From Opitutia bacterium ISCC 52 (GTDB lineage Bacteria; Verrucomicrobiota; Verrucomicrobiia; Opitutales; UBA2995): a DNA stretch of 64,000 nucleotides. This document shows, one piece after another, positions 1-64,000 of this stretch (positions within the stretch are counted from its first letter, which is position 1; each line of letters begins with the position of its first letter). The DNA lies in contig CP076040.1 of NCBI GenBank assembly GCA_014529675.2, forward strand, positions 2,189,894-2,253,893, written 5' to 3'. Made by a program: the position numbers and the translations under genes. The notes under the pieces are model-generated. The model was given only the letters and a program-made list of their open reading frames with translations. It searched no databases and was not told where the DNA came from.

Positions 1-1143
1 TTCTCCTTTCAATAGATCCAACACATTGGTGCCATCCATAGGCCTATCGTTTGGAGGTTCTATTCCTAATACGGCACATAGGGTCGGGAGGTAATCCAAA
101 CTACACACGGGTTCATCTGAGCTTTGTCCGACATCTATCACTCCTGGCCAGTAAGCAAATGCGGGAACACAGACACCTCCATTGTAAAGGTAACGCTTTC
201 TTCCTTTGAACTCGCCTGCTTCTCCGTAGTACACGCCACCGTAAGTGTTGTATTCAGGTTCTGGGGTTCCCGTTCCCTCAGGACCATTGTCAGAGCAGAA
301 AAAGATCAGCGTATTCTGTTCGATTCCCAGCTCTTCCAAGGTCTGGCGAAGCCGTCCTACTTCGTTATCAATCGAGGTGATCGACCCCAAGTAATGCTGG
401 CGACCTAGTTTCTCATTCGGGTAAAGCGCCCTCAACTCTTCACCCGCTCTCGTGGGAGAATGGGGACCATAAAACCAGATAGTGGCAAGAAACGCGTTCT
501 CATCTTGAGCCGAGTCTTCTACAAACTCCAACGCGCGATCCATGATCATCTTTTCGGAGGAGCCTTTCCAATCTTCTTTAACCTCCGTACCATTCGACCA
601 GAAATGAACCCGATGTTTTGGCATTCGCAATCCCGTTTCATCCAATGGATCCCAGGTAGCAATGTTCGTTTCGGTTGCAAAGGTGACATCGTAATGTCGC
701 TCCCAAGGAGGGCCGTATCGTTCCGCGGTTGTCGCTGGAACAGGTCCTGACAGTTCAGGATCTTTCGTCAGGGTTCCCAGATGCCACTTTCCGAAATGAC
801 CTGTTCTGTAAGCCTGGGACTTGGCGATTTGAGCCATGTTAATTTCTCCAGTGGGAAGCTTTCCTATATTTACGCCGATCATTCCAAAACGCATGCTATG
901 ACGACCCGTTTGCACACAGGCCCGTGTAGGCGAACAAACCGGACCCACAGAATAGAAGCGCGTGAAGCGAAGACCATCTCCGGCCATACGATCCAGATTA
1001 GGTGTCTTGACCAATGAATTGCCATTAAACCCTACATCACCGTAGCCGAGATCATCGGCCATCAGGAATATAACGTTTGGTTTGTCGGCTGCAGCCAAGG
1101 AGCCCAACAAAGAACAAAAGAGTATGACGTACTTTAAATGCAT
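1..1143 (-). CDS. Type I sulfatase, C-terminus beyond window
   Basis: Partial secreted sulfatase; 381 codons are visible and the frame is still open at base 1. The start is the ATG at 1143-1141, which shares one base with the stop of the upstream sulfatase (TAATG). Residues 1-19 form a Sec signal peptide (MHLKYVILFCSLLGSLAAA). Then come the metal-binding MADDLGYGD block, the formylglycine site CSPTR followed by a TG, GKWHLG, and a late SDNG metal block. These are the landmarks of Cys-type, formylglycine-dependent family S1 enzymes that hydrolyse sulfate esters, probably on algal or marine glycans. It is the most distal visible gene of an operon beginning at 9551. The exact substrate cannot be read from sequence. 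Confidence 0.93.
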   Translation of the reverse strand, partial: MHLKYVILFCSLLGSLAAADKPNVIFLMADDLGYGDVGFNGNSLVKTPNLDRMAGDGLRFTRFYSVGPVCSPTRACVQTGRHSMRFGMIGVNIGKLPTGEINMAQIAKSQAYRTGHFGKWHLGTLTKDPELSGPVPATTAERYGPPWERHYDVTFATETNIATWDPLDETGLRMPKHRVHFWSNGTEVKEDWKGSSEKMIMDRALEFVEDSAQDENAFLATIWFYGPHSPTRAGEELRALYPNEKLGRQHYLGSITSIDNEVGRLRQTLEELGIEQNTLIFFCSDNGPEGTGTPEPEYNTYGGVYYGEAGEFKGRKRYLYNGGVCVPAFAYWPGVIDVGQSSDEPVCSLDYLPTLCAVLGIEPPNDRPMDGTNVLDLLKGE

Positions 1144-2540
1144 TATTCGGCCCATGTAGGTTTCCAAATCGGCTTGCCGGTGTAAAGCTCACCGATTTCA
1201 TAACGATCACTAGGATTAGCAGCCGTATCCATTATGGTTGTAATCTCAGAAACGACCTCAGGATGCTCAGCAGCTACATCGTTTTTTTCTCCAAGGTCGT
1301 CCTTTAAATTAAAAAGCTGAACGGAGCCAGTTTCGCCATGCCTGACAGCCTTCCAATCTCCCAGCCGAACAGCCTGATCGTACTGCTTCCTGCTGTGCCC
1401 GTAATCCCAATACAGATACTCATGAGTTTCAGAAGGAGGATTCCCTAGAAAAGCAGGCCAGACTGAATGCCCATCCACACCAGCGAAAACAGGATACCCT
1501 GCTACCTCTGCCAAAGTCGGTAACATATCCCAAAACGTAATGATTTGATCACTTTTAGTATTTTCAGAAATGGTGCCTTTCCAGCGCGCAATAAAGGGGA
1601 TGCGGATTCCTCCTTCGTAAAGAGTTCGTTTTGAGCCGCGCAACGAGCCATTACTATTAAGTTCTTCATAGGGCCCACTTCCCAAAGGACCTTGGTCACT
1701 CGTAAAGATGATCAGGGTATTGTCCGACAACCGTACACTATCAATCATGTGAACGATCCTCCCGACATCGTAATCCAACCGACTGACCATGGAGGCGTAT
1801 TTCTTGGCTGCCAGGCTCCAGTTTTTGTCTTTATAAGGACCAAGGTCGGGAACAGCTAAACGGTCTTCGTCTTCGATTGGACTGGAAAAGTGCGGAACCG
1901 TATAAGCCGCGTATAAGAAAAAAGGCTGCCCTGCATTTTCGGTGATAAATTTCAATGCGCGCCCCGTTAATGCATCATGACTGTATACTCGCCTGGATTT
2001 ACTGTTCCCTGGATATTGAATACGGCCAGTCGGAGATTTACTATCATCCAAATACTCTGGAAAATAAAAATGCGCATGGTCCTGATTCTGGTAACCAAAC
2101 CACATGTCGAATCCTTGACTAGTTGCATCGCCAACGGTCCCCGGATCACCTAAGCTCCATTTTCCCACGCCACCGGTAACATAGCCAGCGTCCTTAAGCA
2201 CTTCCGCAAGAGTGATGTCTTCCGGTTCCAGATAATAGTCGTAATGGGGTACATTATCTCGAGCTGGTGTATGTCCGTTGTGAAGACCGGTCATTAATAC
2301 GCTTCGTGATGCTGTGCAAACAGGTCCTCCCGCATACGCCTGAATAAAACGCATACCCTCACTGGCGAGAGCATCGATGTTGGGTGTTTGTATCCTCTCT
2401 TGTCCATAGCAGCCAAGGTCACCATAGCCAAGATCATCGGCCATAATGAAGATGATGTTGGGTTGGCCGAAAGCAACAAAGCTAGAGGCCAGAGTCCATA
2501 GGACGGAGGTGAACAAAAATAACTTAAGATACCTAATCAT
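1143..2540 (-). CDS. Type I sulfatase with GKWSLG variant
   Basis: 465-residue secreted sulfatase. A signal peptide of about 25 residues ([15 protein letters not shown]...) precedes the metal block MADDLGYGD. The formylglycine site is CTASR in VCTASRSVLMTG, and the late metal block is FTSDQG. The block that is normally GKWHLG reads GKWSLG, so the His that usually contacts the sulfate is Ser here; some S1 subfamilies tolerate changes at this place, so loss of activity is not implied. The start overlaps the previous sulfatase by 8 bp (ATGATTAG), showing translational coupling. Length is normal for S1 sulfatases. No dispersed repeat is seen at its N-terminus, unlike the next genes upstream. Confidence 0.94.
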   Translation of the reverse strand: MIRYLKLFLFTSVLWTLASSFVAFGQPNIIFIMADDLGYGDLGCYGQERIQTPNIDALASEGMRFIQAYAGGPVCTASRSVLMTGLHNGHTPARDNVPHYDYYLEPEDITLAEVLKDAGYVTGGVGKWSLGDPGTVGDATSQGFDMWFGYQNQDHAHFYFPEYLDDSKSPTGRIQYPGNSKSRRVYSHDALTGRALKFITENAGQPFFLYAAYTVPHFSSPIEDEDRLAVPDLGPYKDKNWSLAAKKYASMVSRLDYDVGRIVHMIDSVRLSDNTLIIFTSDQGPLGSGPYEELNSNGSLRGSKRTLYEGGIRIPFIARWKGTISENTKSDQIITFWDMLPTLAEVAGYPVFAGVDGHSVWPAFLGNPPSETHEYLYWDYGHSRKQYDQAVRLGDWKAVRHGETGSVQLFNLKDDLGEKNDVAAEHPEVVSEITTIMDTAANPSDRYEIGELYTGKPIWKPTWAE

Positions 2541-4002
2541 AGATCTTAGCGCTGGAGTTCACGTCAGCGTTCCATCGATTGTAGGCGGACTGAAGTAATT
2601 TAACTTTCTCTGGGTATTTATTGGAAAGATCAATCGTGTCTCCGATATCCGTATCCAGATTGAACAAACCCGATTCTCCATTGGCATAGGTCAATTTCCA
2701 GGGGCCACTTCTTACGGCCCAATTGCCGCGAATTCTCCAATAGAAATTCCTTTCAGGTAGTGGATTTCGATCCAACAGTAACGGAGATAGGTCCAATCCA
2801 TCCATCGGCATCTCATCGAGTAAGATTCCCGCCATGTTGGCAAAGGTCGGAAACCAATCAATGGAAATACTGGTTTGATCCGTCACACGCGATTTTATTT
2901 TTCCAGGCCAGGAAACGATGGTCGGCACTCGATGCCCTCCTTCGTAGACTTGGGTCTTTTGTCCACGCAAGGGTCCGTTGCTGGATATATTTTCAAATCC
3001 ACCACTGTATCTGATGTAGCCACCATTGTCCGAAGTAAAAATAACCAGCGTATTCTCAAGCAGCCCTTCCTCTTTCAGGGTGGCCAAAATACGTCCTACA
3101 CTCCGGTCCACGGACTCGATCATCGCCTTCACATGAGGATGAACATTGGAACGATCTGGAATAACGCCCCACTTGTCTTGATGGTAAGCCGTTCCCGCCT
3201 GTCGATGGGGCGGATCTTCAGGTCCCTGCCAGGGAAAATGGATTCCCAAGTGAGGAACGTACAGGAAGAAAGGCTGCTCCTTGTGACGTCTGGTGAAATC
3301 AACGCTGTGCTTGGTAATTAAATCGCTTGTGTACCCTTCCTCGGGAATTAATTCATCGTTCTTCCACCAATCGGGACGACCACTGCGATCGACATGGGTA
3401 AAGAAATCGCCATCCCCCGAACCGAGACCACGAAATTCATCAAACCCCTGCTTGGTTGGAAAAAAGGGCGGCTGAAAACCCAAATGCCATTTCCCAAAGC
3501 AACCTGTGGAATAGCCTTTATTTTTCAAGACTTCTGCAATCGTTATCGCTTCGAGAGGTAAGCCGGTATGGTAATCGTCCACCCCCGATATAGCCCCGTA
3601 AAAGTTAGGACCGAAACGCTGCTGATAAACTCCGGTAAGTGTCCCTGCCCGCGTGGGCGAACACATGGGGCCTGACGAGTGAAAATCTGTAAACCGTAAA
3701 CCTTGGGCAGCCAAGCTATCTATATTGGGCGTATTATTTTGGGTACTACCATAACACCCAAGATCACCATAGCCCAAATCATCGGCCATGATGAAGATGA
3801 TGTTGGGAGGAGCAGCAGCAAAGATTGAGGAGCAGAGAGCGAAGAGGAGGACTGGAAATAGAGTAGCACAGGCATCTTGCCTGTGTTTTCCTTGAACAAC
3901 TGCAGCAGCAGAGCAGGAAGCTCTGTTATTCTGCGCTTCGCTGGTAGATGTGTCGGTATTCGCCTCGGTAGCCCTACCCAAAATATTAGCACTCCTCCTC
4001 AT
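2533..4002 (-). CDS. Type I sulfatase with repeat-encoded N-terminus
   Basis: Secreted S1 sulfatase of 489 residues from the ATG at 4002, chosen because it makes a 4-bp ATGA overlap with the stop of the upstream gene; an ATG at 4044 is further upstream but lies inside that gene. Landmarks are MADDLGYGD, the formylglycine site CSPTR, GKWHLG and FTSDNGG. The N-terminus is odd: about 48 residues precede the hydrophobic core [17 protein letters not shown]. They are encoded by two dispersed repeats (3914-3975 giving [10 protein letters not shown], and 3860-3888 giving HRQDACAT). The signal peptide therefore has a very long n-region, or translation starts elsewhere; I see no better internal start. 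Substrate unknown. Confidence 0.9.
3860..3888 (-). repeat. CACAGGCA palindrome inside a sulfatase N-terminus
   Basis: CACAGGCA-TCT-TGCCTGTG (3867-3885) in frame within the sulfatase at 2533-4002, encoding HRQDACAT. Near-identical copy at 22308-22336 outside genes, and a decayed one at about 20929-20953. Confidence 0.8.
3914..3975 (-). repeat. Dispersed repeat encoding [10 protein letters not shown]
   Basis: Minus-strand translation [19 protein letters not shown] in the sulfatase N-terminus matches ATDERSEDTSTSEAKNNSS of the non-genic copy at 21034-21090. Confidence 0.7.
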
Positions 4003-5477
4003 TTCACCAACTCTTCCAATTGCCTTTCTAGTTCTGGCAACCATTTCTTATAACCTTCTCGAGCTACAACATTCATCGTCTCCAGCGGATCCTTCTCGTG
4101 GTCGTAAAGCTCACGAGCTTGCACATGACCTGTTTTGAAATCTCGCCACTCGGTATAACGAAATCGATCGGTGCGCATGGAATAGCCCATCACTTCCGGC
4201 AATTTGCCTTTTGGATAGTTAGGGCGCGGCGTCTGAGTTAATACAGCTGGTTTATGATCTTCCTTCGGATTTTCTAGCAAATGAACCAGGGATTTGCCTT
4301 GCAGATTCTTCGGAGCTTTTATTCCGCAGAGCTCTATCAACGTTGGGTACAGATCTAGTAGCTCGACCAGGGAATCGGTCCTTTGCCCAGCCTTATGTTC
4401 TGAAGTGACGATCATCATAGGAACCGCCGCATCGAGCTCGAAGGCGGTCGTTTTCCGAGTCAACCCATGCTCTCCCAAATGAAGTCCGTGATCCGACCAA
4501 TAAACAATAATCGTGTCGTCCTTTAATCCGAGCCGATCAAGTTCGCTTAGGACCTTACCCACTTGCGTATCCAAATAACTGATCGCAGCCAAGTGGCCGT
4601 GATGCATTTCACGAAGCTCATCCGGTTTCGAACGGCCATTATAACGCGAGCTGGTGAGAGCTATTTCAGGAATACCCTTTGGAGGCTCCAAATGTTCAGG
4701 CACAGGAACCGATTCTCTATCATACCAATCCCAATACTTTTTAGGTGCATTGAAAGGTGTATGTGGTTTCCAGAAACCAACAGCGAGAAAGAAGGGTTGA
4801 TCCTTTTTGCTGAGTATTCCCAACGCCTCCACCGCTTTATTCGCCACTCGGCCATCATAGTAAGCATCATCGGGAACATCTCGGCATTCGGTTCCTCCAG
4901 CTCCGGAAACCAGATTCGGAGGCAGATCTCCATCCAGCTGAGCATCATCATGTCCATGCGAACCATAATGAAGGAATTCTGGTTCACTCCACGAGACTCG
5001 ATCCCCTTTCCAATCGTCCTGACGATAATTATGAAAGATCTTACCCACGCATTGGGAGTGATACCCGTTTTGCTTAAACAACTGTGGGAGCGTAACCACA
5101 TCTGGCACGTTCTGCCTAAAATGAGTAAACAGATCCCAAACCCTTAATGTATCTGGTCGCAATCCAGTTAATAAAGAGGCCCGTGAAGGATTACACACGG
5201 TTTGCTGACAATAGGCGCGCTCGAACAAAGTCCCCTGCTCTGCCAGTTTATCTATATTGGGTGAAATTACATGCTCGCTTCCGTAACACCCCAGTTCTAC
5301 TCGTAAGTCATCGACAGCGATAAAGAGCACGTTGGGTCGGGCGTGAGTCGTAATTTGAAATAAAAGAAGGAACGCGAATGCGAAAACTGTAGGAGGGGCT
5401 TTATGCCCCGATTTTCGGTAGCCTATAAAGCGATCGGGGCATAAAGCCCCTCCTACATTTCTCAAATAGCAAATCAT
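3999..5477 (-). CDS. Iduronate-2-sulfatase-like type I sulfatase
   Basis: 492-residue secreted sulfatase. The early metal block is IAVDDLR, the formylglycine site is CNPSR in [13 protein letters not shown], followed by LRPDT, VGKIFH and [13 protein letters not shown]. The AVDDLR / CNPSR / GLRPDT / GKIFH combination is typical of the iduronate-2-sulfatase-like S1 group. The start at 5477 overlaps the VCBS gene stop by 4 bp. Residues 7-30 are encoded by a perfect 25-bp-arm palindromic repeat (5388-5457) lying between the start codon and the hydrophobic signal core [15 protein letters not shown]. No ATG occurs after the repeat, so the repeat is probably translated as part of the signal-peptide n-region. 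Confidence 0.92.
5388..5457. repeat. Palindromic REP-like element, perfect 25-bp arms
   Basis: Arms 5388-5412 (starting TGTAGGAGGGGCTTTATGCC) and 5433-5457 are exact inverted copies around a 20-base loop. The element lies wholly inside the 5' end of the sulfatase at 3999-5477, codons 7-30. Related to those at 7397 and 9818. Confidence 0.9.
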
Positions 5478-7489
5478 CCCCTCGGATTCTGTTTATAGTA
5501 CAAACGTCCATCCTCAGAACCGATCAATAAATCGGGAATGCCGTTTCCATCCCAATCAACCAGGGTAGGACTTGAAGTATGTCCGGAGACTTTTCGTTCA
5601 TCCATCGTACCCATATTCTGTAGAACGACTTTGCCGTTTCGTTCGCCCATGTTTCGATAAAAGTCGGAATTCTCACCGTTGAACAAAATATCCAGCCGAC
5701 CATCTCCGTCCCAATCACCTACCTCCAGTTTTCTCCGACCACTTTTTCCTGCCGGTCCTCGAATCAAGCCGAGAGACTCACCCTTTTCATCTACAAAAAT
5801 TCGCTTTCCTGGAAGCAACACGAGTTGATCCTTTTTCAAAGCTCGTTCGAAAAACGCTAGTTCACCTTCATGGTCCAACATGACCAGATCCATAAGACCG
5901 TCTTGATTCCAATCCACAGCAACTGGAGTCGTTCGCCATTGGGTAATCAATTCATCTCCTACCGGGTCCCACCAGTTCCAGGCTGGTTTGGGAGTTTTAC
6001 CTGGCCACTCAACCGTGATCGGTCGTGCATCATCCAGTAAGGGTTTTCCGGGTATTCCAATATTTTGATACCAAATAATTTTTCCCCAGATGGAGTTTAC
6101 CACGATATCCAACAAGCCGTCATTGTCCCAATCAGCAACCGTTTGTGTGGTGTAACCCCACTTGGCCTCTGCAGGCCCTTGAATCGAACCATTCCGTCCA
6201 GCCTGGATACGGATAGTATGGCCTCTCGCTTTGAGTAATTTAACCTTATCCCATTTCGGGTGCTCACCTCCGCCAAGATTTTCGAAGAAGCCGATATAGC
6301 CTGCTGTGTTTCCACAAATGATGTCTTCATCCCCATCCTGATCCCAATCGACACCATAGGGAGTGGCTAATGCTCCGAATTTCACATCCTTTGCTTTTTG
6401 TTGAAAATAGATTGGCTTCTCAAAAATGGGAGTTCCCTGCCAAGTCGTGCCCTTGCTCTCAAGGAGAGCAACACGGCCATCCTCATCTCCACAAATGAGA
6501 TCCAAATCGCCATCTCGGTCCCAATCGAAAGCCACCGGAACAATCATCTGCAACTCCATCGTAAGCGGCTCGTCTCCGTGCATGAGCGTTTGTCCAGGTG
6601 CGTAAACAGGTTCAGTCCGTGTGCCGGTATTTTCAAAATAAGTAAACGAATCCCGGAATTCGCCGCAGAGTAGATCCAGATCACCATCCCTGTCAAAGTC
6701 GGCAAAGTTGGGTGATGGCCAGCCAAAGACTTCCGTAGGCTTGTCACCTGCCATGATCTGTTTTGACTTAGCGTACTGAGGCATCTCATTCGTGCCCTGA
6801 TTTTTCAGCCAAAAAACAAAACCACGCAACGGGCCATTCGTCCAAACTCCCTGGTCATTATAGGCGTCATCCCAACCGTAGTCAGCCCAATCGCCCACGC
6901 CTACGACCAGATCTAGTAGGCCGTCTCCATCGTAGTCGACATACTTCCATTGCTTGGCGCGCGTATTGCCGGTGGATTGATAAACCTCTTCTTGGGTCAC
7001 CCCGAGTGAAACACCGGAATCAATGCCTTTCTCTAAAAACTCTGTGTGCTCAACACCCGGTGAGAGAACCCGAACCTCTCCATCCACATAAGAAACCTGA
7101 ACATTATGATCCCCCTTACTGATACGTATCGGTGGCTCAAATACAGGCATCTTTACATTGCCTTGTTTGTTCTCAAAGAAATAGGTCCCGTTAAACGGCT
7201 TGTCCGGACAAACGACCACCAAGTCGAAGTCGCCATCCTGATCAAAATCCATCGGCATCGGCCAGGCCCAGAGACCGACACCGAGATCGACGACCTGGCC
7301 GGGGTTGTTGTATTGAAGACGTTGGAGTTCTGCGGATGCACCAAGGATGCCCATTGCCATCCAGAATAGAAATATAGTCCGACGAAGCCATCTGCTCAAC
7401 TGTAGGAGGTAGCTTGCTGCCGAATGGAATGTCATAGATCGTTGGTTCGGCAGCAAGCTACCTCCTGCAGTTGAGGACCCCCATTTCAT
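5474..7489 (-). CDS. FG-GAP/VCBS repeat secreted protein
   Basis: 671-residue extracytoplasmic protein built of repeated calcium-binding motifs such as [50 protein letters not shown] and [12 protein letters not shown], spaced 60-90 residues apart, as in FG-GAP/VCBS beta-propellers. Family members usually bind glycans or act as scaffolds; no catalytic motif is visible. It sits between the sialidase-like gene and the sulfatases with 4-bp overlaps on both sides, so it probably handles the same polysaccharide. Residues 6-31 derive from a palindromic repeat (7397-7473) in front of the signal core [16 protein letters not shown]. Internal Met codons at about residues 44 and 46 are weaker alternative starts. 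Confidence 0.88.
7397..7473. repeat. Palindromic REP-like element, 28-bp arms
   Basis: Arms 7397-7424 (CAACTGTAGGAGGTAGCTTG...) and 7446-7473 pair with one T/C mismatch around a 21-base loop. Lies inside codons 6-31 of the VCBS gene. Confidence 0.9.
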
Positions 7490-8652
7490 AATTCGCTAGG
7501 ATTCAGCACAACGTGCTTAACAGACTCCCGATTATAGGTGTAAGTGATGTGCACTAAACCGTCGCTCCCCTGAATAACCGCGGGATAAGAATACTCGCCC
7601 CAATGGCGACCGTCTGCTGGGCGAGGATTTGATTCATGTTCCAGGGTCAAGGCGACTTCCCACTCATGGCCATCGTCGGACAGTGCTACATTCAGAATTT
7701 TTCGACTGGGAATTTTGGTTTTTCGGGTCGTGTGATTGTAAACCAATAGCTGGCGTCCATCTGCTAACGTAACGGCATCGGTTCCAGCGCTTGGATTGGG
7801 TAGTTCAGTGGCAGCCATAAGACTCCAGCTTCTCCCACCATCTGATGACCAGCTTTGGGAGACGACCTGCTGCATGCTACGGCAAAGAACCTGCATGTCA
7901 CCGTTGGAATAGGTAAGTATACTTGGCTGGATGGAATCAAACTCGATGCCATCATGGATTGGGCCAATCACATCCCAGGTTTTTCCCAGGTCAGACGTCA
8001 CTTCGAAGTGCACCCGCCAACGTGTATCATCGTCGGTCAATTCAACTTCGGTGCTGGTAGGGCAAAGAATGGATCCGTCTTCCAATTGGATCGGTTTGTT
8101 TTTCACCGGGCCGAGTAAATGTCCAACTGCCCAGTGTTCCCCTAGCTTGGTTGGCCAGGACCAGGTTTTACCATCGTCTTCTGACGTGGTTAACATTCCC
8201 CACCATTCGCGTGGATTCGGGCCGACTTTATAGAACAACATCAAAGGTCCATTTTCGGGCTGAAACAAAACGGGGTTCCAACAAGGATAGCGTAAGTTCA
8301 TGGATTGAACACCATTCACAACTTCTGTGGGTTCGCTCCATCTTCCATTCACCAGTCGTGATACCCAAATCCCCACATCAGGATCCCGTTCACGCGTGCC
8401 AGCAAACCAGGCGGCGACCAGCCCACTATCCGTTTCAACAATGGTCGATGCATGACATTCCTTGGTCGGCTTGTCCTCAATTGAGAATATGAGTTCTCCG
8501 GAAACCAAGCCACCTTTTCCTTCTTTGGCCAAAGGAGGCAGATGACTCTGGTCCATGACTCCCAAAACGTCTGACACAAAAACGAGGAGGCCAAAAGCTA
8601 ATATCAAGGTGAGCTCACAAATGATCCACTTTCTAAGAGCAATCAATTTCAT
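7486..8652 (-). CDS. Sialidase-like BNR/Asp-box glycosidase
   Basis: 388-residue exported protein with a signal segment (ALRKWIICELTLILAFGLLVF). Four Asp-box motifs are visible in order: SEDDGKTW, SDLGKTW, SSDGGRSW and SDDGHEW. These mark a sialidase-fold six-bladed propeller (BNR_2 type). In this fold, activities other than sialidase are known, for example some uronate/rhamnose-releasing enzymes, so the substrate is open. The gene lies directly downstream of an aldolase of the NanA/DapA family (4-bp overlap) and upstream of sulfatases, which suggests sequential breakdown of a sulfated acidic glycan. A short palindromic repeat (8510-8538) encodes PPLAKEGKGG just after the signal peptide. Confidence 0.85.
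   Translation of the reverse strand: MKLIALRKWIICELTLILAFGLLVFVSDVLGVMDQSHLPPLAKEGKGGLVSGELIFSIEDKPTKECHASTIVETDSGLVAAWFAGTRERDPDVGIWVSRLVNGRWSEPTEVVNGVQSMNLRYPCWNPVLFQPENGPLMLFYKVGPNPREWWGMLTTSEDDGKTWSWPTKLGEHWAVGHLLGPVKNKPIQLEDGSILCPTSTEVELTDDDTRWRVHFEVTSDLGKTWDVIGPIHDGIEFDSIQPSILTYSNGDMQVLCRSMQQVVSQSWSSDGGRSWSLMAATELPNPSAGTDAVTLADGRQLLVYNHTTRKTKIPSRKILNVALSDDGHEWEVALTLEHESNPRPADGRHWGEYSYPAVIQGSDGLVHITYTYNRESVKHVVLNPSEL
8510..8538. repeat. Short palindromic repeat encoding PPLAKEGKGG
   Basis: CCTCCTTTGGCCAAAGAAGG core on the minus strand (10-bp arms, one mismatch), in frame just after the signal peptide of the sialidase-like gene. Peptides of this kind are typical translations of dispersed palindromes. 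Confidence 0.65.
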
Positions 8653-9551
8653 AGGGTATTAAGATTTAGAGTTTTGAGAATCGTTTCTACTTTAGCACGA
8701 TCCTCAGGGTAAAATTTATTAAACGGTTCCGCCATACAGTCATCACAGAGTCCAAGGATGGAAGCAGCACATTTGGTTACTTTGATAACCCGCGAGGCAT
8801 ACTGACCAATTTCATAGATTTGGCCAAAGTCCTCAATCTTTTTTTGGAGATCTGAAGCACGTACCGCATCACCTGATACAGCAGCCTGGTAGGCTTCAAC
8901 GAATAGCCGTGGGTAAATATTAGCCCCGCCATTGACTCCACCTGATCCACCCAGACGAACCGAGTCGATCATCTTAGCTTCAGGACCGACCAGCAAGGAC
9001 CAGTCAGGGCGTGCCGATTTGAGTTCTACCAACTTGGCAAAATAATCCAGGTCACCGCTGCTATCTTTTACACCGAGAATTTGATCATGAGAGGATAGCT
9101 GACTCAAAGTATCGATCTCAAACCAGACCTTGGTCAGGGACGGAATATTGTAGAGCATAACCGGCAATGGCAACTTGGGCAGAATGTGTTCCACATACTG
9201 GGTGAGCTCCGTTTGCCCTGCCGGGAAATAATAGGGCGTTGTTAGCACCACCGAATCAACTCCTGCTTCAGCAGCCACTTGGGCTAATCTCGCCGACTCT
9301 TCCATAGCCGTATCAGTCACCGCAACAAGCACCGGGATGCGTTGCTTTACGATACGGCACACTTCCAGAATAACTTGAATTCTCAGTTTGTAGCTAAGAC
9401 AAGGCCCCTCTCCCGTCGTGCCCAATGCAAAGATACCATGCACCCCACCAGAAATCATATGCTCGAGCAGTCGCTCCAGTCCTTCCACATCTAAAGTATC
9501 CGGGTCTTTAAGCGGAGTAATGAGCGGTGGGATGATTCCTTGAAATGACAT
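8649..9551 (-). CDS. DapA/NanA-family aldolase
   Basis: 300-residue cytoplasmic class I aldolase of the dihydrodipicolinate synthase / N-acetylneuraminate lyase family. It shows the pyruvate-binding GTTGEG motif near residue 45, the catalytic Tyr in YNIPS near residue 135, and the Schiff-base Lys in GVKDSSGD near residue 160. Length is normal. In this operon, first in a run with a sialidase-like enzyme and sulfatases, a role in splitting a 2-keto-3-deoxy sugar acid (sialate or a keto-deoxy aldonate) is more likely than lysine biosynthesis. This is inference from context; substrate residues cannot be assigned by eye. It is the first gene of the coupled operon running to the left edge. Confidence 0.9.
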   Translation of the reverse strand: MSFQGIIPPLITPLKDPDTLDVEGLERLLEHMISGGVHGIFALGTTGEGPCLSYKLRIQVILEVCRIVKQRIPVLVAVTDTAMEESARLAQVAAEAGVDSVVLTTPYYFPAGQTELTQYVEHILPKLPLPVMLYNIPSLTKVWFEIDTLSQLSSHDQILGVKDSSGDLDYFAKLVELKSARPDWSLLVGPEAKMIDSVRLGGSGGVNGGANIYPRLFVEAYQAAVSGDAVRASDLQKKIEDFGQIYEIGQYASRVIKVTKCAASILGLCDDCMAEPFNKFYPEDRAKVETILKTLNLNTL

Positions 9552-9562
9552 AAGGTCAGTAA

Positions 9563-9787
9563 TCAGTCGATGGGTATGACTTCAAATTCGACCAGATCTT
9601 CCCACTGTTTTGTCCAACTAGCAAACAGTTCCTCATCGTCTGCCTCCATTAATTGGTAACAAACACCCTAATCCTTATTCACCCAGGAATTTATAAAGAT
9701 GAGCCCTTCAGGAAACATGCGCCCCTTCTGATCCAAGCGATCGTAAATCTGCTCATAGCAACCGGCCTTAAAGCGTTCGATCACCAT
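9563..9787 (-). pseudogene. DUF3303-like gene with internal TAG stop
   Basis: Reading from the ATG at 9787 gives YMVIERFKAGCYEQIYDR..., the start of a small DUF3303-type alpha/beta-barrel protein of about 75 residues. After FINSWVNKD a TAG at 9670-9668 interrupts the frame. The same frame then continues without a shift as GVCYQLMEADDEELF and ends FEVIPID with TGA at 9565-9563. Both halves fit the expected order of the family (ERFK..., PEG, SW, CFQLME-type segment, WxDLVEFE). It therefore looks like one gene with a point nonsense mutation. It lies 11 bp past the aldolase start on the same strand. Whether the first 40 residues are still made is unknown. Confidence 0.7.
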
Positions 9788-9817
9788 GTATTGTTTCTTA
9801 AGTTCTGGTTTTAACAA

Positions 9818-9886
9818 TGTAGGAGGTAGCTCGCCGCCGAATCGAAAGTCCAACGACGTAAAATCGGCAGCAAGCTACCTCCTACA
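9818..9886. repeat. Palindromic REP-like element between DUF3303 remnants
   Basis: Arms 9818-9840 (TGTAGGAGGTAGCTCGCCGC...) and 9864-9886 pair over 23 positions with two mismatches. Its outer edge provides the stop codon of the upstream gene fragment. Confidence 0.88.
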
Positions 9887-9950
9887 AAAGGTAAAAGGAG
9901 TCCATACAACCCTCGTCCTTGAAGCGTTCGATGACCATGTATTTTCGCAT
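9882..9950 (-). pseudogene. 5' fragment of a second DUF3303 copy
   Basis: An ATG at 9950 opens MRKYMVIERFKDEGCMDS, nearly the same start as the neighbouring DUF3303-like gene (QYMVIERFKAGCYEQ). After 22 codons it runs into a palindromic repeat whose first bases supply the TAG stop (9884-9882). The layout is therefore first copy head, repeat, second copy. It suggests either a tandem duplication with the first copy lost by repeat insertion, or a repeat that duplicated the 5' end when it inserted. Too short to be a working gene. Confidence 0.6.
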
Positions 9951-10186
9951 ACCTTCGACGTGCCTTGTTAATTAGTGGTTCATACGGAGTCCTGATGTCG
10001 GCATTGACTGACGAATGGTAAGGGCGCGCACTTCTGCGCATAACCGCGACTAGGAGGAAGGAACATCCGGCATGTCGGCCCGAGGGTGAGTGCACACCGA
10101 CAAATAATTGAGGTCACACCTTCAAGCAGCCAATAAAAGAAAAAGTAATAACACTCTGTATGCGCTCATACGTTAGGGAACGCTAA
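9951..10186. other. Intergenic stretch, nothing recognised
   Basis: Non-coding leader of the DUF3303 remnants and downstream end of the large dehydrogenase gene. I see no convincing gene, terminator or conserved RNA in it. The overlapping long frames here lack coding character. Confidence 0.4.
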
Positions 10187-13100
10187 TTATTCTACGACCA
10201 TCTCCCCTTTCATCATAAACCAGTGCCCGGGAAAGGTGCAGATGTAAGGGTAAACACCGGGTTTATCCGGTGCGTAGAATCGTAAGACCTGTGCTCCATC
10301 GGCTTCGATCATGTTGGTGTATTGTATAATCCCTGAATGCTCGGGGATAAATTGCTTTTCTAATCCACTGGGATCTTTGGCCATTTCATTGGCTGCCATC
10401 CCAACTGATTCGTTCGTACCGGGTTGAATAAGAACCCAGTTGTGCTGAGTCGCATCGGGATTGGTGAACAGCAAGCGTATGGGCTGACCGGCCTTTACAG
10501 TGAACTTATCCACCGTAAAGAGCATACGTTCCGGAATGGTTGATACCTCAATCGTAAATAGATTCTTTTGACGATCGAATCCTGACGCACTGGCCCCACC
10601 TTCCAATAAGATATCTTTCGTCTCATTCCCCTTATCCCAATTCTCATAGAAATCGCTCAAGGTCTTGGCAGCAGGTTTACCGATGGCGGGTTTATTTCCC
10701 TGCCAATGACGCGCAAGGGATTCGGCCCCGATAGCACAGCGGATGGCAAACCTGAGGTGTTCCTGCATGGGATATTGAAAAATATCGGTCACTGCATTCA
10801 GCGCTTCCTCCGTTCCCAGGTAACTGGCCGCATTGACTGCCTCCATGCGGACAATGCCATTAGGATCGTTTACACGGTCTTTGAGCAGTCTTGTCGCTGT
10901 GGCCAAGGAGAAACCGTTGTTAGCCAAATTTGCGATTGCGGGAAGCCCCTCTGCACCCACCGTGTGTCGCAGTTGCCTGGTTGCGGCTGCTCGGGCGTGG
11001 TGATTATCGCAATTGAGTAACTCTTCAATCAGTCTCGGACGACTGACTCCAATACTACGGTAGACCCACATGGCTTCCACCTGATGGTGGCGGAAGCGAT
11101 CATCATTTGAATCAAGTTGAGCCACCCACTTATCGAGTGCTTTTTCAACTGCAGCCGCATCATGGGAGTCCCTCAACTCACGTTTGGTCCAATAACGGTA
11201 GCGGTATTCATCACGCTTTAAATTATCGAGCAATTGCCCCAAGGATGCATCGGCAATCTTTGGCGGATCCTGCAATTCAACTCCTTTCGGAACGATGCGC
11301 CAGATACGGCCACTCTTTCGATCGCGACGGGGATCGCGCAATGAGTACTGAGCGTGTCCCTTGACTGGGTTGTACCAGTCGCACACATACATGGCTCCGC
11401 GTGGACCATACTTAAGGTCGACAGGAATAAAACTTAAGTTCTCTGAAAATATGAGGTCACTCACATACTCCTCTTTAAAGTGATCGTCTTTCTCTACCCA
11501 CTTGTGAATCTCTACACGGTTGGTAGGCTTGTAACGCACTTTGATGAATCCACCCTGCAGCTCATCAGGCCACATAGGGTAATCGACAAATTCATGACCG
11601 CAGACTCCCGAGTAGGCGGGTATGCCAGAAGCCTTCGGGTGCTGATCCGGGAAGGCCGGATTGGTCGCATGGAACGCACTGGCGAAAATAGGGTGACTGG
11701 CCACATGGTATCCCCAGTCATCGTAGGTCACTCCCCACGGATTGGTATTGGGATAACTGCCGAAGGTGATCAAAGCTTCGTTCTTTGGAGAGTATTTAAA
11801 CCAGGCTGAGTTTTTGGCACGGATTGGGCCATAAGGGGTTTCCACTTGAGAGTTATGGAAAATGGATTCTCGAAAGAGTAAATCCCCATCAGGCGACCAG
11901 ACAAAGTCGTGCAAGGCGTGGTGTGAATCTTCGCAACCAAATCCGGTGTAAAGGTATTCGCGCGAATCAGCCTTACCATCGCCATCGCTATCATAGATGT
12001 AACTCAGATGAGGTTCTTCGGAAACGATGATACCGTCCTTATAAAGTTCGTAGGAAAGCGGGATATTCAGGTCGTCCGCCCACACGGTTGATTTGTCGGC
12101 TTTACCATCCAAATCGGTATCTTCAAGGATAACGATCTTATCGCGCGGCTCCTGCCCAGGATAGACGTGAGGATAGGTCACAGAGGTGCTCACCCAGAGC
12201 CGCCCTTTGGCATCCCAACGCATAGTGATAGGACAGGCGATTTCAGGAAACTCTTCTTCACTGGCAAACAGATTCACTTCGAAGCGCGGATCCACCCTAA
12301 AGGCCGCCAATTCATCGGCGGGCGACATCCATTCGTTGGCCCCACGTGATTCGCGCACCTCATCGAGCTCTGGCACATTGGAATCATCGACAGGTTGGTC
12401 ACCAAAGTTTTGGCCCTGCGCAATGGCCCAGATTCGCCTGTCACGATTGGTGGTCATAATTTCGAGATTCCTCATAGCGGGAAGGAAATCCAGGTAGCCG
12501 TAACTCTTATTTCTGGAACCGGTGTAGTAGTATGTATTCAACGGACGGTAGCGCCGAAAGTATTGGTTGTTCTTATCAATGATAGTAGCGAGAAGCTCTT
12601 CGTTTCGTGCGGGAGCAGCCTTTCCAAATACCGTTTGAAACAAAGCATCAGCAAATACTTTGTAACCGGCGTCATTTAAATGAACCCCATTGATGGTCAG
12701 GTCGCCATTACTAGCCATAGCCGACTTGGTCGCATCAAACACATTGGCAAAACCCACTTGCATCCGCGCCGCCACTTCAGCCATCGCTTCCGTGTAAGCA
12801 GCCAAACGTTCATTATTGAGATCCGCGGCAGGCACCTTGGCTGTGTTTTCATTCGCAATCGGTGATATTAGAATGAGCTGGGGTGCATTCACATTATTGT
12901 AGGCCTTAGCTTTTAAGTCCAAAACGGCTTTGGCCAAACGTTCCTTAAACGCATCAATGACTTCCAAGCCATCAAAGGATTCATTAAATCCAAAGGCAGC
13001 AAACACCACGTCGACCTGCTCACGAGTTAAGTGCTGCTCGATAGTTGCAAAGTTGGCAGGACGCGGCTGTAGGTCGACCTCATCCGCTGACCAGGCAAAA

Positions 13101-13522
13101 TTACGGACGACTAATTCACGCTCCGGATGAGCCAACTGGATATTGGCTTCGATATGACCAAAATGCTGCGCGCGATCGAGCAAGGTATTTCCTACAAACG
13201 CGATGCGATCCCGTTTTTTAAGATTCAGAGGAAGCTCGGTTGGAACAGGATGGGCAATGATTGCCACCGGAGCTTCGTTGGCATAGATGCCATATTGAGC
13301 CAGATCTGGATCCATTTCTGGCTCTGGATTCCCTGTCTGTGTATTCTTGGCGTCTTTAACTTTTTTGGCCTGCGCGGGTTGTTTGCCTCCTTCAACCTTT
13401 ATTTCTTCAACCACAACCGCTTCAGCCTCTGGTTGAATAAATAATAAGCTTAATGGAACTAATAGGAGGCCTCCAGCGAGACAAAATGATAGTAATATCG
13501 ATTTCCGGGGTAGTCGTTTCAT
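10187..13522 (-). CDS. SGNH / membrane-bound dehydrogenase / HEAT / blue-copper protein
   Basis: 1111-residue exported protein in four parts. After a signal anchor (ILLSFCLAGGLLLVPLSLLF) and a charged linker comes an SGNH-like domain (about 100-310); block I reads FVGNTLLDR, so the usual GDS nucleophile motif is degenerate, while NGVHLND near the end keeps a His. Residues about 400-760 match the PVC 'membrane-bound dehydrogenase' propeller (FEVNLFASEEEFPEIACP, LEDTDLDGKADK, DSDGDGKADS). Helical HEAT-like repeats follow (about 770-960). The last about 125 residues are an azurin/auracyanin-like cupredoxin with candidate copper ligands His in TQHNW, then Cys, His and Met in YICTFPGHWFMMKG. No CxxCH haem site is present, unlike many relatives. 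Redox partner and substrate are unknown. Confidence 0.85.
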   Translation of the reverse strand: MKRLPRKSILLSFCLAGGLLLVPLSLLFIQPEAEAVVVEEIKVEGGKQPAQAKKVKDAKNTQTGNPEPEMDPDLAQYGIYANEAPVAIIAHPVPTELPLNLKKRDRIAFVGNTLLDRAQHFGHIEANIQLAHPERELVVRNFAWSADEVDLQPRPANFATIEQHLTREQVDVVFAAFGFNESFDGLEVIDAFKERLAKAVLDLKAKAYNNVNAPQLILISPIANENTAKVPAADLNNERLAAYTEAMAEVAARMQVGFANVFDATKSAMASNGDLTINGVHLNDAGYKVFADALFQTVFGKAAPARNEELLATIIDKNNQYFRRYRPLNTYYYTGSRNKSYGYLDFLPAMRNLEIMTTNRDRRIWAIAQGQNFGDQPVDDSNVPELDEVRESRGANEWMSPADELAAFRVDPRFEVNLFASEEEFPEIACPITMRWDAKGRLWVSTSVTYPHVYPGQEPRDKIVILEDTDLDGKADKSTVWADDLNIPLSYELYKDGIIVSEEPHLSYIYDSDGDGKADSREYLYTGFGCEDSHHALHDFVWSPDGDLLFRESIFHNSQVETPYGPIRAKNSAWFKYSPKNEALITFGSYPNTNPWGVTYDDWGYHVASHPIFASAFHATNPAFPDQHPKASGIPAYSGVCGHEFVDYPMWPDELQGGFIKVRYKPTNRVEIHKWVEKDDHFKEEYVSDLIFSENLSFIPVDLKYGPRGAMYVCDWYNPVKGHAQYSLRDPRRDRKSGRIWRIVPKGVELQDPPKIADASLGQLLDNLKRDEYRYRYWTKRELRDSHDAAAVEKALDKWVAQLDSNDDRFRHHQVEAMWVYRSIGVSRPRLIEELLNCDNHHARAAATRQLRHTVGAEGLPAIANLANNGFSLATATRLLKDRVNDPNGIVRMEAVNAASYLGTEEALNAVTDIFQYPMQEHLRFAIRCAIGAESLARHWQGNKPAIGKPAAKTLSDFYENWDKGNETKDILLEGGASASGFDRQKNLFTIEVSTIPERMLFTVDKFTVKAGQPIRLLFTNPDATQHNWVLIQPGTNESVGMAANEMAKDPSGLEKQFIPEHSGIIQYTNMIEADGAQVLRFYAPDKPGVYPYICTFPGHWFMMKGEMVVE

Positions 13523-13809
13523 GGGTATAGACAGTCGTAGAATTCGGAAGTTTGTTTTCTAGTTTCCGTTTGGCAAACTTAGATTACAGGGTGTGGGGCG
13601 AAGAGTAAGGGACGCGGGAAGCCATATCCCGCAAAAACGTATTATCTGATGAAAACTGCTCATTTAGGGTGCGAGGACTCGACCTTATTAATTAATGCAA
13701 GTCAGCCCCTCGCCCCTTGCACTGCGTCCCTCGCCCCGTATATTTTCCTTTAAAAACATGACTTCATGATTGTTACTTTAGGTTAACTATTGTTCTCATC
13801 TGACATCCC

Positions 13810-14625
13810 ATGAAATTTGCAATTTGTAACGAAACCTTTGGTGAAATCCCACTTGCTGAATCTGCTGCAGCCGCCGCGCGCCACGGCTATGATGGGCTAG
13901 AGATAGCGCCGTTCACCCTGGATAAGGATGTCCCTGAAATCAACCTCGTTGAGGCCAGCTCCCTAGGGGATCAAGTGCGCGACCAGGGCGTCGAAGTAGT
14001 TGGCCTCCATTGGCTCCTGGCCAAAACGGAAGGTTTCCACCTGACCTCACCTGATCCTGCCGTCCAGCAGGCGACTGCTGATCGAGCAAGGCAATTAGCC
14101 GACCTTTGTTGTGCCATGGGAGGAAAAGTCATGGTGTGGGGAAGCCCACAACAACGCAGCCTGGAATCTGATTGGGATTACAAAGAAGCTTTTGAGCGAG
14201 CTGTTGGTCTCCTGCAAGTGGCCTCCAGGCACTGCGAGGACCTGGGCGTCACCATAGCCATGGAGCCACTGGGACCCACAGAAACCAATTTTCTAAATAC
14301 GACGGCTGAAACAATCCGTTTATGCCAGGCTGTTAATAGTCCCGCTTGTCAGCTTCATTTGGATGTAAAGGCGATGAGTTCTGAGGAATCATCCATAGGA
14401 GATGTAATTCGAGCATCCAAAGACTGGACTGCCCATTTTCACGCTAACGACCCCAATCTCTATGGGCCAGGCATGGGCGACACGGAATATGGCCCCATAG
14501 TCGAAGCCTTACGAGAAACTGAGTATCAAGGCTGGATCTCTGTAGAAGTTTTCAAATACGATCCTTCTCCTGATCATATTGCTGAAGTCAGCATGCGAAA
14601 CCTAAAGCAATATTTCGGCTCTTAA
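13810..14625 (+). CDS. Sugar phosphate isomerase/epimerase family TIM barrel
   Basis: 271-residue cytoplasmic protein of the xylose-isomerase-like TIM-barrel family (AP endonuclease 2 fold). Starts MKFAICNETFGE and has candidate metal ligands Glu in AMEPLGP, Asp in LHLDVKAM, His in AHFHANDPN and Glu in SVEVFKY, matching the usual E-D-H-E set. Members act as sugar isomerases, epimerases or in sugar-acid and inositol pathways; the exact reaction cannot be told. It is the first gene of a plus-strand pair, 18 bp upstream of a secreted DUF6807-DUF1080 protein, so it may process a sugar released by that protein. The 287-bp region upstream is shared with the divergent dehydrogenase gene. Confidence 0.86.
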   Translation: MKFAICNETFGEIPLAESAAAAARHGYDGLEIAPFTLDKDVPEINLVEASSLGDQVRDQGVEVVGLHWLLAKTEGFHLTSPDPAVQQATADRARQLADLCCAMGGKVMVWGSPQQRSLESDWDYKEAFERAVGLLQVASRHCEDLGVTIAMEPLGPTETNFLNTTAETIRLCQAVNSPACQLHLDVKAMSSEESSIGDVIRASKDWTAHFHANDPNLYGPGMGDTEYGPIVEALRETEYQGWISVEVFKYDPSPDHIAEVSMRNLKQYFGS

Positions 14626-14643
14626 AATTTATCACCCTACCCT

Positions 14644-16155
14644 ATGAAAACAGTATTACTACTCCTAGCCTCCATTGGCCTGCTAACTAATAACATTCAG
14701 GCTGCCAGCTTTGAATTTGAAACCGACGATAGCGGCGTAACCGTTAAACTGAACGGCGAGCTCTTTACTCGATACGTCACCGATCAGGCAAATAAACCCT
14801 ATTTCTACCCCATCATCGGGCCGACGGGTGCTCACATGACACGGCACTATCCGATGAAAGATGTTGAAGGCGAACGTCAGGATCATCCACACCACCGAGG
14901 TATCAATTTCGGGCACCATAAAAACAACGGCTACAACACCTGGCTGGAACGTAAGAGTCTCGAAAAAAAGATCGAAGGAAAACCTCCAGAAGAAGCGGAG
15001 AAGATTTTGTCAGTAATGGGCTACACGGTTCACAGCGGTTACAAATCACTCAAGGTGGCGAGTGATCACGCAGTGATGGGCGTAACGAATGACTATACCG
15101 ATTACGACGGTAACTGGATCATGAAAGACGAGAGAACTTACACCTTCCGTGCGCCGGATGATGATTCCCGTATCATTGATGTAGACATCAAACTCATGGC
15201 ACCTCCTCACGTCCTGACACATCTGGCCGATCAAAAAGACGCGGGTCTTTCCATTCGAGTGCCTCACGCCATATCAGTTGACGCGAAACAAGGTGGATTA
15301 CTAATCAATTCCGAAGGTGACACCAATATCGACAGCTGGGGCAAACAGGCAAATTGGTGTGACTACAATGGAACCATTGATGGACAAAAAGTTGGTATCG
15401 CTTTCATGAATCATCCAGCCAGCTTCCGGTATCCGACATTCTGGCACGCCAGGACTTACGGACTACTCACAGCTAATGCCTTTGGCACGAAGTCTGTCGG
15501 TAGCGAAGGAAATGGCACCATCACTTTAAGTGGTGATGAATATATCCGCCTCAAACACCGTTTCTTATTCCACAAAGGCGACCACAAGTCTGCAGATATT
15601 GAAGGCGCCTGGGAAGAATACGCCGGCAAATACAAGTATACGAATCTCTTTAATGGGAAGAGCCTCACCGGATGGAAGAGCAATAACGAAGTTTGCTGGG
15701 AAGCGAAGGATGGTATTCTTCACGCCAAGAACGATCCTGAACAGAAGGGTGATATTCTGCAGACGAAGAAGTCATACAAAGATTTTATGTTCCAAGCTGA
15801 CTTCAAGTTTGGCGAAGGTCGCATTGATACCGGCATCTTCCTACGCGATACCAAGGAACAAATCCAAATTGGTGAATCTGGCAGTCTGAAGCGCGACATG
15901 ACCGCCCTGCCCTACATTCCGGGTAAAGGGTATCCCATCCAAAACACGAAAGCCCAAGAGGTCTTCGATATGGAAAACTGGAACCGGCTCAAGGTGCGCG
16001 TAAAAGGGAACACCTACACGACTTACCTCAATGGCAAGAAAGTCATGACCTACGAATCAGAGACCATCAAACCGGAAGGCCCTATCGGTATCCAAGTCCA
16101 CCCGAAGCGCGAGATGGGTTTGCAATACCGAAATATCATGGTTCGGGAGCTCTAG
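14644..16155 (+). CDS. DUF6807-DUF1080 fusion, secreted
   Basis: 503-residue protein with a signal peptide (MKTVLLLLASIGLLTNNIQA). Residues about 22-320 match the DUF6807 (formerly PmoA-like) family, with the DHPHHRGINFGHH histidine cluster. Residues about 325-503 are a DUF1080 / 3-keto-disaccharide-hydrolase-type jelly-roll domain (FNGKSLTGWKS, DTGIFLRD, NRLKVRVKGNTY). DUF1080 proteins are abundant in PVC bacteria and some act on 3-keto-glycosides. The fusion and the adjacent isomerase suggest a periplasmic step in unusual glycoside breakdown. This is inference; neither half has a catalytic residue I can assign with confidence. Confidence 0.85.
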   Translation: MKTVLLLLASIGLLTNNIQAASFEFETDDSGVTVKLNGELFTRYVTDQANKPYFYPIIGPTGAHMTRHYPMKDVEGERQDHPHHRGINFGHHKNNGYNTWLERKSLEKKIEGKPPEEAEKILSVMGYTVHSGYKSLKVASDHAVMGVTNDYTDYDGNWIMKDERTYTFRAPDDDSRIIDVDIKLMAPPHVLTHLADQKDAGLSIRVPHAISVDAKQGGLLINSEGDTNIDSWGKQANWCDYNGTIDGQKVGIAFMNHPASFRYPTFWHARTYGLLTANAFGTKSVGSEGNGTITLSGDEYIRLKHRFLFHKGDHKSADIEGAWEEYAGKYKYTNLFNGKSLTGWKSNNEVCWEAKDGILHAKNDPEQKGDILQTKKSYKDFMFQADFKFGEGRIDTGIFLRDTKEQIQIGESGSLKRDMTALPYIPGKGYPIQNTKAQEVFDMENWNRLKVRVKGNTYTTYLNGKKVMTYESETIKPEGPIGIQVHPKREMGLQYRNIMVREL

Positions 16156-16247
16156 GAACAGCAAAGAGTTTAAAGCCTAGAGCGAAGAGTGCTATCACCG
16201 TCAGATCCGAGGGATATGGCGTGATTAGATGGCGCGCTGCATTTGCG

Positions 16248-17329
16248 TTATTCTCTCACCCGCTCAAACTTCAATGGCCAAGTGCCGTTGGAGGCGAACT
16301 GTGCCACATAGAGATTTCCGTCACGGTCGAAACCAATTCCGTGAGGATGGTGAAACAAGTGGATCGAGTGGCCATAGTATCCAAATTTCCAGCACGGTAA
16401 TCAGGAGTGGTTCTTCCGAGATTGGCAACCACCGTAAAAATTCGATCTAGAACCGAGATGTAACCTGCTGCGTTCCGATCATTTGGCCAACGATCTCCAA
16501 GATGTGGGATGAAGATATGCTTATCGTGAAATACGATATCGCGAGGATTTCCGCCGGGCAGCATGATGGTTTCCTTCCATTCACCTTCAGTGGTAAAACG
16601 CTTGAGTTTATTTTGATCACTCAACGCCAGAACAATTTCAAGGTTTTCGGGACTAGAGAAATCGATTCCACCTCCGTGGGGCCCCCAGTGAGCTAATGTT
16701 CCTTCACCTTCTCCAATCGATCCACCAAAGGAAGACTGATACTCACCAGCTGCATTGAATCGGTGCACATAGTCCTTTCCGTAACCATCGATGATAAAGA
16801 AATCTCCATTGGGCAGGTGTAAGGTCTTGGAGGGACGAAACTCATCAGGGCTCTCATACAGACCCGATTCCATGGGACATCCAAATGCTTTAAGCACATA
16901 ACCATCCATCGTGGTTTTGAAGACTTTCCCATTCTTTCCATTGTCGGTAATGAAGAGGTATTGCACTCCCTTCTCCTCAATAATGGACATACCGTGTGCA
17001 TTGGGAGCAAAACTTCCCCAAGCATCCACGAGCACGCCTTCTTGGTTTAAGACATACATGCAATGATCTCCACCGGCATTGAGTAATAAAATGCGACCAT
17101 ACCCATCCTCCATAATCGCGTGGCAATGACCCAATTTAAATACGCCCGCATTCTGTTCCGCCCATCCAGGAACCGAACGATAGCTAAAATCCCCAGAGCC
17201 AATAACCAGGGCTTCCTTTGGCGTATGATATGCTTCTACCGGTATATGAGACTCTGGGTGATCGTGAGCCAAGGAACTAACCGTAGCCATGATTTGAAAA
17301 AGGAATACGATTTTTCGTTTTAAAATCAT
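16248..17329 (-). pseudogene. NHL-repeat secreted protein, frameshifted near the C-terminus
   Basis: Signal peptide then a six-bladed NHL-type propeller (GHCHAIMEDGYGRILLLNAGG, PNGDFFIIDGYGKDYVHRF). The frame reads well to DYRAG, then goes out of register. In the +1-compensated frame the sequence continues YYGHSIHLFHHPHGIGFDRDG, NLYVAQFASNGTWPL and FERVRE with TAA at 16250-16248, which is clearly the true last blade. The two frames are joined if one A is restored in the AAA run at 16386-16388. The cause is either a real 1-nt deletion or a homopolymer sequencing error. The unshifted reading would end at 16271. Related lactonase-like and peptidylglycine-lyase-like propellers exist; function unassigned. 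Confidence 0.78.
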
Positions 17330-17542
17330 CTGTCAGCTAAGGTAGAGGCTGCTTCCTGATCACACTAGATAAACCATACAAAATGATTTCTATTGGATAG
17401 CAGATAAGTGGAACGAACGACTCAATTAAAGTCGATAATGCTCCTTAGACTCTGACCTCAATCAAATAGCTGGGAAAGCCACCCTCATTGACCATACCCA
17501 TGCACAGGCAAGGGTTATGGTTGGCAATAATACAAGGACACA

Positions 17543-19174
17543 TCAACCCTCGCTAATACAATAGAGGTACTTGTGGCCACGAATAAACAAGTCGCCACCG
17601 AGAGCAACCGGTGAAGCATCGATCTTATCATCCAGTTTATTGGTGGCGATGATTTCAAGTTCGTCAGAATCTTTAAGAACCAAAGTTGTGCCTTCTCGTC
17701 CTGCCACATAGAGGAATCCATTTGCGGCAAGAGGAGACGCGTATATCCCTCTGAGGGCCTGAAGCCGCTCATCTTGAAAATGATACTCGCCGGTTAATGC
17801 ATTCATGCAGGACAAAATATTGTCATAGCTCTTCGTAACATACAGTCGCTCACCGGAAAGCACAGGTGAAGCGACATAGGAACCGCTTTCTCTTACTTTC
17901 CAAACCACATCGTCGGTGTCAGTCACATCTCCCCTTGAAGACAGCTTGATGGCCTGAACTGAGTTACCCTTGTATCCGCTAGTCACGTACACATTGCCAT
18001 GCCCAACCACAGGCATTGGGATCACATTCGAAGTCAGCCCACTCGCTTCCCAAATAATATCGCCTGTTTCAGCATCGTAAGTACGGGTTGCATTAGTGCC
18101 GGCAACAATGACCTGAAGTTTGCCGTTTTGCTCTAAAATAAAAGGGGTTGTCCAGGAAGTCCGTTCGTCACGATCTTGTCGCCAGACTTCCTTGCCGGTC
18201 ATTTTATTGAGGGCAACGATGTAAGATTGATCTTCATTGTCCCAAAGTACGATCAGGTTGTCTCCTGCAATCGCTGGAGACGCTCCTTCGCCAAAGCCAA
18301 CCCGCGTTCTCATATCACCCAAATCTTTTTCCCAAATGAGATTTCCATCCAGGTCATAAGAATAAATTCCACGTGAGCCAAAAGACGCCCATAGGTGTTT
18401 TCCGTCGGTCACTGGGGATGCATCTGCATAACCGTGACTCGGATGATGCCCTTCATGAGGCATTTCTTCTCGAGCAATTTTTTCCCAAATGATTTCTCCA
18501 GAATTTCGGTCCAATGCGATGACCTTAAACTGCTGCATTTGGAGCACTTGGCCACCGCCAGCGCCTCCTCGTCCTCCTCTTTGACGACCGCCACCAGCAC
18601 CGCCTTGGCCTTGCTGCCGTCCGCCAGGTCCTTGCGCTTGAGCTCCTGGACCACCTTGGCCTCCACCACGACGAGAGCGCATTTCAGCTCTCAGTGCGTT
18701 GCGTTCCTCATCGTTCAGTTCGCCGTCTCCATCCTTATCAAATTGAGCCAAGAGTTCAGCGGGTGGACCTCCTTGCCCACCAGGCCCCCTAGCCTGTCCG
18801 CCAGGACCACCTTGACCACCACCACCTCTTTGTCGACCTCCAGGGCCTCCTGCGGCATTCGCATTACCACCTGGACGTTGCCGTTGTTGAGCTGCGGGTG
18901 CTTGAGGAGCTTCTCCAACCGGGACGGCGGATAGTAGAAATATTTTATCTTCCCAAATGATAGGAGTGGAATAACCCGCTCCACCAACTTCGGCCTTCCA
19001 TTTTATGTTCTTTTCATCACCCCACTCAATGGGCGGAGTGGCATGCTCAGCTACACCGGTTCCAGATGTTGGACGCCAGGTAGGCCAGTTTTTGTGCCCA
19101 TCAGCCAGTAATGTGCCGAAAGGAATTGTGAGTACAAGGGAAGACAGAACCAATAACGATCGAGAAGTTTTCAT
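17543..19174 (-). CDS. PQQ-type beta-propeller with RGG-like EF-hand insert
   Basis: 543-residue exported protein (signal MKTSRSLLVLSSLVLTIPFG, cleavage near LLADG). Propeller blades show the BamB/PQQ pattern (WPTWRPTSGTG, VIALDRNSGEIIWEK, YDAETGDIIWEASG, LYVTKSYDNILSC). Between blade 1 and the rest, residues about 88-212 form a Gly/Arg/Gln-rich low-complexity insert. A single EF-hand loop lies in the middle of it (DKDGDGELNDEE, residues 146-157). Many PVC proteins attach EF-hands to propellers; the length and RGG-like make-up of this insert are unusual. It may be a calcium-responsive or nucleic-acid/polyanion-binding linker. No quinoprotein active site can be confirmed, so enzymatic activity is uncertain. 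Confidence 0.87.
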   Translation of the reverse strand: MKTSRSLLVLSSLVLTIPFGTLLADGHKNWPTWRPTSGTGVAEHATPPIEWGDEKNIKWKAEVGGAGYSTPIIWEDKIFLLSAVPVGEAPQAPAAQQRQRPGGNANAAGGPGGRQRGGGGQGGPGGQARGPGGQGGPPAELLAQFDKDGDGELNDEERNALRAEMRSRRGGGQGGPGAQAQGPGGRQQGQGGAGGGRQRGGRGGAGGGQVLQMQQFKVIALDRNSGEIIWEKIAREEMPHEGHHPSHGYADASPVTDGKHLWASFGSRGIYSYDLDGNLIWEKDLGDMRTRVGFGEGASPAIAGDNLIVLWDNEDQSYIVALNKMTGKEVWRQDRDERTSWTTPFILEQNGKLQVIVAGTNATRTYDAETGDIIWEASGLTSNVIPMPVVGHGNVYVTSGYKGNSVQAIKLSSRGDVTDTDDVVWKVRESGSYVASPVLSGERLYVTKSYDNILSCMNALTGEYHFQDERLQALRGIYASPLAANGFLYVAGREGTTLVLKDSDELEIIATNKLDDKIDASPVALGGDLFIRGHKYLYCISEG

Positions 19175-19359
19175 AATACTGTTGCGAGTTAACAGGTGTT
19201 TTTATCTCTAACGTCCAGAAACCCTAGAAAGGTTTCAACTATTTTGTGGGTTATACCTATTGCTGTCCGAAACGGCGGCTTCAAGAATTATTGGACCATT
19301 TTACCCCCGCATGAAATCGTTCTCAGAAAGTTAATTAGATGCCCTGAAAAACTAAATCT

Positions 19360-20874
19360 CTAACGATTTGTTGCAAAAACTGGTAGTCGATCCACAAACG
19401 GGCAGTCAGTCCTTCGCATCTCAGCTATGGCGGCTTTTCGCATTTCCACCAACAAATCCGCATGGTTAGGATCCAACGCCAGGTTGTGTAATTCGTCGGA
19501 ATCCCTCTCCAGGTTGTAGAGCTCCTCTACTTCTCCTTCGATCAAGTTCATGATATATTTGTATTCATGAACCCGATAGGAAACCCACCAAGGCATATCT
19601 GCATGGGAGTCAACACCCTTGGGAAGCGTTGCTGTATCGGAGCCATAAGTTCGTCCGGTAAAAGCAAGCAGGACCGAGTGATCACTTGGCTCCTCAGGGT
19701 TCTCCAATAGTGGAGCAAGATTTCTACCATGCATTTTCCAGGGTAAATCAACGCCTGCATAGTGAAATAAAGTGGGAACTAAGTCATGCCCTCCGATCGG
19801 AGTTGAGCTGACCTTTCCTTCCGGAACAACGCCTGGATAGCTCACTATAAATGGACTTGCGATATTGGCATCGTAAGGAGCCACCTTGTGCTGGAAACCG
19901 TGCTGCCCCCAGGCAAAACCTTGGTCTGAGGTGTAAATGATCAGGGTGTTTTCTAACTGACCGGTCACTTTGAGCGTTTCCACCAAGGTGCCTACCGACT
20001 CATCCAAGCCTTGCGCGGTTTCCTGATAGGTAATGACTCCTTCCTGATGCTCCCAGCCATTACCAGGGCGGTTTTGCACATACGCTGTGCCATTTTCGCC
20101 TCTTCTATACCCAGCTCGAATTTTCACATACTCGGGTTTTCCAGGACGGGGAGGCCAAAGATCTACTGGCTTTGGAACAACCGTATCCTCAGGAATCGTA
20201 TCCTTGTGGCGGTCAGCAGGCGTAAAAGGACCATGAGTAGCACCATAACAGAGCCACAGTAGCCAGGGCTTCTCCGGGTCTCTCCCCTTTCCCTCAAGGT
20301 ATTCAACCGCCCATTTTGTATAATTATCGGTCGTGTAGCCTGGAGTCATCACTGACTCACCGCCGTTAAACGAAAGTATCTGATCATAGTAGTAAGCCCC
20401 TGAATTACCCGGGTGAGCGGGTCGGTTCCATACAATTTGAAAATCCCAATCACGCCCAAACCCAGCATCCACACCGGTATGCCATTTCCCGATTTGCGCC
20501 GTCGTGTAACCGGCCTCTTTAAAATTTCTCATCCAAAAAGGACATTGTTCAGGATCGTAACTGCTACTTGGATATTGGCCCTCCATACTCATCGACTCTA
20601 CACCATACTGTAGATGACCCGTAAGAAAGGTAGCACGCGAAGGCATGCACCAACTTCCGGTGTAAGCACTTTTAAAGCGAACGCCTGTAGCAGCCAATTG
20701 ATCAATGTTTGGGGTACTTACCCAAGGCAAAGATCGTTCGTAGGAACTTACCGTCCTATCGGACTGATCATCCGTAAAGATATAGAGAATGTTAGGCTTA
20801 TCGGCCGCTGAAACTACCTGCGCCAGACACAGCCCCAGAAGCAAAGATTTCAATGAAGTAACTAGGGTATTCAT
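19360..20874 (-). CDS. Type I sulfatase
   Basis: 504-residue secreted sulfatase with signal peptide (SLKSLLLGLCLAQVVSAADK). Landmarks: FTDDQSDR metal block, formylglycine site CMPSR in SWCMPSRATFLTG, GKWHTG, and YTSDQGFAWGQHG. It stands alone, 185 bp after the PQQ-type propeller gene, not in a visible operon. The substrate is unknown. As for all sulfatases here, activation would need a formylglycine-generating enzyme or anSME, and none is encoded in the window. Confidence 0.93.
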   Translation of the reverse strand: MNTLVTSLKSLLLGLCLAQVVSAADKPNILYIFTDDQSDRTVSSYERSLPWVSTPNIDQLAATGVRFKSAYTGSWCMPSRATFLTGHLQYGVESMSMEGQYPSSSYDPEQCPFWMRNFKEAGYTTAQIGKWHTGVDAGFGRDWDFQIVWNRPAHPGNSGAYYYDQILSFNGGESVMTPGYTTDNYTKWAVEYLEGKGRDPEKPWLLWLCYGATHGPFTPADRHKDTIPEDTVVPKPVDLWPPRPGKPEYVKIRAGYRRGENGTAYVQNRPGNGWEHQEGVITYQETAQGLDESVGTLVETLKVTGQLENTLIIYTSDQGFAWGQHGFQHKVAPYDANIASPFIVSYPGVVPEGKVSSTPIGGHDLVPTLFHYAGVDLPWKMHGRNLAPLLENPEEPSDHSVLLAFTGRTYGSDTATLPKGVDSHADMPWWVSYRVHEYKYIMNLIEGEVEELYNLERDSDELHNLALDPNHADLLVEMRKAAIAEMRRTDCPFVDRLPVFATNR

Positions 20875-21226
20875 AATTACCTCAACTGGATACCGATGAT
20901 GATCGGATAAGGCTAATCAAAAATATAGTGTAGTACAGGCATCTTGATGCGCCCTATACACAAATAAGCGAAGCATGGCAGTTTTCACGAATTCCACTAT
21001 CACCGATGGCTTTCCTAGCTAAACTGTAGGAGTGGAGCTGTTATTCTTCGCCTCGCTTGTTGAGGTGTCTTCACTTCGTTCATCGGTAGCTCCCGATCCA
21101 GTATATCCTCGCCTAATGGATTCGGGAGCAAGCTCCCATTCTACATGGAATTCAAGTATTTTAATGTGATCCCCTAGCCAAGAGCCTGGCAGGTATGACA
21201 CGGCACAGCGAGACGCCTGTTCTACT
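20875..21226. repeat. Gene-free stretch with a composite of dispersed repeats
   Basis: This 352-bp intergenic region has no gene. It carries at least three repeat pieces: a degenerate copy of the GTAGCACAGGCATCTTG element (about 20929-20953), a copy of the element that encodes DTSTSEA(K/Q)NN on the minus strand (21034-21090), and a palindrome-like pair with TGTAGGAG at 21025 and CTCCCATTCTACA ending at 21145. The same elements occur inside the N-terminus of the sulfatase at 2533-4002. This shows they are dispersed repeats, not conserved protein sequence. Confidence 0.65.
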
Positions 21227-21769
21227 CTACTTCTTCACCTCGGAAAACAGATCCAAATACTTCCTATACCCTTCCTCTTCGAGTTTGGCGACTGGGATAA
21301 ATTTCATGGAAGCAGAATTCATGCAGTAGCGAAGTCCCGTTGGTTTCGGTCCGTCAGGAAACACATGTCCTAGATGAGAATCAGCCCCTTTAGAGCGAAC
21401 TTCAGTTCTGGCATAGCCGATATGGTAATCTGTTTTCTCCACAATATTGCTAGACTCAAGGGGTTTTGTAAAACTGGGCCAACCTGTGCCGGACTTATAT
21501 TTATCCTTAGAGCTAAACAGCGGTTCTCCGGAAACGATATCCACATAAATGCCCGCTTTTTTGTTATCCCAGTATTCATTCCTAAAAGGTGGCTCCGTGC
21601 CCTCTTCCTGAGTGACCCGATACTGCATAGGAGTCAGCTCCTTGAGTCGTTTTGCCTTCTCAGGATCGACCGGTTCTTTTTTATCGGAGGCTGGCATCAG
21701 GCTATAAGCTCCAAAGATTAGGACGATAGCCAACAAACACAATGAGGATTTCTTGAATGTCTCTTTCAT
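21227..21769 (-). CDS. msrB: Peptide methionine-(R)-sulfoxide reductase, exported
   Basis: 180 residues from the ATG at 21769; an upstream in-frame start at 21850 exists but would place 27 extra residues before the signal sequence. A hydrophobic signal or anchor ([17 protein letters not shown]) is followed by a complete MsrB domain: [34 protein letters not shown], and the catalytic Cys in RYCMNSASM. MsrB reduces the R-isomer of methionine sulfoxide. The signal suggests repair of oxidised periplasmic or membrane proteins. No CxxC zinc pairs are seen. It is transcribed away from the DoxX-like gene. Confidence 0.93.
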
Positions 21770-21923
21770 AACAACTGTGAGTATGACGCTCCATTTAGGA
21801 GAATATTTCAACTCATAAGCGACAAACACATACGAATAAAGTTCAGCCATTCCGACTTATTTTAAGAAATAGTGGTAAAGGAGATTGAATTGGCAGACGG
21901 CTTTTCTATTTTGGGTTTCTTCT

Positions 21924-22304
21924 ATGCAACTTCCCAAGCTGATTTACTGGTTTTCTACCGTATTGCTTTCCCTTCTGCTACTGTTCTCCGCCAGCATGTA
22001 TATCTTTAACCATGCCGATGTAGTCGTTGCCTTTAAGCAGCTCGGGTATCCATCCCATATCATTTACCCCCTGGCATTAGCGAAAATCCTAGCTGTTATC
22101 GCCATTGTATCGAACAAAGTGAAGTTCCTGAAAAAGCTAGCCTATGCAGGCGTATTCTTTAATCTCCTCCTGGCATTTATGGCCCACCTGGTAAATGGCG
22201 ATGGAGCAGGAATGCTGGCTTTTCTGGGATTGTTCTTACTGGGAACTTCCTTCGTCTTCGACAAAATCCTGAAGCCGAAGCATAGATCCGCATTTGAGGT
22301 ATGA
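21924..22304 (+). CDS. DoxX-like small membrane protein
   Basis: 126-residue integral membrane protein with about four hydrophobic segments (IYWFSTVLLSLLLLFSASMYIF, IIYPLALAKILAVIAIV, AYAGVFFNLLLAFMAHL, LAFLGLFLLGTSFVF). It matches the DoxX-like family pattern, including the GYPSHIIYPLALAKIL loop. The ATG at 21924 is preferred. A TTG at 21885 with AAGGAG almost touching it is an alternative that would add 13 residues. Function of the family is poorly defined, often oxidative-stress or quinone linked. The divergent neighbour MsrB fits such a theme but proves nothing. A hairpin followed by T residues sits just after the stop. Confidence 0.78.
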   Translation: MQLPKLIYWFSTVLLSLLLLFSASMYIFNHADVVVAFKQLGYPSHIIYPLALAKILAVIAIVSNKVKFLKKLAYAGVFFNLLLAFMAHLVNGDGAGMLAFLGLFLLGTSFVFDKILKPKHRSAFEV

Positions 22305-22307
22305 TAG

Positions 22308-22336
22308 AGTAGCACAGGCATCCTTGCCTGTGTTTT
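22308..22336 (+). terminator. Dispersed palindrome followed by T-run
   Basis: CACAGGCA-TCCT-TGCCTGTG (22313-22332) followed by TTTT lies 4 bp after the DoxX-like stop, so it could end that transcript. The same element without the extra C occurs at 3860-3888 inside a sulfatase gene, so it belongs to a dispersed repeat family. Confidence 0.55.
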
Positions 22337-22423
22337 GAAACAAAGAGGGTGCGAAACCACAGAAAGCACAAAGTGCACAAAGACCTTTAAAGCGGTATTT
22401 TTAGCTAAAGCGTGGAATGTAGC

Positions 22424-23956
22424 TTATCCATCCAATTCTTTCTCTCTAGCCTGAAGCTGAACACGCCCTATTTTGCCAGTGGGGGTCATCGGCATCTCGT
22501 CAATTATTTCGCAAGAAACAGGGCTCTTTTCAGCTCCTAATATACTTTGAGCATGAGCCAGCAATTCATCTTCAGTTGCAGAATGTCCCGCATTCAAAGC
22601 AACGATCGCCTTAGGAAGTTCACCAGCCGCTGCATCGGCCGTTCCTATGACGCAGGCAAATTGAACAGCCGGATGACTAAATAATGCCTCTTCCATGGCC
22701 CGCGGAAAAATCACGGTGCCATTGGAGACAATACGTTCACTCCATCGACCCAGCATGTGGACGTAACCCTGGTCATCCATGCGCCCCATGTCCCCGGTGT
22801 GAAGCCAACCATTCCGAAGCGCTTCTTCTGTTTTTTCGGGCATGCCCCAATAGCCAATCATGAATCCGCCACGAAGACACATTTCACCGGGTTCACCATT
22901 GGGTACTTCCTGATCGTTTTCGTCCATGATTCGTACTTCCTTGTCGGGCAAAGGAGGTCCGATCGCGGTAAACTGTTCGCCGGTTTCAATCTTGGGATAT
23001 CCGAGCCCCACGAAGCCGCCCAACTCACTCTGACCATAGCTCTCCACGAGAAAGATTCCCAGCTCATCCTGGAAGGCTTGCTTCAATTCCGGAGGCACGG
23101 GGGCGCCACCTGATGGACAGGCGCGCAGCGCTGAAGGTTTGCTACCTCGTTTACGACATTCCTGAAGCAGCTCATCAAATAAAAGTGGATTGGCAGGAAA
23201 CAAGGTAACGCCTGCTGACTCCATATGATCATAAGCCTTTTCAATATTCCAGCGTGACATGAGTCCAACCTTAGCTCCCCGGTGAATAGCTGGAAGCCAA
23301 TTGACGACCAACCCGTATGAACTAGCTGGAGACGTCGCCCCCAGAGTAACGTCGGCACTCGTGATCTGCAATCGCTCTGCGATACAATTTGAAGCGCGTG
23401 TGGGCGCACCATGCGGTAACAACGCCCCCTTGGGCACCCCGGAAGATCCTGAGGTATAGGACAAGTGCGCTCCATCATCAGCGCTCACTTCCACTTCGGG
23501 TGCTTCACCCGCTGCAGCCACGACCGCATTCCAGTCCTTGGCACCCTCCTGCTCACCATCCATACAAAGATAATGTTCAATGCTAGGCATATCGGCCCGA
23601 TTCTTATCAATAATCGGAAACATATCATGCGTATAGATCAAAACCTTCGGCGTAGCGTTCTTAGCAAAGTAAGCTACGTCTTCCGCTTGCAGCACATTGA
23701 TGTGACAACTGATCGCTCCAATCCGCCAGGCACCAAACATCGCCAAAATATAGTCGAGGCCATTGTGGGCAAATATCCCGACACGATCGCCCTTTCGAAT
23801 TCCGAGTCCCCATAACGCTCCCGCTACTTTTTCTGCATCCGCAACCGTCTCGGCATAAGTTAACGATCGATCCTTATCGATCCAATGTAGAAAGGTCTTA
23901 TCAGGAAGACGCATCGCCGTGCGACGCAACATATCATTGAAGGTCTCAAAATTCAT
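22424..23956 (-). CDS. AMP-forming acyl-CoA synthetase/ligase
   Basis: 510-residue soluble ANL-family adenylate-forming enzyme. It has the P-loop-like YTSGSSGVPKGALLPH (about 165-180), ESYGQSELGG adenine-binding block, the HTGDMG motif, and the C-terminal GRWSERIVSNG hinge with the catalytic Lys in TPTGKIGR. These enzymes activate carboxylic acids with ATP and CoA. The substrate, aromatic or fatty acid, cannot be deduced. The downstream end lies 119 bp from the DoxX-like gene; the start is 9 bp downstream of an AcpH-like gene, suggesting an operon tied to acyl metabolism. Confidence 0.9.
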   Translation of the reverse strand: MNFETFNDMLRRTAMRLPDKTFLHWIDKDRSLTYAETVADAEKVAGALWGLGIRKGDRVGIFAHNGLDYILAMFGAWRIGAISCHINVLQAEDVAYFAKNATPKVLIYTHDMFPIIDKNRADMPSIEHYLCMDGEQEGAKDWNAVVAAAGEAPEVEVSADDGAHLSYTSGSSGVPKGALLPHGAPTRASNCIAERLQITSADVTLGATSPASSYGLVVNWLPAIHRGAKVGLMSRWNIEKAYDHMESAGVTLFPANPLLFDELLQECRKRGSKPSALRACPSGGAPVPPELKQAFQDELGIFLVESYGQSELGGFVGLGYPKIETGEQFTAIGPPLPDKEVRIMDENDQEVPNGEPGEMCLRGGFMIGYWGMPEKTEEALRNGWLHTGDMGRMDDQGYVHMLGRWSERIVSNGTVIFPRAMEEALFSHPAVQFACVIGTADAAAGELPKAIVALNAGHSATEDELLAHAQSILGAEKSPVSCEIIDEMPMTPTGKIGRVQLQAREKELDG

Positions 23957-23965
23957 AGTATGGAG

Positions 23966-24592
23966 TTAAGCAAATTGAATGCCGGATTCAAGCGTATCTC
24001 TTCGTTGTTTTTGAATCGGATAAACATGGCTCTGCAGTTTCGGAAAAAATTCCATAAAATCTGCGCGTAATCCGGCATACTCGTTTTCAATTTTATCCAT
24101 ATAGTCTTGGGTCCTTTCCCTCGCAATTACCCGATCTGAAAGGCGTTTGTCGATCCATGTCATAGAATCCTCGACACATGCCAGTGTTCCATAGCGCCCG
24201 AGCCGATGACTTTTAATGATGGCACTTATGAATTCCTGTGCTTTGTCCGGATATGGTTCAATCACTTCCTCGGTTCTTTGGTAAAACCGATTTAAGAACT
24301 CAATTAATGGCTCATCAGAAAAATAATGCCAATTGCACGTCAGCATATGATCATACACCAAGTCCGCGACCACACTCCTCAATCGGCCCCCATTTCCCAG
24401 GCGTTGGCAACTACCTAAGAAGATTTCGTGGCTATCTGTAAACCCGTCAATCTGGAGATGCACTGCCATACCAAATCTGGTTTCGACATTCATTCCATCC
24501 CACGACTTTCCTTTCAGCGGATCCGTTAAAAGATTCCCCAACTGCTCGTGTATCGAAGGCTCAGAAAGAAATACGTGAGCGAGCCAATTCAT
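23966..24592 (-). CDS. AcpH-like ACP phosphodiesterase family protein
   Basis: 208 residues, starting MNWLAHVFLS. It matches the ACP phosphodiesterase (ACP_PD) family: LGNLLTDPLKG, HLQIDGFTDSH, VVADLVYDHML and a C-terminal Arg/Lys-rich tail. The His and Asp residues of these blocks are the expected metal site of this HD-like fold. AcpH removes the phosphopantetheine arm from acyl carrier protein, though many homologues are untested. It is followed after 9 bp by an acyl-CoA ligase, in agreement with an acyl-carrier theme. Confidence 0.83.
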   Translation of the reverse strand: MNWLAHVFLSEPSIHEQLGNLLTDPLKGKSWDGMNVETRFGMAVHLQIDGFTDSHEIFLGSCQRLGNGGRLRSVVADLVYDHMLTCNWHYFSDEPLIEFLNRFYQRTEEVIEPYPDKAQEFISAIIKSHRLGRYGTLACVEDSMTWIDKRLSDRVIARERTQDYMDKIENEYAGLRADFMEFFPKLQSHVYPIQKQRRDTLESGIQFA

Positions 24593-24644
24593 AAAAGGCC
24601 AGAAGCTCTAACAATGATGAGGCTTTTAATACAAGCTCAGACGA

Positions 24645-26108
24645 TTAGGACAGTATATCCTTCACTACGTGCCCGTGAACATCCGTGAGACGATAACGGC
24701 GGCCTTGGTGTTTGTAAGTGAGGCGCTTGTGATCGATGCCAAGTAGATGCATGAGCGTAGCTTGAAAGTCGTGCACATGGACCGGGTTCTCAGTGATATT
24801 GTAACCAAACTCATCTGTTTGGCCGTAGTGATATCCTGGCTTAACCCCTGCGCCTGCCATCCACATGGTAAAGCAACGAGGATGGTGATCCCGACCATAG
24901 TTGTCGGCCGTGAGCTTGCCTTGTGAGTAATTGGTTCTGCCGAATTCGCCACCCCATATCACTAAGGTATCATCGAGAAGACCTCGCTGTTTCAGATCCG
25001 TTATTAACGCCGCAGAAGCCTGGTCCGTTTTCTTCGCTTGGCTCTTAATGCCATTTGGAAGATTGCTGTGTTGATCCCAACCCTGGTGATACAGCTGAAC
25101 AAATTTCACGTCTTTTTCGATAAGCCGACGAGCCATCAAACAATTGGCTGCATAGGTTCCTGGATCACGGGCATCTTCACCATAGAGCTCAAAAGTCGAT
25201 TCCGACTCATCCGACGCATCAGTGACTTCAGGAACCGACATTTGCATTCGGTAGGCCATTTCATATTGGGCAATGCGTGAGTGAATCTCGGGATCTCCCC
25301 AGGAATCATGCTGCAACTCATTCAGCTGTTTCATGTAGTCAATAATCTGCCCTCGATCATGATCATCCAATCCAGGAGGAGGATTTAAATACAATACCGG
25401 TTCTGCTCCTGCTCGAAATTGAACTCCCTGGTGCTTCGAAGACAAAAAGCCATTCCCCCACAGTTTAGCGTAGAGAGGCTGTCCGCCCGCATTCTTTGAA
25501 ACCATTACTACAAAAGAAGGAAGATCCTGATTATCGGTACCGAGTCCATAATCCAGCCAGGCTCCGATACTTGGACGACCTGCTAGTTGATGTCCTGTTT
25601 GGAAAAAAGTAATCGCGGGATCGTGATTGATGGCCTCGGTATGCAAGGAATGAATGAAGCATAACTCATCGGCAATCTTGGCGGTATGAGGCATCAGCTC
25701 ACTTACCCAAGTACCACTCTCACCATATTGCTTAAAATCGTAGATGCTTCGCGTGAGCGGAAAGGACGACTGATTCGAACTCATACCAGTGAGCCTTTGC
25801 CCCTGCCGGACGGAATCAGGTAACTCCTGGCCATGCATCTGGTCGAGCATGGTTTTGTTATCCCAAAGCTCGAATTGCGAGGGTCCCCCACTCTGAAATA
25901 GATAGATGACTCGTTTAGCCTTTGCCGGGAAGTGCGGCTTACCCAATATTCCTCCATGCCCCGCACTTGGATTGTTAGCTAGTAATCGCCCAGGATTCCC
26001 CATCATTGACAACGCGGCGGCACCCAGGCTGAGCGAGGAACGAGTTAAGAACTGACGTCGATTGAGGTAATTTAGTTTTTCTGGAAAATCGTTCATGGGA
26101 TCGTTCAT
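24645..26108 (-). CDS. DUF1501 protein with Tat signal
   Basis: 487 residues with a twin-arginine signal (NRRQFLTRSSLSLGAAALSMMG). The rest is DUF1501, a sulfatase/alkaline-phosphatase-like fold common in Planctomycetes and Verrucomicrobia (YLFQSGGPSQFELWDNK, WGGEFGRTNYSQG, GRDHHPRCFTMWMAG, HDFQATLMHLLGIDH). Function unproven. It starts within the stop of the preceding PSD1 gene (ATGA overlap), the classic PSD1-DUF1501 pairing thought to act together at the cell envelope. Confidence 0.92.
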   Translation of the reverse strand: MNDPMNDFPEKLNYLNRRQFLTRSSLSLGAAALSMMGNPGRLLANNPSAGHGGILGKPHFPAKAKRVIYLFQSGGPSQFELWDNKTMLDQMHGQELPDSVRQGQRLTGMSSNQSSFPLTRSIYDFKQYGESGTWVSELMPHTAKIADELCFIHSLHTEAINHDPAITFFQTGHQLAGRPSIGAWLDYGLGTDNQDLPSFVVMVSKNAGGQPLYAKLWGNGFLSSKHQGVQFRAGAEPVLYLNPPPGLDDHDRGQIIDYMKQLNELQHDSWGDPEIHSRIAQYEMAYRMQMSVPEVTDASDESESTFELYGEDARDPGTYAANCLMARRLIEKDVKFVQLYHQGWDQHSNLPNGIKSQAKKTDQASAALITDLKQRGLLDDTLVIWGGEFGRTNYSQGKLTADNYGRDHHPRCFTMWMAGAGVKPGYHYGQTDEFGYNITENPVHVHDFQATLMHLLGIDHKRLTYKHQGRRYRLTDVHGHVVKDILS

Positions 26109-29100
26109 CGGATTACAACAGAAGCATCGAGGTTCATAATCATGGTAGCGGTAAGGGCGTGAGCAGCTAACTGGTTTTTATCCAACGTTTCATCCGGCAC
26201 AAACTCTCCAACTGAAAAAAATTCATCGGCCCGGGCACTTTCTTTTTCATACGATTGAACCAATTTTAAGTACATGTCCTTAATCAAAAACATCTCACGA
26301 CTCGAAGGATTACGAGAAGTCAACAGTCGGTAGGTTAACTGCAAGCGGTGATCAACCGAAGAACTCGCCTTCATAACGCGTTCGGCCAGTGCGCGTGATG
26401 CTTCGACGAACTGAGGATCGTTCATCAATGAAAGCGCCTGCAAAGGAGAGGATGTATTCTGTCGTTGTACGACACAGTAACTACGACTGGGCGCATCAAA
26501 ATTCTTCATGGTCGGGGGTGGCACCGTTCGTTTCCAAATCGTGTACAAGCTTCTTCGGTACAGATCTTCACCCTTGCCGGATACATAGGTGCCCTTATTC
26601 ATGCTCCAAAGACCCTCTGGCTGGTAAGGGTAAACCGAGGGACCACCTATCTTGTCGACCAACAACCCGCTCACTGCGAGCGCGTTGTCGCGAATCATCT
26701 CCGCCGACAGACGCACTACAGGCCCACGAGCCAAAAGTAAGTTTTCTGGGTCCAGCTCAAGGAGATCTGCATTCGCTCTTGAATCTTGTTTGTAGCTGGC
26801 GGATGTCACCATCAACTTTATCATGGCTCTCACATCCCATCCAGAATTCATGAATTCCCGGGCCAACCAATCGAGGAGTTCCGGATGAGATGGCAACTGC
26901 CCTTGATTCCCAAAGTCTTCTGGTGTCCCAACCAGACCTCGAGCGAATATCATTTGCCAGTAGCGATTGATCGTCACTCGGGCAGTTAACGGATTCTTAT
27001 TATCGGTCAGCCACTTGGCTAGACCAAGCCGATCGTTCGGCCACACAGTTTTGAAAGGCAAAATTGCTTCTGGCGTTTGCGTTGAAACTGGTTCTGCTTT
27101 TGCGTCATAAGCCCCGCGTGTTAGCACGTAAGCCTGAACGGGTTCCGAACGTTCGGCCATCACCATGACCTCACGGACGTGTTCATTTAGATCATTTCGT
27201 TGTCCACGAAGCTGAGCGAGATCAGCCAAAGCGCCCCGGTACGAATCGTGGTGACGCCCAAGATAAAACTCAAAGTTTTCGGCTTCCGTTTTCTCGCCTG
27301 CGAGATACTTAATCTCCAGATCTGATAAGCGTCGATCATAGACATAAACTTCATCAATCACCGTACCCGGAACTCCCTTACTGCGCCAACGTGCTCCCAA
27401 CTTGAGTCCAATTTCTTTTTGAACCCCTGGTTTGTTGGACAATATGTTCTTATAAAGATTATCGCGCTCAACGCGCATGGCGACAGGCTCTCCATCCGCA
27501 TAGAGTTTTAATCCGGATGCCTTCGAAGACCCATCGTATGCAAGAACGACCGTCTGCCATGAATCTTTCATGACCGGTGATTCACTGATTAGCTGAATTG
27601 AATTGTAGGGAAAGGTGTGCGCCATGCGCACATCCCAATAGCCGTTCTGCAAAGATACTTCCCAGCCTTTGTAGTTATAGAGGATTCCTGCTTTATTAAA
27701 GTGAAAGAGCGAACCTTCCTTTACGGCATCCGGGATATTTGCCTCCACACTAACCGTAAAAGGAGTCGCCCTCCGAAAGAAGTTCACGCTCGGAAAGTAA
27801 AGTGCGTCATCCCCATTTACCTTTACCCCAACCCCCTTAGGGCTTTCTTCAAATACAAACTCGGGTCCTACCTTGATATTGGCCTGGGCTCCAAACAAGA
27901 CCGATCCACTGCCTTCAGGATCTACATCATTGGATATGGATGCGGTGCTATCATCTGAACCGAGAGGAAAATGAGCCACCAGAGCATCCTCGGCTGCCAA
28001 ATCTGTAGAACGGTCACCCAATCGCGTTTTCCAGGATTCATAGTCTTTTTCAGCCTGCTTGAGGATGGAGGCTACACGAACTTCCTGCTCTTTGATCTGC
28101 AGATCCAGATTAGCCAGCTTTGATGTTTCTTCCTGCGTTGGAAGCAGCATGGTTGGAACCGGCATGTCACTAGACTCGAAACTTATCTGTCCCGAATCAT
28201 CGACATTATTAAAGAAACTAAACAGCTCATAGAAATTCTTTTGGGATATCGGATCGTATTTATGATCATGGCAACGAGAGCACTCCAGGGTCATACCCAT
28301 AAAAGCCGCACCGATCGTTTGCACTCGTTCTGCTGCATACTCGACCTTGAATTCTTCATTTACGATTCCCCCTTCTGTGTTTTGAGGATGAAGCCGGAGA
28401 AAGGCAGTAGCCAGTTTTTGTGTTTGGCTGGCATTGGGTAATAAGTCGCCGGCTAGTTGCCATTCAACAAACTCATCAAATGGCATATTCTCATGGAACG
28501 CCTCGATAACCCAATCCCGGTAAGGAGACATATCGCGAATAAAGTCCTGACTATAACCGTGGGAGTCTGAAAAGCGGGACACATCCATCCACTCGTTGGT
28601 CAGCCGCTCAGCATGAGAGACGCGCTCAAGTAATCCATCTACAAGCTGCTCGTAGGCGTCCGGTCTTTTATCGGCCAGAAAAGCATCAATCTCTTCCAGG
28701 GTTGGCGGTAGTCCAGTAAGGTCAAAGGTCACCCGACGGATCAAAGTCGTCTTGTCCGCTTCTGATGCATGGGACAAGCCTTCATCCTCCAATCGCTTCA
28801 ACACAAAGGCATCGATAGGATTCTTCACCCAATCCCTATCGACCAGCTCACTCGGCACATCTGCTTCAGGTGGAATAAAGGACCAGTGCTTTTCGTATTT
28901 GGCACCTTGATCAATCCATCGGCGAAATAAGTCTTTTTCCACTTCAGTCAGTGCACGTGGATGCGAAGGCGGCGGCATGATGTCTTCGTCATCGTCCGCA
29001 GTGATCATCCACATGATCAAACTGTCTTCCGCATTACCCGGGATGATGGCAGCTTCCCCATCACGATCAGAAATCGCCTCCTCGCGAAGGTCTAGGCGAA

Positions 29101-29263
29101 GGCCTGCCTCACGTGTCGTTTCATCAGGACCATGACAGAGATAGCAAGTATCCGACATGATCGGCCGAATATCATAATTAAACGACACCTCTTCATTTGC
29201 TTGGGAAGCGCTCCAGGCAAATAAGCCCATTACCAGGGTAGAAAAACTAAGACGGGAAGACAT
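26105..29263 (-). CDS. PSD1 cytochrome-DUF1549-LamG-DUF1553 protein
   Basis: 1052-residue exported protein (signal LSFSTLVMGLFAWSASQA). The N-terminal planctomycete cytochrome C domain has one haem site CYLCH near residue 40, then IMPPPSHPRAL. DUF1549 follows (NPIDAFVLKRLEDEG, RRVTFDLTGLPPT, CSRCHDHKYDPIS, giving a second CxxCH). A LamG/concanavalin-like domain lies at about 430-650, then DUF1553 to the C-terminus (NRYWQMIFARGLVGTPEDFG, RRSLYTIWKRTVPPP). The LamG insert suggests carbohydrate binding. It is cotranscribed with DUF1501 and probably controlled by the AraC gene just upstream. A full-length copy here contrasts with the truncated one at 48850-49853. Confidence 0.93.
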   Translation of the reverse strand: MSSRLSFSTLVMGLFAWSASQANEEVSFNYDIRPIMSDTCYLCHGPDETTREAGLRLDLREEAISDRDGEAAIIPGNAEDSLIMWMITADDDEDIMPPPSHPRALTEVEKDLFRRWIDQGAKYEKHWSFIPPEADVPSELVDRDWVKNPIDAFVLKRLEDEGLSHASEADKTTLIRRVTFDLTGLPPTLEEIDAFLADKRPDAYEQLVDGLLERVSHAERLTNEWMDVSRFSDSHGYSQDFIRDMSPYRDWVIEAFHENMPFDEFVEWQLAGDLLPNASQTQKLATAFLRLHPQNTEGGIVNEEFKVEYAAERVQTIGAAFMGMTLECSRCHDHKYDPISQKNFYELFSFFNNVDDSGQISFESSDMPVPTMLLPTQEETSKLANLDLQIKEQEVRVASILKQAEKDYESWKTRLGDRSTDLAAEDALVAHFPLGSDDSTASISNDVDPEGSGSVLFGAQANIKVGPEFVFEESPKGVGVKVNGDDALYFPSVNFFRRATPFTVSVEANIPDAVKEGSLFHFNKAGILYNYKGWEVSLQNGYWDVRMAHTFPYNSIQLISESPVMKDSWQTVVLAYDGSSKASGLKLYADGEPVAMRVERDNLYKNILSNKPGVQKEIGLKLGARWRSKGVPGTVIDEVYVYDRRLSDLEIKYLAGEKTEAENFEFYLGRHHDSYRGALADLAQLRGQRNDLNEHVREVMVMAERSEPVQAYVLTRGAYDAKAEPVSTQTPEAILPFKTVWPNDRLGLAKWLTDNKNPLTARVTINRYWQMIFARGLVGTPEDFGNQGQLPSHPELLDWLAREFMNSGWDVRAMIKLMVTSASYKQDSRANADLLELDPENLLLARGPVVRLSAEMIRDNALAVSGLLVDKIGGPSVYPYQPEGLWSMNKGTYVSGKGEDLYRRSLYTIWKRTVPPPTMKNFDAPSRSYCVVQRQNTSSPLQALSLMNDPQFVEASRALAERVMKASSSVDHRLQLTYRLLTSRNPSSREMFLIKDMYLKLVQSYEKESARADEFFSVGEFVPDETLDKNQLAAHALTATMIMNLDASVVIR

Positions 29264-29274
29264 AAAGGGTTCAT

Positions 29275-29280
29275 ATTATA
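29275..29280 (-). promoter_or_regulatory. Candidate -10 box upstream of PSD1
   Basis: A perfect TATAAT hexamer on the minus strand ends 11 bp before the PSD1 start codon. No good -35 is visible at the usual distance. If real, the message would be almost leaderless or activator-dependent, in line with the AraC gene next door. Confidence 0.3.
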
Positions 29281-29338
29281 GAGATATCTTTAAATTGGTA
29301 TAGTATTCTCTATTTAATTTTTGGTAGTTTTTGACGCA

Positions 29339-30118
29339 TCAACGAATTCGCTGCCGATAGGCTTTGGGAGTTATTCCGGCATGCTTTTTAAAGATCTTCG
29401 TGAACTGGCTTTGATCGTAAAAACCAACTGCTATCCCGATCTCAGATATATTCTGGTCGGTTCCCGTAAGCAGTTGCTGAGCCAGATCAATGCGCAAGGT
29501 CATCAAGTAGGCGGTTGGAGTCATTCGAAGCAGTTGGCGAAACCGCAAATTGAACTGTGTACTGGAAAGCCCAGTTAACCCCGCCATGTCTTTCATCGAT
29601 ACGTCCTCTGTGAAATGCTCCTCCAGGTAGCTGATAACAGGAGTTAGCTCCCTGAACACCGATTCCCGGTCGGCCGAGGTTTCAACCGGATACATGATTC
29701 CTACAGTGCCAATCACCTCGTTCTTAGCTCCAACCAAGGGTGTTTTCGTCGAGCAATACCATTTGGGCGAGCTATTCACATGAGGAACTAGCCAGATTTC
29801 ATTAGGAATGATCTTCCCGCCCTCCATCACTCGCCGATCCTCCGCATGATAGGCCTCCGCCAAATGAGGCGGTTGAAACTCCGCATCCGTATGTCCCAGA
29901 ACCGCCTCAGCCAAGTCACAACCAAACACCTCACGGCAAAGCAGTTGATTTAGGCCCACGAATCGATGCTCCGTGTCCTTGGCATGAAAATAAGCCGTTG
30001 GGTGATACTCGAACAACTCAAACAGGTTTCGTGCAAACGGATGTTTTTCGAAAAATGCTTCCTGGAATTGATACCCAGTAACACCCTTTAAACTAGTATT
30101 ACTTAACGGCGTTCCCAA
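29339..30118 (-). CDS. AraC-family regulator with PAS-like sensor
   Basis: 259 residues. The N-terminal half (about 30-140) looks like a PAS-type sensor (FEYHPTAYFHAKDTEHRFVGLN, GKIIPNEIWLVPHVNSSPKW). The C-terminal half is a two-helix-turn-helix AraC/XylS DNA-binding domain (MKDMAGLTGLSSTQFNLRFRQ, ISEIGIAVGFYDQSQFTKIFKKHAGITPKAYR). The start codon is a TTG at 30118; no ATG is available nearby. It lies 75 bp upstream of PSD1-DUF1501 on the same strand, so it probably regulates that pair and may be cotranscribed. The inducer is unknown. Confidence 0.9.
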   Translation of the reverse strand: MGTPLSNTSLKGVTGYQFQEAFFEKHPFARNLFELFEYHPTAYFHAKDTEHRFVGLNQLLCREVFGCDLAEAVLGHTDAEFQPPHLAEAYHAEDRRVMEGGKIIPNEIWLVPHVNSSPKWYCSTKTPLVGAKNEVIGTVGIMYPVETSADRESVFRELTPVISYLEEHFTEDVSMKDMAGLTGLSSTQFNLRFRQLLRMTPTAYLMTLRIDLAQQLLTGTDQNISEIGIAVGFYDQSQFTKIFKKHAGITPKAYRQRIR

Positions 30119-30238
30119 AGAAAGAGCGACCTACTGAATCAGAAATGAATCAAGTAAAAACGTGTATCAGTGCTTAAATTAAAATATGAAATAATCACAG
30201 GATTGACCAACCCTACCAAGCTTACTAATCCTAGGATT

Positions 30239-32084
30239 GTGCAGACTTCACGTATTTTATTCTTTCTTATTTCTCTAACCTTATTAAGCCCTCCTCTTGT
30301 ACATGTCCTCGACAAGGCCCGCGTCGAAACTTGCATAGAAGAGGTGCACAATGTACTAGGAATTGATGGTGAGGGCGTGATCGTTGCCATCCTTGATCGT
30401 GGTATTGATTGGAAGAACAATGACTTTCGGAACGACGAGAATCAAAAACATTCTCGATTTTACGGAGAACCAGGTGAACGGTATCGTCTACACCGAGGCG
30501 CAGATTAATGATGCACTGATCAACAACACCGAGTTGGGTCATCGCGATGCGGTGGGCCATGGGTCAACCACCACTGGGATAGCCGCCGGCAATGGGCGCA
30601 ACTCAGGTGGTAAGTTCCGCGGCATGGCTCCGGGCGCTTCCATCATCGCGGTTAAGATTACTTCAGATGGAGCCCCCGCCCATGGGGATCAACCAGCAGA
30701 AACAGGTTTCTACAACGTCAATTTCGTGACCAAGGGCATCGACTTCATTGTAGAGAAGGCCACTGAACTGGGTATGCCGGTTGTCATGCTTCCCAATATT
30801 GGAAGCAACGGAGGCCCTACGGATGGCAGCAGTCAGTTCAGTCGTAAAATTGATAGTACGGTCGGTAGCGGCATTCCAGGTATTGCCTTCCTGAATGGCC
30901 CGGGCGATGAAGGCGGAGGATTTAACCATGCAGCAGGAACCATCGAAGTGGGTGGAACCGTCTCAATGGAAGTTGAAAAGACACAGGCAGGCACTCTAAC
31001 CGTCGATCTTTGGTATCCTACCATAGGAGCTGGAGAGGCTGGGATCGATGTGGTTGTCAAGGATCCGGCTGGAAACAGTTATGGCCCGTACCCGTCTGTG
31101 GGTGGCGAAGGAGAACGAGACACCCAACTCAACGTTGGCAATATCTTCAATTACTACCACAACGGTCGCGATGTGGACTTCTCTTTATCCACGAGCCAGA
31201 AACGAGAAATCTTCTTTCAACTGTTTGACGGCAACGGCACCTACACCATCGAGCTTACGCGCCCGTCCGGAGCTGTCTCTCCGGTCAGCTTTCAGGGCAG
31301 TTTGAACTTTTCTAACTACGCTCAGAATCCACCCAATGCGTTTAAAACGTTTCTGGTTGAGAGTAATATCTGGGATGCCGCCAGTGCTTTTAACAATATC
31401 TCTCCTACCAACTATGTCCTCCAGAAAAACTGGACTGACCTCAACGGCGTTGCCCGATCCGATTCTGACAGCATCGGCGTTGTGGGCGACATCTGGGCAG
31501 GCAGCAGCATTGGCCCTACCTTTGATGGACGCATGGGTGTCGATGTAGCAGTACCTGGCGATTTTGTAATAACCGTCTACGCGCCCGACTCCTACTGGGC
31601 CACCTTCGACTTTAACAAAAACCAGGAAGGCGAAGGCTTTTATGGCAAGGCAAACGCCGTGAGCGCAGCGGCACCTCAGGTGACCGGCATTGTCGCCCTC
31701 ATGCTTCAGGCCAATCCTGAACTCGATCAGATCCAGATCCACGACATCCTCCGCAACACAGCTCGTGCGGATCAATTCGCTGGCGATGTCCCCAACGTCA
31801 CCTGGGGTTACGGCAAGGTCGATACCTATGCAGCCGTACAAGCGCCCTTGGCTACTGTGGACCACGTCATCTATTTTGAAATCAAACTCGCTGGCGACGA
31901 CCCCGAGCTTACCTTTACCACTGTTCCCAGCTTGTCCTATAAAATTGAATACATGAATGAGATCAACGATCTAGAATGGCAGGATTTGATCTCGGGTCTG
32001 ATTGCAACGGCTGATTCGACCAGCCATCTCGATACCCGCTTCAACAACCTAGCTCGTCGCTTTTACCGAATCTTGCAAGAGTAG
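30239..32084 (+). pseudogene. Secreted subtilase (S8), frameshifted
   Basis: A GTG at 30239 gives the signal peptide VQTSRILFFLISLTLLS; a GTG at 30170 is an upstream alternative. The first frame carries the catalytic Asp in VAILDRGID and stops at 30508. The second frame carries TTRIKNILDFTE, the His block GHGSTTTGIAAG and the Ser block AVSAAAPQVTG, and runs to 32084 with a C-terminal domain typical of verrucomicrobial secreted proteins (YKIEYMNEINDLEW, RRFYRILQE). The frames cross at about 30430-30445. Restoring a second copy of the 11-bp unit CGGAACGACGA would give NDFRNDDGTTRIK, the expected subtilase sequence, so loss of one tandem copy is a likely cause. Confidence 0.8.
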
Positions 32085-32100
32085 TGATTTTCTAAGAGAT

Positions 32101-33165
32101 CTATGCTCCTCCGTCGCGACGCTTCTGAACGGCTGCAACAAGTTCTTGCAATACCGGAATAGTATCCTCAAAGGATATACAGGCGTCGGTGATACTCAGC
32201 CCGTATTCGGCCTGTCCGGGGACATATTTCTGGGCACCGTCCTTGAGATGGCTTTCGAGCATGACGCCACAAATATTATTATTACCGTCGGCGATCTGCT
32301 TAGCCACATCTGAAGCGACTGGAACCTGTTTCTTGTGATCCTTTGCGCTGTTGGCATGGCTGCAATCAATCATCAACCGCGGATTGGTGTCGGAGCCCTT
32401 CAACAACGCAATCGCTTGAGCAACTGATTCTGCATCGTAATTGGGCCCCGTATTTGAGCCGCCACGAAGAATGAGATGGCAGTCGGGATTGCCCGTGGTT
32501 TGAAAAATGGCAGCCACCCCTTGCTTGGTCACCGAATCGAACCAGTGTTCCTCGGCAGCAGAACGAATGGCATCGACTGCAATCTTTACATTGCCGGACG
32601 AGCCATTCTTAAAGCCCACTGGCATAGAGAGCCCGGAAGCAAGCTCGCGGTGAATCTGACTTTCGGTGGTTCTGGCTCCAATCGCTCCCCAGGCAATGAG
32701 GTCAGCGATAAACTGTGGCGTAATCGTATCGAGAAATTCGGTACCGCAGGGAAGCCCCATTTCGGCGATCTTGAGCAATAGTCCCCGGGCCATGCGCAGG
32801 CCCTTGTTGATCTGGAAGCTATTGTCGATGAAAGGATCATTAATCAGTCCCTTCCAACCGACTACCGTTCTGGGCTTTTCAAAATAGACGCGCATAACAA
32901 CGATCAAGAAATCACCCAGCTTCTCCGCGATGGGCTTCAATCGTTCGGCATACTCAATGGCGGCATCCACATCGTGAATGGAGCAAGGCCCGGTTACCAC
33001 GACCAGGCGATCATCTTCCCCTGCAAAAACACGTGAGATAGTTTCACGCGAAGCTGCCACCTGGGCACTGACCGCCTCAGACAATGGAACATCTTCAATT
33101 AGAATAGCCGGAGGCAGGAGCGGCCTCATTTCGGCAATGCGTGTATCGTCGACATTAAAAATCAT
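32101..33165 (-). CDS. aroF: DAHP synthase, class I (AroF/G/H type)
   Basis: 354-residue 3-deoxy-7-phosphoheptulonate synthase, first step of the shikimate pathway, joining phosphoenolpyruvate and erythrose 4-phosphate. Motifs: VVTGPCSIHD, EKPRTVVGWKGLINDP, GARTTESQIHRELASG, PVGFKNGSSGN and IDCSHANSAKDHKKQ. Length is normal for the E. coli-type enzymes. Which aromatic amino acid inhibits it cannot be told, so the symbol is nominal. It lies 71 bp after the creatininase pair on the same strand; a functional link is not obvious. Confidence 0.93.
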   Translation of the reverse strand: MIFNVDDTRIAEMRPLLPPAILIEDVPLSEAVSAQVAASRETISRVFAGEDDRLVVVTGPCSIHDVDAAIEYAERLKPIAEKLGDFLIVVMRVYFEKPRTVVGWKGLINDPFIDNSFQINKGLRMARGLLLKIAEMGLPCGTEFLDTITPQFIADLIAWGAIGARTTESQIHRELASGLSMPVGFKNGSSGNVKIAVDAIRSAAEEHWFDSVTKQGVAAIFQTTGNPDCHLILRGGSNTGPNYDAESVAQAIALLKGSDTNPRLMIDCSHANSAKDHKKQVPVASDVAKQIADGNNNICGVMLESHLKDGAQKYVPGQAEYGLSITDACISFEDTIPVLQELVAAVQKRRDGGA

Positions 33166-33236
33166 GTTCCCATTGGAACGGGACCTACCACGATTTCAAA
33201 CGCTAAAATTGAGTTTCTTCAGGCCGTAAACGCCGC

Positions 33237-34016
33237 CTATCTGTTTACGCACTTACACTGTTTCTCCAACTCAACGGCAAAAGCTTTACAACAAACCTCC
33301 ATCCAATGCTTCCCTTTCTCAGCTGTTCCTTGGGTGGCGTCGCCCATGACACCTGATTTGGACACATCACTGGAGACCCAAGCGAAGGTAGCCGGGGCGT
33401 CTTCCGGAAGAAGTTCCCCGGAATCATCAATGTGGGCCGGGTATTCGCATACGGCTTTAGACATATCGACTGACTCAGGCCATATATCGAGGAGCCAGGA
33501 TGTTTCGACTTCGCCGGCATGGAAGCCGTAGGTTGCTTCCTGTTCAGAGAGATCCATTTCGAATTTGGGCTGAAGACGTTCGGCGGACATGTCCAGTGTT
33601 TCGCTGATTTCACGAAGCGTGTAGTCGATGACAGAGCTGTTTCCGCCGTGAAAGTTGGCGACGCGAAGGACTTTGAAACCCCAGGAGGAGAGTTGCCGTG
33701 CAATGGCAAAGAGCTGAAGCCGTAAGGTTTTTTTAGAAATGGCGATGGTTCCAGGAAAGCCAGAGTGTTCGTTGCTTTTTCCAAAGGTAATGGTTGGGCC
33801 GACCAGTAGTTGAATCTCGTCCGGAAGTAAGGCAAAGGATCTTTCAAGAAAGGTTTCGGCCAAGAGAGTATCAACGGCAACAGGCAAATGAGGTCCGTGT
33901 TGCTCAATAGAACCCGTACCAATGATAACCGGAATGGACTCCTTCTTGGGTAGCGTTTCAATTTGAGACCGACTCATAGCCGGCAGGTAGCGATTTCGAA
34001 AGCTTGGATAACTCAT
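33237..34016 (-). CDS. Creatininase-family amidohydrolase
   Basis: 259-residue cytoplasmic metal-dependent hydrolase of the creatininase family. The metal-binding blocks are intact: GSIEQHGPHLPVAVDT, SNEHSGFPGT, VANFHGGN and FHAGEVETS. The family opens cyclic amides and related C-N bonds (creatinine, formamidopyrimidines, mycofactocin precursor). Its start overlaps the stop of a degenerate paralogue (TAATG), so the two are translated together and may form one oligomer. Neighbouring amidohydrolases and NMT1-type transport suggest an N-containing cyclic substrate. Confidence 0.9.
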   Translation of the reverse strand: MSYPSFRNRYLPAMSRSQIETLPKKESIPVIIGTGSIEQHGPHLPVAVDTLLAETFLERSFALLPDEIQLLVGPTITFGKSNEHSGFPGTIAISKKTLRLQLFAIARQLSSWGFKVLRVANFHGGNSSVIDYTLREISETLDMSAERLQPKFEMDLSEQEATYGFHAGEVETSWLLDIWPESVDMSKAVCEYPAHIDDSGELLPEDAPATFAWVSSDVSKSGVMGDATQGTAEKGKHWMEVCCKAFAVELEKQCKCVNR

Positions 34017-34612
34017 TAAGCATCTCCTTTCTGCTGCGGAATTTTTCCGTCATTGGCCAAAGCGGGTTTGGCCCCCACTTCTATCAACAACGAAGCAAGC
34101 CGTTTTGCACCTTGCTCCAGAAAACCATCCACTTGTTGAACTGAAAGATCTATACCGAGCCCTGAAAGATGAATGCAAAAGGTCTGCATCCCCAGCTCTA
34201 TACGCAGGTCACGAGCCGTGGCATCGAGCAGATCCTCGTTCCAGGGACTTGAGTTGTAAAAGACCACTTTGCGAAACCCACTCGCCTTTATACTCAGTAC
34301 TATTTCAGCGATGGCCTCATACACCTCATCAGGCTCCATCGTGAAAAACGAAGATTGAATAGAGCCGGTCACATATCGTTGAGGAGGAAGAATCAAGTGG
34401 GGCATGGTCGAATGCAACGACTGACTGGCATGCATAAGCATGCTCATCGACACCTGCTCTTCCTGATCCAATGGCAAACCGTCTCCCAAATCTGAGAAAC
34501 CAATAATGGGCAAGATAACCTCCACCTTATCCTTTTCGGGTATAGAAGCAAAGTCGGGCCACTTCAATCGAGGCCAGAATGTATCCTGAAATGCATTACA
34601 TAACTGCGACAT
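34016..34612 (-). CDS. Degenerate creatininase-like protein
   Basis: 198 residues. The middle and end follow the creatininase fold: EIVLSIKASGFRKVVFYNSS, then PWNEDLLDATARDLRIELGM, aligning by eye with FFNGHGGNIGILHAVTRDIR of the homologue at 47506-48306. However the EQHG block is replaced (IIGFSDLGDGLPLDQEEQV), and NGHGGN reads NSSPWN, so the metal ligands are absent and the C-terminal HAGE block is missing. It is probably a non-catalytic partner or chaperone-like subunit of the active enzyme encoded next (one-base TAATG overlap). Loss of function by decay is possible, but the frame is open and coding-like throughout. Confidence 0.68.
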   Translation of the reverse strand: MSQLCNAFQDTFWPRLKWPDFASIPEKDKVEVILPIIGFSDLGDGLPLDQEEQVSMSMLMHASQSLHSTMPHLILPPQRYVTGSIQSSFFTMEPDEVYEAIAEIVLSIKASGFRKVVFYNSSPWNEDLLDATARDLRIELGMQTFCIHLSGLGIDLSVQQVDGFLEQGAKRLASLLIEVGAKPALANDGKIPQQKGDA

Positions 34613-34686
34613 AATTATTTAACATCCTATCGCTAGCATGAATGGAGATTCTCGACAATGTCCTAGTTTGTAGCATTCTCTCATAC

Positions 34687-35505
34687 ATGCGTGTCAACAT
34701 CCTTGCCTTCACCGCAACATCTATAATAGCGATCTTTCTAAGCGGCTGCGGCAAACTCAAAGCTCCTTTGAGCTCCACACTCACAATGACGGTCGTGGAA
34801 AATACAGGAAAGATCAGCAACGAAATCAGCAGTGACCAAATCGCCAATCTTCCTAAGTCGACGAAACGGTTAAGCTTCGAAGCCAATGGAGAAGAAAAAG
34901 AAACTACTATCGTATACCTGAAAGACGTTTTAGATAAGTTTCAACCCATAGGTGACAACGACCTTCTTCTGGCAAATTGCTCCGACAAGTATCAATCCAT
35001 ATTCACCCTTGAAGATATTGAACATGCTCGTCCCTACTTTGTGCTGGAAGTCGAAGGCCAAGCCTTAAATGAATGGCTGTCCAAAATCGGTCATCCGCAA
35101 TGGGGGCCCAACATCATCAACATTGAGAATGCCGAAGGTTTTCTTGATCCTTCACATAAAAATCCATGGGGACTCGCGGAGCTGGTTGTCGTAAGCCGAC
35201 CAAAGGCCCTCGCTGGCTGGGCGGATCACGAAATGAACGAATCGGCAGGGCGTGGCCTTGATCTATACCTGGACAGTTGTGTAAGTTGTCACGATACCCT
35301 GAACGGGATCGTCGGAGGGAAGAAATCTACGCGACCCTTAAACCTGCTAGCCATCTTCGCTGTCAGCAACGAACCCTACTTTCGAGGAATGATGACGGAT
35401 CCTCAAAAGACAAATCCCCTGGCCCAGAGCATGCCCAGCTATGCCCATTGGTCGGAAGATAATGTGAAAGATCTGATTGCGTTCCTGAAGTCGACGGTGA
35501 AATAG
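34687..35505 (+). CDS. Cytochrome c lipoprotein related to the SBP-fused cytochrome
   Basis: 272 residues from the ATG at 34687, chosen because it puts a lipobox (FLSGC, Cys21) at the right distance; an upstream start at 34642 would not. A middle domain (LLANCSDKYQSIFTLED, PYFVLEVEGQALNEW, GHPQWGPNIINIENAEGFLDP) precedes a class I cytochrome c with haem site CVSCH (198-202) and axial Met in QSMPSY. The middle domain vaguely recalls sulfite-oxidase-like molybdopterin domains, including its Cys, but I cannot confirm this. Both domains recur at the C-terminus of the ABC binding protein at 41898-43664. It stands between the creatininase pair (divergent) and amidohydrolase operon (convergent). Confidence 0.85.
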   Translation: MRVNILAFTATSIIAIFLSGCGKLKAPLSSTLTMTVVENTGKISNEISSDQIANLPKSTKRLSFEANGEEKETTIVYLKDVLDKFQPIGDNDLLLANCSDKYQSIFTLEDIEHARPYFVLEVEGQALNEWLSKIGHPQWGPNIINIENAEGFLDPSHKNPWGLAELVVVSRPKALAGWADHEMNESAGRGLDLYLDSCVSCHDTLNGIVGGKKSTRPLNLLAIFAVSNEPYFRGMMTDPQKTNPLAQSMPSYAHWSEDNVKDLIAFLKSTVK

Positions 35506-35519
35506 CAGGTATCTTATCT

Positions 35520-36740
35520 TCAAATACCCGTGTAAGGTTTTTTGTATAGAGCACGGCCTTTGAGAAAAGTGCCCAATACATCCTCTGCACCCAGTCGAGT
35601 GACGATGCTGGCCAGCAAATGGTGGGTATGGCGCAAACGCGTTTTCGAAAAATCGAGCACAACAAAATCAGCGGGCAGGCCTTCTTCGAGATAGCCATGG
35701 CGGTCACCCCCAAAAGCTTTTCCCATATTGACCGTCGCCAGCTTCAAGATATCCCGCGGATCGGGTCTAACCGCATCTCCGTATTGGCTTTTGGCTACCT
35801 TGTAGGTAAAATCCAATTCGGCTAGCATGTTTGAATTATTGAGCATCGCGTTGTCGGTGCCGAGAAGCAAGTTGGCACCTTTATCGAGGAGGCTTCTAAT
35901 AGGTGGTAACGGCAAGCCAAGGTTGGCATTGGCCCGCGGATTTAAGACACCAGTGATACCTGCATCGACTAACATTTGCTGCTCATCGTCTTCGGAAACC
36001 GTCATGTGAACCACAATGTTGGGTTCGTACAGTTCAATGGCCCGAATAAGGTCCCCACGAAATACCATTTTAAAACTCAAGTCGCGGTAGCCCCAATTTT
36101 CCAAACAATGAATCGCGCGAAATTTACCCAGCTCCTTCGTGCGCGCTTTGACATACTCCCAGGCCGGATCGGTCATGTCATTCATAGTGCTCTCGCTGAA
36201 TCCATGAGCAACTTTGAGCATTGCATCCAGCTCGGTTTTGTAAGCGTCACTCAATTCAGCCTTGTTTTCCAACAGCGTTGCCGCATCAAAAGGCGAAGTT
36301 TCGAACTGCGAGAGGATGACGGAATCGAGACCCACTTGCTCGGAAGCTGCTTTGAGTATCTCCGCTCCCTTCACCCCTTCCTCACGAAAGTCCAGGTGGC
36401 CGATGGTCCCGGTGCGTACCATAAATGCGAGTTGGGTGGCGATACGAGGCAACTGCTCTTCCGGACTGAGCTTCGCTAGCTCTTTGTACTTATAACCATC
36501 GGGACGGAAGAATCCTTCCTCTAGAGTCAAACCGGTGGTGCCATCGAGTAAGCAGGAGTCACCCATATGGGTGTGTGAATTGTAAAGCCCCGGGATGATG
36601 ACCAGCCCGTCCCCCTTGATACGGTTATAGGGTTCACGTCGATCAATAGCCTCGATCGTATCACCGCTTACTTTGAAACGATCGCAAAGAAAAGGCTCCA
36701 GATCAGGCCCCCAGAGGACCATGCAATTTTTAAATTCCAT
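35520..36740 (-). CDS. Amidohydrolase, TRZ/ATZ-like
   Basis: 406-residue cytoplasmic amidohydrolase-superfamily TIM barrel. The metal HxH is in NSHTHMGD (about residue 55); later ligands are His in FRAIHCLEN, His in IVVHMTVSEDD and Asp in LGTDNAMLN. The C-terminal ADFVVLDF strand closes the small beta-sandwich. The set fits mononuclear deaminases and chlorohydrolases of the ATZ/TRZ, guanine and adenosine type. It is the last gene of a minus-strand trio with a DUF2165 membrane protein (8 bp upstream) and a cytosine-deaminase-like enzyme. A role in deaminating a heterocyclic intermediate is inferred. Confidence 0.87.
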   Translation of the reverse strand: MEFKNCMVLWGPDLEPFLCDRFKVSGDTIEAIDRREPYNRIKGDGLVIIPGLYNSHTHMGDSCLLDGTTGLTLEEGFFRPDGYKYKELAKLSPEEQLPRIATQLAFMVRTGTIGHLDFREEGVKGAEILKAASEQVGLDSVILSQFETSPFDAATLLENKAELSDAYKTELDAMLKVAHGFSESTMNDMTDPAWEYVKARTKELGKFRAIHCLENWGYRDLSFKMVFRGDLIRAIELYEPNIVVHMTVSEDDEQQMLVDAGITGVLNPRANANLGLPLPPIRSLLDKGANLLLGTDNAMLNNSNMLAELDFTYKVAKSQYGDAVRPDPRDILKLATVNMGKAFGGDRHGYLEEGLPADFVVLDFSKTRLRHTHHLLASIVTRLGAEDVLGTFLKGRALYKKPYTGI

Positions 36741-36748
36741 CGCTATTA

Positions 36749-37249
36749 CTAGCTATCGCCCAACTTGTCGTCCTTCATAGCAATAAAAATGAGCGATATT
36801 CCCATGATGACAAACATCCTATGGGCCGCACCCTGGCCGTTGAAGGTTTTTGATTGCCACATTAGAAACCATTCGGCGCCCACAGACAAAAAGGCAATGT
36901 ACCACTGCAGCATACTCAAGGTGAGTCCGGCAAATACCAGATTCTTGGCCAGGTTAAAATCTTTGGCTCCGGCGACACGGCTGCACCACAACTTCCAAGT
37001 GCCCATAGCCAAAAGCACCATCGCTGCCGATTCCCAAAGAATGATGGACGCATAAAGAAGGTGATAGATAACTGGCGAGTTGATCGCTCGCCACTGCCCC
37101 TTATTCCCTTCGAACGTGTCCTTCATCCCGAGGACGTTCTCTACAAAGGCGTAATTCGAACCGTAATCGGTCAGGTTATTGAATACGACCAGAAAAAGGA
37201 AAAGAAACGACGCAAAGGCCAAGGCGATTTTGCAATATCGAAGAACCAT
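36749..37249 (-). CDS. DUF2165 small integral membrane protein
   Basis: 166 residues with four hydrophobic segments (IALAFASFLFLFLVVFNNLTD, VIYHLLYASIILWESAAMVLL, NLVFAGLTLSMLQWYIAFLSV, MFVIMGISLIFIAM). The NNLTDYGSNYAFVENVLGMKDTF loop is typical of DUF2165. No enzymatic motif. Its position between two amidohydrolases in one operon makes a role in transport or membrane anchoring possible, but this is only inferred from location. Confidence 0.82.
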   Translation of the reverse strand: MVLRYCKIALAFASFLFLFLVVFNNLTDYGSNYAFVENVLGMKDTFEGNKGQWRAINSPVIYHLLYASIILWESAAMVLLAMGTWKLWCSRVAGAKDFNLAKNLVFAGLTLSMLQWYIAFLSVGAEWFLMWQSKTFNGQGAAHRMFVIMGISLIFIAMKDDKLGDS

Positions 37250-37329
37250 ACAGTCCCCTAAGCAATTCCCTGGCCAACTTCATACCCTGCATCACATTGC
37301 TGAGTGCAAAGCACAAATAAGACAGCCCT

Positions 37330-38610
37330 TTAAATGACTTCGGAATAGTCGGGTATGTTCATTTCCTCCAGTTTCGAATCCCGAAACAGTTGCCGTCTAA
37401 CCAGCGGCCTACTCAGTAATTGACTCATGGTCGAGGTATGGAAAATCGAAAAGGCTGCTGGAGCACCAGGGACGATCTGGCCATAACCAGACTCAGATAA
37501 TCCCATCAGATCAGCTGGAGCACGGGTAACCACCTCAATCGATTCCTGCAAACGTCGATCCAAATGACCGATCCGCAGGGATTCGCGGTAGACCTCTAAC
37601 ATGTCCAAGTCTCCATAGGCATAAAATGAATCCCTGACGTTGTCGCTCGCGCAGGCGAATGGCACACCCCGATTCATAAACTCATGCGCTAAAGTGATAC
37701 CGCGCCAGTAGGGAGTTTGAATGTCATCCTCCTCTACCCTGCGATCCTGCAGATAAAGATTACACATGGGCAGTGAAACCACTTTAATGCCCGACTCCTT
37801 CACTAGTTCCAGAATCTCCAGTTGTTCTTTCAAAGGCTTGACCGAGAGACTGCAGCAGTGCCCACAAACCACCGTATTTGGAAATTCATTACGCAAAACC
37901 GCACGAGCAACCGCTTCCAACACATAGGTATCTTCCCCGTTGTTTTCATCAACGTGTAAATCCAGTCCTACTGACCTTTCAACCGCTAGTGCCATCAATC
38001 GGTCCAGTTGAGCGTCAAGGTCAGGATTCATGAGCGGCATGCCTCCAAGCGCAATGGCGCCAAACTCCACAGGCAGATCAGCCAGGGTGTCTCCAGAAGA
38101 TTCACTATACTCCGGTATCGAAGCCAGACTCACCAGTTGAAGCTCCAGACGTCCCGCCCATTCCTCGCGTAATCGACTCAATGCCTCGTAGCTTCGCCGC
38201 GCCCATGGCAGCCCTGTATCTACATGACTGCGGAGCGCAACCGTGCCATAAGCATAAGCACATCGAAGCGCATAGGAAGCCCGACGGTAAACATCATCAG
38301 CTGTCCAATTCACTTTATCTGCCTCAATGTTGTGCAATGCTTCATTGAAGGTGCCCGATTTATTGGGCGCTCTTTCCCAGCTGTGTGCTTTATCCAAGTG
38401 GGTATGCGCATCGAGAAAGCCAGGTAGCAGAATCGTATGATTCAATTCCAAGTCAGCTTGCCCCTGGCCTGCTTCCACGGAACGCACCAGTCCGTTTTCA
38501 ATTCGCACGACACAATCCGTCAAACCTTCCCAGTCTGCTTCCCCAGTATAACCACTGTCCAACAGTCGCCGAGGAACTCGTGCAGAAATGCTCTTTATCG
38601 AGTCAGTCAT
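37330..38610 (-). CDS. Cytosine deaminase-like amidohydrolase
   Basis: 426-residue enzyme of the CodA/AtzC branch of amidohydrolases. Landmarks in order: HTHLDKAHSW (HxH), ALRSHVDTGLPW, LDLHVDENNGED, VVCGHCCSLS and the catalytic Asp in ASDNVRDSFYAYGDLDM. This matches cytosine deaminase and isopropylammelide hydrolase relatives, which hydrolyse amino groups from pyrimidine or triazine rings. First gene of the trio with DUF2165 and a second amidohydrolase. Divergent from the FAD oxidase/ABC importer operon across a 268-bp gap that probably holds both promoters; I could not pick out a riboswitch or operator in it. Confidence 0.88.
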   Translation of the reverse strand: MTDSIKSISARVPRRLLDSGYTGEADWEGLTDCVVRIENGLVRSVEAGQGQADLELNHTILLPGFLDAHTHLDKAHSWERAPNKSGTFNEALHNIEADKVNWTADDVYRRASYALRCAYAYGTVALRSHVDTGLPWARRSYEALSRLREEWAGRLELQLVSLASIPEYSESSGDTLADLPVEFGAIALGGMPLMNPDLDAQLDRLMALAVERSVGLDLHVDENNGEDTYVLEAVARAVLRNEFPNTVVCGHCCSLSVKPLKEQLEILELVKESGIKVVSLPMCNLYLQDRRVEEDDIQTPYWRGITLAHEFMNRGVPFACASDNVRDSFYAYGDLDMLEVYRESLRIGHLDRRLQESIEVVTRAPADLMGLSESGYGQIVPGAPAAFSIFHTSTMSQLLSRPLVRRQLFRDSKLEEMNIPDYSEVI

Positions 38611-38878
38611 CGATCAAGTGCTGTCCATTTTTCGCTCACACATCAGAATGATGCGCTGTTGGGTGAATGACATAATCGTTAGCAAGGACTAATCCTAAAG
38701 TGTTTCGTTTACGGGTCAGAAACTTAATTCGAGTCTGAAGCAAGCGGAATAAGGGGATGAATGGTTATTTTGAGAAATTTAGAAAGGGCTTTCTATTCAA
38801 TTAAGCACGTAGAGTGCCATTTAGTAACTTCAAAAATAGTAAGGTACAAATTGGCAGTGAAAATGCTGATAGCTGATC

Positions 38879-40285
38879 ATGGTAATAGAAATTTCCGATG
38901 AAATCATTGAAGCATTTAAAGACATTTGCGGAGTCGATTACATAGAAACTGAGCCCGAAAAAGTTGATAAGCTTTCGAAGGATTTCTATTGGTATTCTCC
39001 GATCCTTAAACCTCTCCTGGAGGACAAGAAGGCTGGAGTGGCCGTTATACCGCAGGATTTGGAAGAGCTGAAGGCCACGGTGGCTATATGCTGCCGTAAT
39101 CGACTCCCAATAACTATCCGAGGAGGAGGAACTGGAAACTACGGTCAGTGCGTACCGCTCCACGGTGGCGTGGTCATCGATCTGTCCGCCCTGGATCGAA
39201 TCATTTCTTTGGACGATGGTGTGGTCCGTGCGGAACCCGGTGCCCGGCTGGTGACAATTGAAACCAAGGCTAGAGAAGTAGGTTATGAGTTGCGCTGCAT
39301 GCCATCCACGTTCGTCAAAAGCACCCTGGGAGGTTTCTTTTGCGGAGGATCAGGTGGAGTCGGTTCCATTACCTGGGGAGGCATTGTCCAGGGAGACAAT
39401 GTAAAATCCGTGACCATTCTTAGCGCAGAAGAAGAGCCCCAGCTAGTGAAGCTAGAGGGTCCGGATGCGATCAAAGCCCTCCACACTTATGGCACCAATG
39501 GAATCATGGTGGAGATAGAAATGCGACTCGCGCCCAAGGTCGATTACCAGCAACTGATATTTTGCCACAAGGACTGGAATACCATTTTCGACTGGACGGA
39601 CGACTTTGCTCGTCAGGATCATTTCAAACGTCGACTGATCACCGGCTTTGAAAACCCTATTCCTCAATACTTCAAAGGCTTGGTTAAGCATTTTGAAGAG
39701 GAAGAGCATGTCACCTTCATCCTGATCTCAACGGACCAAAGCGATGAGGCGAAAGCGCTCGCTGAGGCTGCCGGATTGCGTTTGGCCTACGACCGTCCAC
39801 TCGCCGATCCACCGCGACCACCATATATTACCGATTATACATGGAACCATACCACCTTGTGGGCGCTGCGAGCAGACCCCACCATCACTTACCTCCAGGC
39901 AGGCTTTGGCACTGACTACAAAGCAAAGATGGAAATGCTCTGGGAAAAGTTTCCCGGCGAGATCCTCATGCACATTGAATGGACCGCCGGTAATTCCAAA
40001 ATGAACCAGGAAATCCACCGACCCCTTACCGGTGAAAATGTCCTCGTCGGAGGGATACCACTGGTACTTTACAAGAGCGACGAGCGTCTCCAGGAGATCA
40101 TGGATTACTGCGAAGAAATAGGGGTTTTTATTGCCAACCCACATACCTACGTTTTGGAAGAAGGCGGGATGCATCCGGACATCGAAGAAAAGCGGGCATT
40201 CAAGGACAAGATGGATCCCTTAACTCTGCTGAATCCGGGAAAGATGAAAACCTACCCGAAAAACCCTTTCGCTCAAACAGCCTAA
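38879..40285 (+). CDS. FAD-linked oxidase (GlcD/VAO-type)
   Basis: 468-residue soluble flavoprotein. The FAD-binding PCMH domain is clear: VAVIPQDLEELKATVAIC, the pyrophosphate loop RGGGTGNYGQCVPLHGG, ALDRIISLDDGVVRAEPGARL and GGFFCGGSGGVGSITWGG. The C-terminus ends DPLTLLNPGKMKTYP as in glycolate/lactate-type oxidases. No signal peptide, so cytoplasmic. It oxidises a hydroxy acid, amine or ring substrate that cannot be named. It begins the plus-strand operon FAD oxidase - ABC ATPase - permease - binding protein/cytochrome with 6-bp or overlapping joints. Hence it likely acts on the imported compound. Confidence 0.88.
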   Translation: MVIEISDEIIEAFKDICGVDYIETEPEKVDKLSKDFYWYSPILKPLLEDKKAGVAVIPQDLEELKATVAICCRNRLPITIRGGGTGNYGQCVPLHGGVVIDLSALDRIISLDDGVVRAEPGARLVTIETKAREVGYELRCMPSTFVKSTLGGFFCGGSGGVGSITWGGIVQGDNVKSVTILSAEEEPQLVKLEGPDAIKALHTYGTNGIMVEIEMRLAPKVDYQQLIFCHKDWNTIFDWTDDFARQDHFKRRLITGFENPIPQYFKGLVKHFEEEEHVTFILISTDQSDEAKALAEAAGLRLAYDRPLADPPRPPYITDYTWNHTTLWALRADPTITYLQAGFGTDYKAKMEMLWEKFPGEILMHIEWTAGNSKMNQEIHRPLTGENVLVGGIPLVLYKSDERLQEIMDYCEEIGVFIANPHTYVLEEGGMHPDIEEKRAFKDKMDPLTLLNPGKMKTYPKNPFAQTA

Positions 40286-40291
40286 CACTAC

Positions 40292-41065
40292 ATGTCGGAA
40301 CCACAGCCACCGATTGTCGTATTTGATAAACTCTGCCAACGCTACGGCAACGGCCCGCTGGTACTCGAGGATCTCGACCTTCAGGTTGAGAAAGGAGAAT
40401 TCATCAGCCTGGTTGGCCCCAGTGGCTGCGGCAAATCTACCATCCTAAAGACCATCAGTGGACTCACCCCGCATGCCTCAGGTACTATAAGCATCGATGG
40501 GATGCAGCCCAAGGAAGCACGGGAAGAAACCTTTTTCATTTTCCAGGATGCAAATTTGCTGCCCTGGCTCCGCGTGCAGAACAATGTGGAATTGCCGCTT
40601 CGAATCAGTGGCGACTCAAAGGAGCGCCGTGCAAGGAAAGCCAATAAAATGATAGAGTTGGTCGGTTTAAAAGACGCGACTCGCCAATTTCCCTGGCAAC
40701 TATCGGGTGGCATGCGAATGCGCGTCTCCATCGCCAGAGCCCTGACCGTCTCACCCAGTATCCTGCTTTTAGATGAGCCCTTCGGCGCACTCGATGAAAT
40801 GACTCGAGATCGCTTGAACGAAGATTTGTTGCAGATCCGGGATGAAGATCCATTCACAGCGTTCTTCGTGACGCACTCAGTGGCAGAAGCGGTTTTTCTA
40901 TCCACTCGCATCGTCGTCTTGTCAGCCAACCCGGGTCGCATTGCTGAAATCATCGAAGTACCCTTTGATTTTCCTCGAACAGCGGAGCTGCGTGAGCAAC
41001 CCGAATACCTGCAACTACTCGCTAAAGCGACCCACGCACTACGATCTGTGGAGGAAGAAGCATGA
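40292..41065 (+). CDS. ABC importer ATPase (NitT/TauT/ThiZ type)
   Basis: 257-residue nucleotide-binding subunit. Walker A GPSGCGKST, Q-loop FQDANLLPW, signature LSGGMRMRVSIARAL, Walker B ILLLDEPFGALDE and switch FFVTHSVAEAVFLS are all intact. The family energises uptake of nitrate, taurine, aliphatic sulfonates or pyrimidine precursors. It overlaps the permease gene by 4 bp. With two NMT1/THI5-type binding proteins in the region, a heterocyclic ligand is more likely than taurine. Confidence 0.95.
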   Translation: MSEPQPPIVVFDKLCQRYGNGPLVLEDLDLQVEKGEFISLVGPSGCGKSTILKTISGLTPHASGTISIDGMQPKEAREETFFIFQDANLLPWLRVQNNVELPLRISGDSKERRARKANKMIELVGLKDATRQFPWQLSGGMRMRVSIARALTVSPSILLLDEPFGALDEMTRDRLNEDLLQIRDEDPFTAFFVTHSVAEAVFLSTRIVVLSANPGRIAEIIEVPFDFPRTAELREQPEYLQLLAKATHALRSVEEEA

Positions 41066-41901
41066 ATTTTAAGAAATACAGCCCTTTTCTGATGCCGATC
41101 CTTTCAACGATCGTCATCATCACACTGTGGTACACCATTGGATCACTGATTGTAGATAGCAATATGAAGACGGAGGGCTACACCAAGGAGGATGCTGAAG
41201 CCATCCGTCGCATTCAAATGCCCTATCCCACCGAAATATGGCAGGCCATGGTGGATGAGAGAGCCGACCTGATCACGGCAGCCAAGAACACTTTCGTATC
41301 GGCTGCGATCGGCTTCGTAGCCGCCATCACAATCGGGTATATTATCGCTATGATTTTTGCAGCGTCATCGCTGGTCAAACATGCCACTTACCCCTGGGTT
41401 CTGGTTCTGCAAATGACCCCGGTCGTTATCCTGGCACCCATCATTGCGATCTGGTTAAAGGAAGGGAGAAGCGCGATTACACTGGTTACGTTCCTGATTG
41501 GGTTCTTCCCAATTGTGGCCAACTCCACCCAAGGTCTCATTTCGACCGACAGAAATTTACTCGATCTGTTCACGGTGTGCAATGCCAGCAAGGTTCAGGA
41601 GATATTTCTACTTCGGGTCCCCTTTTCCATGCCTTACTTTCTAACCGGAATGAAGATTGCCGGCACTTTGGCGCCCATCGGAGCTATCACGGGAGACATT
41701 TTTGTAGGCACCTCGGCGAGTGGTGGGGCCGGTCTCGGATTCATGACCATCGTCTACAATTCCAATGTGAAGATTCCTGCCCTTTTCGCTACGGCAACCA
41801 TCGCCTGTACCATGGGTTTCGTATTTGTTGGCTCGGTTAATCTCATTCATTGGCTTGCCTTGAGAAACTGGCACGATTCCATGATCCACAAACAAAAATG
41901 A
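41062..41901 (+). CDS. ABC importer permease (BPD family)
   Basis: 279-residue inner-membrane protein with about six transmembrane segments (LMPILSTIVIITLWYTIGSLI, AAIGFVAAITIGYIIAMIFAA, TYPWVLVLQMTPVVILAPIIAI, ALFATATIACTMGFVFVGSV). The cytoplasmic coupling loop near residues 155-190 contains NASKVQEIFLLRVPFSMPYF, as in SsuC/TauC/ThiX permeases. A charged periplasmic stretch follows the first segment. The start overlaps the ATPase by 4 bp and the stop overlaps the binding-protein start by 4 bp. Confidence 0.93.
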   Translation: MNFKKYSPFLMPILSTIVIITLWYTIGSLIVDSNMKTEGYTKEDAEAIRRIQMPYPTEIWQAMVDERADLITAAKNTFVSAAIGFVAAITIGYIIAMIFAASSLVKHATYPWVLVLQMTPVVILAPIIAIWLKEGRSAITLVTFLIGFFPIVANSTQGLISTDRNLLDLFTVCNASKVQEIFLLRVPFSMPYFLTGMKIAGTLAPIGAITGDIFVGTSASGGAGLGFMTIVYNSNVKIPALFATATIACTMGFVFVGSVNLIHWLALRNWHDSMIHKQK

Positions 41902-43664
41902 TCGCTTCGCTTCGCACCTGCTTCCTTTCTATCACCCTGACCATTCTGAGTATCCTGCTCGTCGCCTGTGGCGGAGGTAATTCATCTCAAGAGTCAGAGA
42001 ACGGTCTGACAAAGATTGTTCTGCAAACTGACTGGTACGCTCAACCGGAGCACGGTGGATTCTACCAGGCCTTGGCCCAAGGATACTATGAAGAGGTGGG
42101 ATTGGATGTGGAAATCATTCCTGGCGGCCCAAACGCATTGCCAGTCCAAAAAGTAGCACAAGGAGTAGCAGACTTTGCCATCGGGAGAAGCGACGAAGTT
42201 ATCATCGCTACCTCTAGACAAGTTCCTGTCGCAATCGCGGGCGCCCTTATGCAGCACGATCCGCAAGCTGTCCTCTTCCACAAAGAATCGGGCATCACAA
42301 AATTTGAGGATTTAGATGGTAAAACCATCATGGCAAATCCCGGCTCCGCTTTCATTCGCATCATGGAGCAAACCTATGATATCGACGTAAACATCATGCC
42401 ACTAGACTATGGCATGAACCGATTTCTTGCAGATAAAAATTTCATACAGCAGTGCTTTATAACCAACGAGCCTTACTACGTCGAAAAGGAAGGCGCTGAC
42501 GCAGGCACCCTACTCCTCTCCGATTCCGGATTTTCTCCCTATCGTGTTTGGTTCACCTCACGCGGATTCGCCCGCGCCAAGCCTGATATTATTAAAGCAT
42601 TTACCGAAGCCTCCATTCGGGGCTGGAATGACTACCTGACGGGTGATCGTACCGACGCAAATGCCATGATTTCCGCCAACAATCCTCAACAAACTCCGGA
42701 GTTAATGGATTACGTGGCCAACTCCATGATCGAAAACAAACTGGTTTCCGGTCGTCCGGAAAACGGCGAAAAGACAGGCCTAGTAACCACCGAGCGAATA
42801 CAGAAGCAGATCGAACAATTAACAGAGATCGAAATGCTGGAGTCTGAAGTTAAAGTGGAAGACGTTCTTATCGAAGGCACCATCGATCTCAGCCAGGCAA
42901 CACCGAGCTATATAAAACCTCAGCATTGGCCCAACCTCGTCCTGCATACCAGCAACGGCATCCAACAGAGCCAACAAGTCATCAAGCCTGCACAGATGGC
43001 AGAGATAGCCGTTGAAGCTCGCCGTAAGTTCTTCGAAACTGCCGATGAGCATTACGATATGCAAATCGTGTATCTCGCAGACTTTATAGAAACATTCGTT
43101 TCCGACCCCGAGCTCACATTCTGGATCACCAATTACGGGGATAAATACCAATCCAATTTTACGCCTGATATACTCAACACCGTTAAACCGTATTTCATTC
43201 TGACCATCGATGGTCAATCAATCGTAGATTGGCTTGATTCCATTGATCACCCTGAGTGGGGGCCGCATGTTCTCAATATTGAGTCGACCGAAGGACTGCT
43301 CGATCCGCCTCACAAAAATCCCTGGGGAGTCTCCAAAATACATGCCGTGACAAAAGAGCTGGCCTTCTCAGGTCTGGGGAGCAGTGAACTAGGCGAATCA
43401 GCTGAAAAGGGCCAATTGATTTTTGCGAACAGCTGTGCCAGTTGCCACCAAACGGGAAACGGACTGCTTGGAGGTTCAGTTTCATCCAGAACCATGCCTA
43501 TGTTGGCAGCCTTTGCCATAAACGCGGAAGATTATTTCAGAAAGATGCTTATTTCGCCGAAAGAGACGAATCCTCTGGCCGAAAAGATGCCAAGCTACGC
43601 ACATTACCAGGAGGAGCATATTGTTAGTCTGATCGATTTCCTGAAGACTTTGGCAATCAACTAG
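41898..43664 (+). CDS. NMT1/THI5-type binding lipoprotein fused to cytochrome c
   Basis: 588 residues from the ATG at 41898, selected because it forms an ATGA overlap with the permease and places a lipobox (LLVAC, Cys24). Residues about 35-340 are a type 2 periplasmic binding protein of the NMT1/THI5-like group (TDWYAQPEHGGFYQALAQGY, DLDGKTIMANPGSAF, DKNFIQQCFITNEPYY). A helical linker leads to a domain like that of the lipoprotein at 34687 (YGDKYQSNFTPD, HPEWGPHVLNIESTEGLLDP, HKNPWG). A cytochrome c follows with haem CASCH (513-517) and Met in KMPSY. The Cys of the paralogue's ANCSDKYQS is Tyr here. A substrate-binding protein with its own haem is very unusual and suggests that ligand capture is coupled to electron transfer. 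Confidence 0.9.
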   Translation: MIASLRTCFLSITLTILSILLVACGGGNSSQESENGLTKIVLQTDWYAQPEHGGFYQALAQGYYEEVGLDVEIIPGGPNALPVQKVAQGVADFAIGRSDEVIIATSRQVPVAIAGALMQHDPQAVLFHKESGITKFEDLDGKTIMANPGSAFIRIMEQTYDIDVNIMPLDYGMNRFLADKNFIQQCFITNEPYYVEKEGADAGTLLLSDSGFSPYRVWFTSRGFARAKPDIIKAFTEASIRGWNDYLTGDRTDANAMISANNPQQTPELMDYVANSMIENKLVSGRPENGEKTGLVTTERIQKQIEQLTEIEMLESEVKVEDVLIEGTIDLSQATPSYIKPQHWPNLVLHTSNGIQQSQQVIKPAQMAEIAVEARRKFFETADEHYDMQIVYLADFIETFVSDPELTFWITNYGDKYQSNFTPDILNTVKPYFILTIDGQSIVDWLDSIDHPEWGPHVLNIESTEGLLDPPHKNPWGVSKIHAVTKELAFSGLGSSELGESAEKGQLIFANSCASCHQTGNGLLGGSVSSRTMPMLAAFAINAEDYFRKMLISPKETNPLAEKMPSYAHYQEEHIVSLIDFLKTLAIN

Positions 43665-43882
43665 TTGTCGAATCACTCTTGAGCTTTAGCTCAACACAAC
43701 AGGATCCTCCCTAGGGCAGAATCATGAATTATATTTATCGTATTTATTAATCAAATACATGGATCGTTTTGGACCACTCTAAACATCAAGTTAACCTTCA
43801 AGGTTTATTACATTTGGCACATAACATGCTAACTTGTTAACAATAAAGTTCTTTGTTTGAATACAAAACACTATCAGAAGAA

Positions 43883-46447
43883 ATGAAAATGAAACTGCGA
43901 CAAGCTGCTCTTATCTACATCCTGGGAGCCTCCACCTGGCTTTCAGCTCAGGACGACGTGGATGGCCCTATCCTGGAATTGGATGAATTCATAACCGAAG
44001 AAGTAAGCCAGGAATTATCTGACTCACTAATTCCAACTGACCGGAGTGTGGGTTCCGCCTTTTTTGCCGATATGGAACTCTTGGATATTCCTCGATCAGT
44101 CCTGGTTCTCTCGCCAGAAACGATGGAGCAATTCCAGATCGAAGACTTTAATGATCTACAAAATATCGGTGCCGGTACCGAGCGATACAATTTCTATGGC
44201 ATCGCCGGACAACCGGTTCTTCGCGGGTGGCAAGGTGGCATCTACTTTAACGGTATGCTTCGTGCCTTCCAACGAAACGAAATGCCAACCTCCTTCGGAG
44301 CTCTTGAAGCAATGGAGGTCGTCAAAGGCCCTGCACCTGCACAGTTCATTCCCAGCCATGTCGGCGGTTACGTGAACATGCTCCCTAAATCTCCATTTTT
44401 CGATGAATCCAGAGGTGAATTCAAATTCGAGTTTGGATCCAACAACCATTACAATATCCAGGTCGACAAGGGAGGTCCATTCCTCGCAGGAAGCAAACCC
44501 GCTGCTTACCGCGTTTCCATTACTTCTCAAAACGCGGATACCTGGTACAATAATGTAGGAAACGATTTCAACTCGGTTTACGCATCCATCAAAATGAAAC
44601 TCTCCGAAGAAACCTACCTCTTCGCTGGTGCTGAGTATTACGAATTCAAATCAAACGAAAATGCTGCCTGGAATCGTCCTACTCAGAATCTGGTTGATAC
44701 CGGTCAATATGTAATCGGTGAACCACTCAGCCTCGTACGCACAGAAAACGGCGGATTTGCCGATAGAAACCTGCTCAGCTACAGTGCCGATTTCCGTGCT
44801 CTGGTTGTGCCTGCATCTGTCGTGGATGGCGCCAGCCTTTCTACCGACCAAATGTCTGCACTCAAAGACCTGAGCGATCCTGCAGTGCGTGCCGCAATTT
44901 ACGATGGTTTGCCAGCTGACATAGCACAAACCACTTCCGGCTATCTATATACACCAGATTACTTCCTGGCAGGTGGCCCCGTGTTCACAGAAAAAATCAG
45001 CGGCAAGCAAATCCTCGCCGACCCGAGAGACTTCGCTGATTCAGAAGACTTAATGATATTCGCCGATCTGGAGCACTTCTTCAGCGACAGCACGGTCATG
45101 ACAAACAAACTGTTTATTGAAGACATCACGACCGATAAGCTTTCTTCCTACCAATACGCATTTCGCATGGACCAGACAGTGATCGACGATCGTTTCTCAC
45201 TGACCACCACCCTGGAGCCCAGTGATTCAAGCACGGTCGTATTGGATTACGGGGTACAAGTTAGGAAAACTGAGGCGACTCAGCTGCAGGACTTCTGGGC
45301 AGAACCATTCTCACGTCGCGATATTTCCCGCGATGAGATTAGTCAAAATAGCGTTTTTCTTTCTGGTGCTCAGTTTGATCCATCTACTAACAACAACTAC
45401 TGGGGTGGCGGATTTGGGGCCGGTGGCCCAGGAGGTCACGCCGTTGAATCGGACCTTGAGCAGCATGGAGCATTTCTCTCCGCATTGTTTGACATGAATG
45501 AAGTCTTCTCGATTATCGCCAGTGCTCGTTACGACACCGTCGACATCAAAGCCAAGGTGCCTGAAGGCCCCACAGATATCGCACAGAATGTAACCGAGGA
45601 CGATGATTCCTTTTTTAACTTCAGTATCAACCCAACCATCAAGCTGGGCGAAAATGCCAGCATCTATGGCGCCTACCAAGAAGCATCTACCTATGCTCCG
45701 ACCCAAGGGGGTGCCGTATTAAGCACAGGAAACTTCGGGGATTCCGAGCTCACAGAAGTGGGTATAAAAACGTCTGCTTTCGATGGCCGATTCTACGCAA
45801 GTGTTGCCTGGTATGAATGGGAGCAAGCTGCCTTTAATGATAGAACCAATACCTCTGATCCTTACGAATCCGAAGGTATTGAATTCGAAGCCACCATCGC
45901 CGTCTCTGAGAACGTAACAATAATTGCCAGCTATGGTGATCGGGAAACAATACGTACGGCCCCTCTCGGCTTCCGTTCAATGCCTTGGAATCTCGCTGAC
46001 CCAACGGGTGCACTGAACGACGAGATCGGGCTTGCACTTGAAGGGGGCTCTTTATTGCACCAGTTCACCGATGCGTTTGGTGGATTTACTCCTGAAGGAG
46101 GCGCTCCATCCAACAACCCTGATTTGATTATGCCGGGAGCACCTGAGACGACTGCCAAGCTGTTTGTCTCTTCTAGCTTCGAGAACGGATTCGGCCTTTC
46201 AGTCGGAGGAGTTTACAGTGACAAATTCTGGGCCAGCATGGACCGCTTTATCCTGGTTCCTTCCTCGGTCGTCATCAATTCAAACATCTGGTACGATGCT
46301 GGAAGCTGGAAAGCGATGCTCAGCCTCGAGAACATCACCGGTGAAGACTACTTCATCGGAGCAGATCCGATCTTTGCAGCCAACACAGCTCTAAGTAAAG
46401 CACCGGACGAAGTCCAGGCCCGCATGACTGTGACCGTACCCTTCTGA
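43883..46447 (+). CDS. TonB-dependent outer-membrane receptor
   Basis: 854 residues from the ATG at 43883; a TTG at 43853 would add residues before a good signal peptide (MKMKLRQAALIYILGASTWLSA). A TonB-box-like stretch ELDEFIT follows, then a plug domain (IPRSVLVLSPETMEQFQIEDF, VLRGWQGGIYFNGMLR, ALEAMEVVKGPAPAQF) and a long beta-barrel ending in an aromatic residue (ARMTVTVPF). It would bring the substrate across the outer membrane for the ABC importer encoded just upstream. 218 bp separate the two genes, so it probably has its own promoter. Confidence 0.93.
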   Translation: MKMKLRQAALIYILGASTWLSAQDDVDGPILELDEFITEEVSQELSDSLIPTDRSVGSAFFADMELLDIPRSVLVLSPETMEQFQIEDFNDLQNIGAGTERYNFYGIAGQPVLRGWQGGIYFNGMLRAFQRNEMPTSFGALEAMEVVKGPAPAQFIPSHVGGYVNMLPKSPFFDESRGEFKFEFGSNNHYNIQVDKGGPFLAGSKPAAYRVSITSQNADTWYNNVGNDFNSVYASIKMKLSEETYLFAGAEYYEFKSNENAAWNRPTQNLVDTGQYVIGEPLSLVRTENGGFADRNLLSYSADFRALVVPASVVDGASLSTDQMSALKDLSDPAVRAAIYDGLPADIAQTTSGYLYTPDYFLAGGPVFTEKISGKQILADPRDFADSEDLMIFADLEHFFSDSTVMTNKLFIEDITTDKLSSYQYAFRMDQTVIDDRFSLTTTLEPSDSSTVVLDYGVQVRKTEATQLQDFWAEPFSRRDISRDEISQNSVFLSGAQFDPSTNNNYWGGGFGAGGPGGHAVESDLEQHGAFLSALFDMNEVFSIIASARYDTVDIKAKVPEGPTDIAQNVTEDDDSFFNFSINPTIKLGENASIYGAYQEASTYAPTQGGAVLSTGNFGDSELTEVGIKTSAFDGRFYASVAWYEWEQAAFNDRTNTSDPYESEGIEFEATIAVSENVTIIASYGDRETIRTAPLGFRSMPWNLADPTGALNDEIGLALEGGSLLHQFTDAFGGFTPEGGAPSNNPDLIMPGAPETTAKLFVSSSFENGFGLSVGGVYSDKFWASMDRFILVPSSVVINSNIWYDAGSWKAMLSLENITGEDYFIGADPIFAANTALSKAPDEVQARMTVTVPF

Positions 46448-46469
46448 TAAATTTCTTGTCGGTTTGACC

Positions 46470-46511
46470 AAAGGGCATGCCGGAAATAGTCCGACATGCC
46501 CTTTGCTTTTT
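46470..46511 (+). terminator. Strong hairpin with T-run after TonB receptor
   Basis: Arms 46470-46484 (AAAGGGCATGCCGGA) and 46490-46504 pair over 15 positions with one mismatch around a 5-base loop and are followed by GCTTTTTAAA. It looks like an intrinsic terminator 23 bp after the receptor stop. It also ends only 8-15 bp before the ATG of the next gene, so it may act as an attenuator or hide that gene's ribosome-binding site. Confidence 0.72.
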
Positions 46512-46518
46512 AAACACC

Positions 46519-47502
46519 ATGAACGCAAGCTCCACTCCACTACTCACTCTATGGGCAATCCTCGTATCAGGTCTTAGTTTCTCAGGATGCGGGGGCGGTG
46601 CCGACGAATCGACCAAAGATGGACGCTTTAATGTGCGGGTTCAGTTGGACTGGGTTGCAGAACCCGAACATGGTGCATTTTATACAGCTGAGGCCATGGG
46701 GTATTTCGTTGAGGAAGGCCTGAACGTAACCTTGGTTCAAGGAGGACCCAATTCACTTTCCATCAATAAGGTCGCGACCGGACAGGCTCATCTGGGCCAG
46801 GCGGACAGCACCAACGTGATCCTGGCCATTGAGGGCGGTGCTCCGGTGGTCAATGTCGCCTCCGTTTTTCAAAACGATCCCAGTGTCCTAATGATGCAAG
46901 AGGACTGTCCAGTCGAAGATTGGAAAGACCTCCAAAGCATGACGGTCATGGTTAGACCGGAATGGGCTTTCATTCCGTATTTGAAAAAGAAGTACGACAT
47001 TGAATTCGATATTGTACCCCAGAATTTTGAATTAGGGCGCCTAATGACCGACAAGAACTTTGTGCAACAAGGATTCTGCATCGCAGAGCCTTTTTTCGTA
47101 AAACAACAAGGCATAAACCTGAAGTTTCTCTACGCCTGGGATACCGGCTTCGATGCTTACACGACCCTCTTTTCCAATAAAGCATTTGCCTACTCTTATC
47201 CTGAAGAATTGAAGGCTTTTATTCGGGCATTAAAACGAGGCTACAGTTATTACATCGAAGTGGATCCTCAGCCAGCGCACGACATCATGCTGGCGATCAA
47301 CTCGAAAGCGTCGCCTGAATTCCTTGATTTTTCACGCGCGATGATCATCGACGCCGAGCTACACAAAACGGACGACACCGATTACCTCACCATTTCAAGA
47401 GATCGCTACCAAACCCAACTCGATCAGCTAACGGATCTGAAAATCATAAATGAAGTTTCCTTGACGGTCGAACAAGTCATGACTGACAAATACGTCCCAT
47501 AA
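46519..47502 (+). CDS. Second NMT1/THI5-type binding lipoprotein
   Basis: 327 residues from the ATG at 46519; this start gives a lipoprotein signal with lipobox LSFSGC, better than 46477. A single type 2 periplasmic binding domain follows: VQLDWVAEPEHGAFYTAEAM, LVQGGPNSLSINKVATGQAH, DKNFVQQGFCIAEPFFVKQQG. It aligns along its length with the binding half of the cytochrome fusion protein (DWxAxPEHGxFY, DKNFxQQxF) but has no haem domain. It may serve the same permease with a different or related ligand. It lies right behind a terminator-like hairpin, so expression could be controlled separately. Confidence 0.9.
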   Translation: MNASSTPLLTLWAILVSGLSFSGCGGGADESTKDGRFNVRVQLDWVAEPEHGAFYTAEAMGYFVEEGLNVTLVQGGPNSLSINKVATGQAHLGQADSTNVILAIEGGAPVVNVASVFQNDPSVLMMQEDCPVEDWKDLQSMTVMVRPEWAFIPYLKKKYDIEFDIVPQNFELGRLMTDKNFVQQGFCIAEPFFVKQQGINLKFLYAWDTGFDAYTTLFSNKAFAYSYPEELKAFIRALKRGYSYYIEVDPQPAHDIMLAINSKASPEFLDFSRAMIIDAELHKTDDTDYLTISRDRYQTQLDQLTDLKIINEVSLTVEQVMTDKYVP

Positions 47503-47505
47503 AGC

Positions 47506-48306
47506 TTAGAGCCCGTCTTCAATCGGCGGCCGGGCGTATTCATACTCAACCATTTCTTTCAGGAACTTCATAGTTCCCTGCACTGAGCGCTCAAGGTAGT
47601 CGGCCGCGATGTCATCCGTCACATGAGTGGGATCGCCAAACACGCCCGTAGCAGACCAGTCTTTGGTTTTCCATTGCGCATAACCTTTGCCAACCAAACC
47701 AATTCCTGTCTCCGGATAATCAGGAAAACAAGGCTTCGCTTTGTCTTCCTTAACCAAGTCAGGAGTCAAGGCTTTGATCAGTGCCGTTTCGGTGAAATTG
47801 GCGTGAATACCAAATTGCTTTTCTCTCGGATCAACTCCCTCCGGCAACGCCGTTTCATCAAGGTAAGTTCCAGCAGATCCAAAAAAGGTAGTCATGCCGA
47901 ACTCGTCACGGATGTCGCGAGTGACCGCATGCAGGATGCCAATATTCCCTCCATGCCCATTGAAGAAACAGAGTTTGCGAAAGCCTGACTCGTGGACACT
48001 CCGGCCAATATCGAAGAGCACGTCATAAAGCGTCTTGGCTCCGATCCAGATGGTACCTGGAAAACCACGATGCTCGTTACTCTTGCTGATCGTAATCGGC
48101 GATAGACGATAGGCTGGTACATCCTCAGGCAATCGATCCATGGCACGTTCAAGCACGCCTGAACTAATGATCGTATCCGTATAAGTCGGCAAATGATGAC
48201 CGTGTTGCTCGGTCGCACCGACGGGAAGGACAGCCACGGCTTTTGATTTATCCAGAGCTTTAACCTCCGGCCAGGTCATGTGAGAAAGAAAACGTTGAAC
48301 AGCCAT
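47506..48306 (-). CDS. Creatininase-family amidohydrolase
   Basis: 266-residue cytoplasmic hydrolase with the family's metal blocks: PVGATEQHGHHLPTYTDT, SNEHRGFPGT and FFNGHGGN. The last block reads IHANFTETA where many relatives have HAGE(I/V)ET, so the local Gly-Glu is Asn-Phe while the following Glu is kept. It is convergent with the second binding protein (3 bp between stops) and divergent from the Rid-family gene. Third creatininase-like gene in the island; two seem catalytic and one does not. It probably hydrolyses a cyclic amide. Confidence 0.9.
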   Translation of the reverse strand: MAVQRFLSHMTWPEVKALDKSKAVAVLPVGATEQHGHHLPTYTDTIISSGVLERAMDRLPEDVPAYRLSPITISKSNEHRGFPGTIWIGAKTLYDVLFDIGRSVHESGFRKLCFFNGHGGNIGILHAVTRDIRDEFGMTTFFGSAGTYLDETALPEGVDPREKQFGIHANFTETALIKALTPDLVKEDKAKPCFPDYPETGIGLVGKGYAQWKTKDWSATGVFGDPTHVTDDIAADYLERSVQGTMKFLKEMVEYEYARPPIEDGL

Positions 48307-48432
48307 AAGATGAGTTCAGCTATTTTCGTACCGATAGACCAGCTTCAAACAAACTTCTCCAATTGAACCAATGCCCTTGCCGAGCAAATCCGTTTTGGCA
48401 TCCTCAATGCTAGGATGACCAGCGACAAAACT

Positions 48433-48822
48433 ATGTTTAAATATATCACTCCCGAAGAGATCCCTCCCCCATTCGCCACTTATAGCCACGGCGTTGAGGT
48501 ACCGGCAAACGCACGATTGTTGTTCGTATCTGGACAACTCAGCGTTTCTTTGACCGAGCCCATCCCTGAAGACACCGAGTCGCAGGCAGGTCTGATTTTT
48601 AAGAATATCGGTTCGATCCTTGAATCCGCCGGTATGAGCTTGAACAACCTGGTTCGCATCAATGCCTACGTCACTGGTCGAGAACATCTTCAACCGTACA
48701 TGAAAGTAAGGGACGAATTATTCTCTCAACCGGCTCCCGCATCGACCTTAATGATCGTGTCTGGGTTTGCCCGCGAAGCATTTACCGTCGAGATAGAGGT
48801 GATCGCTGCGGCAGATTCGTGA
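48433..48822 (+). CDS. Rid (YjgF/YER057c/UK114) family protein
   Basis: 129 residues from the ATG at 48433; an in-frame ATG at 48415 is possible and neither has a clear ribosome-binding site. Family landmarks: YSHGVEVPANARLLFVSGQL, GLIFKNIGSILESAGMS, VRINAYVTGREHLQPYMKVRDELF and VEIEVIAA. True RidA imine deaminases have an Arg in the P-A-R-S/T block; here it reads PAPASTLM, without that Arg. So it belongs to another Rid subgroup, members of which occur in catabolic clusters for N-compounds. A role in handling a reactive enamine/imine or carbamate intermediate is inferred. Divergent from the creatininase gene. Confidence 0.87.
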   Translation: MFKYITPEEIPPPFATYSHGVEVPANARLLFVSGQLSVSLTEPIPEDTESQAGLIFKNIGSILESAGMSLNNLVRINAYVTGREHLQPYMKVRDELFSQPAPASTLMIVSGFAREAFTVEIEVIAAADS

Positions 48823-48849
48823 ACAAGGCCTAGGGTCCGCCCACTTCAA

Positions 48850-49853
48850 GAGGCAGCGCGCACAGTTCATGGTGACACCCATCCAAACGGTTCCAACCGT
48901 TTCGGCCTGGTCGAATAGGTACTCGATTCGGTTTTCTTCGGGCAGTCGCCCACCCTCGCCATAAATCATGTGATTGCGGAGAAACGCCGTAGCCAATTTC
49001 TGCTCTTGAGTAGGATTGGGCAACAGGTCTCCTGCGATCTGTTCGATCGAAAATTGATCGTAGGGCATGTTGTTATTGAACGCCTGAATGACCCAATCAC
49101 GCCAAGGCCACATGCCTCGTTCCGGATCGTTTTGATAGCCATTACTGTCAGCATAGCGAGCCGCATCCAACCAGTCCCAAGCCATACGTTCGCCATAGCG
49201 TGGTGAAGCTAACAATCGGTCGATCACCTTTTCCAATGCATCTGGCGACTCATCCGCAACAAAGGCATCCACCTCTTCCGGAGTAGGAGGAAATCCTGTG
49301 AGATCCAAAGAAATTCTTCGGATCAAGGTTTCCTTTTCTGCTAAAGGCGAAGGATTGATCTCATCTCCCTCCAAAGAGGCTAATACAAAGTGATCGATTT
49401 CATTTTTACCCAATCCCCGTTGGTCACTTCCGGCAGTTTTCTTTTAACAGGAGACACATAGGCCCAGTGCTCCTCGTATTCAGCGCCCTCCAATATCCAG
49501 TCGTTAAAGAGTTGCTTTTCTTCAGCCGTCAAAACACGCGGATGATTGGTCGGTGGCATGATATCTTCTTCATTCTCCGCGTTGATCATCCACATCATGA
49601 GGCTGTCTTCCGGATTCCCTGGAATGATGGCCGGTTCGCCATCACGCCCCGCTATAGCTTCATCCCGAACGTCCAAGCGCAGATCCGCTTCACGAGCCGC
49701 CGCATCTGGACCATGGCATTGAAAACAGGTGTCCGACATAATGGGCCTGATGTCTCGATTGAAGAAAACCTCTGCGAGCAACCGTCTTGGTGTAGCCAAA
49801 ATGGATACAACTATCGTCAGCAGGCATAGGGGCGTTTTGTGGACGTATGACAT
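48850..49853 (-). pseudogene. Truncated and frameshifted PSD1 gene
   Basis: From the ATG at 49853 (signal TPLCLLTIVVSILATPRRLLA) comes a planctomycete-type cytochrome domain with CFQCH, then IMPPTNHPRVL. At about 49395-49400 the frame breaks: adding one A to the A-run turns WVKMKSITLY-stop into WVKNEIDHFVLA, the start of DUF1549. DUF1549 then reads well (RRISLDLTGFPPT, YADSNGYQND) until MNCARC, where a CHDHKYDP-type continuation is expected but the homology stops. The whole DUF1553 half is missing. The break is about 25 bp from the Rid-family stop. This is a remnant, probably cut by the recombination that placed the neighbouring island here. Confidence 0.85.
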
Positions 49854-49968
49854 GGGATACTTCAAAAAGGATGAGTCCCATAAAATAACCGCTATCCAGT
49901 TCGGCAAATTCTAAAAACAATTACCATATCAGTTTCTTATTAAACCGTACGGCTAATAGGCCAACCAT

Positions 49969-51255
49969 TCATAGGCTCTGTAGTTGTACCACTTTGCAGG
50001 GAAACTCAGAAGCGAGGTTGTTGGTTTCGTTGGGATCCGTTTTAAGATCAAATAACAAGGGGTCCTCACCTTCCTTGAGCACCAGTTTGAATCGTCCGTC
50101 TGAGATTAGTTTCCAATCATTCAAGGCGCTTTTGTTCACGCGTCGGTGAATTTGGGATTTTCCACAAAGTACAGGCGCGAAAGATGAGGCATCAGATTTC
50201 GGTAAAGGTTCAGCACCTGCCATATCCAGGATAGTGGCACCTATATCGTGAAAACTTACAAGCGCTCCTGACACCTGACACCCGACACCTGCCCCACTGA
50301 CCACCAGTGGCACATCGACCGAGCCTCCATACCAAATCGATTTTTGCCAACGATTATGATCCCCCAGCATTTCTCCATGGTCACTGGAGAAAATAATAAC
50401 GGTGTTTTCAAGTTCACCTCGTTCTTCAAGGAGATCTAAATAACGCCCGATCTGAGAATCGATGTTCTCGATCATGGCAGCGTAATTCTGTTGGCGTAGC
50501 AGAATAAGTTCTGGATCGTCCTGATCATTGTCCACAGGCGATGGAAAGTCGACGTCCTGCCACTGCTCTCGCATCGTAGTAGTCACATCGTAGGGATCGT
50601 GAGGTCCGGCGAAATTAACTACCAGGTGCCACGGTTGCTCCTTCGAAAACTCTTGGAGCCTATCCAAGCCATTCTGAGCAATCCAGTTATCACAGTAAGC
50701 CTCATCAGGTAGCTCGGTCACTGCCTCGAATAAAAGATTCCCAGTGCTATGCTCGTACATGGATAGGTGCTTATCCAAAAGCCCATGATCACTCAGGTAT
50801 TTTATGTAGGGGCCTTTTATGACTCCCTCTTTTCGATAGGACCAAATGGCATCACCCTTCCCCTCACTGTCGTTGCCTTCGCTAAAACCGTATTCATCCA
50901 ACAACATCGATCCATCCACTCCCCAATCGAGATCCGCCTTGTGTAGATCAAATTTCCCAACACCAGCAACATGGTAACCCGAATCCCGAAGCGATTGATA
51001 ATAGGTTCTCCGATTAAGCGGCAAGTTGTCATAGATCGTTGGCGCGCCACAATTTTTGAAATCCATGCCAGTAGCCAAGCAAGCTCTGGCTGGAGAGCAC
51101 AGTGGCGACGGTGTGATGGCCCGTGTAAAACGAGTGCCCTCAGCTGCAAGTCGATCAATGTTTGGCGTATTGACCGGCAGGTCGGACGCACAACCCATCC
51201 AATCGACTCGAAATTGATCAGGGATAAAAAACAAAAAACTGGGACGCCTTTCCAC
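49969..51255 (-). CDS. Type I sulfatase without signal peptide
   Basis: 428-residue S1 sulfatase. It starts directly with MERRPSFLFFIPDQFRVDW, where DQ forms the early metal block, so no signal peptide is visible and the enzyme may be cytoplasmic. The formylglycine site is CSPAR in PLCSPARACLATG; later GVGKFDLH and FSSDHGEMLGDHNRWQK. The C-terminus ends soon after LFDLKTDPNETNNLA as is normal. It follows the NHL gene by 16 bp, suggesting cotranscription. Related cytoplasmic S1 enzymes include choline- and arylsulfatases acting on imported small sulfates. Confidence 0.9.
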   Translation of the reverse strand: MERRPSFLFFIPDQFRVDWMGCASDLPVNTPNIDRLAAEGTRFTRAITPSPLCSPARACLATGMDFKNCGAPTIYDNLPLNRRTYYQSLRDSGYHVAGVGKFDLHKADLDWGVDGSMLLDEYGFSEGNDSEGKGDAIWSYRKEGVIKGPYIKYLSDHGLLDKHLSMYEHSTGNLLFEAVTELPDEAYCDNWIAQNGLDRLQEFSKEQPWHLVVNFAGPHDPYDVTTTMREQWQDVDFPSPVDNDQDDPELILLRQQNYAAMIENIDSQIGRYLDLLEERGELENTVIIFSSDHGEMLGDHNRWQKSIWYGGSVDVPLVVSGAGVGCQVSGALVSFHDIGATILDMAGAEPLPKSDASSFAPVLCGKSQIHRRVNKSALNDWKLISDGRFKLVLKEGEDPLLFDLKTDPNETNNLASEFPCKVVQLQSL

Positions 51256-51271
51256 AGACTTAGCCTAAGAA

Positions 51272-52333
51272 TCAGTTTTCAGCATAGGGAAACCAGATAA
51301 TGCGATCGTTGTTACTGTCGGCGATATACAGCCATCCTTCATGCACGCGTGAGCCATGAGGGCGATCAAGCTCAATTTCTAACGGATTGCTCGAAGTTGC
51401 CGGACCCTTCACCTGCGGAACGCCTGCAACCAACTCAATGGTCCCCGCCTTGGGATCGTAACGTCGAATCACATGATTCTCTGTATCAGTGATTAAAATA
51501 CGCCCTTTCGGATCGAGAGCCAGGTGTTTTGGACCATCCATGGTCGCGTGGATAGCAGGACCTCCGTCTCCCGAATAGCCTTTAGTACCTGCGATATTAA
51601 TCACGGTTCGAATCCGGCCATCTTTTCCGACGACTCGGAGTGCGTGCCCACCACGTGAGCAAATGTAAAGATTGTCGTCTTCATCCAAGAGCACGGCTCG
51701 TGGATCTAAGAGCGGAGCTTCTGTTGCGATAGAGTCATCCTCAGGAACGCCTTTTACGCCATTGCCGGCTACCGTTGAAATGATTCCGGTTTTCATATCC
51801 ATCTTCCGGATACGTCGATTGGGAAGGTCGTTAAAATACAAGACAGAATAATCTGAATTAAAACAGGGCGAATGTACTTGTGCGACTTGCGCCTTATTCC
51901 CGGGGCCACCATCTCCCGAAAACCCTGAAACACCAGTACCTATGATGGTTGAAATCTTTCCTGTCTTAGCGTCGATTTTTCTAACACGAGCATTGAATGT
52001 ATCCGCTAAATAAATACTCCCATCCTTTCCAAGCACCAGATCGTGCATCCCATTGAAGTTTGCCTTCAAAGGATCAGAGCCATCATTCGCTCCTTGATCT
52101 CCCGCCTTGGGAGAGGTGGTCGATTGCACACCGGCAACCACCGATGATCGGCCATATTCATCTACCTTGATCAGGCGATTGGAGCGCACGTATTCCACGG
52201 CTAGCATACTCCCCTCCTTGTCGAACACGACGCTGAAGGGATCCACGGTTACGCCTTTGTCGGTCCACACCGTCCGGGCAGACAAAGTTAAGGCCGATAC
52301 AGAGAAGATGGAGAAGAGAAGAAAAAGCTTCAT
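51272..52333 (-). CDS. NHL-repeat propeller, secreted
   Basis: 353 residues with signal peptide (MKLFLLFSIFSVSALTLSA). Repeated NHL blades: GVSGFSGDGGPGNKAQ, GTKGYSGDGGPAIHA, SIYLADTFNARVRKIDAKTGKI, ILITDTENHVIRRYD and WLYIADSNNDRIIWF. Such propellers act as scaffolds, lactonase-like enzymes or ligand binders; no catalytic residues can be fixed. Cotranscription with the following signal-less sulfatase is likely. Confidence 0.87.
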   Translation of the reverse strand: MKLFLLFSIFSVSALTLSARTVWTDKGVTVDPFSVVFDKEGSMLAVEYVRSNRLIKVDEYGRSSVVAGVQSTTSPKAGDQGANDGSDPLKANFNGMHDLVLGKDGSIYLADTFNARVRKIDAKTGKISTIIGTGVSGFSGDGGPGNKAQVAQVHSPCFNSDYSVLYFNDLPNRRIRKMDMKTGIISTVAGNGVKGVPEDDSIATEAPLLDPRAVLLDEDDNLYICSRGGHALRVVGKDGRIRTVINIAGTKGYSGDGGPAIHATMDGPKHLALDPKGRILITDTENHVIRRYDPKAGTIELVAGVPQVKGPATSSNPLEIELDRPHGSRVHEGWLYIADSNNDRIIWFPYAEN

Positions 52334-52606
52334 ACTCCTATAGCCTCAAATTCAAGGCCATAGATCGAGCCTAAATTTAGGGTATAGGTATCAGGAAAGA
52401 TGCACCAGAGCCAGAATCCTAATATCTCTCTCTTTAAAAAGTTAGTCACAAATGGGCACCAATGTACACGAATAAATGGTGAATCCGACTGAAAATCTGC
52501 CATCATTGTATTCGTGTCTATTGTCAGGCCTTCTCATTTCATTCGTGAAGTGTTCATTGGGTTCTTGTGATCATCAATTGGTAGTGGTTAATTCCTTTCT
52601 TAAAAT

Positions 52607-53437
52607 TCACTTATCTTTACAAAACCTCGCAACCAACTCACAAAATGCCTCAGTTATTTCGTAGTGAATACTATGCCCTACACCTTCAAAACGTTTCCAT
52701 GTCCAGTTATCGGCTTGCAGCTCGGAAAAAGTGCTCAGGTCTTCGTCCATAACTCCACCACAGGCCGTGTCCGATTGCATTAGAAGTGCTGGACAAGTAA
52801 CCTTTGCAAACTTCGCTTCAAAGCCAGTTCCCGGCCACAATCGCTTTTGCAAAGCCAATTCGAGCACTTCCGGATCCAGTTGGTGCAAAGTCTGCGCCTT
52901 ATAAGCCGCCTGGTCTTCATCACCATCCCCATTGAATTCCAGAATCTCTTTTGCCATAGCCGACTCAGACAACCCTTTGCGGCACACGTTCAACCAAAAC
53001 TCGAACACATCCCTCAGTCCCTCAATGGCAGGTCCAAAGCCTAGAGGCGGATCTTCCAAGACAAGCGCTTTCAACAGATCACCACGATCAGCAGCCAAAC
53101 ACAAAGCGATGCGTGCACCCATAGAGTGACCGACCAGGAAGGCTTTTTCCTGAACCACCGTTTCGATAAATCGAACCGCATCCTCAGTCATTAAACCAAT
53201 ATCATAAGCTCCAGGGTGCCCAGACAATCCATGCCCACGTTGATCGATGGCATAAACCTGATAATGATCGGTTAGATAAGGCAGCACCGGCTTCCACGTC
53301 CGCTGGTTACCTGACAGGCCATGCATCAATACAAGCGGTGGTCCATTGTTTGGTCCGACCGAGTAGGCATACTCAAATCCATCCAGACTTAGAGAACCAA
53401 GCTCCAAGCCTCTCAATGCCCCTGAGCTAGCCTCCAT
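52607..53437 (-). CDS. Alpha/beta hydrolase
   Basis: 276-residue soluble hydrolase. Oxyanion loop LVLMHGLSGNQRTW, nucleophile elbow VGHSMGARI (Ser near residue 108), candidate Asp in LMQSDTACGG and catalytic His in GVGHSIHYE. This is a complete Ser-Asp-His triad pattern with a cap of normal size. Esterase, lactonase or C-C hydrolase activity cannot be distinguished. The 273 bp to the NHL gene contain nothing I recognise. Confidence 0.88.
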   Translation of the reverse strand: MEASSGALRGLELGSLSLDGFEYAYSVGPNNGPPLVLMHGLSGNQRTWKPVLPYLTDHYQVYAIDQRGHGLSGHPGAYDIGLMTEDAVRFIETVVQEKAFLVGHSMGARIALCLAADRGDLLKALVLEDPPLGFGPAIEGLRDVFEFWLNVCRKGLSESAMAKEILEFNGDGDEDQAAYKAQTLHQLDPEVLELALQKRLWPGTGFEAKFAKVTCPALLMQSDTACGGVMDEDLSTFSELQADNWTWKRFEGVGHSIHYEITEAFCELVARFCKDK

Positions 53438-53484
53438 CTACTCCCATAGTTTCAATCGCCTTCACAATCGCGGAAATGCATGGG

Positions 53485-54519
53485 TCATTTCTCAACGACC
53501 CAGATATTTCTGAACTGAATCTTATTGCTGTGATCTTGCAAAGAGAGTCCGCCATTCTGTCCTGCTTCTGCCATGCCACGGCCTTTTTGAGTATTGGAGG
53601 TGGTTCCTTGGATATGGAAATTGTCGTGAATCTTCACGCCGTTGTGCCAGACCGTGAATACAGCGTCATCTACTTTGTTGCCATCCGAGTCACGACGGAG
53701 CCGCTTGAATTCCACATCGAACGTCTGCCACACGCCAGGGGCCCAGCACATGTTCACCTTGGGAGGTGATTGTTTGTAGAGTGCTCCACATTCGTTCCAC
53801 ATGCCGCCGAGGCCATAGCTGTCCAGAATCTGCACTTCGTACCCACCAGGAACAAAGAATCCACTGTTGGCTCGTTTCTGGCCGCGATGCTCCGGCTCAT
53901 AAGGCAAACGAAACTCAAGGTGCACTTTCACATCACCAAAACTTTGGCGGGTGCGAATGGATCCACCCTCACCATTATTCTCTTTTTTAGGCAATACCTC
54001 GAAGTATCCGTTCTTGATCAACCAAGTAGGCGCTTCCCCTTTATCCCGTTGCCAGGCATCAAGATTTGATCCGTCAAAAAGAACAATCGCATTCGCAGGT
54101 GCCTTCTTACCCAAGGTAGGTGAAGCGCGATGCACACGCTCCAGAGAGAACGGGGTGTCGTATTGCCCTCCCTTTTTAACCCCCTTGAACGTATCTGTGG
54201 TAATTTCTCCCTCAAAGCCATTCTGCGCGAACTTCATCTTGCCGTTCTTCCAAGTTGCCTCGGTCTTCACTTTGAAATCCGCGCGCTTGTCGAATTCTTC
54301 AAGCATTTGGATCTCGTAAGTATCGTTTCCGAGACCAATCACACGGGCTACCAGATTAGGGTTGTTCTTGGCATTGCCATCCTTTGAGGGAGCATTCACC
54401 CAGCCACCTTGCCAATCACCCATGAATGGCGGGATGGGTTCCATATTTGCGATGGATGCTAGTGAAGTGCCGAACCAAAGGACAACGAGAGTAACGAATA
54501 AGGAGTATTTTGTTTTCAT
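53485..54519 (-). CDS. DUF1080 (3-keto-disaccharide hydrolase-like) protein
   Basis: 344 residues from the ATG at 54519, which starts a good signal peptide (MKTKYSLFVTLVVLWFGTSLA); an in-frame start at 54543 is less likely. The N-terminal 130 residues (MGDWQGGWVN, YEIQMLEEFDKRADFKV) are a small lipocalin-like beta region. The rest is a DUF1080 jelly roll (LFDGSNLDAWQRDKG, HLEFRLPYEP, NSGFFVPGGYEVQILDSYG, IQFRNIWVVEK). Members hydrolyse or bind glycosides; activity unproven for this one. Stands alone between an alpha/beta hydrolase and the FMN oxidase. Confidence 0.88.
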   Translation of the reverse strand: MKTKYSLFVTLVVLWFGTSLASIANMEPIPPFMGDWQGGWVNAPSKDGNAKNNPNLVARVIGLGNDTYEIQMLEEFDKRADFKVKTEATWKNGKMKFAQNGFEGEITTDTFKGVKKGGQYDTPFSLERVHRASPTLGKKAPANAIVLFDGSNLDAWQRDKGEAPTWLIKNGYFEVLPKKENNGEGGSIRTRQSFGDVKVHLEFRLPYEPEHRGQKRANSGFFVPGGYEVQILDSYGLGGMWNECGALYKQSPPKVNMCWAPGVWQTFDVEFKRLRRDSDGNKVDDAVFTVWHNGVKIHDNFHIQGTTSNTQKGRGMAEAGQNGGLSLQDHSNKIQFRNIWVVEK

Positions 54520-54627
54520 AGGGTAATGGATCAAAATTAACACCCTAGTTTGAGCGCGCTAGCCCAGGACATGCAAGAGTGAGATTAAAAATAAATGTCT
54601 TTCATCTGCCTTCATCCGTAGTTAGAA

Positions 54628-55864
54628 TTGAGTATCATCAAAATCGATCCCACAACTAGTCGCCGCGAATTCTTAAAATTCCTTGCTGCAAGCCCTCTCC
54701 TAGCTGCCTCTGGATTCCCTAAGGATCTGCTAGCTCAATCGGCAGCCGATGTTGATATCGACCAGCATCTGATCAAGGCAGTCGATGAGGCGATCAATGT
54801 GTTTGATTTTGAGTCCGTAGCAAAAGCCAAACTACCTCCTGCACATTGGGGATATATCGCCAGCGGCGTTGAGGATAATGCCACCTTAAAGGCCAATCGA
54901 GCTGCTTTTAAAAAGTATCATCTTCGACCACGCAGACTGAACGACGTTTCACAAATAAACATGAAACGGAACTTGTTTGGCACAGAATGGGAAAGCCCCA
55001 TCTTTCTTTGTCCAGTAGCCAGTCAAAAGGCGTTTTATCCGGAAGGTGAAATAGCGGTGGCCAGAGCGGCAAAAAAAGAAACAGCTACAGATACTATCCA
55101 CAGCGGGGACTTCTTCCGTGGAAGACGTCAATAAAGCACGAGGGGCTCCCGTATGGTATCAGCTCTACACCTACGGACGGGACATCACACAGTCCATGGT
55201 TCGCAGAGCCGAAGCTGCAGGTAGTCCAGTCCTGGTCCTAACCGTCGACCAGCATCTTCCAGGGCAAAACAGCGAGACGCGCTTTCGCTATGAACGAAAG
55301 GACACGAGGAATTGCTTCGAATGCCATGATCCTGAGAACAGACTTAAAAACCGACCCATGTTTGATCATGTGAATCTGGATACCTATGATGGTGGATACC
55401 GATCGAAGATGACCTGTGACATCATCGGCAAGTTACGTAAAGTAACGAAGATGAAGATCGTGCTCAAAGGGATCGTCACTCACGAAGATGCCAAGCTCTG
55501 CTTAGAACACGGAGTCGATGGAATTATTGTATCCAATCACGGAGGACGCGCGCAGGAAACCGGCTGGGCGACCTTGGACAGTTTACCTGAAGTGGTGAAA
55601 GCCATAGACGGAAAGATTCCCGTGATGATCGACAGCGGTTTTCGTCGAGGTACCGATATTTATAAGACCCTTGCCTTAGGTGCAAGCACCGTAGGGATTG
55701 GTCGCACCTACCTGTGGGGTTTGGCAGCGTTCGGCCAGGAGGGCGTAGAGCGGGTTCTGAAACTGCTAAAACTGGAATTGCGATTGGCCATGATGTCTAC
55801 TGGAGCCTTGAGTCTGGATGATATTGGTCGGTCCAGTATTGGATCATCTCTCCTGAACCGATGA
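54628..55864 (+). pseudogene. Tat-exported FMN alpha-hydroxyacid oxidase, frameshifted
   Basis: Begins at TTG 54628 (no ATG available) with a Tat signal SRREFLKFLAASPLLAASG. The first frame carries YIASGVEDNATLKANRAAF and PIFLCPVASQKAFYPEGEIA and stops at 55134. The second carries SSVEDVNKARGAPVWYQLY, VLVLTVD, the flavin-site IVLKGI, the catalytic His in VSNHGGR and GIGRTYLWGLAAFG to 55864. The frames cross between 55090 and 55100; a gain of 1 or loss of 2 (or 5) bases explains it, and a 5-base loss would restore the expected TILST block. A loop in the second half contains CFECH, a CxxCH motif unusual for this family. If whole, it would oxidise an L-2-hydroxy acid in the periplasm. Confidence 0.8.
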
Positions 55865-56796
55865 ATAACCCGATTTTCAATCGCAGACGATTCATTCAAT
55901 CAACCAGCCTCGCTGCGGTGGCACTGTCTACCTCGACACGTTTGCTTGCTGATAACAAAAAACCCGACCTCATAGTTGATTGCCATGCGCACCTTTACGG
56001 TGAATATGAAAGTAAGTATCCGCCGCGGGAGAATCCGAACCGTCCGCCTGAAGGCCACGGCACCTTAGCTCACTTGAATCGTGAGATGAAAGCCAATGGC
56101 GTGAGTCATGTGACGGTCGTTCAACCGAGCTCTTACTATCAATGGGACAATCGATTTACCGCGGACACGACTCGCGACAATTCGGACTTTATTGCCGGTA
56201 TCGTGACCCTTGACCCAGACAATCCCTATAGTCCTGAAATGCTGGAGTATTATGTTTCTCAATACCAGGTACGTGGCATGCGGAGTGTGCCGGCAAAAAG
56301 CGGTAGCTTCGATGATCCCGGTGTGAAGAAGCTGTGGTCCACTGCGGAACGACTGGGCATCGTCATCAACCCCCAAACCAAGCACGATAAGCACGAAGAG
56401 ATAAAAGCCTTGGCAAAACGTCACCTAAAACTGCCCGTCGTGCTGGATCATTGTTTGGGACTCAGACTGGGAGACACTTACGACGTCACCTTGAGAGCGT
56501 GCCTTGATTTAGCCAGGTTGCCAAACGTGTATGCCAAGCTGACTTTGATCCCTCTTGGAACGAAAGAGCCCTACCCCTGCAGCGATATGCACGATACCTG
56601 CAAAACCTTGATTGATGCATTTACCCCGCAGCGTTGCGTCTGGGGAAGTCACTTTCCAACAGCGCTCTTCCAACCTGCGGTCAGCTATGCCCAGCACCTG
56701 AAGATCTTTACCCATGAGCTTGGGCTCGATGAAACGTCGAAGAAAGCAATCCTGGGGGAGACGGCGTATGGGCTTTGGTTTGGACCACTCAATTGA
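55861..56796 (+). CDS. Tat-exported amidohydrolase (amidohydro_2 family)
   Basis: 311 residues with a twin-arginine signal (FNRRRFIQSTSLAAVALST). The metal-dependent hydrolase barrel shows VDCHAHLYGE (HxH), PVVLDHCLG and WGSHFPTALF, where relatives have WGSDFP. So the final catalytic Asp position reads His, which is noteworthy. The family includes decarboxylases and lactonases acting on dicarboxylic or aromatic acids. It overlaps the FMN oxidase by 4 bp, so the two probably work on the same hydroxy acid or lactone. Confidence 0.85.
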   Translation: MNNPIFNRRRFIQSTSLAAVALSTSTRLLADNKKPDLIVDCHAHLYGEYESKYPPRENPNRPPEGHGTLAHLNREMKANGVSHVTVVQPSSYYQWDNRFTADTTRDNSDFIAGIVTLDPDNPYSPEMLEYYVSQYQVRGMRSVPAKSGSFDDPGVKKLWSTAERLGIVINPQTKHDKHEEIKALAKRHLKLPVVLDHCLGLRLGDTYDVTLRACLDLARLPNVYAKLTLIPLGTKEPYPCSDMHDTCKTLIDAFTPQRCVWGSHFPTALFQPAVSYAQHLKIFTHELGLDETSKKAILGETAYGLWFGPLN

Positions 56797-56934
56797 AGAA
56801 ATACATTTGCGCTTCGCTTAAACCGCTCAATCACGCTAATTTAACGCTTAAAATTACAACGCTGCTTTATTAAGCGTACTTGCTTGTCCATCGAAGCCTA
56901 CTTGGCGAAGTTGTAAGCGGTTAAAAAATACTCT

Positions 56935-57867
56935 ATGAAAAAGTCACTCTACCTTCTCAGTCTGTTCCTTCTCCTTCCTTTTCAATCCAAGGCCGAGCAA
57001 CTCAACGTGCTCTTCATCGGCAACAGCTACACTGCACGGCACAACCTGGCAGACGTCGTAAAGGAGATGGCCGAAGCGGGAAATCCGGGTCTGAACTTCA
57101 AGACTACATCAGTGATTTATGGAGGTCGCACGTTACGAGATCATTGGCGATTGGGCACGCAACATATTGTTAATCAGCACAAGGTGACCAAGGAGGAAAT
57201 TCAATCAACGGTAGACCAACTCCAGAAAGCAGTTAACGATCCTAAGGACCGTTATGCACCGGCAGGCCTTAAACGACAGACAGCACTATTAAAGAACTTT
57301 CCTCCGAGTCGGGAGAAATGGGATATCATTGTGCTACAATCCTACCGTGATGATCTGAAAGGAGATGACTCACCCTACATGCAATACGCACCTAGATATG
57401 CGAAGCTTGCCAATGAGCAGGGAGCGAGAGTCATCCTTTATGTAACTACACCTACAACACAGAATGCGGAAGCAATAACCGCTACCCCAGACAAGGCACC
57501 CATTCTAAAGAAAACTCAATCGATAGCCAGGCTGGCTAATAAAATAGGAGCCGATGCAGCTCCTATGGCTTTGATAGCTCATCGCATACAAAGTCAACGT
57601 CCCGGCTTACCTTTACGTTTTATCAATGATCCGCACCTGAACCAGACGCTTTCCTATACCAGCGCCTGCACACTTTACGCAGCCATCTTTGATAAAACGC
57701 CTCAAGGGCTACCCGTATCTCAGGTCACTGATATCCGTTTCCTCGAAGGCGATAGAACGAAGGACCGCGATGGATTACCCATCACCAAAGTCTTCTCAGA
57801 CAGAGACCGCGCCGACCTTCAACGTATTGCCTGGGAAGGCTATCAGGAATTCGAAAAACTCAGGTAG
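56935..57867 (+). CDS. SGNH-like hydrolase, secreted
   Basis: 310 residues with signal peptide (MKKSLYLLSLFLLLPFQSKA). Block I LFIGNSYTARHNL supplies the Ser nucleophile in the GNS form. IIVLQSYRDDL fits block III-like, and NDPHLNQTLSY gives the DxxH catalytic pair. Esterases of this type deacetylate carbohydrates. No operon partner is clear: 138 bp from the amidohydrolase gene. Confidence 0.85.
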   Translation: MKKSLYLLSLFLLLPFQSKAEQLNVLFIGNSYTARHNLADVVKEMAEAGNPGLNFKTTSVIYGGRTLRDHWRLGTQHIVNQHKVTKEEIQSTVDQLQKAVNDPKDRYAPAGLKRQTALLKNFPPSREKWDIIVLQSYRDDLKGDDSPYMQYAPRYAKLANEQGARVILYVTTPTTQNAEAITATPDKAPILKKTQSIARLANKIGADAAPMALIAHRIQSQRPGLPLRFINDPHLNQTLSYTSACTLYAAIFDKTPQGLPVSQVTDIRFLEGDRTKDRDGLPITKVFSDRDRADLQRIAWEGYQEFEKLR

Positions 57868-57927
57868 AGACTTTCGATGATCGTCTCCGTTTTACAAACA
57901 CAACATTTCCTTAGCCAAATAGAAGAA

Positions 57928-59010
57928 TCAAACCTCTGTAGCGGGATTCTTTCTTTCGCCTAACTGGGCAGTTAAATGCCGAACAATCTCATCTAGGTCA
58001 TTAATGACCTTGAATAACCCATCGCCAGCCCAAGGGTGAAGAAGCTGGATCAACTCATCCCAGAATCCACTCTGAGCGCCATTAACAGGTCGGTTATATA
58101 TGATAATAGGTTTTCCCCGAAGCAATTTATCGTCCATTTGCTTGAAGATCAGCAAAGCCAGCATTTCTTGCACTGAGCCAGCGCCTCCAGGCAAAATAAC
58201 GAAAGCATCGGAACGCTCAATCATCGCTTCCATCCGCGTATAGATATCCGGACGAAGCCAGAAACTGGAAAGTCCCTCAGGCAAACCTTCCAACTCAATG
58301 ATGTGAGGAACATTAGAACCCCCAGTCCAACCACCTGCTTCGACTGAGCCTTTGACGACTGCTCCCATAATTCCGGTTGTGCCGGCTCCAGAAACACAGC
58401 CCAGATTGCTCTCGGCAAGCAATTGCCCCATCTTGTACCCAGCATCCAAATACTCTTGATCTTTCAAGCTGGCAGAACAAAAGACACACACATTGCCCCT
58501 ATGACCTTCAGGCTCAGGGGTTTCAAATGAGTCACTTTTGTTCTCGGTGATTTTCTCACGACCCGCGTCAGGAACCCCATCGCGCCTTACTTTTTCAAGA
58601 TCATCCAGCACTTCTTCTGGATCGTTTGATTCCAATAAAAATTCGCGGACGTTTTGATGAATAGCTCCAAACGACTGAAGATCATCAAGCAACTTATAAA
58701 GGCCATCCCAAGAACCATCTGAATTCAAAATGACCGCCGGCTTCCCCAACAGATTCTCATCCATCGTCTGGTAGCCAACAAAAATGGAAAGGGCTTTGAA
58801 CAAATCCTCAATCGAGGCACCCGGCATAAAGACAAATGCATCCGATTCCTCCACCTTCTTCTCGATATTGGATAGCGAGATCCGCTGATCGCCATTGGAA
58901 TTATAGATATCCCAACCATTCGCAAATAGCTGATACAGCATGCGAGCCCGAGTCTCCCGATTCGGATCATCGGCACCGCTGACAGTTCCTGAAAGTCTAA
59001 CAAATGGCAT
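57928..59010 (-). CDS. LOG-family protein with a second degenerate LOG half
   Basis: 360 residues. The C-terminal part (about 170-350) is a LOG / 'lysine decarboxylase' Rossmann domain with VCVFCSASLKDQEYLDAG, GCVSGAGTTGIMGAVVKG, the Arg-Glu pair in TRMEAMIERSDAFVILPG and PGGAGSVQEML. That is the nucleotide 5'-monophosphate phosphoribohydrolase signature. The N-terminal part (about 50-135) repeats the second half of the fold in degenerate form: VEESDAFVFMPGASIEDLF, then LLGKPAVILNSDGSWDGLY. The PGGxGT motif is lost there. LOG enzymes release nucleobases from nucleotides. The double structure is unusual. Confidence 0.83.
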   Translation of the reverse strand: MPFVRLSGTVSGADDPNRETRARMLYQLFANGWDIYNSNGDQRISLSNIEKKVEESDAFVFMPGASIEDLFKALSIFVGYQTMDENLLGKPAVILNSDGSWDGLYKLLDDLQSFGAIHQNVREFLLESNDPEEVLDDLEKVRRDGVPDAGREKITENKSDSFETPEPEGHRGNVCVFCSASLKDQEYLDAGYKMGQLLAESNLGCVSGAGTTGIMGAVVKGSVEAGGWTGGSNVPHIIELEGLPEGLSSFWLRPDIYTRMEAMIERSDAFVILPGGAGSVQEMLALLIFKQMDDKLLRGKPIIIYNRPVNGAQSGFWDELIQLLHPWAGDGLFKVINDLDEIVRHLTAQLGERKNPATEV

Positions 59011-59293
59011 TTAGTGAATGGTTCTTAAGAAATTGAAAGGATCATATTCTCAGCGTTGAGATGTCATGAGCAAGGTTGAAACCCACTCACAAGCAACTCA
59101 GCTCAGTTTCAAGAAAGTAAAGAGCCATATAGCTTCATTTTGTGAATCAAAATCGGCAACCTGCTGGCAATCCGGCGAACTTAAGTTATAGTGTTTGGCA
59201 TGAGGAAGAGCAAAAAGTGAGCCAAGGTGGATTTCTGATCGTCTATTAATAAATGATTTCATTCCCAACATATCTCAATCGCGCTGATACCTT
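59011..59293. other. Intergenic stretch with one short inverted repeat
   Basis: No gene seen in the 313 bp between the LOG-like gene and ApbE. One 6-bp inverted repeat, ATTTTG-TGAAT-CAAAAT (59137-59153), could be a repressor site; no promoter or riboswitch could be assigned. Confidence 0.3.
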
Positions 59294-59326
59294 ATGAACA
59301 CAAGGCTCCCACGCTGAAGAAGCGTG
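59294..59326 (+). promoter_or_regulatory. Leader ORF and hairpin over the ApbE start
   Basis: An ATG at 59294 opens MNTRLPR and ends at TGA 59315-59317, in the same frame as ApbE and 6 bp before its GTG. The hairpin CACGCT-GAAGA-AGCGTG (59310-59326) includes that GTG in its 3' arm. Translation of the leader would melt the hairpin. Alternatively the TGA is a nonsense mutation in the true signal peptide, since CGA (Arg) would give a better n-region. Confidence 0.4.
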
Positions 59327-60706
59327 CCCTTCTTTCTCTATTTAACCGGGTTAGCAATAGGATGGAATACACCATCTGGAGCAGGAACTTACACCTTTCA
59401 CTATGAAGACGTTTTAGGTACCTCCTGTGAGCTCATTGTCGAAACTAAACTCAAAGCGGATGCGGAGAATGCAAAGAATTCAACTCTCGCTGAAATCGAT
59501 CGCCTGTTGTCGATATTGAGTACCTACGATCCTCAAAGTGAAATCAACCGGTGGCTCAATATGCCCAAAGGTTCCCCCTGGCATATACCTAAAGAAATTA
59601 TCGAATTACTCGTGGCTTGCGACTGGTGGTCAATAAGAACAAACGGTGTATTTAATCCACAAATAGGAACCCTTTCAAAGATCTGGGAAACCGCTGCTCT
59701 GAATGAGAAAATGCCCGATCCTTTAGTCCTTCAAAGGGCTCATTCAAAGATACAGAGCTCTGCCTGGGAGATTGATGGAGCCTATGAAATGGTGACACTG
59801 AACAGAGCGATTGACTTGAATCTAAACGCGATTGCCAAAGGCTACATCATAGACAAATCCTGCGAAGCAGCTCTGGAATCTTCAGAAGACATCGAAGGAG
59901 TTCTACTGTCTATTGGTGGAGATTTACGCATTATGGGAACCATCGAAAAGACTGTCGGCATTACAGATCCTCTTGCATCAGCCGAAAATGCCCCACCTCT
60001 GACTCAACTCATCCTTTGGGATCATGCCGTCGCTACCAGTGCCAACTATGAACGTGGGTATAACATTCAAGACACTCATTATTCTCACATCTTAGATCCA
60101 AGGACAGGTTATCCGGCTTCGAATGAAATCCTCAGCACAACTGTTCTATCTGATTCAGCAATACAAGCCGATGTTCTTTCCACTTCGCTCATGGTTTTAA
60201 CACCTGAAGAAGGAATCCAACTCATCGAAAGCCTTCCAGACACAGAATGCCTGCTCGTCTGCAGAGATGAACAAGTTCGAAAAAGCTCAGGGTTTAGCCG
60301 CTTCCAAATCGTAAAAGACGAGACGGCTGCAAAAGAATCATGGGATGGCCTATATCCCCTTGAACTGAACTTTGAAATCAACCGTCCCGGCGGCCGAAGA
60401 TACCTCCGACCCTACGTGGCTGTTTGGATAGAAAACGAAACGGGCCAGGTTGAAAAAACACTCTGTTTATGGATGGAAAGAGTCTCAAAATGGATATCAA
60501 AACTGACTCGCTGGAATCGAACCCAAGGTCTTGAGCAAAAAACGGTCCACACGCTCACACGAGTCACCAGAAGGCCAGGAAACTATAGGCTCACCTGGGA
60601 TGGTACAAATGATTATGGAGACCGGTCACCACCAGGCAACTACACACTCCTTATTGCAGCGGTCCGAGAACATGGGACCCACCAACTAATTCGCGAAACC
60701 TTTTAA
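59324..60706 (+). CDS. apbE: ApbE FMN transferase fused to DUF2271
   Basis: 460 residues from the GTG at 59324, with a short signal-like N-terminus (VPFFLYLTGLAIGW) lacking positive charges. ApbE core: SILSTYDPQSEINRWLN, the family motif LNAIAKGYIID, SIGGDLRIMG, and HILDPRTGYPAS with the metal-binding region. ApbE covalently attaches FMN to Thr of secreted electron-transfer proteins. Residues about 345-460 are a DUF2271 domain (LNFEINRPGGRRYLRPYVAVWIE, YRLTWDGTNDYG), usually a separate protein in this system. It is followed after 94 bp by a PepSY-type membrane protein, forming an extracytoplasmic flavin redox module. Confidence 0.88.
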   Translation: MPFFLYLTGLAIGWNTPSGAGTYTFHYEDVLGTSCELIVETKLKADAENAKNSTLAEIDRLLSILSTYDPQSEINRWLNMPKGSPWHIPKEIIELLVACDWWSIRTNGVFNPQIGTLSKIWETAALNEKMPDPLVLQRAHSKIQSSAWEIDGAYEMVTLNRAIDLNLNAIAKGYIIDKSCEAALESSEDIEGVLLSIGGDLRIMGTIEKTVGITDPLASAENAPPLTQLILWDHAVATSANYERGYNIQDTHYSHILDPRTGYPASNEILSTTVLSDSAIQADVLSTSLMVLTPEEGIQLIESLPDTECLLVCRDEQVRKSSGFSRFQIVKDETAAKESWDGLYPLELNFEINRPGGRRYLRPYVAVWIENETGQVEKTLCLWMERVSKWISKLTRWNRTQGLEQKTVHTLTRVTRRPGNYRLTWDGTNDYGDRSPPGNYTLLIAAVREHGTHQLIRETF

Positions 60707-60800
60707 GCGAGTGAAACTGCCTTTGAAAGACCATTAAAAGGAAATATAGAGATCACCAACCTTCATTTGAAATACGGCCCAAGTAAGGAGTAGGTATCAA

Positions 60801-61457
60801 ATGAGAATGAAGGAGCATACCATGCAATCAGATCCACGCAAACGCTCAACTCACCATTTGTCATGGCTGGCACGCTGGCTTCATGTGTATCTTTCCATGC
60901 TTGGATTGGTGGCACTGTTATTTTTTTCAATCACCGGCATCACCGTAAATCATCCGGATTGGTTATTCTTCGACCATGAAACCATAAATGAATATAGCGG
61001 AACACTTCCCGAGGAATGGATAAGTCCTAACGACCCAACAGAACTGGATGACTACACTAAGGGCGTTAACAAACTGGAGATCGTAGAATACTTTAGAAGC
61101 ACCCATAAAATAAGGGGATTAGTGAGTGAATTCAGTGGAGACGAATGCCAGCTAATGATAGGGTTCAATGGTCTTGCCTATACTACATACGGGACAGTTG
61201 AACGCGAAAACGGAAGCTATGAACTTACCGAATCAACTTTGGGATTCATGAGCCTGATGAATGATCTGCACAAGGGGCGAGATACAGGTGTAGTTTGGTC
61301 AGCCGTCATTGATACATCTGCCCTGGTAATGATTATCGCTTCACTTACAGGACTTTACCCCTTGTTTGGACTCAAGAGACGCAAACACATGAGAATGCTC
61401 GCTGGATTAGCTGGAGGTATCGCCTTCCTGCTATTCTATTTACTCTTTGTACCATAA
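60801..61457 (+). CDS. PepSY-associated membrane protein
   Basis: 218 residues; start ATG 60801 follows AAGGAG at good spacing. First transmembrane helix in WLHVYLSMLGLVALLFFSITGITVNHPDW, then a periplasmic loop with one PepSY-like beta region (ECQLMIGFNGLAYTTYG), DLHKGRDTGVVWSAVIDTSALVMIIASLTGLY and a final helix LAGGIAFLLFYLLFV. The helix-borne His residues (LHVYL, NHPDW, DLHKG) could bind haem. Found with ApbE/DUF2271 in bacteria as a membrane electron carrier. Convergent with gltD; the 55-bp gap has a weak AGCTG...CAGCT hairpin near an A-run. Confidence 0.85.
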   Translation: MRMKEHTMQSDPRKRSTHHLSWLARWLHVYLSMLGLVALLFFSITGITVNHPDWLFFDHETINEYSGTLPEEWISPNDPTELDDYTKGVNKLEIVEYFRSTHKIRGLVSEFSGDECQLMIGFNGLAYTTYGTVERENGSYELTESTLGFMSLMNDLHKGRDTGVVWSAVIDTSALVMIIASLTGLYPLFGLKRRKHMRMLAGLAGGIAFLLFYLLFVP

Positions 61458-61512
61458 AAAAAAAGCTGTTACCTTTAAAAGATACCAGCTCTCAAAATTA
61501 TTAAATCAATAC

Positions 61513-63003
61513 TTAGCGAGGAAGATAGCTCTTACCCATCAAGTATGCATCTACAGCTTGTGCAGCTCCACGACCTTCATTGATGGCCCAGACGATCAGG
61601 CTTTGCCCACGTCGTGCATCACCAGCAGCAAATACACCCTCTACATTGGTAGCATACTTTCCGTATTCAGCTTGTGCATTGGAGCGTGGATCTTTCTCAA
61701 CACCGAGTTGATCCAGCACACCGCCTTCAGGTCCTAGAAAACCCATCGCCAAAAGAACAAGGTCAGCTTCGATGACCTTCTCTGAGCCAGGAACATCCAC
61801 CGGAATCATCCGACCGTCATCCTGTTTTTGCCACTCGATCTGACAGGTGTGAAGTTCCTTCACGTTCCCATCTTCATCACCGACAAACTTCTTGGTAGTC
61901 ACCAGATAAGAACGAGGATCGTCACCTTGGATGGCGATCGCTTCTTCTTGTCCATAGTCGACTTTCAATACCCGCGAGTACTGCGGCCAAGGGTTTCCAG
62001 CTGTTCTGGAATTGGCCGGTTGAGGCATGATCTCGAGCTGTTGGACATGCTCGCAACCATGGCGCAAAGATGTACCCACGCAGTCGGTACCGGTATCACC
62101 GCCGCCAATTACGACGACATGTTTTCCATTGGCTGAAATATAGTTTCCGTCCTCAAGCTCACTATCCATGAGGCTTTTTGTATTCGCCCCCAGGAACTCC
62201 ATCGCGAAATGAACACCTTTAAGCTCACGACCCTCAACTGGGAGGTCGCGTGGCACCGTGGCACCCGTGCAGATCACAACCGTATCAAAACCTTCTTTCA
62301 GTTTGTCGGCAGCGATGTCTTTCCCGATCGTTGTATTACAAACAAAGGTCACGCCCTCGTCTTCCATCAACTTGATGCGGCGCTCTACAACGTGCTTCTC
62401 CAATTTCATATTAGGAATGCCATACATAAGCAATCCACCCGGGCGATCCGCACGCTCGTAGACGGTTACTGTGTGCCCGGCAGAATTCAACTGAGCTGCA
62501 CAAGCAAGACCCGCGGGACCTGATCCAATTACGGCCACCATTTTACCCGTCCGCTCTTCTGGAGGATTAGGAGTTACCCAACCCATTTCAAAACCACGAT
62601 CAATGATAGATACCTCGTGGTGTTTGATGGTTACCGGGGGAGCATTGATCCCCAACACACAGGAACTTTCACAAGGTGCAGGACATACACGTCCGGTGAA
62701 CTCAGGAAAGTTATTGGTCTTCAACAAGCGAGCCAAAGCATCTTTCCAGAGACCGCGGTAAACCAAATCATTCCATTCCGGAATCAAGTTGTTAACCGGA
62801 CAACCAGCAATGCCAGGACCTTGATCAGATTCAGCTGCCATACAAAATGGCACGCCACAATCCATACAACGAGAGGCTTGTGATTGAATATCACTCACCG
62901 CCATCTCGGTGTGAACTTCTTTCCAGTCGCCCACTCTGATTATCGGATGCCGGTCCTCAGGCAGGTTTCTATTGATGTTTAAAAATCCAGTAGGGTTTCC
63001 CAT
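61513..63003 (-). CDS. gltD: Glutamate synthase (NADPH) small subunit
   Basis: 496 residues. N-terminal 4Fe-4S cysteine set [24 protein letters not shown] and [12 protein letters not shown]-binding [12 protein letters not shown], then [20 protein letters not shown]-binding [11 protein letters not shown], and C-terminal [21 protein letters not shown]. It passes electrons from NADPH to GltB for making glutamate from glutamine and 2-oxoglutarate. It follows gltB by 36 bp, the normal order. Confidence 0.97.
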
Positions 63004-63039
63004 ATCTAAAATAGTTTATTAGTTCTCCGATTAAGGTGA

Positions 63040-64000
63040 TTACTTAACAGCAGCAAGCTGACGCATATGCATGTCGAATGCCTCTTCGGCAATTTCTTCA
63101 TCCTTTTCAAATTTGCCGGTAGCTCGTGCCTCATCCATGTATTTGAGCATGCGCTCATAATCGACAGGCATGACACGGACAAACTTACCAAGCATAGTGT
63201 CCCAATCATCAAGTATCTCCTGAGCGACATCCGACTTCGTGTTAGCCTGATGTTTCTCAATCAATGATTTCAAATCAGCGATATCTTCGTCGTTTTCGAC
63301 AGGACCCAGCTTAACCATTTCCATGTTACAACGAGATGCAAAATCGCCATCACGATCCATTACGTAAGCAACTCCACCGGACATACCTGCAGCAAAATTA
63401 CGACCCGTTTCGCCGAGGATTACTGCCTTACCTCCCGTCATGTATTCGCAACCATGGTCGCCTACTCCTTCAACAACGGCGGTGACTCCAGAATTTCTTA
63501 CGCAGAAACGTTCACCCGCGATACCACGAATAAAGGCTTCTCCTCCGGTTCCCCCAAAGAAGGCTACGTTACCAATGATAATATTGTCCCGTGCTTTGAA
63601 TGGAGCCGTGCGGTCAGGATAGACTACAAGCGTTCCGCCAGAGAGGCCTTTTCCAAAGTAATCATTCGAATCACCTTCGAGCTCGAAACGAACTCCCTTA
63701 GCGGTGAAGCAACCAAAACTCTGTCCAGCTGCACCGCGGAACTTCACATCCACGGTTCCCTCAGGAAGTCCTTCTCCTTTATATTTCTTGGAAATCTCAT
63801 TCGAGAGCATCGCACCGACCGTCCGATCGGTATTAACAATATCATATTCCAGCTTAACCGGCTCTTGATTATCGAGCGAAGGCGCAGCGTCTTTGATCAG
63901 CTTCCGATCCACGATATCGTTAATCAGGTGCTCCTGATCAGTGGCCTGATGCAGACCATCTCCTTCGCGCGCATCCTCACGATAAAGAATCGGATTCAGA
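63040..64000 (-). CDS. gltB: Glutamate synthase large subunit, C-terminal part
   Basis: The last 319 codons of gltB; the N-terminal amidotransferase and synthase domains lie beyond the right edge. What remains is the end of the synthase region (LNPILYREDAREG) and the glutamate synthase alpha/GXGXG beta-helix (VKFRGAAGQSFGCF, GDSNDYFGKGLSGGTLVVYP, NSGVTAVVEGVGDHGCEYM). The tail is helical (YMDEARATGKFEKDEEIAEEA). Pairs with the adjacent gltD. Confidence 0.95.
   Translation of the reverse strand, partial: LNPILYREDAREGDGLHQATDQEHLINDIVDRKLIKDAAPSLDNQEPVKLEYDIVNTDRTVGAMLSNEISKKYKGEGLPEGTVDVKFRGAAGQSFGCFTAKGVRFELEGDSNDYFGKGLSGGTLVVYPDRTAPFKARDNIIIGNVAFFGGTGGEAFIRGIAGERFCVRNSGVTAVVEGVGDHGCEYMTGGKAVILGETGRNFAAGMSGGVAYVMDRDGDFASRCNMEMVKLGPVENDEDIADLKSLIEKHQANTKSDVAQEILDDWDTMLGKFVRVMPVDYERMLKYMDEARATGKFEKDEEIAEEAFDMHMRQLAAVK

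Follow-up and report, generated by a model that had tools for sequence, protein, structure and literature searches.

Gene organization at the locus

The window, i.e. the whole stretch of 64,000 nucleotides that was analysed, contains an island of genes in which an FAD oxidase, an ABC ATPase, an ABC permease and a three-domain lipoprotein are encoded in a tight run on the plus strand, with 4-base overlaps between the ATPase and permease genes and between the permease gene and the lipoprotein gene. The island comprises the following genes:

33237..34016, minus strand: creatininase-family hydrolase (PF02633)
34016..34612, minus strand: short creatininase-family protein (PF02633, 37 bits)
34642..35505, plus strand: stand-alone lipoprotein of 287 aa with PruR-like and cytochrome c domains (43% identity to residues 361-584 of the fusion)
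35520..36740, minus strand: amidohydrolase (PF01979; under the PRK07213 cut-off)
36749..37249, minus strand: DUF2165 membrane protein (Pfam)
37330..38610, minus strand: amidohydrolase of the cytosine deaminase type (467.5 bits with PRK07583, cut-off 403)
38879..40285, plus strand: FAD_binding_4 oxidase/dehydrogenase, which opens the run (Pfam; PDB 6v42, E 8.5e-91)
40292..41065, plus strand: ABC ATPase (Pfam, NCBIfam)
41062..41901, plus strand: ABC permease (Pfam, NCBIfam)
41898..43664, plus strand: lipoprotein of 588 aa that fuses an NMT1 binding domain, a PruR-like domain and a cytochrome c (Pfam, sequence)
43853..46447, plus strand: TonB-dependent outer-membrane receptor (Plug PF07715)
46477..47502, plus strand: second NMT1-type binding lipoprotein, unfused (Pfam)
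47506..48306, minus strand: creatininase-family hydrolase (PF02633)
48415..48822, plus strand: RidA-family protein (PF01042)

The fused gene is flanked by the permease and TonB receptor genes, and the stand-alone copy lies beside a creatininase-family gene and the amidohydrolase gene. Both halves of the fusion are also present unfused within the window, as the middle-plus-cytochrome lipoprotein (34642-35505) and the second binding protein (46477-47502), an observation absent from the initial annotation. By eye, no signal sequence is evident in the FAD oxidase. No pterin-specific enzyme was identified among the island genes, the deaminase being nearest to cytosine deaminases. These are also the best solved relatives of the 37330..38610 product, whose assignment as a pterin deaminase is unsupported. 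A pterin deaminase of the Arad3529 type has been described elsewhere (PMC9513972).

Integrity of the fused gene

Within the fused gene the following features were located, all on the plus strand:

41898..41969: signal sequence and lipobox LVAC (residues 21-24), with predicted lipidation of Cys24 (sequence)
42003..42887: NMT1/THI5-type binding domain, residues 36-330 (Pfam; VIA)
42888..42962: linker, residues 331-355 (low model confidence, poor conservation)
42963..43367: PruR-like (sulfite-oxidase-fold) domain, residues 356-490 (structure, profile comparison)
43383..43661: mono-haem cytochrome c domain, residues 496-588 (Pfam, motifs)
43434..43448: CASCH codons, residues 513-517 (sequence)
43587..43589: codon of Met564, axial-type Met (sequence)

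The initial annotation had described the product of the fourth gene of an importer operon as a three-part lipoprotein composed of an NMT1/THI5-type domain, a linker domain and a cytochrome c, and both the gene position and the three-part composition are borne out by our analysis. It had also named a missed stop between the two halves as an objection and called for a search for the same architecture in other genomes. The reading frame (41898-43664) consists of 588 codons and a stop, with zero internal stops, and full-length homologues at 62, 51 and 43% identity are encoded in three separately assembled genomes (G001, G003 and G036), with further ones on JAJFLT010000340 (locus L034) and JAJFLU010000022 (locus L044). 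Since the search recovered six distinct fused genes in Opitutales genomes carrying three family labels, a missed stop or an assembly join as the source of the fusion is ruled out. All six are located downstream of ATPase/permease genes, those of L034 and L044 standing behind further binding-protein copies. Between the window and G001, codon differences at the third and second positions amounted to 0.61 and 0.11 in the binding domain, 0.58 and 0.27 in the middle domain and 0.65 and 0.24 in the cytochrome domain, and this large excess at third positions across all three domains is as expected for one gene under protein-level selection; the contrast was weaker in the 25-codon linker (0.80 and 0.52). 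In the full-length structural model (pTM 0.58) the contacts between domains are unfixed, and confidence is lower for the middle and cytochrome parts than for the binding domain.

Binding and cytochrome domains

The binding domain matches PF09084 (NMT1) over residues 49-246 (118.7 bits, cut-off 20.5), and in VIA comparisons its fold is like those of ThiY (3ix1; Z 30.0, rmsd 3.5, 287 aligned), a thiamin-binding protein (4nmy; Z 29.6) and Thi5 (Z 26.7). The Pfam score, the fold and the cognate ATPase and permease genes together identify it as a binding protein of the NMT1/THI5 type, from whose solved representatives the fusion differs by its two extra domains and by the lack of an Rfam riboswitch in the window. 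The ligands of its nearest solved relatives are formylaminopyrimidine or thiamin. CCCFC is the motif of Thi5, and single-turnover chemistry of the Thi5 kind is ruled out by the lack of this string in the fusion. Control by a thiamin or purine riboswitch, which would have hinted at the ligand, is not indicated: the window gave no Rfam match at all, and seven related stretches yielded tRNAs only. Because NMT1-type genes are found behind xanthine riboswitches elsewhere (PMC7373994), xanthine or urate may be the ligand, though no xanthine riboswitch was found in the window or the seven related stretches. A ring compound other than a pterin could thus be what this domain carries.

The cytochrome domain matches PF00034 (Cytochrom_C) over residues 502-585 (24.7 bits, cut-off 21.3), and the haem motif CASCH at residues 513-517 and the axial Met in KMPSY were correctly recognized in the initial annotation, this Met being Met564 within EKMPSY. 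With CXXCH, an axial Met and the PF00034 match the domain qualifies as a class I cytochrome c, and CXXCH and the distal Met are kept in all 26 aligned rows. Two cytochrome c assembly matches over cut-off were present in the organism's own genome, and the fusion protein almost certainly carries covalent haem c.

Resemblance of the middle domain to PruR

The supposed linker domain does exist between the two halves; it had been left unnamed, and Foldseek and hhalign indicate that it is a PruR-like domain. No Pfam family matches the stretch between the NMT1 and Cytochrom_C matches. When an AlphaFold model of the stand-alone unit was compared with solved structures by Foldseek, ranks 1 to 7 were all occupied by PruR chains (E 3e-7 to 1e-5), with 7kom as the best match (E 3.1e-7, TM 0.80 by target) and a first non-PruR match at E 0.03. 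Likewise, VIA aligned 129 residues of this unit with PruR (Z 15.1, rmsd 2.5), followed by enzymes of the sulfite-oxidase fold. The similarity to PruR in sequence is remote: among solved structures the middle-domain profile ranked three HisF/TIM-barrel chains (E 0.002-0.007) ahead of PruR 7kp2 (E 0.15), and a PruR profile search of the own genome returned no match. As the profile-alone match is weak, the assignment rests on the fold together with the profile-profile comparison, in which hhalign related 15 middle domains to four PruR homologues taken from plasmids with E 2.5e-7 and a score of 50.3. Among controls, the best of 50 column-shuffled alignments reached E 0.023 (score 20.6), and reversing the alignment gave E 0.24. 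The gene settings of these four homologues fit those described for PruR, two having GGDEF-type enzymes and one a sensor histidine kinase as neighbours, and the fourth being flanked by a response regulator and an 'ATP-binding protein'.

The same alignment pairs PruR Asn102, Tyr104 and Trp160 with Asp415, Tyr417 and Trp476 of the window fusion. Tyr104 and Trp160 have been named for pterin binding, and Asp is found at position 102 in some PruR groups, according to a recent review (PMC13259868), whose Tyr104 and Trp160 were equated with our columns by their equal numbering and spacing. Across the 26 rows, Asp is invariant, Tyr is kept in 23 (Trp in the other three) and Trp in 18 (Phe or Tyr in five, Thr in three). 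The HK-P-W motif is without its Lys in five unfused rows, three of which have Trp at the Tyr104 position and Thr at the Trp160 position. The Trp at position 70, invariant in the four PruR homologues, is not kept in the middle domains, which have Ala there in the stand-alone window copy and Trp or Phe in others. The only cysteines of the 588-residue fusion are at positions 8, 24, 186, 513 and 516. With zero cysteines, the fused middle domain should not hold molybdenum, unlike sulfite oxidases, and a reading as a molybdenum enzyme was rejected on this ground. PF00174, which matches three of the four PruR homologues at E < 1e-4, is absent at E 1 from the families listed for 11 members of set A2. 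Since no DcpA or DTB regulator is encoded beside the fused or the stand-alone gene in the window, we class the domain as PruR-like only; it probably binds a pterin-like ring.

Fused and unfused copies in relatives

The PruR-like/cytochrome unit was found in 22 genomes of the order, in six of them fused and in 15 only unfused, which indicates that fusion is not essential. The remaining genome (G052) was left out of this verdict, its PruR-like/cytochrome copy being cut by a contig end; one of its contigs ends in a binding-protein frame (L011, L045) and another in a PruR-like/cytochrome frame (L119), so that it may hold a seventh fusion. A 678-aa frame in G344 was rejected as a fusion, with its binding protein on the opposite strand. 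Both the window and related gene islands for import and degradation encode the unit alone. The order's 22 unfused copies include 12 with a binding protein of the NMT1 type encoded in the examined stretch and five with no island gene at all. In the tree the stand-alone window copy falls within the fused clade, which suggests that fusion and separation interconvert or that fusion recurred. Four importer loci outside Verrucomicrobiota (L047-L050; by title three Gammaproteobacteria and one Mangrovimicrobium) had no PruR-like/cytochrome unit in the 7.7-21 kb examined, and a search run without a positive control found it in 0 of 194 genomes from the order of L047. Import as such therefore does not need the unit.

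Comparison with known systems

PruR (PDB 7kom, 7kp2, 7kos, 7kou and 7rkb), a pterin-binding protein of the periplasm known from PruR-DcpA/DTB signalling, shares with the fusion the fold of the middle domain (a sulfite-oxidase fold of about 130-170 residues), Asp/Asn102, Tyr104 and Trp160, export to the cell envelope and the lack of a molybdenum-ligating Cys, whereas the fusion adds a cytochrome c and an importer binding domain, has no adjacent DcpA-type regulator and does not keep the Trp found at position 70 of the four homologues. Sulfite oxidase, SorA and SoxCD resemble the middle domain in fold (VIA Z up to 13.8), but the middle domain of the fusion has about 135 residues rather than the length of a full enzyme, no molybdenum-binding Cys and no PF00174 match. 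Molybdenum domains with cytochrome c partners exist among enzymes of the sulfite oxidase type.

The initial annotation knew of no described system with this architecture, and among the matches listed from open-licence PMC no NMT1/PruR-like/cytochrome protein was found, which is weak evidence of absence. For fusions more broadly the statement has to be qualified, the nearest described one being XoxGJ of Methylacidiphilum, in which the cytochrome c XoxG is joined to the binding-protein-like XoxJ and accepts electrons from the methanol dehydrogenase XoxF (PMC8498564). XoxGJ likewise combines a cytochrome c and a binding-protein-type fold in one periplasmic protein of Verrucomicrobia. In contrast, the window fusion has an NMT1-type domain, a cognate ATPase and permease, and a PruR-like domain in between, XoxJ being compared here by its description only; no model named for XoxJ or MxaJ was among the NCBIfam matches.

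Proposed mechanism and alternatives

We propose, with a probability of roughly 0.45, that the fusion serves an ABC importer as its binding protein and brings along a periplasmic electron-transfer module for a pterin or close heterocycle. In this scheme a heterocycle, most likely a pterin or close relative, would enter via the TonB receptor, and its reduced form (tetrahydro- or dihydropterin) would dock in the PruR-like domain and pass electrons singly to the adjacent haem, which would hand them on to the respiratory chain. The tethered binding domain would then take the oxidised ring to the permease, and cytoplasmic enzymes of the island (deaminase/amidohydrolase, creatininase-type and FAD enzymes) would degrade it. 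The fusion would thus combine in one molecule oxidation and capture, whose parts are separate proteins in most relatives examined. Tetrahydrobiopterin is known to reduce ferricytochrome c non-enzymatically via a radical, and 2 mol of cytochrome c were reduced per mol of NADPH in an anaerobic coupled assay (PMC2789237). Oxidation followed by import has slightly less than even odds if the ring may be a pterin or another one, and is more tentative with a pterin as the substrate. The resemblance of the middle domain to a pterin-binding protein favours the link between ligand and redox chemistry suggested by the initial annotation, while oxidation within the cleft of the binding domain itself finds no support, this domain resembling the ordinary ligand-handing ThiY and thiamin-binding protein.

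Several other readings were weighed against this proposal. The cytochrome might be fed by a separate periplasmic dehydrogenase, as in XoxGJ with its donor XoxF (PMC8498564), the PruR-like domain serving as a ligand-less docking scaffold. The model TIGR03075 for PQQ alcohol dehydrogenases (cut-off 480) gave 171-202 bits at five places in the own genome and no match over cut-off here or in 14 control genomes, and cofactor folds that have degenerated are common in general. However, none of the five places lies inside the window, the neighbours searched include no recognisable periplasmic dehydrogenase, the FAD oxidase has no evident signal sequence, and the residues of the PruR site are conserved, with Asp in all 26 rows. 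We regard such an acceptor as unlikely, though deserving consideration. Still less probable is a pterin held permanently as redox cofactor of the PruR-like domain, with a different ring, presented by the binding domain, being oxidised. In enzymes of the sulfite-oxidase fold, to which the middle domain is akin, a pterin-type cofactor participates in electron transfer, and binding domain, PruR-like site and haem are all in one chain. Nevertheless, the domain contacts are unfixed in the model, 15 of the 22 genomes have the unit in untethered form only, and PruR binds free reduced pterins as signals (PMC13259868).

The signalling function of the characterised PruR proteins (PMC13259868) would fit a sensor that registers pterin or redox state through its PruR-like/cytochrome part and regulates the importer accordingly, the same idea as the possible redox gating of uptake raised in the initial annotation. 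Unlike at the PruR loci compared, no kinase or c-di-GMP enzyme is encoded beside either window copy, which makes a sensor quite improbable. The poorest prospects of all are those of a fusion without functional meaning, in which two adjacent island genes were joined neutrally and their products act independently: the same islands hold both halves unfused and the stand-alone window copy branches within the fused clade, but the fusion has been retained in six distinct genes with three family labels and all three domains are under codon-level constraint.

Implications

How pterins pass bacterial membranes is unknown according to a 2026 review, which also reports no evidence of a chemical reaction of pterins with PruR (PMC13259868), and bacterial pterin importers were not found in titles and abstract openings among the matches listed from open-licence PMC. 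Taken together, the domain assignments and structural models suggest that the fusion couples the import of a vitamin-like ring compound to electron transfer on the outer side of the inner membrane. It may, rather tentatively, represent the first redox-coupled importer, in which a periplasmic module resembling a pterin dehydrogenase, built of a PruR-type site and haem c and free of molybdenum, would pass electrons from a reduced pterin into respiration and is fused to the binding protein that would deliver the oxidised pterin, in an island for pterin scavenging and degradation. Linked both to a haem and to an importer, a PruR-like domain would supply a candidate route of pterin uptake, the same linkage would constitute periplasmic pterin redox chemistry without molybdenum, and a binding protein that performs chemistry coupled to capture would be shown to be possible.

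Structure and conservation of the fusion gene

The initial annotation had proposed that an NMT1/THI5-type binding domain and a cytochrome c are encoded by one gene, which reads as follows:

41898-43664, + strand, fusion gene, a single 588-residue frame with 0 internal stops

The predicted lipoprotein has a lipobox ending at Cys24, an NMT1 domain (PF09084, residues 49-246, 118.7 bits against a Pfam cut-off of 20.5) and a cytochrome c domain (PF00034, residues 502-585, 24.7 bits against 21.3), and the Pfam search gave no match for the stretch between them. The CASCH motif (residues 513-517) and the Met of KMPSY (residue 564), both named in the initial annotation, are present, and we infer from the sequence that haem is attached to the predicted cytochrome domain, assembly genes being present in the genome.

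The homologue search covered 53 genomes, including the own genome, in which the five matches were the fusion, three binding proteins and a stand-alone lipoprotein (34642-35505) that consists of the middle and cytochrome parts only (hereafter the unit) and is 43% identical to its fusion counterpart. Full-length fusion matches occurred in G000 (own), G001, G003 and G036, and in G037 two matches fell within one 597-residue frame. Fused genes among 19 loci of named genomes were those of L034 and L044, both Opitutales bacteria, and in L045 the contig end falls inside the gene. The unit was present in 22 of 372 genomes of the order, with a fused copy in six (G000, G001, G003, G036, G037 and G432) and only unfused copies in 15; the remaining genome, G052, has a single unit copy that runs off a contig end and was assigned to neither group. 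The G037 and G432 genes appear to be those of L044 and L034, respectively, and the distinct fused genes number six, under three family labels. In G052, contig L119 (G052:C35) ends within the PruR-like/cytochrome frame and L011/L045 (G052:C156) within the binding-protein frame, and these broken frames are probably a seventh fusion split by assembly. By codon comparison with G001, each of the three domains is constrained at the protein level, the linker far less so. Taken with the uninterrupted frame and the six distinct genes, this constraint bears out the fusion as a single gene.

Similarity of the middle domain to PruR

The AlphaFold model of the stand-alone unit, built from 11 sequences (mean pLDDT 78.8, pTM 0.73), had PruR chains as its top seven Foldseek matches in the PDB (E 3.1e-7 to 1.3e-5; next match 0.03). 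Likewise, VIA aligned it with 7kom (Z 15.1, rmsd 2.5, 129 aligned), ranked sulfite-oxidase-fold enzymes (Z <= 13.8) after five PruR entries, and matched the C-terminal part to cytochromes c at Z 5-8. A review describes PruR as a periplasmic pterin binder that has the sulfite-oxidase fold, lacks the Mo cysteine and binds tetrahydromonapterin by preference, with Trp160 and Tyr104 linked to pterin binding (PMC13259868). As a reference set, four PruR homologues were taken from plasmid records; their neighbours are GGDEF-type enzymes (2/4), a sensor histidine kinase (1/4), or a flanking response regulator and 'ATP-binding protein' (1/4). In hhalign, 15 middle domains matched these homologues with a score of 50.3 (E 2.5e-7), compared with 20.6 (E 0.023) for the best of 50 column shuffles and E 0.24 for the reversed alignment. 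PruR Tyr104, Trp160 and position 102 were paired with Tyr417, Trp476 and Asp415 of the fusion; that these columns correspond to Agrobacterium PruR residues 102, 104 and 160 is probable, since the Salinivibrio homologue has the same numbering and spacing. Across 26 unit sequences these columns hold Asp in 26, Tyr in 23 and Trp in 18 (plus five Phe/Tyr), and the fused middle domain contains 0 cysteines. However, the Trp at position 70 of the four homologues is not conserved in the middle domains, the Lys of the HK-P-W motif is lost in five divergent unit rows (three of them also without the site Tyr and Trp), single-profile searches linking the middle domain and PruR were weak, and a DcpA-type neighbour adjoins neither window copy of the unit. 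The domain is therefore called PruR-like, on sequence and model evidence, and not PruR.

Gene neighbourhood and the binding domain

The fusion gene is preceded by FAD oxidase, ABC ATPase and ABC permease genes, in this order, with 4-base overlaps at ATPase/permease and permease/fusion. Genes for a TonB receptor and for another binding lipoprotein, this one not fused, come after it; amidohydrolase, DUF2165 and creatininase-family genes occupy the opposite strand of the island. The FAD oxidase (38879-40285) matches PDB 6v42/6v43 (E 8.5e-91), an entry named only 'FAD/FMN-containing dehydrogenase'. Three creatininase-family genes flank the island (two at 33237-34612, one at 47506-48306), one of which is short (198 aa, 37 bits against a Pfam cut-off of 31.3).

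All six fused genes lie downstream of ATPase/permease genes, with extra binding-protein copies intervening in L034 and L044. In these two loci (6218-11794 and 7104-11767, respectively) three tandem binding-protein copies follow one permease, and the last alone is fused to the unit. Among 22 unfused unit copies in the order, 17 have one or more island genes (for a binding protein, TonB receptor, FAD oxidase, deaminase or creatininase-family protein) within the sequence compared and 12 have a binding protein of the fusion's family there, counts that are lower bounds from stretches of 2.4 to 20 kb (window 64 kb); five have no island gene in the stretch examined, one stretch being 16 kb. Two copies from another order of the same class (G242, G264) also adjoin such binding proteins. 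The comparison covered 27 stretches, many of them picked because they contain the binding protein, with L044 and L099 coming from one contig; FAD oxidase and DUF2165 each recurred in 19 and creatininase-family proteins in 14, and 16 frames were labelled as deaminases. The L044 island has an additional cytosine/purine permease, and four Opitutae islands (L039-L042) carry a small protein between importer and stand-alone unit, in L039 (11278-11835) a Rieske protein, pointing to a possible oxygenase or electron-transfer step. Judged by its predicted genes, the island looks like one for import and degradation of a nitrogen heterocycle. In L047-L050, outside Verrucomicrobiota, the importer is present and the unit absent in the stretches examined, and the unit was found in 0 of 194 genomes of L047's order at E 1e-15, an order that offered no positive control. 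A second ABC set of the own genome (L098, C1:436001-456000, at 8207-10801; binding protein 46%, permease 53% and ATPase 64% identical) has no PruR-like/cytochrome unit in that stretch; a tRNA gene is about 0.9 kb away, and a similar set in G005 (L097) is likewise near a tRNA.

The full-length model (mean pLDDT 78.3, pTM 0.58) is confident in the binding domain (about 90 and above) and lower in the middle and cytochrome parts, and at this low pTM the model does not fix how the three domains are arranged. The best VIA matches of the modelled binding domain were ThiY 3ix1 (Z 30.0, rmsd 3.5, 287 aligned), 4nmy with bound thiamin (Z 29.6) and Thi5 (Z 26.7), ahead of proteins that bind sulfonate, bicarbonate or PQQ. 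Its ligand may accordingly be a flat nitrogen heterocycle, a reasonable guess but nothing firmer.

Descent of the unit

A tree built from 26 unit sequences places all six fused rows in one group of nine (support 93/88), whose other members are the stand-alone copy of the window, the related G005 sequence and one of the L044 copies. Three changes between fused and unfused are required on this tree, and thus either the two states have interconverted or fusion had more than one origin; the branching of the window stand-alone copy inside the fused clade suggests that it was split off or duplicated from a fused ancestor. A divergent subfamily (L087, G038:C22; L094 4467-5423, G133; L095 15350-16324, G266) has D-x-W for D-x-Y and lacks the PWG motif, suggesting that its ligand differs.

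A proposed redox-coupled importer

In PMC2789237, tetrahydrobiopterin is described as reducing ferricytochrome c non-enzymatically via the trihydrobiopterin radical to quinonoid dihydrobiopterin, with 2 mol cytochrome c reduced per mol NADPH in an anaerobic coupled assay. Since tetrahydrobiopterin reduces cytochrome c, a pterin site beside a haem would be a chemically sensible one-electron relay. The unit would oxidise a reduced pterin, or a close relative, in the periplasm, the fused binding domain would transfer the product to the permease, and the electrons would pass to the respiratory chain. What the analysis shows directly is which domains the protein has, which residues are conserved, how the genes are ordered and what the island contains; beyond this we infer pterin binding, the identity of the ligand and the electron flow to the respiratory chain.

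The initial annotation knew of no described system of this kind, which does not hold for the joining of a binding-protein-like domain to a cytochrome: XoxGJ of Methylacidiphilum, also in Verrucomicrobia, combines cytochrome c with the periplasmic binding protein XoxJ and thus provides a precedent. In contrast to the fusion studied here, XoxGJ serves a methanol dehydrogenase, and a third domain is not described for it in the available portion of that source (PMC8498564). For an XoxF in the own genome, the PQQ alcohol dehydrogenase model gave no match above its cut-off, with five places at 171-202 bits, but it gave none in any control genome either. A fusion that also includes a PruR-like domain and belongs to its own ABC importer was not found in searches of the open-licence literature. 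Fusion of a binding protein and a cytochrome as such is hence known from XoxGJ, and what we propose as new here is a redox-coupled pterin importer.
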